The notes beneath the pieces are model-generated. The model saw only the letters and a list, made by a program, of their open reading frames with translations, made no database searches and was not told the DNA's origin. Of a stretch of DNA of 21,000 bases, positions 1 through 21,000 are shown one piece after another. The position numbers and the translations under genes were made by a program. How positions within the stretch are numbered: position 1 is the stretch's first letter; each line of letters starts with the position of its first letter. The DNA comes from a virus, in the IMG/VR virus record IMGVR_UViG_3300035698_012363, positions 1 through 21,000 of that record. One strand, given 5' to 3'.

Positions 1-290
1 TGAAACGCCGCCAATTCTTAAAATCCCTAGGCTTTGGACTTCTCGCACCGGTCACGGTAGCCAAAGCGTTTCAAAATCCCCAGGCTTTGCATAGTATTAC
101 CTGGACACCTGGGGAAGACGCTTGGGACTCACCAGAGCCAATGTATTTCAGGGGAACAGAGATAATCCCGGATGATGATCCCCGGAGACTTATATGGTCA
201 CATGTAGGAGACCCAGACAAGTTTCCCGCGAACGATACAGATATTATCGTGAGTGACGAGTACGCAAATCTATTTAAACAACCAACATAA
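1..290 (+). CDS. Small secreted-type protein with Tat-like signal peptide (5' edge cut)
   Basis: The frame is open from the window edge to a TAA at 288-290. The first two bases are TG followed by AAA CGC CGC, so an ATG beginning one base outside the window would give a protein of about 96 residues starting MKRRQFLKSLG. That is a textbook twin-arginine motif (R-R-x-F-L-K), followed by a hydrophobic stretch (FGLLAPVTV) and an A-x-A site (AKA before FQ), as expected for a Tat or Tat-like signal peptide cleaved by signal peptidase. The mature part is about 70 residues, acidic, and rich in Asp, Pro and Trp. I do not recognise it. A TTG at 87 could be called as a start but would discard the signal peptide and lacks a convincing ribosome site. 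The next gene follows after 11 bases. Function unknown; export of the mature part is inferred only from the motif. Confidence 0.7.
   Translation, partial: KRRQFLKSLGFGLLAPVTVAKAFQNPQALHSITWTPGEDAWDSPEPMYFRGTEIIPDDDPRRLIWSHVGDPDKFPANDTDIIVSDEYANLFKQPT
20..89 (+). repeat. 17-base direct repeat pair around the signal-peptide coding segment
   Basis: AAAATCCCTAGGCTTTG (20-36) recurs as AAAATCCCCAGGCTTTG (73-89), 16 of 17 bases identical. The offset of 53 bases is not a multiple of three, so the two copies are read in different frames (KSLGFG versus QNPQAL). This is not a protein-level repeat but a DNA-level one. Confidence 0.7.
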
Positions 291-301
291 AGGAGCAGCA
301 C

Positions 302-622
302 ATGAGACAGGGAATCGATACAGCACATAAGACAGATGAAAAGGGAATGCCTACAGGTGGACGGTCAGTAACTAATGGCGCCGTTGTCAATTGGCAGGAT
401 GGTCCACTTGGAAGAGGCGACGACCGTATTGAGCCAAATGGCGCCTTTGTCGAGGATATTATCGACATCGCTAGGGATCGGATACAGTTCTACCAGGATT
501 CACCCTTTAAATGCCGAGAGAATGCAATTGCCATTACAAAACTTGAAGAGGCAATGCAGTGGCTAAACTGGCGCACAGCTGACAGGGAAGCCCGGCAGGT
601 CGAAGGAACCCACAATAAGTAG
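302..622 (+). CDS. Acb2/Tad1 hairpin-family protein (candidate anti-CBASS / anti-Thoeris sponge)
   Basis: A 106-residue protein with an AAGGAG ribosome site just upstream. It carries the block pattern I know from small phage proteins grouped under the Acb2/Tad1 hairpin domain: NWQDGPLGRG (residues 30-39), PNGAFVED (45-52), then a helical hairpin with CRENAIAITKLEEA (71-84), RTADRE (91-96) and a C-terminal VEGTH (100-104). Characterised members form oligomers that bind cyclic nucleotide messengers: Acb2 sequesters CBASS cyclic di/trinucleotides, and Tad1 sequesters the gcADPR signals of Thoeris. Binding prevents effector activation in the infected cytoplasm. Family membership rests on motif recognition without a search; which ligand, if any, this protein binds cannot be read from sequence. 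It lies in the small-gene block ahead of the head genes, an accessory position. Members without tested activity are common, so the anti-defence role is inference. Confidence 0.68.
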   Translation: MRQGIDTAHKTDEKGMPTGGRSVTNGAVVNWQDGPLGRGDDRIEPNGAFVEDIIDIARDRIQFYQDSPFKCRENAIAITKLEEAMQWLNWRTADREARQVEGTHNK

Positions 623-643
623 CACAACACCAAGGAGCGAAGT

Positions 644-1036
644 ATGAACCCAGGAACAATAGACTTTAACCGCAAGAAGATCGTTGAGAGTGTGGCCATC
701 GCACCAGATAAGAAGGTAGAAATCGTCCTCTCAGGCGAGTTTAGCGCCTGGTACGCCGAGAAGATAGTCCCCCTTGGCTACGACGAGGATCCTCTTTCAC
801 CGAAGAATTACTATGACTTCATGGTTATGTATGCCGATGAGGTAGAGCCGGACGACAATGGCGTGTTACCAGTCAAATATATGCACGATCTCCACCCGGA
901 CCGATTCAGGCTTGTACAGCAAGGAAACGTAACTGTCTGGGTAGATATAAAGAGCGGTGCTACCGTAGCAGAGCGCGTCGTCACTCTCCAGGGGAAAGCT
1001 CGCAGAATGATGGAGGCCCACTATGGACACGCCTGA
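644..1036 (+). CDS. Hypothetical phage protein
   Basis: A 130-residue protein preceded by AAGGAG at suitable spacing. I do not recognise a characterised family. Residues 51-87 (DPLSPKNYYDF ... EPDDNGVLPVKYMHDLHPDRFRL) resemble a motif often seen in unnamed phage proteins, roughly a YDY/F block, then PD..G..P.K......HP.RF. The rest mixes short beta-rich and helical segments (VWVDIKSGATVAERVV), with no signal peptide or membrane segment. Its last 14 bases overlap the start of the next gene, indicating translational coupling in the same operon. Function unknown. Confidence 0.6.
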   Translation: MNPGTIDFNRKKIVESVAIAPDKKVEIVLSGEFSAWYAEKIVPLGYDEDPLSPKNYYDFMVMYADEVEPDDNGVLPVKYMHDLHPDRFRLVQQGNVTVWVDIKSGATVAERVVTLQGKARRMMEAHYGHA

Positions 1037-1433
1037 CTTTAGCAAACCGTATATCATGGGAGAGGGCTGGACGCCGCCAGCACCATCTCTCATCCAGATT
1101 ATCAATGAGGTACAGAAATTCACTGTATCCAGAGGCGAGAAGCCCGCAGCTATCATCATGGGGCTGCCGATGTATGAAACCTGTCAAGAAGACGCTGACC
1201 TAGCGCACGGGTATATTTCAGCCCTTCCACCCATGCTCATAGGCGTCCCCATCCTAGTCCGGCATGATGTTACTCCAACAGGAGTATTCTTAGTCAAGCA
1301 GGCTGATATCGGTGATTTAATCCACAGTATAGTCTCTAAGGACCAAGCGGACCTGACAGTAGAGCAGGATGACGCTGTTAAGGCATTGATTAACAAGTAC
1401 ACCATGGAGGCGGCAAAGCCGTTTCGTGGCTAA
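1023..1433 (+). CDS. Hypothetical phage protein, related to its downstream neighbour
   Basis: A 136-residue protein overlapping the previous gene by 14 bases, its stop sharing one base with the next start (TAATG). Residues about 23-50 read as a helix followed by RGEKPAAIIMGLPMYETC, and residues about 70-95 as LIGVPILVRHDVTPTGVFLV. This layout (helix, then R-P-x-x-I-x-M, then G-I/V-P-I/V-x-V with a P-x-G-V strand) is familiar from small uncharacterised phage proteins found near head genes. The next gene repeats the same layout, suggesting tandem duplication. No catalytic residues stand out. Function unknown; a structural or assembly-accessory role is only one possibility. Confidence 0.6.
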   Translation: MDTPDFSKPYIMGEGWTPPAPSLIQIINEVQKFTVSRGEKPAAIIMGLPMYETCQEDADLAHGYISALPPMLIGVPILVRHDVTPTGVFLVKQADIGDLIHSIVSKDQADLTVEQDDAVKALINKYTMEAAKPFRG

Positions 1434-1693
1434 TGGCCCTAGTCTTCAGTATAGACCGATACAACCGCATAGGATTTAACTGTGCAGTCATGGACGGGAT
1501 TATAGACAAGTATGAGAAGATGTTCGGGGAGAGACCACTTATGATCACCCTAGCCCCGGAGTCACTACTTGAGCTGAAGGACGAACTTGGGCTGGAGATG
1601 AAGATCACATCCCAGGATGAATACCAGGGGATTGTGATGATTGCCGATACTGATATGGCCCTCGATAAGATCACTCTTGGGGCATCTGCGTGA
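1433..1693 (+). CDS. Hypothetical phage protein, shorter relative of the upstream gene
   Basis: An 86-residue protein starting in a TAATG junction, so probably translated by re-initiation after the upstream gene. It contains VMDGIIDKYEKMFGERPLMI followed by a predicted helix (ESLLELKDELGL) and then YQGIVMIADTDM. The order of helix, GE(K/R)P, beta strand and a final x-G-V/I-x-x-V/I strand parallels the upstream protein, although it is about 50 residues shorter. I take the two as paralogs, on pattern only. Its stop TGA lies inside the GTGA junction with the following small gene. Function unknown. Confidence 0.6.
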   Translation: MALVFSIDRYNRIGFNCAVMDGIIDKYEKMFGERPLMITLAPESLLELKDELGLEMKITSQDEYQGIVMIADTDMALDKITLGASA

Positions 1694-1833
1694 GTAAACT
1701 CCAGGAGTTGATAGCACTTATGAGGAAACTTATTACCGACAAATGGAGCGGAGACCTTACTATTTCCTTTCACAAGGGCAATCTAGCGAATAAATTTAGG
1801 CGTACCGAAACTGATTACTTCCATAAGGAATGA
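1690..1833 (+). CDS. 47-residue phage protein (YezD/DUF2292-like pattern)
   Basis: A short frame starting with GTG at 1690 in a GTGA overlap with the upstream stop and ending TGA at 1831-1833. It reads MSKLQELIALMRKLITDKW, then SGDLTISFHKGNLANKFRRTE, giving a short N-terminal helix and a beta hairpin with FHKGN. Small phage and bacterial proteins with a helix followed by G-S/D-L-T-I-x-F-H-x-G and a basic strand are common and are sometimes grouped with YezD/DUF2292. The four-base overlap and the recognisable pattern support a real gene despite its size. An internal ATG at 1720 is a less likely start because it would remove most of the helix. It is the last gene before the terminator at 1890-1926. 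Role unknown. Confidence 0.55.
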   Translation: MSKLQELIALMRKLITDKWSGDLTISFHKGNLANKFRRTETDYFHKE

Positions 1834-1889
1834 TAATGTTTTAACCCTCTCACATAAAATTTAAGCAGGACCACCGGAGAAACCGATTG

Positions 1890-1926
1890 CCCGCGACATG
1901 ATATAGTCATGTTCGTGGGTTTTTTT
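1890..1926 (+). terminator. Intrinsic terminator closing the small-gene operon
   Basis: The left arm CCCGCGACATGA (1890-1901) pairs with TCATGTTCGTGGG (1907-1919) around the loop TATAG. The stem has one G-U wobble and one bulged A. It is followed at once by seven T residues (1920-1926). This is a classical Rho-independent terminator and separates the small-gene block from the head genes. Some readthrough, or a promoter I cannot recognise, must feed the head operon. Confidence 0.88.
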
Positions 1927-1977
1927 GTTTGTGGGACTGCAACCAGCGTCGAAAGACCAACTGAAAAGAGGAAGAGA

Positions 1978-2565
1978 ATGACGGAGCCGAGAACGAGAAC
2001 ACCAGAAGAGATAGCAGCTAACCCATTAGGCGGAACACCCGACCTGGATTCAGCACTTGACGCTATCGCACCAAAACCCCAGGAAGAGAAACCCCTGGAT
2101 ACAGATAGCGCGTCTACCGTGACTATGGAAGAGCATGGACAGATTTTCAACAAGAAGGAAGATATTGCAGCTGCCCAGAAACTTCAGCGCCCAGAGCCTC
2201 AAGACGAGGCCGATGAAATGCTGCCAGACTTGAGAGAAGACTTGAGCCGCCGCGTATCCAGGGGAACCCCTGTATCGTATTCAGATACGGTCAACCCACT
2301 TTACTTAATCTCATCCAATGATCGAGTGACCATCATGGCCATGAGCGTCGGCGGTGACAATAGTATGCTTATCACCCGCGCCCCAGAGGGTGTAGCGCAA
2401 ACCTTTCTGCCGAACATGAAGTTTGGCTCCTGTTATGATGCTAAGGGACAGCTTGACGGCACCCATGAGCTCTATCCAGCAGGGAACCAGAAGCCTATGC
2501 ACCTGGGAGATCCAGAAGTGCGTAGGATGGGAGCACCACGGCCAGGTCATAGAATTACCGGTTGA
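1978..2565 (+). CDS. Hypothetical protein preceding the scaffold
   Basis: A 195-residue protein. I choose the ATG at 1978, preceded by the purine-rich AAGAGGAAGAGA. The frame also has an ATG at 1909, but that lies inside the terminator hairpin and its extension (a Phe/Val-rich run encoded by the T-tract) is implausible. The first ~100 residues are Pro/Glu/Asp/Ala-rich and probably disordered (RTPEEIAANPLGGTPDLDSA). The C-terminal ~90 residues look folded and beta-rich (NPLYLISSNDRVTIMAMSVGG; then a TFLPNMKFGSCYD segment). I do not recognise the family. Its position directly before the scaffold, with the stop TGA inside the scaffold's ribosome site, suggests a head-assembly role, but that is inference from place only. 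Confidence 0.72.
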   Translation: MTEPRTRTPEEIAANPLGGTPDLDSALDAIAPKPQEEKPLDTDSASTVTMEEHGQIFNKKEDIAAAQKLQRPEPQDEADEMLPDLREDLSRRVSRGTPVSYSDTVNPLYLISSNDRVTIMAMSVGGDNSMLITRAPEGVAQTFLPNMKFGSCYDAKGQLDGTHELYPAGNQKPMHLGDPEVRRMGAPRPGHRITG

Positions 2566-2573
2566 GGTGAATT

Positions 2574-3563
2574 ATGGAAAATAAACCAGTAGAAATCGAA
2601 TTTCCCCCAGAAGTGCTTGCCGAAGCGAGAGCCGAGGACATAGCAGTGCTGGACGGGAGTTATGAGCCACCAGAGGACGGAGACAAGTCGGAAACAGGTG
2701 ATAAATCCAAGTCTAAAGAGACTAAGGACGAAGACCCTGCCAAGACCACTGAGGACGACGACGGTGATAAAGGCGGCGATAAGGATGGTGAGAAACCACC
2801 CGTTGACGCGCTGCTTGAGGGTATCCATCTGGAAGAGTTTAAGAAGGATGGGAAACCTCTATATGTTACGGATAAAGAGGGAAAACGGCTTGATCTAAAG
2901 ACCGTTATTGAAGATCACCTGAACAACTTGAATTGGAAGAAATCCAATACCGAGAAGAACCAGGCTCTTAGTCAGCGAGAGAAAGAACTAACGGACCGCA
3001 TCGGGAAGTATGATGTAGAGTCTATCGTTTCAGCTCTTCAGGACGACAATGGCGCGTTGATGACTCAACTGGACGAATGGTTTACGCCAGAAGGTGAAGA
3101 CCCCAACCCCGCCAACAACCCCTTCCGCAGCATTACCGGTGCGATGGCTGAGCAATCCACAGCGGATAAGGCCAAAGCTGAAAAAGACAGTCAAGCTCGT
3201 AACGAGGCAGCCGAAATCGCAGTAGCGGAAGAGTATGCAGAGCTTGAAAAACTCGATCCAAAGTACAAGGAAACTGGCGAACGTGATGAGCTCATGCGTC
3301 TCGCTCTTGCCCCCAAAACTTTACTTGAAGCACACCAATTGCGTGACGCCGAAGGTCTTGCCGCCCAGGTGAAAAAGATAACCTCAGAGCTGAAAGCCCG
3401 TAACAAGGCCTACGACGATCTGGTAGCCCAAAAGGGCCCAGCCGAAGCAGGACTTGGTGATGGTCTTGACGCAAAAGGGGCTCGCACTTCAAGCAATGAG
3501 ACAGGGGAAGTTAAGAGCTGGGACGATCAGATGGCCAAAGCGAAAGCCCACTTCCTTAATTAA
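2574..3563 (+). CDS. Capsid scaffolding protein
   Basis: A 329-residue, highly charged protein directly upstream of the major capsid gene. Residues about 25-75 form an Asp/Glu/Lys/Gly low-complexity stretch (PPEDGDKSETGDKSKSKETK and onward). The middle is helical and partly coiled coil (NWKKSNTEKNQALSQREKEL; an Ala/Glu-rich helix around 205-235; LRDAEGLAAQVKKITSELKA around 265-285). The C-terminus is a short lysine-containing helix (SWDDQMAKAKAHFLN), matching the usual scaffold design in which a C-terminal basic helix contacts coat subunits. Scaffolds direct procapsid assembly and then leave or are degraded. Sequence conservation in such proteins is weak, so the call rests on composition and location. 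The ribosome site is GAGGTGA at 2564-2570, overlapping the previous stop. Confidence 0.8.
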   Translation: MENKPVEIEFPPEVLAEARAEDIAVLDGSYEPPEDGDKSETGDKSKSKETKDEDPAKTTEDDDGDKGGDKDGEKPPVDALLEGIHLEEFKKDGKPLYVTDKEGKRLDLKTVIEDHLNNLNWKKSNTEKNQALSQREKELTDRIGKYDVESIVSALQDDNGALMTQLDEWFTPEGEDPNPANNPFRSITGAMAEQSTADKAKAEKDSQARNEAAEIAVAEEYAELEKLDPKYKETGERDELMRLALAPKTLLEAHQLRDAEGLAAQVKKITSELKARNKAYDDLVAQKGPAEAGLGDGLDAKGARTSSNETGEVKSWDDQMAKAKAHFLN

Positions 3564-3575
3564 TGAGGTGATGTA

Positions 3576-4574
3576 ATGGGTGCACGTAGTGTAACTACTG
3601 TAATGTCCGACCTTAGTATCTCAACAAGAGATTACATCCTACCTGGTATAGTATATCAGATCATTGAGTCAAACTATCTGGCCAAGCGCCTCTTGGGTAA
3701 ATCCGAGGGTGTTGGCGGTGGTGATCGTATCCGCGTTGACCTTGAAGTTAGCAAAGAGACAATCAATTGGCTGAGTGAGTGGGATAAGGTAACTTATGCT
3801 CCAACAGAGATTCTTGACGTAGCTTACTATGACTGGAAATGGCTTAACGGCTCTATTGTCCTGTCTGAGAAGCAAGTCCGTGTTCAAAACACTAGCAAAG
3901 AAGCCCTGTTTAATATTGTAAAAACCAAAGCGAAAAACCTTTCTCGTACATTCAAGCAGGGTTTTGGCGAACTATTGTTCAAGAATGCCGCAGCTGGGAC
4001 CAACGAACCAGCCACATTGTATGACATTATCGTGAACAATACTGGAACATTGGCCGGAATCGATCCCACCGTAGATACATACTGGAAAGCTAAGAAAATG
4101 GCTATCTCCAGCGTTACCTACGATCAGTGGATGGATCCAGCTCAGGTGTACTACGTTGAAGCAGTGATGCGAGCGATGTACGGCGCCCTGACCAACGATT
4201 CAGAGCACCCAACGCTTATTGTTACCACCCAGGCCATCTTTGATGACTACGAAATGATCCTCCACACCCAGAACCGTTACGCCTCAAGCGCATCGGTTGA
4301 CGGCGCTTTCGAGCGGCTTAAATTCCGTGGAGCTCAGATGGTTGTCGATAGTAATGTCCCGGCTGGGCACATGTACTTCCTGAATGAGAACTATCTCATG
4401 TTCAAGCACTCAAGCGAGATCAATTTCGATATGGGCGCCTTTGAGATGGTTAAGACCGGACAACACGCCTTCGCCTCAGAGCTTGATTGGTGGGGCGCTT
4501 TTGTATGTACGAACCGTGCATACCAGGGTGTTGTTACCGGTATTCCAGTAACTACAATTTCAATAACCCCATAA
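3576..4574 (+). CDS. Major capsid protein (HK97 fold)
   Basis: A 332-residue coat protein, translated from GAGGTGAT (3565-3572). It matches a common phage coat family: GDRIRVDLEV (49-58), YYDWKWLNGSIVLSEKQ (84-100), a long helix with NTSKEALFNIVKTKAKNL, then late FRGAQMVVDSNVPAGHMYFLN (about 250-270) and CTNRAYQGVVTGI near the C-terminus. In relatives the YDWKQ block, the 'NSGKEAI' helix and the 'F.GA....D...P.G..Y.LN' block belong to the HK97-fold coat. No N-terminal delta domain or fused protease is visible. This fits the scaffold being a separate upstream gene. The product should form the icosahedral shell. The stop codon is built into the ribosome binding site of the next gene. Confidence 0.9.
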   Translation: MGARSVTTVMSDLSISTRDYILPGIVYQIIESNYLAKRLLGKSEGVGGGDRIRVDLEVSKETINWLSEWDKVTYAPTEILDVAYYDWKWLNGSIVLSEKQVRVQNTSKEALFNIVKTKAKNLSRTFKQGFGELLFKNAAAGTNEPATLYDIIVNNTGTLAGIDPTVDTYWKAKKMAISSVTYDQWMDPAQVYYVEAVMRAMYGALTNDSEHPTLIVTTQAIFDDYEMILHTQNRYASSASVDGAFERLKFRGAQMVVDSNVPAGHMYFLNENYLMFKHSSEINFDMGAFEMVKTGQHAFASELDWWGAFVCTNRAYQGVVTGIPVTTISITP

Positions 4575-4582
4575 GGAGGTGA
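4572..4582 (+). promoter_or_regulatory. Eleven-base perfect Shine-Dalgarno overlapping the coat gene stop
   Basis: TAAGGAGGTGA is an exact complement of the bacterial 16S rRNA 3' end (TCACCTCCTTA). Its first three bases are the TAA stop of the coat gene, and the next gene's ATG follows at 4586. This predicts very high translation of the decoration-like protein, coupled to the coat protein. Confidence 0.85.
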
Positions 4583-4585
4583 ATA

Positions 4586-5065
4586 ATGTTTACCCCTATT
4601 CAAAACCGTGATAAATCTGGTTTGACCTTCTCAGCCCTTCCAAACACCACTGGCATTACCCTGTACAACGGGACTGGCGCAGCCATTGTCAAAGGTGATG
4701 TGATGGTCATTTCATATTCTACTGACGCAGATGAAATCGCCGCCGGTAAGTATATGCAATGTAAGGCCGCTGCAACAAATGCCATCCTCATTGAGCGGGT
4801 TGTAATCGCTCTTGAAGCAATTCCCATCGCTAAAATGGGTTTCTTCGCCGTGGAAGGCTTTGTGGAAGAATGTAACTGCCTTAACAGTGCAGCGTTCACT
4901 GCAGGTCAGAGCTTAAAGTGCGTGACAGCCAAGGACTATCTTATCCTTGATCATGCAACTCCGACCAACAAACAGGCTGCTATCGCCATGGAGGCCTATG
5001 CTGGGACAACCAGTGTAGAGCTTGTCAAGGCTGTTTGGCTCCTGAGTAAGCCACACGCTATCTAA
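4586..5065 (+). CDS. Putative capsid decoration (cement) protein
   Basis: A 159-residue beta-rich protein directly after the coat gene. The segment NTTGITLYNGTGAAIVKGDVMVIS (residues about 20-43) matches the opening of many phage head-decoration proteins (DUF2190-like), where 'N.TG..I..GDVV.L' starts a small beta barrel. A later AKMGFFAVEGFVEE plus AAFTAGQSLKCV corresponds to the 'G..GWV.V.G......... V.AGD.L' part of those proteins. No membrane segment or signal peptide is present. Decoration proteins bind the outer shell and stabilise it against DNA pressure. Gene position and the very strong ribosome site (decoration proteins are needed in copy numbers like the coat) support the call. The family assignment is by pattern, not by search. 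Confidence 0.62.
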   Translation: MFTPIQNRDKSGLTFSALPNTTGITLYNGTGAAIVKGDVMVISYSTDADEIAAGKYMQCKAAATNAILIERVVIALEAIPIAKMGFFAVEGFVEECNCLNSAAFTAGQSLKCVTAKDYLILDHATPTNKQAAIAMEAYAGTTSVELVKAVWLLSKPHAI

Positions 5066-5073
5066 CCGAATCC

Positions 5074-5103
5074 GTGGGGACCAGGCTAACACTTGGTCCC
5101 CGC
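5074..5103 (+). promoter_or_regulatory. Intercistronic RNA hairpin after the decoration gene
   Basis: Bases 5074-5085 (GTGGGGACCAGG) pair fully with 5092-5103 (CTTGGTCCCCGC) around a six-base loop, giving 12 pairs including two G-U. No T-tract follows, so it is probably not an efficient terminator. A role in mRNA stability or partial attenuation between two head genes is inferred. Confidence 0.6.
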
Positions 5104-5122
5104 ATATCCATGAAAGGATATG
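5103..5122 (+). promoter_or_regulatory. Hairpin enclosing the ribosome site of the following gene
   Basis: CATATCC (5103-5109) pairs with GGATATG (5116-5122). The AAAGGA ribosome site (5113-5118) lies across the loop and right arm, so the structure could lower translation of the following gene. C5103 would also be the last base of the preceding hairpin, so the two may compete at that base. Confidence 0.5.
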
Positions 5123-5125
5123 ATC

Positions 5126-5611
5126 ATGATGAACGAACGATTAAAACAGTTGATTATGTCAAAGCTCGATGGGCTCGGATTCCGTACTGACAATGATGCA
5201 GTTGTCAAAGTCAAGAAGGTAGCAATCAACTTCGCTGATAGTATTGCCGGTGCAGAAGTCGTAACAGATTTCGTGTTTCCCGACAAGTGCGAAGTTATCA
5301 CAATCACTCTTGATGTAGTGACGAAGGAAGATTCAGCGGCTTCTGATCTTATTATCATTGGTAATGAAACCGACCCAAATGGTTTCGCTAATGCCATGGT
5401 GACAGGAACAGCTGGACTGATCAAGCCTTCCCTTGCTGATGGTGCTCTAACCGTTGGTGCGCTACTATCCGCTGACGAGGACGGTGCTGGTGCATTAGTT
5501 CCCCAGAATGACGTTACAAGTGGCGGTGAAGCACTTTGCTGGACACCAGCAGGTGCGGATTTTGCCGAACTTGCAGGGTTTATCTGGGTCATGTACATCG
5601 ACCTGACATAA
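5126..5611 (+). CDS. Small head-associated structural protein, unknown
   Basis: About 161 residues from the ATG at 5126, seven bases after AAAGGA. An ATG at 5120 is too close to that site, and one at 5129 is also possible. The N-terminus is a short basic helix (MNERLKQLIMSKLDGLGF), followed by a beta-rich body: VKVKKVAINFADSI, TDFVFPDKCEVITITLDVVT, LIIIGNETDPNG, and an Ala/Gly-rich loop before a final WVMYIDLT strand. It looks like a single beta-sandwich domain typical of accessory virion proteins. I do not recognise the family. It lies between the decoration gene and a terminator, so it is most likely a second decoration, fibre or head-completion protein; that role is inferred from position. 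Confidence 0.6.
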   Translation: MMNERLKQLIMSKLDGLGFRTDNDAVVKVKKVAINFADSIAGAEVVTDFVFPDKCEVITITLDVVTKEDSAASDLIIIGNETDPNGFANAMVTGTAGLIKPSLADGALTVGALLSADEDGAGALVPQNDVTSGGEALCWTPAGADFAELAGFIWVMYIDLT

Positions 5612-5617
5612 GGACTT

Positions 5618-5633
5618 GCCCCCTTCGGGGGGC
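5618..5633 (+). promoter_or_regulatory. Very stable C(UUCG)G hairpin after the head genes
   Basis: GCCCCC (5618-5623) pairs with GGGGGC (5628-5633) around a TTCG loop closed by a C-G pair, one of the most stable known RNA tetraloops. No T-run follows, so alone it should stabilise the 3' end or cause pausing rather than terminate. The stop of the preceding gene lies seven bases upstream. Confidence 0.7.
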
Positions 5634-5672
5634 ATCCTGTTATGCCAGAAACCAAAAATATTGAAGAAGATC

Positions 5673-5692
5673 GGGCAATTCGTTGCCCTTTT
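5673..5692 (+). terminator. Intrinsic terminator after the head module
   Basis: GGGCAA (5673-5678) and TTGCCC (5683-5688) pair around a TTCG loop, followed by TTTTG and further T-rich sequence (5689-5699). The stem is short, so partial termination is plausible. Together with the hairpin at 5618-5633 it fills the 100-base gap between the head genes and the adaptor/tail genes and probably lowers expression of the latter. Confidence 0.72.
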
Positions 5693-5713
5693 GTAGTTTA
5701 AGGAAGTATTCTT

Positions 5714-6517
5714 ATGAATTGGGAACAACTTGCACAAAACGTGATCACCCCGTTTGGGACGAACAAGAAGCAGCTCGCGCTGGAGCTCCTTAAGCAAGCT
5801 GAACTCAACTTTGCGAATAAGACAAAGTGCCTTGAGAGCGAGGGCACCCTTTGGACCGGGACGGACGTACCAACCGGGTCACTCTCCATAGATACTGAAT
5901 ATATGAACGCAGGGTACACTACCGTTGTTTATGATGGTGTTACTATCGCAGCCGGAGAGACCTTCGACTCGGGAGCCGTAGCCCTAGCATACTCTGTGAC
6001 AGGGACAGGCAAGGTCGTCGCCGTAACTGAAGACCAGTGGGTGGTTGACCTCCCCTCTGATTATCTAGAGATTAAACACCGCCCCTCATGGAACGGCTCT
6101 AGCCTTACACTATTCGATCACAGAATGGATGTTGATTTAAGGTCAACAGTCCTAGGCACGTGGGATTCATCGACACCAGAATATTATTGGATAGAGAACG
6201 AGCAGCTTTGGCTATTCCCTGGGACAGTGACCAACGGGCGTATTGACCTGGAATATGTAGCTTATCCGACCGCAACAGCACAGGGAGGGGCCAACCCGAC
6301 AATCCAGGCAAGTTACCACCTGTATCTGATTGATTACGCTAAGGCGATGCTATACGCAGATGCAGAGAAGTCGAAATCTTATGCAATCTCCATGGGCCTA
6401 TATGAGCAGAACCGCAGGGATATCGAGATCCAGTTCTACCACAGTAATGAGCCCGACGTAACGAGGGTCGCAACGATAGCGGGTAATCCTACAAGACAGT
6501 CATTTAATAGGATATAA
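5714..6517 (+). CDS. Head-tail adaptor-like protein with inserted beta domain
   Basis: A 267-residue protein. The flanking parts have the layout of phage adaptor proteins: an N-terminal helix (QLALELLKQAELNFANKTK), then VVDLPSDYLEIKH (about 110-122), a strand pair EYYWIENEQLWLFPG, an IDLEYVAYPT strand, and a final helix pair with YHLYLIDYAKAMLYADAEK. Adaptors of this kind form a 12-fold ring between portal and tail. Two further proteins with the same layout are encoded at 10639 and 11220. Unusual is an extra module at residues about 48-107 (YDGVTIAAGETFDSGAV and neighbouring strands). It resembles short beta modules often seen in phage tail and adaptor proteins and splits the adaptor fold. 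AAGGAAG upstream serves as ribosome site. The adaptor role is inferred from shape and context. Confidence 0.66.
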   Translation: MNWEQLAQNVITPFGTNKKQLALELLKQAELNFANKTKCLESEGTLWTGTDVPTGSLSIDTEYMNAGYTTVVYDGVTIAAGETFDSGAVALAYSVTGTGKVVAVTEDQWVVDLPSDYLEIKHRPSWNGSSLTLFDHRMDVDLRSTVLGTWDSSTPEYYWIENEQLWLFPGTVTNGRIDLEYVAYPTATAQGGANPTIQASYHLYLIDYAKAMLYADAEKSKSYAISMGLYEQNRRDIEIQFYHSNEPDVTRVATIAGNPTRQSFNRI

Positions 6518-6520
6518 GTA

Positions 6521-9500
6521 ATGAGTTGGAACATACTAAGGCTATTCGGTGGGTTGTTCACAAATGGTGATCAAGAGGATATCTCAGAAGACAGTCTCCT
6601 GGTCAGTAAGAATGCGCGACCAGAGCTAGGGCTTGTCAAGAAGACTTTCGGTGCGGGAGCACTGCAATTCGCTAGTTCTTCAATATGCACACTCCTTGGT
6701 GGAACCGGATTTGATGTAATCAACGTCTATACCTATATCAATAAGAACTTCACTGAGGGTTATATCTACCTGGCGGTACTCAGGGACACGTCTACTGGCG
6801 AGACCCATATCCTTAAATTTTACGGGAGCACTTCTTTTACTAAAATTTTACCTTGGGGTGGCGGAGCTTTCTATCTATCCACTGGGACTGAGTTATATGC
6901 CTTGAACGACTTGGTACCTATATCGGGGCTCTCGGTCACTGAGGGGGCCAACTCATACGATTATGCCACAGCCCTAGATGACATCTATGCCGCATCGAAT
7001 AAAGCGAGTATAGGGCATGTCGTTTATAGCGGAGTCCCGTCTGGACTTGGAGTCTCCTACAATAAGGATTATGCCGGCACCGATGTGTCCGTGTCGTCAA
7101 CCCTCCCAGCATACGCGACATTTAAGGCTATCGTCGGTAGTGATATTTACGACAATCTTGACCGCAGGACTGGTCAAATAACCACCTTCGACGATAATCT
7201 CTATACCATTGTACCACGGAAGGATGTCCTCGATATAGAGGATGGGGCTATCATGTATTACAACGGCTCTTGGAAAGAATATGTGGGGATAGATTTCGGA
7301 TTTACGGTAGGCACCAACGATGTCTTCCAACCGCTACACCTCGCAGAGTTTAATGGCAAGTTCTATGCTGTAGTCCAGTATTACGACGCCGGTGTAGATC
7401 AGCGAATATATTTCTTCAGCAAAACGACTACTGGGCCTTGGGTCAGACTCGATTCTTTTAGTAACATAACGACCGATGATGGCTATGCTTATGCCACAGG
7501 GGTCGGGAACCTAGAGTGGGAGAACACCACAAACGTAAACTCTGCGGTATGTAATATATCTGAGTCAGATTATCTTTACATTGGGTTTACTGGCCCCCTC
7601 GCTTCTCACGGATCTGTATGGTATATAGATAAATACGATCTGGTGAATGAGGCCGCCCTGCCAGTAGCTCTTGGTAGCTTTTATGTGGAAGGCATCTCAT
7701 CGATAGATGGAGGGGAGTGTCTAATCTCTGTCTATGTTTCTGCTTTGAGCGAATCGCTACTGTATAAGACAAATGGGGATCCATCGACGGTAACGACTGC
7801 TGTAACCTTACCAACGACCATCGTTGGACTCGGGAGCTCAACATATAAAAGGATCAAATTCCTAAGCGACATAACTGCCGCCGGGGTAGTCCTCACCGCA
7901 AGGGTTGCTTCTGGGGCTTGGGACATGTGGGCGGCGATACACCTTGACCTAGATTTAGGCAGAGCCACCCTAGTCAATTCTACCTTTGGCACCATTGATG
8001 CGGCTACGTCAACCGTCCTCTATGTCTCGTACTCAGATGATGAACTTGGTAGTACGTTATACTTGAATGTGGCGGAGGAAACCGCTCTCAACATATACAC
8101 CAATAATATCTATAGGACATTAACATCCGGGCAGGCGGCTCTCGCGTCCATTTATGCCACCATAGCGAATACCCGCGGGGACCTAGTGACTTCGATATAC
8201 GCCTACACTACATACACCGGCATCTCTGATGTTTCGCTTAACAAGCACATGGCCGAAGTAAACCTTATGTTCGGGCTGAATGATCAACAGCGTGGGAATA
8301 ATATCCCACCCGTATTGTGGCGATATGCAGGACTTGGAGCGAATGAAGCCTATATCCCCTATGGTGGGACGTATGACATAGAATCTGTTTTTAGTGCATG
8401 CCTGGGATGGAGGGAACATGACTTCCTGGGGAATCCCCCAACCCTGTATCATAAAGACGCGCAAAACCCTGTCGTTATGGACGCTGGCTCAGTGAGATTC
8501 CTTCCCGGAGCAATTGGGATGGATGATTCTGATACCTATGAGGCCAAAGGGTTGTGGCTTGGGTATATTGATAGAGATTTTTATAATGGACTATACTCCC
8601 CTACCGCGGGGTTCTACGCCTACGACAAAACCCCTCTTGCGCCATACCCATACGATAACGACCCCGCAACCGGGTCGCTGACGAGTATAGGGTTCCAGGG
8701 GTTGGGAGACCCGGATGCTGATATTGATGAAAGTGACGAATACAGGTATATCAGATATTCTTTTGTGTATGATGGTATCCAGGAATCATTGCTTAGCATT
8801 GCTTATTCATCACGAGTGCCTACCGCCCCTAATCTTATCGATGTAGCTGACCTATATATGCAGCTTGCGAGTGAATCCGCCCCAGGTGTAGCGACGGAAG
8901 ATGTAAGATCGAACAGTAGAATTACGGGGATGAAGCTCTATTTGATGTCCGATGGCGCGGACACGGCAAGCGCAACGCTTATCACCGAAGTTAGTTTTAT
9001 TGGTCCGCTAGGCTCAGAAGACGATTATTATGGAGCAAATGGGCTGGCCGGGTACAAGTATGCGCTTATCGAGAACCCCGGATTAGCTTTTGCTGCATAC
9101 GAGACAACCGTAACGAACCCCGGAGGTGCAGACGGGATACGCTTAGATGGGACAGATTACTGGTTTGCAGACAAGACAGACCTTGGCGCAGATGGGATCT
9201 TATTTGAGCTAGCGACTGACTATACCGCTTCAGAACAATTATTTAACTCACCATGGACTATAGTTAATCATGGTGCCGCAATCATAGACAGAGATGCTAC
9301 AAATGGCGGGTATTGCGGGAAGAAGATGTTCTTCGATGTTATTAAGGACTTTCACCAACTCAATCCCGTAGGCCTAACCCCCGTTGGCTGGGGAAACATA
9401 GGAACATTCAGCAATGCCCTAGTCCAGTTTGTGACAGATACAGACGACCTAAAAATAACAAAAGTCTCAAAACATGTCCTATACTTCTCAGGGTATTGTA

Positions 9501-10642
9501 TTGAGGATGGTTTTGTATATCGGATTGGGACACACCCCTATGTATTCCACACAAGGGCCTATCTAGGCCCGATCTATACGACGAACATGCACATTGTTCT
9601 TGACTTGGCGAATGCCAATGGCGCGGCTTATGCGTTACAGGGAGCAGCTTCGATAAAAGTGAATCCTGATTTCGCTAAAATAATCGGATCAAGGTGCTGG
9701 CAAGCAACTTCGGTCTTAGACCCAGGCGGAGAGAACGAAGAGCAGCTTGCATCTGTTAATTATTCCGAAGAGAACCAATTTGATATCGTCCCGGTCTCAA
9801 ATCTTATCCTGATACGCGACCGCGAAGGTGGGGGCGTAACTGGGCTAGATGAGCTTTATAACCTACCCGTGGTAGCCACAAAACAAGGCATCTTCAGGAT
9901 AAATTCATCACTAGGGTTTAATGAGTCAGCTCACAATATCGGGAATATCGCTAAACACGGGATGATCGCAGCCGGTGGGCGGGTGTTCGTATGCTGGGAA
10001 GACGGTGTTTATGGGCTTTCCATGAACAATCTGGCAGAGTCGGACGCTACACCGACAGAGCGGTTAAAGGTCTCACTTGCGATAGAAGACACCTACCTAT
10101 CCCTTTCAAGGACCCAGAAAGAGGCGATAAGAACAGGCTTCGACCAGAGTAAGAATGAGGTAATATTCGCCCTTGGTTCCGAAGTATTTGCCTTCAACCC
10201 TGCTACAGAGCAGTGGCGGGAGATAGATTCTAATGTAGGGTTCGGCCTTATTGAACTTGACGAGAACGCCGACTTAATGGTATATGACAGTGTTTTGTCA
10301 GGTCTCCATACTTTCGCGGAGGAAGAGGCTGTCAAAATGGAGATATTCACGAAGTTTTTTAACCTTGACGATGAGATCAAGCGTGGCATTAGGTATCTGC
10401 AAGTAAGATACGACAACCCTGACGCCGCCAACGTGCTCACTCTAGAGGTTTACCTGGACGACGAGATGGTCACGCCGTCCAAGACTATAATATTGGCCCA
10501 GACCAGCGGGGTCTATCTTCTCCCATTGGCTGAGGTAAGGCAGTATGCCAACAGCTATGCGATTCGAGTCTATGAGAACGGTGTCGCCAATACGAGTGAA
10601 GTCGAGATCCACAAGATAAGTATCGAAGAGGACTTAGGATGA
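6521..10642 (+). CDS. Large tail structural protein (nozzle/hub-like, beta-propeller type)
   Basis: A 1373-residue protein, Tyr-, Gly- and Ser/Thr-rich and almost entirely beta by composition. The N-terminus (NILRLFGGLFTNGD ... VSKNARPELG) matches the start of large podoviral tail proteins, in which an 'N....LG.L..R.G' segment leads into a propeller. Repeated bladelike strands include FNGKFYAVVQYYDAG, EVIFALGSEVFAFNPATEQW, and near the C-terminus DIVPVSNLILIRDREGG, VTGLDELYNLPVVATKQGIF and GGRVFVCWEDGVYGLS. That C-terminal series is characteristic of a family placed between adaptor genes in podovirus-like genomes, comparable in position to the T7 gp12 nozzle or P22 gp10. The C-terminal ~150 residues form a separate beta domain. 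It lies four bases after the first adaptor gene and overlaps the second by ATGA. A receptor-binding function is possible but not shown. Confidence 0.66.
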   Translation: MSWNILRLFGGLFTNGDQEDISEDSLLVSKNARPELGLVKKTFGAGALQFASSSICTLLGGTGFDVINVYTYINKNFTEGYIYLAVLRDTSTGETHILKFYGSTSFTKILPWGGGAFYLSTGTELYALNDLVPISGLSVTEGANSYDYATALDDIYAASNKASIGHVVYSGVPSGLGVSYNKDYAGTDVSVSSTLPAYATFKAIVGSDIYDNLDRRTGQITTFDDNLYTIVPRKDVLDIEDGAIMYYNGSWKEYVGIDFGFTVGTNDVFQPLHLAEFNGKFYAVVQYYDAGVDQRIYFFSKTTTGPWVRLDSFSNITTDDGYAYATGVGNLEWENTTNVNSAVCNISESDYLYIGFTGPLASHGSVWYIDKYDLVNEAALPVALGSFYVEGISSIDGGECLISVYVSALSESLLYKTNGDPSTVTTAVTLPTTIVGLGSSTYKRIKFLSDITAAGVVLTARVASGAWDMWAAIHLDLDLGRATLVNSTFGTIDAATSTVLYVSYSDDELGSTLYLNVAEETALNIYTNNIYRTLTSGQAALASIYATIANTRGDLVTSIYAYTTYTGISDVSLNKHMAEVNLMFGLNDQQRGNNIPPVLWRYAGLGANEAYIPYGGTYDIESVFSACLGWREHDFLGNPPTLYHKDAQNPVVMDAGSVRFLPGAIGMDDSDTYEAKGLWLGYIDRDFYNGLYSPTAGFYAYDKTPLAPYPYDNDPATGSLTSIGFQGLGDPDADIDESDEYRYIRYSFVYDGIQESLLSIAYSSRVPTAPNLIDVADLYMQLASESAPGVATEDVRSNSRITGMKLYLMSDGADTASATLITEVSFIGPLGSEDDYYGANGLAGYKYALIENPGLAFAAYETTVTNPGGADGIRLDGTDYWFADKTDLGADGILFELATDYTASEQLFNSPWTIVNHGAAIIDRDATNGGYCGKKMFFDVIKDFHQLNPVGLTPVGWGNIGTFSNALVQFVTDTDDLKITKVSKHVLYFSGYCIEDGFVYRIGTHPYVFHTRAYLGPIYTTNMHIVLDLANANGAAYALQGAASIKVNPDFAKIIGSRCWQATSVLDPGGENEEQLASVNYSEENQFDIVPVSNLILIRDREGGGVTGLDELYNLPVVATKQGIFRINSSLGFNESAHNIGNIAKHGMIAAGGRVFVCWEDGVYGLSMNNLAESDATPTERLKVSLAIEDTYLSLSRTQKEAIRTGFDQSKNEVIFALGSEVFAFNPATEQWREIDSNVGFGLIELDENADLMVYDSVLSGLHTFAEEEAVKMEIFTKFFNLDDEIKRGIRYLQVRYDNPDAANVLTLEVYLDDEMVTPSKTIILAQTSGVYLLPLAEVRQYANSYAIRVYENGVANTSEVEIHKISIEEDLG

Positions 10643-11223
10643 CAAGCGCGGTAATGATAACCAGGCTTAAAAACAGGTCTGGACAACGGTGGACGAGCGC
10701 CCAATGTTTAGTTTTCCTAAATGATGCACAGGATCGCCTTATCGAGAAGCTTAATCATCTCTACTTCACCGAGATCACAGAGATCGATACTCTTACACTC
10801 ACAGGCAAAACCGGGTTACTCTCAGCCCTTTCCCCAGATATTTATGATGATAGCTCAGTAATCGCTATGAGGTATGAGGATGGAGATACCCCGTTTTACA
10901 CAGAGATACCATTCTCCAGGATAAAAGATACTGAGAATACGCTACTTGCGCCAACAAATGAAGACCCGATGTATTATGTATATGCAGGGTCTATCTACGC
11001 AAAACAACCTGCGTCAGCCCCAGATGTAACCGTATTCTACATAAGAGAGCCGTTAGTGATCACCGCTGCAGTGAACACAGAGCTTGACAGCTCCCTGCAT
11101 GAGTTACTGGTAACAATAGCAGAGTCATTTGGATGGGTCATGGATAACCGTGGTGGAAGGGCAGCACTAGCAGTTAAGTCATATACCCGTGAGATCGAGA
11201 TGATGAACGGGAGGCAGCTATGA
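10639..11223 (+). CDS. Adaptor-like connector protein (second copy)
   Basis: A 194-residue protein starting in an ATGA overlap with the tail protein gene. The N-terminus is helical (SAQCLVFLNDAQDRLIEKLN). The core has the adaptor layout: IPFSRIKD, LLAPTNEDPMYYVYAGSIYA, VTVFYIREP, then LHELLVTIAESFGW and a final helix. The following gene is clearly related: LAPT..(D/A)P.YY.......Y..Q, a FYI..P strand, and SLHE..VT.AE...W line up in the same order. It is also alike in layout to the 5714 protein. In phages such proteins sit in the neck or between tail layers. A duplicated connector protein, in which each copy fills a different ring or shell of the tail, is inference. Confidence 0.62.
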   Translation: MTSAVMITRLKNRSGQRWTSAQCLVFLNDAQDRLIEKLNHLYFTEITEIDTLTLTGKTGLLSALSPDIYDDSSVIAMRYEDGDTPFYTEIPFSRIKDTENTLLAPTNEDPMYYVYAGSIYAKQPASAPDVTVFYIREPLVITAAVNTELDSSLHELLVTIAESFGWVMDNRGGRAALAVKSYTREIEMMNGRQL

Positions 11224-11807
11224 CCGTAGATGAGATGATCTTAGACCTTCAAACCAGGTTAAGTGACCCGGATGACCAGCTTATCAGCCCGACCATAAAG
11301 CTAGAGGCCCTGAACGACGCTCAATCGAGGGCAATCAATATGTTAAGCCGCGGGTCCCTCGGAGAGCTCTCGAAGATAAACACGGTCGCAGCAGCCAACC
11401 CCTATGCAATATCGAGCCTTTCAGATGCTTACGGGTCAGGGGACTCTATAACAATGATTAAATACGCGGCTTCTGACGTTTATTTTACGCCAGTCACGCT
11501 CAAGCGGATAAAGGGGCTGCAGCCAACACTCTTAGCCCCAACGGCAACAGCCCCATATTATTACATTTGGAATTCAAAACTATATATGCTACAGGGGGCA
11601 GGTGCGGTAGCATACCACATATTCTACATATCAGCACCAACGTCACTCGCCTCTGGGGTGAGCTGTATCCTTGCACCATCGTTACATGAGATCATAGTTA
11701 CATTGGCTGAAGGAATATGTTGGGGCATAGGTGATAAGCCGATAAGCGCAGAAGTCGCTTTCGAGGCTGCTTATAATTCAATAGACGAAATTAACGAAGG
11801 GGTATAG
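11220..11807 (+). CDS. Adaptor-like connector protein (third copy, paralog of upstream gene)
   Basis: A 195-residue protein, ATGA-overlapped with the upstream paralog. It begins with helix MTVDEMILDLQTRLSD and a second helix LEALNDAQSRAINML, similar to the phage connector helix pair in which 'LNDAQ' recurs. It then has TLKRIKGLQPTLLAPTATAP, YYYIWNSKLYMLQGAG, a HIFYISAP strand and SLHEIIVTLAEGICWG. The parallel with the preceding protein is continuous from the first helix pair to the end, so tandem gene duplication followed by divergence is the simplest explanation. It is probably a structural neck/tail protein. No membrane segments or catalytic motif are seen. The stop TAG is followed two bases later by the next ATG. 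Confidence 0.62.
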   Translation: MTVDEMILDLQTRLSDPDDQLISPTIKLEALNDAQSRAINMLSRGSLGELSKINTVAAANPYAISSLSDAYGSGDSITMIKYAASDVYFTPVTLKRIKGLQPTLLAPTATAPYYYIWNSKLYMLQGAGAVAYHIFYISAPTSLASGVSCILAPSLHEIIVTLAEGICWGIGDKPISAEVAFEAAYNSIDEINEGV

Positions 11808-11809
11808 CT

Positions 11810-12745
11810 ATGGTACTAGCAACCGGAACAATAATGGCATTATCGGCACTTGCGAAAGCAGGTGGATCGATATACAACTATTATCAGAACAAAAACAATG
11901 CCCCAAGCGCATACGCTGACACAGCCCAGGGGAAACGCCTGGCAGAACAGCAGAAGAGTGGGTCCTACGCAGGTGCAGCCCGCAACGAGATTATTGGGGC
12001 CACAAATAGGGTGGCTTCGGCTAGCGCCGAGACAAATGCGGCAAATTACCGTGGGCGTATCGAGAACCTAGAATTGGGGGGGAGTATCGCAGCCCAACGT
12101 GGTTTAAATGAGATCGAGGGGAACCGGGGACGCATTGTAGCGAATGAGGCCGGGAGAGTAACGGCGCTTAACGAGCAGTCAAAGATTGCAGCCGGTGATC
12201 AACTCGCAGCCGGTACAGACCAGCGGGCGGACCAGATCCAGCAATATAACAACCAGAACAGATCACAGCTAACGAGCGGATTGGTCGATGCTGGGGTGAC
12301 GGGGCTATCAGCATACGGGCAGTATCAACAAGGGAAAGAGCTTCTTGCTAACCAGCGCCAAGACGCTACAACAAAATTTGATCGAGACCTTGAATTGAAC
12401 CTTACACCCGCAGAGCGGATAATGAACCAAATCCAAAGTGGGGCCCCCCCACAGCCTAATGATCTTGCCGGTTTCTCTCAGTCCACTCAAGGACAATTAT
12501 CCGCGGGGCCATCTCCAGCGAGACAATACCAGGCGCAGCAGGGGAACGGATATGCAGCCAACAGCCTCCAAGATATGACTACGTGGGCCATCGATAGCCT
12601 TAACGCCGGGCCTCCATCCCCGCTGGCTATTACTCATGTACAGCAAGCCCTGAGAGATAGCGGGTTTAATATTAGCGTCGATGGCATCATGGGACCGGCG
12701 ACACAAGCGGCTATAGACCAATATTTAAACAGCCAAAAACGGTAA
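11810..12745 (+). CDS. Internal-virion/ejection-type protein with peptidoglycan-binding domain
   Basis: A 311-residue protein with a GAAGGGG ribosome site. The N-terminus has a moderately hydrophobic helix (residues about 4-25, ATGTIMALSALAKAGGSIYN). The middle is Ala/Gln/Asn/Gly-rich and helical (about 45-175), as in internal virion proteins of podoviruses such as those in the T7 gp14 position. A Pro/Gln/Ser-rich linker (about 205-265) leads to a C-terminal peptidoglycan-binding domain (about 272-308): ITHVQQALRDSGF followed by VDGIMGPATQAAIDQYL, the standard PG_binding_1 signature of Q-x-x-L, a G-F/Y turn, D-G-x-x-G-x-x-T and AI.  The domain should hold the protein on cell-wall glycan during genome entry; no lytic enzyme domain is fused. 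A C7 run at 12444-12450 does not disturb the frame, since domains on both sides read in phase. Confidence 0.66.
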   Translation: MVLATGTIMALSALAKAGGSIYNYYQNKNNAPSAYADTAQGKRLAEQQKSGSYAGAARNEIIGATNRVASASAETNAANYRGRIENLELGGSIAAQRGLNEIEGNRGRIVANEAGRVTALNEQSKIAAGDQLAAGTDQRADQIQQYNNQNRSQLTSGLVDAGVTGLSAYGQYQQGKELLANQRQDATTKFDRDLELNLTPAERIMNQIQSGAPPQPNDLAGFSQSTQGQLSAGPSPARQYQAQQGNGYAANSLQDMTTWAIDSLNAGPPSPLAITHVQQALRDSGFNISVDGIMGPATQAAIDQYLNSQKR

Positions 12746-12754
12746 GAGGTTATA

Positions 12755-13684
12755 ATGCCAGCACCTAGACCACCTTCACCGGCAGACTTAATCGCCTACA
12801 CCAACGCGACGGGAGAGCTTTTTACTACTGTTCATAACGATGAGCACTACTTCAAGCTAACTGGCGAACGGGTCCCATGGTATAAGGCGCCGGTCAAAAA
12901 GGCCGCGAAGCCCGAGACAGCAGTACAGCAGAACCAGCGTGAAGACGCACAGAAGAAGATCCTTGACCGCCGGAAGAAGCCCACAGAGGCCGAGAATGAG
13001 GCCGCCAGGGTCAAGGCCGAGACAGCCGCATACAAGTCTGTCAACGATCTGGAAAAGGAGCAGAGCACCTACCAGAACACCCAGAAGAAGCGGGAGCTTA
13101 AGCGCAAGGGAGAGCCCGCAAGTGATGCTATATTCAGGATGGAGGGGGATATTGGAGCGAATAAGGAAGAGATAACCCGCCTTGAGGGGGGTAAACCTGA
13201 CTTTGTAGAGGATGATCGCGGAGTATTCAAGAGGGCAAAGGATAATATTGTAGGAGCGCTTACCCCTGGGGATGATGCCGCAGCGCGGGACGCAAGGCTG
13301 ACCAATGAGAATAGATCTATCCAGCAGGAGCGAGACCGCATTTCCGCATCTCAAGGCGTCTTTGAGCAGGAGAATGTACTAAAATCAGATTCAACAAACA
13401 CCATAGCAAGAGGGGCTGGGATTGGCTTCAAGAATATCGGTGAACTATATTTCAAACGCCAACAGGCCCAGAGCTATATGGATCAGTACGAGCAGTCAGT
13501 CATGACAAATGCAATAGGGCTAATTGAGAAGGAATTGGGGTTTAGGCCAGCCGATGATTACCTTGCAACCCCTAGAGGTCAGCAGATACTTGAAGCTGCT
13601 ATGTCAAAAGTTAGCGATGGAACAGAAGCTCTTAACTACAAAAAAGCAGAGAAGCTATTATATGACACCCGCAAAGACGCTTAA
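12755..13684 (+). CDS. Charged coiled-coil internal-virion-type protein
   Basis: A 309-residue protein, preceded by AAGAGG. The N-terminal ~45 residues (PSPADLIAYTNATGELFTTV; YFKLTGERVPWYK) could be a small folded or packing motif. Residues about 50-150 are Lys/Glu/Ala/Gln-rich and predicted coiled coil (QREDAQKKILDRRKKPTEAE, then RVKAETAAYKSVNDLEKEQS). Another helical region runs from about 170 to 250, and the C-terminal part (IGLIEKELGFRPADDYLATP) looks globular and helical. No signal peptide or enzyme motif is visible. I do not recognise a named family. Position between the peptidoglycan-binding protein and the giant polyvalent frame, together with the composition, suggests an internal protein carried in the capsid. 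Its last 23 bases overlap the next gene, so the two are translationally coupled. Confidence 0.6.
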   Translation: MPAPRPPSPADLIAYTNATGELFTTVHNDEHYFKLTGERVPWYKAPVKKAAKPETAVQQNQREDAQKKILDRRKKPTEAENEAARVKAETAAYKSVNDLEKEQSTYQNTQKKRELKRKGEPASDAIFRMEGDIGANKEEITRLEGGKPDFVEDDRGVFKRAKDNIVGALTPGDDAAARDARLTNENRSIQQERDRISASQGVFEQENVLKSDSTNTIARGAGIGFKNIGELYFKRQQAQSYMDQYEQSVMTNAIGLIEKELGFRPADDYLATPRGQQILEAAMSKVSDGTEALNYKKAEKLLYDTRKDA

Positions 13685-16600
13685 ACGGAATAAACAGCCA
13701 GGAGTCACGGACGGTATCCGGGAAATGATTAGCGGACTTTATGGAGAAGAAGTCTCAGACTACGGTATATTTGGTCCAGACCAGCAAGAGGTAGAACGTG
13801 ACCCAGAAAGAACAGCATTCTTTTTGAAACTTTCCGATCCAAATTATACACCACAAATAGCACATGATCCAAAACAAGTAGCCCGCGACTATGCCATGTT
13901 TGAGGCCGCCAAAAAGCTTGTATCCCGCAACCAGCAGCAGCAGGAAGACGCGCTTGCAGGGGACCCGAAGGCCCAGAAGGAGATGGCAGAGCAGGAAGAA
14001 CTACTCACCAAGCAGAATGATCCAACTAGGAACGAAGCGATTGCAAGCAGCAAGGACCCGGCGAAGACACTCTCAGAGATCCAGCAACTTGAGAGTAAGA
14101 TTAAGGGCGAAGCCCAGGACGTACAGGAGAGGTTGAGAGCAGACTTCTATAGTAAGATTGGCCAGGAAGAAGAGGCAATCCCAGAATCAACTTTCGTAAA
14201 CTCAGAGGGCCTTGAAGCGGAACCAGTAGCCAGCGCAGACCTTAATCCCGAAGAGAAGACGCAGCAGCTTGGCTTTAGGGACCGGGTTATGGAACTCGTA
14301 GATAACCCAGAGCAAGCCACTAAACTTGTGCCATTCCTTGCAGGTGGGATGGAAATCTATGAGCTTGCTGAACTCGCTGACTCAGCCTATCGGCTCAACG
14401 AGGGAACCGCAGATGAATCCGACTTCGAGAAGCTTACTAAATATATTGAACAATCAGAGCTCGATAAAGGCTTTGGGTACCAGGTTGCCGATATCCTCTT
14501 TATGCTACCATCGTTTGCCGGTGAACTTTGGCTGACAGGTGGGTTATACACGGCAGGTAAAAAGGTTGGTATAAAAACAGCTGAGCGGACCCTAAAGGGC
14601 TTACTGAAAAAGGGTGGCAAAGAATTACTCGAAAAACGCGCTGGGATATTGACAGCGAAGAAGGGCGCCGAGAGTCTAGGCAGGAGAACCGTAGCAAGAG
14701 CCGCAGATATTGGGATCAAGTCAGTCGGTGGGATTGTCGGTGGAACACTACAGACACCGGCAGCGGGAGTAACCAGGATTATAGCTGGGACCGTTGAAAA
14801 GATGCTGCCCAGGCTTGGGCTTGAAGAGAATGAGGCCGGTAAGATGGCCCCAGTCATCACAGGGGAAGGCGAGGACCTTACTGACGCACTGATAAAATCC
14901 TTTGGTGAACAGTGGGTTGAAACCGTATCAGAACATAGTGGTGGGTTATTCCAAGAATTAGCGAAACCAATCAAGGGCATTGCCTTTAAATCAGCATTTA
15001 TCAAAAAGTTCCTTGAGCTCAACCCAAGTATTCCCCCAGGCAAACTTAGAACAGCCATTGAACGCGCTGGCTGGAATGGCGTTATTGGCGAAATGGGCGA
15101 AGAGCGCCTTGGCGAATTTGGCCATGGGATATTATATGAAGCAGGTCTTGGCGACCAGCCGTACCAACTCCCTACCCCAGAGCAGCTTAGTGTTGAATTT
15201 GTCGCATTCATGATCCCCGGAGCTGGTCTAGCATTAGGGTCGAAACTTGCGCCTGATAAGAAACCACCGCCACCGACCGGTCGTGATAATGTCTATGATA
15301 GATACCAGGGCCGTCAAGATATCCTCCCCCCAGGGGTCCCTGGGGATGCCAATATCGGCGCTTCACTCCCAGAAGACTATGTACCAACGCATGAAGACTT
15401 TGTACTCGCTGAAATAGCGGACAGGTTCGCCCAATCACAGGCAGATCAAGCACCCTTCCAGGAGATAACCGACGAGACCGAGGCTCCAGAAACACTTAAC
15501 GACATCCAGAAGCAGCTGCATGAGCAGAATAACCAGCTTAAATCCCTGGTTACTGACAGTAAGATCGAGATTGCGAAGCTCGAAGAGGCTCTTGAGTACG
15601 AGAATGAGATCACGAATAACGAGGACGGTATTGCAGAAGTCGATACCGAGCTCAAACGCGCTATCTCAGACCTAAACGAGATCCAGTCACTCAAGGATGA
15701 TGTAGTCAACAACATTACTCACAACAATTCCAGGCTTAATACAGATGAGCAAAAGCGCAAGAAGCGCGGTAAAAACAAAAAAGCTCTCCCACAGGAGCCT
15801 TCCCAAGAAGAGAGCGAACCTGCCTCAATTGAGGCAACGCAGGGTGAAGAGGGGGTCCAAGTTGCTCCGCCTGGCACCCCCGCCCCTGTTGAGGTGGAAG
15901 CAGCACCAGAAGAGACCCGGACCGAAGAGCAGCAGATATCCGATTTTGTGGATCAATACAATGAAGAGAACGGAAAAGGCGGAATCCTGGCAGCAGCCCA
16001 GAAGTTCAACACCTCCCTGGAAAAAGTTGGCGCCGCGATTGCAACTAAGTCCGGCAAAAAGACAAATATTAGCCAGATACAAAATGAAGTCGAAGCATAC
16101 CCAGAAGGGCATTCAAAAAAAATATTTGAAAAACATGTCAAAGTATTGGAGACCTCAACCGACCCGCTAGAGAATCTTAACTCTGCTCATGCTATAAAAC
16201 GCAGGGCCGCCAGAGAAGGGGGCACCGCTGACGATATAGTCGCCCTTGCTAACGATATTGAGACAGCGCTTAAGGATGAGGGCTATGAAGTAATAGACCT
16301 AACCGGGCGTAATTATGATGATGGCATGACGCTTGACAAGGCAGAGTTTGTCATCGATAAGGATCTTGCTGACGGAGAGCGGGTAATAACAAGAGTCTTA
16401 GCCCCGCAGATAATGAAGGACGGTAAGATTGTCCAGGGTGCTGATGTAGTCATAAGTCAAGGGGAAAGATCCCTCACCGCTGAAGAGACAGCCACGGCAA
16501 AAGCAAAAGAGCAGAAGCAAACCGCAGATGAGGACAGGATACGTGCAGAGCTTAATGCAGAAGTTCCACGTGAAACGCCTAAACAATTAAAGCGAAAGCC

Positions 16601-19600
16601 CAAAAAGACCTTAAAACCTAAGATTGTTGCGACAATTAAGCGCGACGGTGTAGCTTTTGAAGTATGGCGTGTTGGCAATAACCTTGAGTTACGGTCCAAG
16701 AAAAAGGATTCAAACGGAGACCCAGTACAGACGAGTTTCTACTCAGAGAAGCTATTAGAGGAATACAATAATAGATCAGCTGGTGGACGCAAGGGTGCCA
16801 AGACTGCCAGAGAGTTTAAGACCATCATCCCCAAGAGCGCATTAAGCGATATGCCAGCACTAAGCGCCGTTTTCGGTGCTAAAGTTGGGAAAGACTATAG
16901 TAATACCTTTGACGGTATTTTAATCGGGAATAAAAAGGTTTGGGAAGAAGGGGAGAATGTAGTCGCCAATTACGATGAGGCCATTATCGAGGGCTACAGA
17001 GACGCGCTCGGCTTGTCTGATGAGGTAGAGCTCAGTGTTGATGATATTATTGAGCAAGCCCAGAGAGAGGCAGAAGCCTACAGAGGCCGTGCCGGGAAGG
17101 ATGAGGCGACAGCGCAGCGACTATATGAAGATCTGAGGAAACCCGGTCCTATAACAGCAGAGTATGATGATTTTGTACTGGCACAAGAAGAAGACATTAA
17201 AGCGGAAGGAATGACCGATGAAGAACTTGAGGCGCTCGGAAGGCAAGTCGAAGATTTTACAAGAGAACAGCTTGAGGCTGAAGAGGCTAACGCTGAAGTT
17301 ATTGCGGCTGAGGAACAACGGGACACCAAGCCAGAGGTCAAAAGCAATCGCCCAGATGAAGAGACTGGGAATCAAGAGCAGTTAAAGGCCGAGATTGCGA
17401 CTCTTGAGGCAAAGATAGCCAAGGGGACCAAATCAGTGCAGTCCGAGAGCCAGACCGGCATATTCGGATCACCCGCAGACCAAAACCAGTTATTCGACAC
17501 CGGCGCCACCACGGCAGCCAGTATGGCGAAGCTGCGTGCAGAGCTTGAGGCCAAACAGGACGAGCTTACGCAACTCACTGAGGACCAGGAGATTAAAGCC
17601 GAAGTAGAAGCAGGGAAGTCTACGGCAGAGCTTGAATTGAAATCTGCACAAACGAGTAAAACTGTAGATTCGCCAAAAGTACCGGTTGTTAAAAAACAAG
17701 AGGTTACGGGAAAAGAATCTGCACAAACGAGAAAACAACTCAAGAAACCAGCGCCAGCACCCAAGAAGCTACTAAAGCCATTAGCGCCACCAGAGCCAGA
17801 GCTCAAGAAACCCGAGCCCAAGCCAGCGAAGAAGCTTGAGAAGAAACCTGAATGGACACGAGAGAAAGTCATTGCTGCACTGAAAGCCGATAAGCCTATA
17901 CCAGAAGCCGTACTAGCTAAGTATCCTAACCTTGTAGCGCAAAAGCAATACAGGGATGATATAGCCCGCACAAAAACCGAGATGGAAGACAAGCAGGCAT
18001 ACATAAATAATCTTAAGAAAGAGCTTCCAAGAGCACTTAGGGAAGTTGAGCACGAGGTTCGTATTGAGGCTATAAATGATGCCATAACAATTGCTAACAA
18101 CCAAGAACCAAACAACACGTACAAACCAGACGATGTTGCAGATCTACATACTGATTTTGTCCAGGCTACTTTAGAGTATACAGCGTTAAAGGACAATCTT
18201 AAGACGCTCAGTGAACGCCAGCGGTTATTGACCGTCCAAGGAAAGAGGCTAGAGAAGGCACCGCCATTAAAGCTTGAGACAGAAGGAGTTAAACCGATTT
18301 CCGATCTGGGCGATAAGATTGGTGGAGCCCGCAAAGACTTATCCGGGGGAAGATCACTTAAAAAAGGCAAGGGGACTCCAAAACCGACTGGCTGGCGAGC
18401 AAGATATAATTTATCTCAGATAGCCGCAGAGTTTAGTATTTCAGGCGGGATAACCAGAGAGAGCCCCAACGCTGGTAAGTTTGCCATATTTGATAAACGG
18501 AAGAAGCGGACGACATGGAGCGGGATCCCAAGACCAATAGGCAACAAGTATTTCGAGACAGAGGCCGAGGCCCTGGAGATGATGCCATTGCTGGCCGTTG
18601 CCGAGAAGCACCGGGTATATAGCGTCGGTGATAAATTCACAATCTACAGATCAATATCAGACCGTAAGCGTGTCCGGGTCTTAAAGCAGGAGTTTGACAC
18701 CAGGGAAGCCGCCATGAAGTACATGGTTACTCATGCGGAAGAGATACTTGATACCAAGCTAACCTTTGGCGAAGAGGTCCTGCCGCGTCCAGATGTTGTT
18801 TTCAGGAACGGTGAAGCCCGTCGCAAGGGTAACGTCACCGGCGAATCATTCATGGATACTTTTGGGTTCCGTGGTGTAGAGTTTGGCAACTGGGTCACAA
18901 AGACAGAAGAGCGCCAGGAGGTGATGAATCATGCCTTTGATGCACTTCTAGATATGGCCGAAGTCCTGGGAATCCCAGCGAAAGCAGTCTCACTTAATGG
19001 TGACCTAGCACTAGCATTCGGAGCCAGGGGGCAGGGGCTAAGTGGTGCCGCAGCTCATTATGAGCCGACATTCGCAGTAATTAACCTCACGAAGATGGCT
19101 GGCGCAGGGCACTTGGCTCATGAGTGGTTTCATGCACTTGATCATTATGTAGGCCGCCTAGATACTAAAGCCGGTGGTAAGAAGGCCGGAGCCGAACCTG
19201 GGAAGCCTATTTTTGAAGGTAAGTCAGATAGAGATATATTTGCGACTCACGGCTTCCAGTATGCGAGCAGATCAAAAGCCCGTCCTGAGTTAAGAGAGGC
19301 TTTTGATGAGTTTGTTAAGACCATGTTCACAAAAGGGAAGCAATACGTTGAGGATACCGAGAAAGCAGACAAGTTCCTTTCGGCAGCCAGAGAGGGCCTT
19401 GAGGATAATCTACAGGCAATCAGAAATTATATAAGCGTACAGCGCGAATCAACATACTATAAGCGCAATAACGCGCCCGCTACACCAGACCAGCTAGCCG
19501 AATTTGACAAGATAGCCAAACTGCTCATTGATGGGGAAGGCCTCGAAACTGAGTGGATGGCGATTGAAGGCAGCCGGAAACGCTCCGGCGGAAGGCATTC

Positions 19601-21000
19601 AAACCAGGCGCTTGAACAACTGAGTAAGATTTTTAAAGCCGTTCGCGGTCGGTCTGGTGTTTCAACCGGTAACGGTGATAATACCATAGGTCGATTGAGG
19701 GGCCCGATGCAAGCCTACCAGCAGCGAATAAAGATTATGAAAGATGCCGAGGGCGGGAAGAAGAAGCTCAGACGTGTACCAACAGATTTCAGGAAACAAG
19801 CCACGGCAGCAGACCAGGCCAAATCAAAAGCATACTGGGCAACCGAGCACGAGATGGGAGCAAGAGCTTTTGCTGCCTATATCGAAGACAAATTAGCTGA
19901 GAAAGAGAATGTAAACGACTTCCTGACGTATCATGCTCATGGTGCTGTGATCGTACCGATGTACCCAGAAGGCTTCTTTAGACCATACCCAGAGGGACAG
20001 GAGCGCAAAGATATTAACTCTGCCCTTGAAAAGATGTTCGATACCATTGAGACAAAAGAATCCGAAGATGGGGTAGAGATGTTCCAGGTGGGATCATCGA
20101 TGGAGAGATCTACCCCTGAGTGGACTGAATCAGCCATTGCTATCATGCAGGGCGTATTTTCAGGTGCGAAGGTGGTAAGCAATCGTAGAGGATGGATGGC
20201 AGCCACAGCGAGACTTGGCAAGAATCCTCAATCAGCCTTTGGCTTCTGGGACCCAAAGACAAACACTGTTTACATAAACCCAGACAAATCAAATAAAGAT
20301 ACTGTATTCCATGAGTTTACCCACCCTGTTATCGAGCAGATGAGGCTACAAGACCCGGCGCTATACGCGAAGGGCATGGAGTTAATTGCTGGGTCTGGGT
20401 ATGTCAAATACGCTACCGCCCAGGGGTACAAAAACCCAATGAATGAGGCACTTGTTCAGGCTATTGGAGAGAAGGGCGCTTCAATCCAGGACCAGGTACA
20501 GCGCAATAAGTTTATCGCATGGGTAGAAGAGTTGTGGCACAAGGTCAAGACGCAGATGAAAGAGACCTTCGGCCTAGATATGGCGCTAGATGATTTCGTT
20601 AATAATGTCGCATACGGCATGAGGAATGGCGCAATCCAGGTGAAAGCGCAGAACCCCGTACCTATGGGTGCCAATGTAGTCGCATCTGAGTATCCCAAGA
20701 AGATAGAGCGAGAACGCGCAACATATATATCCGAAGACATGAATAACTCGGTCGGTGGGATCCAGATCGGGATGGACTTCTCGGAAGATGTTAAGCCGAT
20801 TGAAGATTATAAGGTTAAGGTCAAACTCGTACCGACAGGCACGTTTAAAACAGGCGTTAAAAAGGTAAATTCCATTGAAAGCCTTGGGAGGGTAGCCCAG
20901 GATATTATCGGAGGAAGAGCTCAGGAGAATGTGGTCGCGGTCGTCCTGGACGGTAACGACAACATACTAAAGGTCGTAAAACACTCTATTGGTGGGAAAA
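13662..21000 (+). CDS. Giant polyvalent protein with LPD1-type zincin, second zincin and start of JAB domain (3' end beyond window)
   Basis: The frame is open without a stop from ATG 13662 to the window edge: at least 2446 residues. I checked phase at several points (14460, 15660, 16440, 17460, 19119, 20310, 20940). In order: helical charged N-terminus; hydrophobic segments at about 273-296 (DILFMLPSFAGELWLTGGLY), 353-375 and 510-529 (FVAFMIPGAGLALG), with EMGEERLGEFGHGI near 480; coiled coil about 590-705; a GrpE-like segment 861-934; K/P/E linker 1340-1400; coiled coil; IGGARKD (1552-1558); SDRKR near 1666; LPD1-type block with FGFRGVEFGNW (1734-1744), AFGARG (1785-1790), HYEP (1799), HEWFH (1820-1824) and EMGARAFAAY (2064 on); a second zincin HEFTH (2217-2221) with NEALVQAIGEKG (E2262); and VVLDGNDNILKVVKHSIGG (about 2427-2445), resembling the first strands of RadC-like JAB domains. 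Such polyvalent proteins are known from phages and conjugative elements and are thought to enter the cell with DNA and act on host defences. Position after internal-virion genes supports packaging. Domain order is seen; substrates are not. Confidence 0.85.
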   Translation, partial: MTPAKTLKRNKQPGVTDGIREMISGLYGEEVSDYGIFGPDQQEVERDPERTAFFLKLSDPNYTPQIAHDPKQVARDYAMFEAAKKLVSRNQQQQEDALAGDPKAQKEMAEQEELLTKQNDPTRNEAIASSKDPAKTLSEIQQLESKIKGEAQDVQERLRADFYSKIGQEEEAIPESTFVNSEGLEAEPVASADLNPEEKTQQLGFRDRVMELVDNPEQATKLVPFLAGGMEIYELAELADSAYRLNEGTADESDFEKLTKYIEQSELDKGFGYQVADILFMLPSFAGELWLTGGLYTAGKKVGIKTAERTLKGLLKKGGKELLEKRAGILTAKKGAESLGRRTVARAADIGIKSVGGIVGGTLQTPAAGVTRIIAGTVEKMLPRLGLEENEAGKMAPVITGEGEDLTDALIKSFGEQWVETVSEHSGGLFQELAKPIKGIAFKSAFIKKFLELNPSIPPGKLRTAIERAGWNGVIGEMGEERLGEFGHGILYEAGLGDQPYQLPTPEQLSVEFVAFMIPGAGLALGSKLAPDKKPPPPTGRDNVYDRYQGRQDILPPGVPGDANIGASLPEDYVPTHEDFVLAEIADRFAQSQADQAPFQEITDETEAPETLNDIQKQLHEQNNQLKSLVTDSKIEIAKLEEALEYENEITNNEDGIAEVDTELKRAISDLNEIQSLKDDVVNNITHNNSRLNTDEQKRKKRGKNKKALPQEPSQEESEPASIEATQGEEGVQVAPPGTPAPVEVEAAPEETRTEEQQISDFVDQYNEENGKGGILAAAQKFNTSLEKVGAAIATKSGKKTNISQIQNEVEAYPEGHSKKIFEKHVKVLETSTDPLENLNSAHAIKRRAAREGGTADDIVALANDIETALKDEGYEVIDLTGRNYDDGMTLDKAEFVIDKDLADGERVITRVLAPQIMKDGKIVQGADVVISQGERSLTAEETATAKAKEQKQTADEDRIRAELNAEVPRETPKQLKRKPKKTLKPKIVATIKRDGVAFEVWRVGNNLELRSKKKDSNGDPVQTSFYSEKLLEEYNNRSAGGRKGAKTAREFKTIIPKSALSDMPALSAVFGAKVGKDYSNTFDGILIGNKKVWEEGENVVANYDEAIIEGYRDALGLSDEVELSVDDIIEQAQREAEAYRGRAGKDEATAQRLYEDLRKPGPITAEYDDFVLAQEEDIKAEGMTDEELEALGRQVEDFTREQLEAEEANAEVIAAEEQRDTKPEVKSNRPDEETGNQEQLKAEIATLEAKIAKGTKSVQSESQTGIFGSPADQNQLFDTGATTAASMAKLRAELEAKQDELTQLTEDQEIKAEVEAGKSTAELELKSAQTSKTVDSPKVPVVKKQEVTGKESAQTRKQLKKPAPAPKKLLKPLAPPEPELKKPEPKPAKKLEKKPEWTREKVIAALKADKPIPEAVLAKYPNLVAQKQYRDDIARTKTEMEDKQAYINNLKKELPRALREVEHEVRIEAINDAITIANNQEPNNTYKPDDVADLHTDFVQATLEYTALKDNLKTLSERQRLLTVQGKRLEKAPPLKLETEGVKPISDLGDKIGGARKDLSGGRSLKKGKGTPKPTGWRARYNLSQIAAEFSISGGITRESPNAGKFAIFDKRKKRTTWSGIPRPIGNKYFETEAEALEMMPLLAVAEKHRVYSVGDKFTIYRSISDRKRVRVLKQEFDTREAAMKYMVTHAEEILDTKLTFGEEVLPRPDVVFRNGEARRKGNVTGESFMDTFGFRGVEFGNWVTKTEERQEVMNHAFDALLDMAEVLGIPAKAVSLNGDLALAFGARGQGLSGAAAHYEPTFAVINLTKMAGAGHLAHEWFHALDHYVGRLDTKAGGKKAGAEPGKPIFEGKSDRDIFATHGFQYASRSKARPELREAFDEFVKTMFTKGKQYVEDTEKADKFLSAAREGLEDNLQAIRNYISVQRESTYYKRNNAPATPDQLAEFDKIAKLLIDGEGLETEWMAIEGSRKRSGGRHSNQALEQLSKIFKAVRGRSGVSTGNGDNTIGRLRGPMQAYQQRIKIMKDAEGGKKKLRRVPTDFRKQATAADQAKSKAYWATEHEMGARAFAAYIEDKLAEKENVNDFLTYHAHGAVIVPMYPEGFFRPYPEGQERKDINSALEKMFDTIETKESEDGVEMFQVGSSMERSTPEWTESAIAIMQGVFSGAKVVSNRRGWMAATARLGKNPQSAFGFWDPKTNTVYINPDKSNKDTVFHEFTHPVIEQMRLQDPALYAKGMELIAGSGYVKYATAQGYKNPMNEALVQAIGEKGASIQDQVQRNKFIAWVEELWHKVKTQMKETFGLDMALDDFVNNVAYGMRNGAIQVKAQNPVPMGANVVASEYPKKIERERATYISEDMNNSVGGIQIGMDFSEDVKPIEDYKVKVKLVPTGTFKTGVKKVNSIESLGRVAQDIIGGRAQENVVAVVLDGNDNILKVVKHSIGGK
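17641..17731 (+). repeat. 16-base direct repeat inside the polyvalent protein linker
   Basis: AATCTGCACAAACGAG occurs at 17641-17656 and 17716-17731, exactly 75 bases (25 codons) apart, giving SAQTSK and SAQTRK in the Lys/Pro/Glu-rich linker. It looks like a trace of in-frame duplication in a disordered spacer. Confidence 0.6.

Follow-up and report, generated by a model that had tools for sequence, protein, structure and literature searches.

A giant gene at the end of a podovirus morphogenesis cluster

The window analysed here comprises 21,000 nt and is the entire IMG/VR record. It carries the following genes of a head and tail cluster:

3576..4574, +, major capsid protein
4586..5065, +, probable head decoration protein
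5714..6517, +, SU10-type adaptor
6521..10642, +, probable tail nozzle, 1373 aa, 8 Cys (its relative in locus L002 matches head closure Hc2)
10639..11223, +, SU10-type adaptor paralogue
11220..11807, +, SU10-type adaptor paralogue
11810..12745, +, gp14-like internal virion protein, 311 aa, 0 Cys
12755..13684, +, gp15-like internal virion protein, 309 aa, 0 Cys, overlapping the start of the giant gene by 23 bases
13662..21000, +, giant polyvalent gene, 2446 codons, 0 Cys, open at the record end

The gene order is portal (present in the related locus L004), capsid, decoration, three SU10-type adaptors, a nozzle-like gene, two small genes, and the giant, which is the last gene of this SU10-type podovirus morphogenesis cluster. 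Genes in the gp14, gp15 and gp16 positions thus follow one another in the order of an ejection cassette, behind capsid and tail genes. The gp14 and gp15 labels were assigned by position, size and composition rather than by a profile match; the gp14-like protein has a hydrophobic N-terminus and a sub-threshold peptidoglycan-binding-like segment at its C-terminus. The first-pass annotation had described a polyvalent protein directly behind two internal-virion-type genes, and the head/tail cluster together with the LPD1, zincin and RadC domains described below supports this, the protein being of the phage type. In phage SU10, gp20–24 occur in virions but not in genome-release intermediates, which led to their identification as ejection proteins (PMC9509320), and gp73/72/71 of phage DEV correspond to gp14/15/16 (PMC10925440).

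As had been annotated, a single unbroken frame of 2446 codons extends from ATG 13662 through the end of the window. It is stop-free already from TTG 13524, the ATG being the likely start. A frame of this length has a chance probability of ~10^-53 at the local base composition, and the giant of L002 is 79% identical to it (best segment, residues 49–2446), and for these two reasons we count the frame as real. The L002 giant runs to 3591 residues with its frame still open; what the window shows is at most the N-terminal two-thirds of the full protein. Searches of viral contigs with the whole giant, its ZN2/RadC part, the gp15-like protein and the capsid protein returned no relative nearer than L002. 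Giants of 3000–4960 residues are frequent in phages, and we dropped the size of the open reading frame as a novelty, since proteins this large and of this kind are common there.

Domain architecture of the giant

The giant can be divided as follows:

13812..14111, +, conserved N-terminal segment, residues 51–150 (~70% identity to L002)
14112..15311, +, N-terminal region that has diverged from L002 and contains two weak hydropathy peaks
15312..15911, +, conserved charged segment, residues 551–750 (50–86% identity to L002)
15912..17846, +, variable linker, residues 751–1395 (aligns poorly with L002)
18630..18860, +, LPD5-like segment (PF18799), equivalent to L002 residues 1899–1975
18759..19211, +, zincin metallopeptidase core ZN1, HEWFH at 19119–19133 (residues 1820–1824)
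19809..20057, +, LPD1 (PF18796), residues 2050–2132, Glu2064 at 19851–19853
20082..20666, +, second zincin-like domain ZN2, HEFTH at 20310–20324 (residue 2217)
20868..21000, +, start of a RadC/JAB domain, first ~44 residues, cut by the record end (alignment to L002)

With LPD1, ZN1, ZN2 and the RadC start, several unrelated enzyme and LPD domains lie in one chain, which is what defines a polyvalent protein. The hydrophobic N-terminal region that had been proposed was recovered in part: there are two peaks, at residues 275–293 and 509–527, but they are weak (KD 1.2 and 1.5) and fall where the window giant and its relatives diverge. This region is a possible membrane-insertion part. The segment previously termed chaperone-cofactor-like has no profile match to support the name; by eye, it looks like a charged stretch and probably a coiled coil, and the same holds for the conserved segment at residues 551–750. 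Across the linker, L002 carries additional inserts, among them one that is ART-like (by eye only). The LPD5-like segment scores 25 bits, slightly below the cutoff of 27.

The first HEXXH zincin was found at residue 1820. Iyer et al. (2017; PMC5512222) defined a zincin clade of phage polyvalent proteins with a His at the end of strand 2 and an Asp three residues after HEXXH, and ZN1 has all three: the HEXXH motif, the His ending strand 2, and the Asp at that distance. H1799, H1820, E1821, H1824, D1827 and E2064 are invariant across 27 relatives. An AF2 model of residues 1700–2340 (pLDDT 72.6) resembles lethal-factor-type zincins (Z 8.9) as well as PPEP (Z 8.1), the matches covering model residues 1–444. 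The sole sequence matches of ZN1 among solved structures were histidine ammonia-lyase fragments, which we take as chance. By sequence and model, ZN1 is a zincin metallopeptidase of the phage polyvalent clade, presumably an active one. The LPD1 match is strong (E 1e-18; 67.5 bits against a curated cutoff of 27). The 'LPD1-type metallopeptidase domain' of the first-pass annotation calls for a more precise description: LPD1 does not seem to be a domain of its own, but rather to make up the C-terminal half of the ZN1 zincin and to contribute its third zinc ligand, which is likely Glu2064.

The HEFTH motif of the second zincin-like domain was likewise confirmed, and Glu2262 is a candidate for its third zinc ligand. 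ZN2 is shared with gp74 of Tenacibaculum phage Gundel_1, a protein annotated merely as 'structural protein'; we do not use this label as proteomic proof, as the text of the corresponding paper nowhere contains 'mass spectrometry'. For RadC, the assignment could be confirmed through the alignment to L002, which has the full domain (PF04002, E 3.6e-15; PDB 2qlc, E 5.7e-5) with the complete metal-site motif HxHPSG...S..D (SHNHPSG in L002); the window stops before the motif. In L002, RadC is followed by a widespread GNAT-like module, and the order ZN1/LPD1, ZN2, RadC and, in L002, GNAT-like was not found among the records compared. RadC as such is also present in two other phage-type giants, L021 and a prophage giant of Desulfospira joergensenii (L108), and its occurrence in phage-type chains is denied in one section of PMC5512222 and allowed in another; we therefore do not present RadC in such a chain as new. 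For the protection of incoming DNA, which the first-pass annotation mentions as proposed for such proteins, the visible part of the giant offers neither an antirestriction or methylase module nor a ParB module. No Pfam match to an RNA polymerase domain was obtained in it or in the chain P0007, both of which are cut.

Cysteine exclusion and the proposed ejection

The cassette of giant, gp14-like and gp15-like protein contains no cysteine in 3066 residues, where 18.7 would be expected, compared with 21 in 3439 residues for the remaining genes of the window (Poisson P 7e-9). Among 51 related giants, there are 8 Cys in 151,486 residues. The gene immediately upstream of the giant is Cys-free in 84% of 63 loci, and farther upstream this share is 20–30%. 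In homologous columns, giants have one Cys in 25,347, against 98 in 13,658 for short relatives that look like mobile-element (ICE) proteins and 11 in 1,870 for relatives from Gram-negative plasmids; the contrast is counted over aligned columns—an inter-domain span count overstates it and a best-domain count understates it—and at the level of modules represents only 1–4 independent branches. With the best-scoring core segment only, it shrinks to 0.12% versus 0.004%, the giants being lower. Within the set examined here, and with the giants taken as ejected, the signature splits homologous modules cleanly by delivery route.

Known ejected proteins of P22 (0 Cys/1309 residues), SU10 (0/2956), N4 (gp50, 0/3500) and T7 (gp15 and gp16, 0/2065) also lack cysteine. 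T7 gp14, with one Cys, is an exception among the ejected proteins counted, and P1 DarB, counted as ejected, has 9. Nor is the absence specific to ejection, as scaffolds and a tape measure are also Cys-free. The cysteine rule cannot be called new, since it has already been stated for N4-like vRNAPs (PMC3715699, PMC3915230, PMC2784036). A review of ejection proteins leaves cysteine unmentioned (PMC8954989), and the extension beyond the N4 vRNAP to polyvalent giants and other ejected proteins seems to be new. Cysteine exclusion is the strongest new evidence of this analysis.

A giant of 4515 residues in the same kind of position, gp69 of podophage JC1, was detected in virions with 51 peptides by mass spectrometry (PMC9144972). 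Together with gene order and the cassette-wide Cys exclusion, this indirectly supports packaging and injection. We consider it quite probable that the window giant is the ejection protein in the gp16/vRNAP position of an SU10-like podovirus, packaged and injected with the DNA, and delivering enzymes. The giant and its two partners would be packed inside the head, the gp14-like protein would form the outer-membrane pore and the gp15-like protein the periplasmic tunnel. The giant would pass portal and nozzle unfolded or partly unfolded and traverse the oxidising periplasm, so that a string of enzymes, each presumably active, would reach the cytoplasm before or with the DNA; with no cysteine, it would form no disulfides in transit. 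In the cytoplasm, the two zincins could cleave the giant into working pieces, or cleave host proteins, and self-cleavage would release RadC/JAB and the GNAT-like module, the latter by homology to L002.

An unlikely alternative, yet the best of those weighed, is a late effector that is not ejected and acts in the producing cell on capsid maturation or host modification, with zincins that process virion proteins at assembly. Zincin processing of DdrB ahead of packaging is indeed known in P1 (PMC5512222), and the ZN2-sharing gp74 of Gundel_1 is labelled only as structural; however, a cytosolic protein has no reason for whole-chain Cys exclusion, the plasmid and ICE-like relatives that arrive by other routes retain Cys, and JC1 virions do contain the giant that JC1 encodes at this map position. 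Still less likely is an ejection protein with a chiefly structural role, in which the enzyme modules are decayed remnants. Residues 151–550 and 751–1395 do diverge freely among close relatives, but conservation is highest in the zincin region (94–100% identity to L002 over residues 1701–1900), and the metal and base residues do not vary in the 27 sequences. The capture of a conjugative-element protein in a viral contig is highly improbable: LPD1, zincin and RadC are frequent in conjugative elements, and a passage in PMC5512222 restricts RadC to them, but the capsid, adaptor and nozzle genes upstream contradict such an origin, the closest relatives are phage or prophage giants, and L021 and L108 carry RadC as well.

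Injection of phage polyvalent proteins is a proposal, and to our knowledge few of them have been tested for it. The absence of Cys makes the injection of a giant a question that can be posed from sequence. If Cys exclusion holds generally for ejected proteins, such effectors could be recognised by sequence alone, and the signature would supply candidates for injection across thousands of unannotated viruses, besides an inexpensive control on claims of packaging. A physical constraint is also indicated, by which long chains would avoid thiols when they cross the oxidising periplasm or pass through a narrow channel. We lean slightly towards the joint statement that near-total Cys exclusion is a general law of podophage-ejected proteins, separating them from conjugation-delivered homologues, and that LPD1 is the C-terminal half of the zincin.

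Comparison with known systems

The phage-type polyvalent proteins of Iyer et al. (2017; PMC5512222) resemble the window giant in the multidomain chain, the zincin clade, LPD1, the LPD5-like segment, RadC, and the location beside virion genes. The cassette layout of T7, P22, SU10 and N4/DEV is that of the window cluster. SU10 gp20–gp24 and T7 gp14/15/16 agree with it in position, order and lack of Cys (gp14 alone has one), but SU10 gp24 and T7 gp16 are far smaller than the giant and have no known polyvalent enzyme set. N4 gp50 and DEV gp71, of ~3400–3500 residues, are likewise the last of a three-gene ejection set, and N4 gp50 has a zincin (PMC5512222) and no cysteine; in contrast to them, the window giant has no Pfam-detected RNA polymerase domain, and the enzyme sets differ. 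The DarB-like giant of Bcep22 and JC1 (gp75/gp69) is the last podovirus morphogenesis gene after small virion proteins, but has a helicase-type module instead, and no match to the JC1 giant or another Burkholderia phage was among the matches of the window giant at 1e-5.

Traversvirus ST2-8624 gp51, an LPD5-domain giant of an Stx phage (2793 aa), is ~60% identical in the ZN1 core over 120 residues and nearly Cys-free (2 Cys), but aligns over ZN1 only, and a block of accessory genes separates it from the small virion genes. The Desulfospira prophage giant (3329 aa) shares 58% identity over LPD5-ZN1-LPD1, has RadC and 0 Cys, and is located after virion genes; it differs by an InPase in front and by MuF_C/PBECR in place of ZN2. 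The window protein is of a type already known; the exclusion of cysteine is common to it, to dozens of its relatives and to textbook ejected proteins.

Position and architecture of the giant protein

The window giant is a new phage polyvalent protein, and its gene sits at the gp16/vRNAP position of an SU10-type podovirus. The following genes precede it:

Upstream of the giant: major capsid protein
Upstream of the giant: probable decoration protein
Upstream of the giant: three SU10-type adaptors
6521-10642, upstream of the giant: nozzle-like protein, 1373 residues
Directly before the giant: gp14-like gene (311 residues) and gp15-like gene (309 residues)

The + strand frame starts at the ATG at 13662 and continues through the final base of the record, which the window covers completely; its 2446 codons contain no stop (chance about 10^-53, given the base composition of the window). 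One relative was found, L002 (IMGVR_UViG_3300031741_000009), with the same upstream genes, an SU10-like portal (score just under the cutoff) and a best segment of 79% identity over residues 49-2446. The giant frame of L002 reaches 3591 residues without closing, so the window covers no more than roughly two-thirds of the protein. Conservation between the two is a mosaic, with 94-100% identity across residues 1701-1900, 50-86% in a charged segment (551-750), mostly less than 45% in 751-1250, and 14-34% in 151-550, a region with two weak hydrophobic segments. An ART-like insert without Pfam match, read by eye at residues ~765-900 of the L002 giant (P0007), is missing from the window protein, which may reflect module exchange inside a variable linker. 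The nozzle-like protein is 340 residues longer in L002 (1722-6863, 1713 residues), suggesting variable tail domains. The structural gene cluster opens with a 106-residue protein (302-622, +) that matches solved Thoeris anti-defence 1 (Tad1) structures (8kbb, E 9e-18) and Pfam Acb2_Tad1_hairpin, and is probably a signal-sponge anti-defence protein.

The first-pass annotation had proposed an LPD1-type metallopeptidase-like domain, a second zincin-like domain and the start of a RadC-like domain, and all of them were recovered: LPD1 as a Pfam match at residues 2050-2132 (E 1e-18), the two zincins as HEXXH motifs (HEWFH at 1820, HEFTH at 2217), and RadC as a full domain in L002 (E 3.6e-15) that begins near residue 2403 of the window giant. 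NCBIfam CLCA_X matches at 1714-1833 (E 1e-41, under that family's full-length cutoff), and residues 1540-2142 match PHROG families of unknown function. RadC was also seen in two other phage-type giants, with InPase and MuF_C in L108 (7262-17251) and with ddrB-ParB, ART and LPD38 in L021 (6950-16441), which bears on the claim that RadC occurs only in conjugative elements.

Zincins and the QSDW module

H1799, H1820, E1821, H1824, D1827 and E2064 are invariant in 27 aligned relatives, and positions of the H1799 and D1827 type are the signature of a widespread phage-type zincin clade (Iyer et al., PMC5512222). An AF2 model of residues 1700-2340 (pLDDT 72.6) matches lethal-factor zincins (Z 8.9 over 188 residues) and Pro-Pro endopeptidases (PPEP-2, Z 8.1). 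Because the aligned ranges end at model residues 428-444 and thus run through LPD1, LPD1 looks like the C-terminal half of the first zincin (ZN1), preceded by a long insert, and E2064 is predicted to be the likely third zinc ligand. The HEFTH motif of the second zincin and its candidate ligand E2262 are both kept in gp74 of Tenacibaculum phage Gundel_1.

In L002, RadC is followed by a further module:

L002 18641-20335, also L019-L097: module with an invariant QSDW motif, without Pfam match in L002

This module is widespread in phages (encoded by 477 candidate stretches in the viral collection) and either stands alone in proteins of ~700 residues or sits within giants of up to 4963 residues. 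Its AF2 model (pLDDT 84) resembles GNAT acetyltransferases (best Z 9.9); since a Foldseek search with the model gave no significant match, the GNAT likeness is a lead and not an identification.

Cysteine content of the cassette

The window giant and its two small neighbours, together the cassette, contain no cysteine in 3066 residues (18.7 expected; giant 0/2446), as opposed to 21 in 3439 residues of the other window genes (Poisson P 7e-9), and the L002 cassette has 0/4195 (27.8 expected). In the loci fetched up to that point of the analysis, which were picked by homology and not sampled, the 66 ORFs of at least 1800 residues contain 0.008% cysteine (54 have none), compared with 0.70% in 771 other ORFs. 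The 51 giants carrying the ZN1-LPD1 stretch have 8 cysteines in 151,486 residues. At homologous columns, 1/25,347 in giants contrasts with 98/13,658 in short relatives, a difference that falls to 0.004% versus 0.12% in the best-scoring core alone and comprises only 1-4 independent contrasts on the ZN1 tree, the homologues not being independent; Gram-negative plasmid relatives have 11/1,870. Their size (590-690 residues) and hosts (Clostridia and Bacteroidota) suggest that the short relatives are proteins of integrative conjugative elements. In 63 loci, the share of cysteine-free genes is 84% directly before the giant, 47% one gene farther upstream and 20-31% beyond that. A cysteine-free giant of 3484 residues with a ZN1 core was also found in a Clostridium metagenome-assembled genome (L145, 6694-17161), so phages whose hosts are thought to have no periplasm may share the trait.

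Certain modules may simply carry the trait along, as the QSDW module, without cysteine in ~38,900 aligned residues, is cysteine-free also inside a plasmid giant. Cysteine is also absent from scaffolds and the P1 tape measure, and P1 DarB has 9 cysteines. Protein size is not the cause, since 19 cysteines occur in a plasmid-borne giant that is at least 4626 residues long.

Comparison with established ejected proteins

As the cysteine hypothesis was formed on the same data, only the checks on T7, N4, SU10 and P22 test separate proteins: P22 gp7/20/16 (0/1309), SU10 gp20-24 (0/2956), T7 gp15 and gp16 (0/2065; gp14 has 1) and N4 gp50 (0/3500), for which the absence was already known. Earlier papers on N4-like vRNAPs had reported it and explained it in the same way (PMC3715699, PMC3915230, PMC2784036). 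In the set examined, cysteine content marks both the boundary of the cassette and the route of delivery; this readout raises the finding above routine and is directly testable. We infer that the giant is most likely packaged and ejected, and that its own zincins may cleave it. SU10 has the same gene order as the window, and its gp20-24 are present in virions and gone from genome-release intermediates (PMC9509320). In DEV, gp73/72/71 were equated with gp14/15/16, gp71 being a giant polymerase (PMC10925440), and in podophage JC1, virions yielded 51 peptides of the 4515-residue protein encoded by the last gene of the morphogenesis module (PMC9144972).
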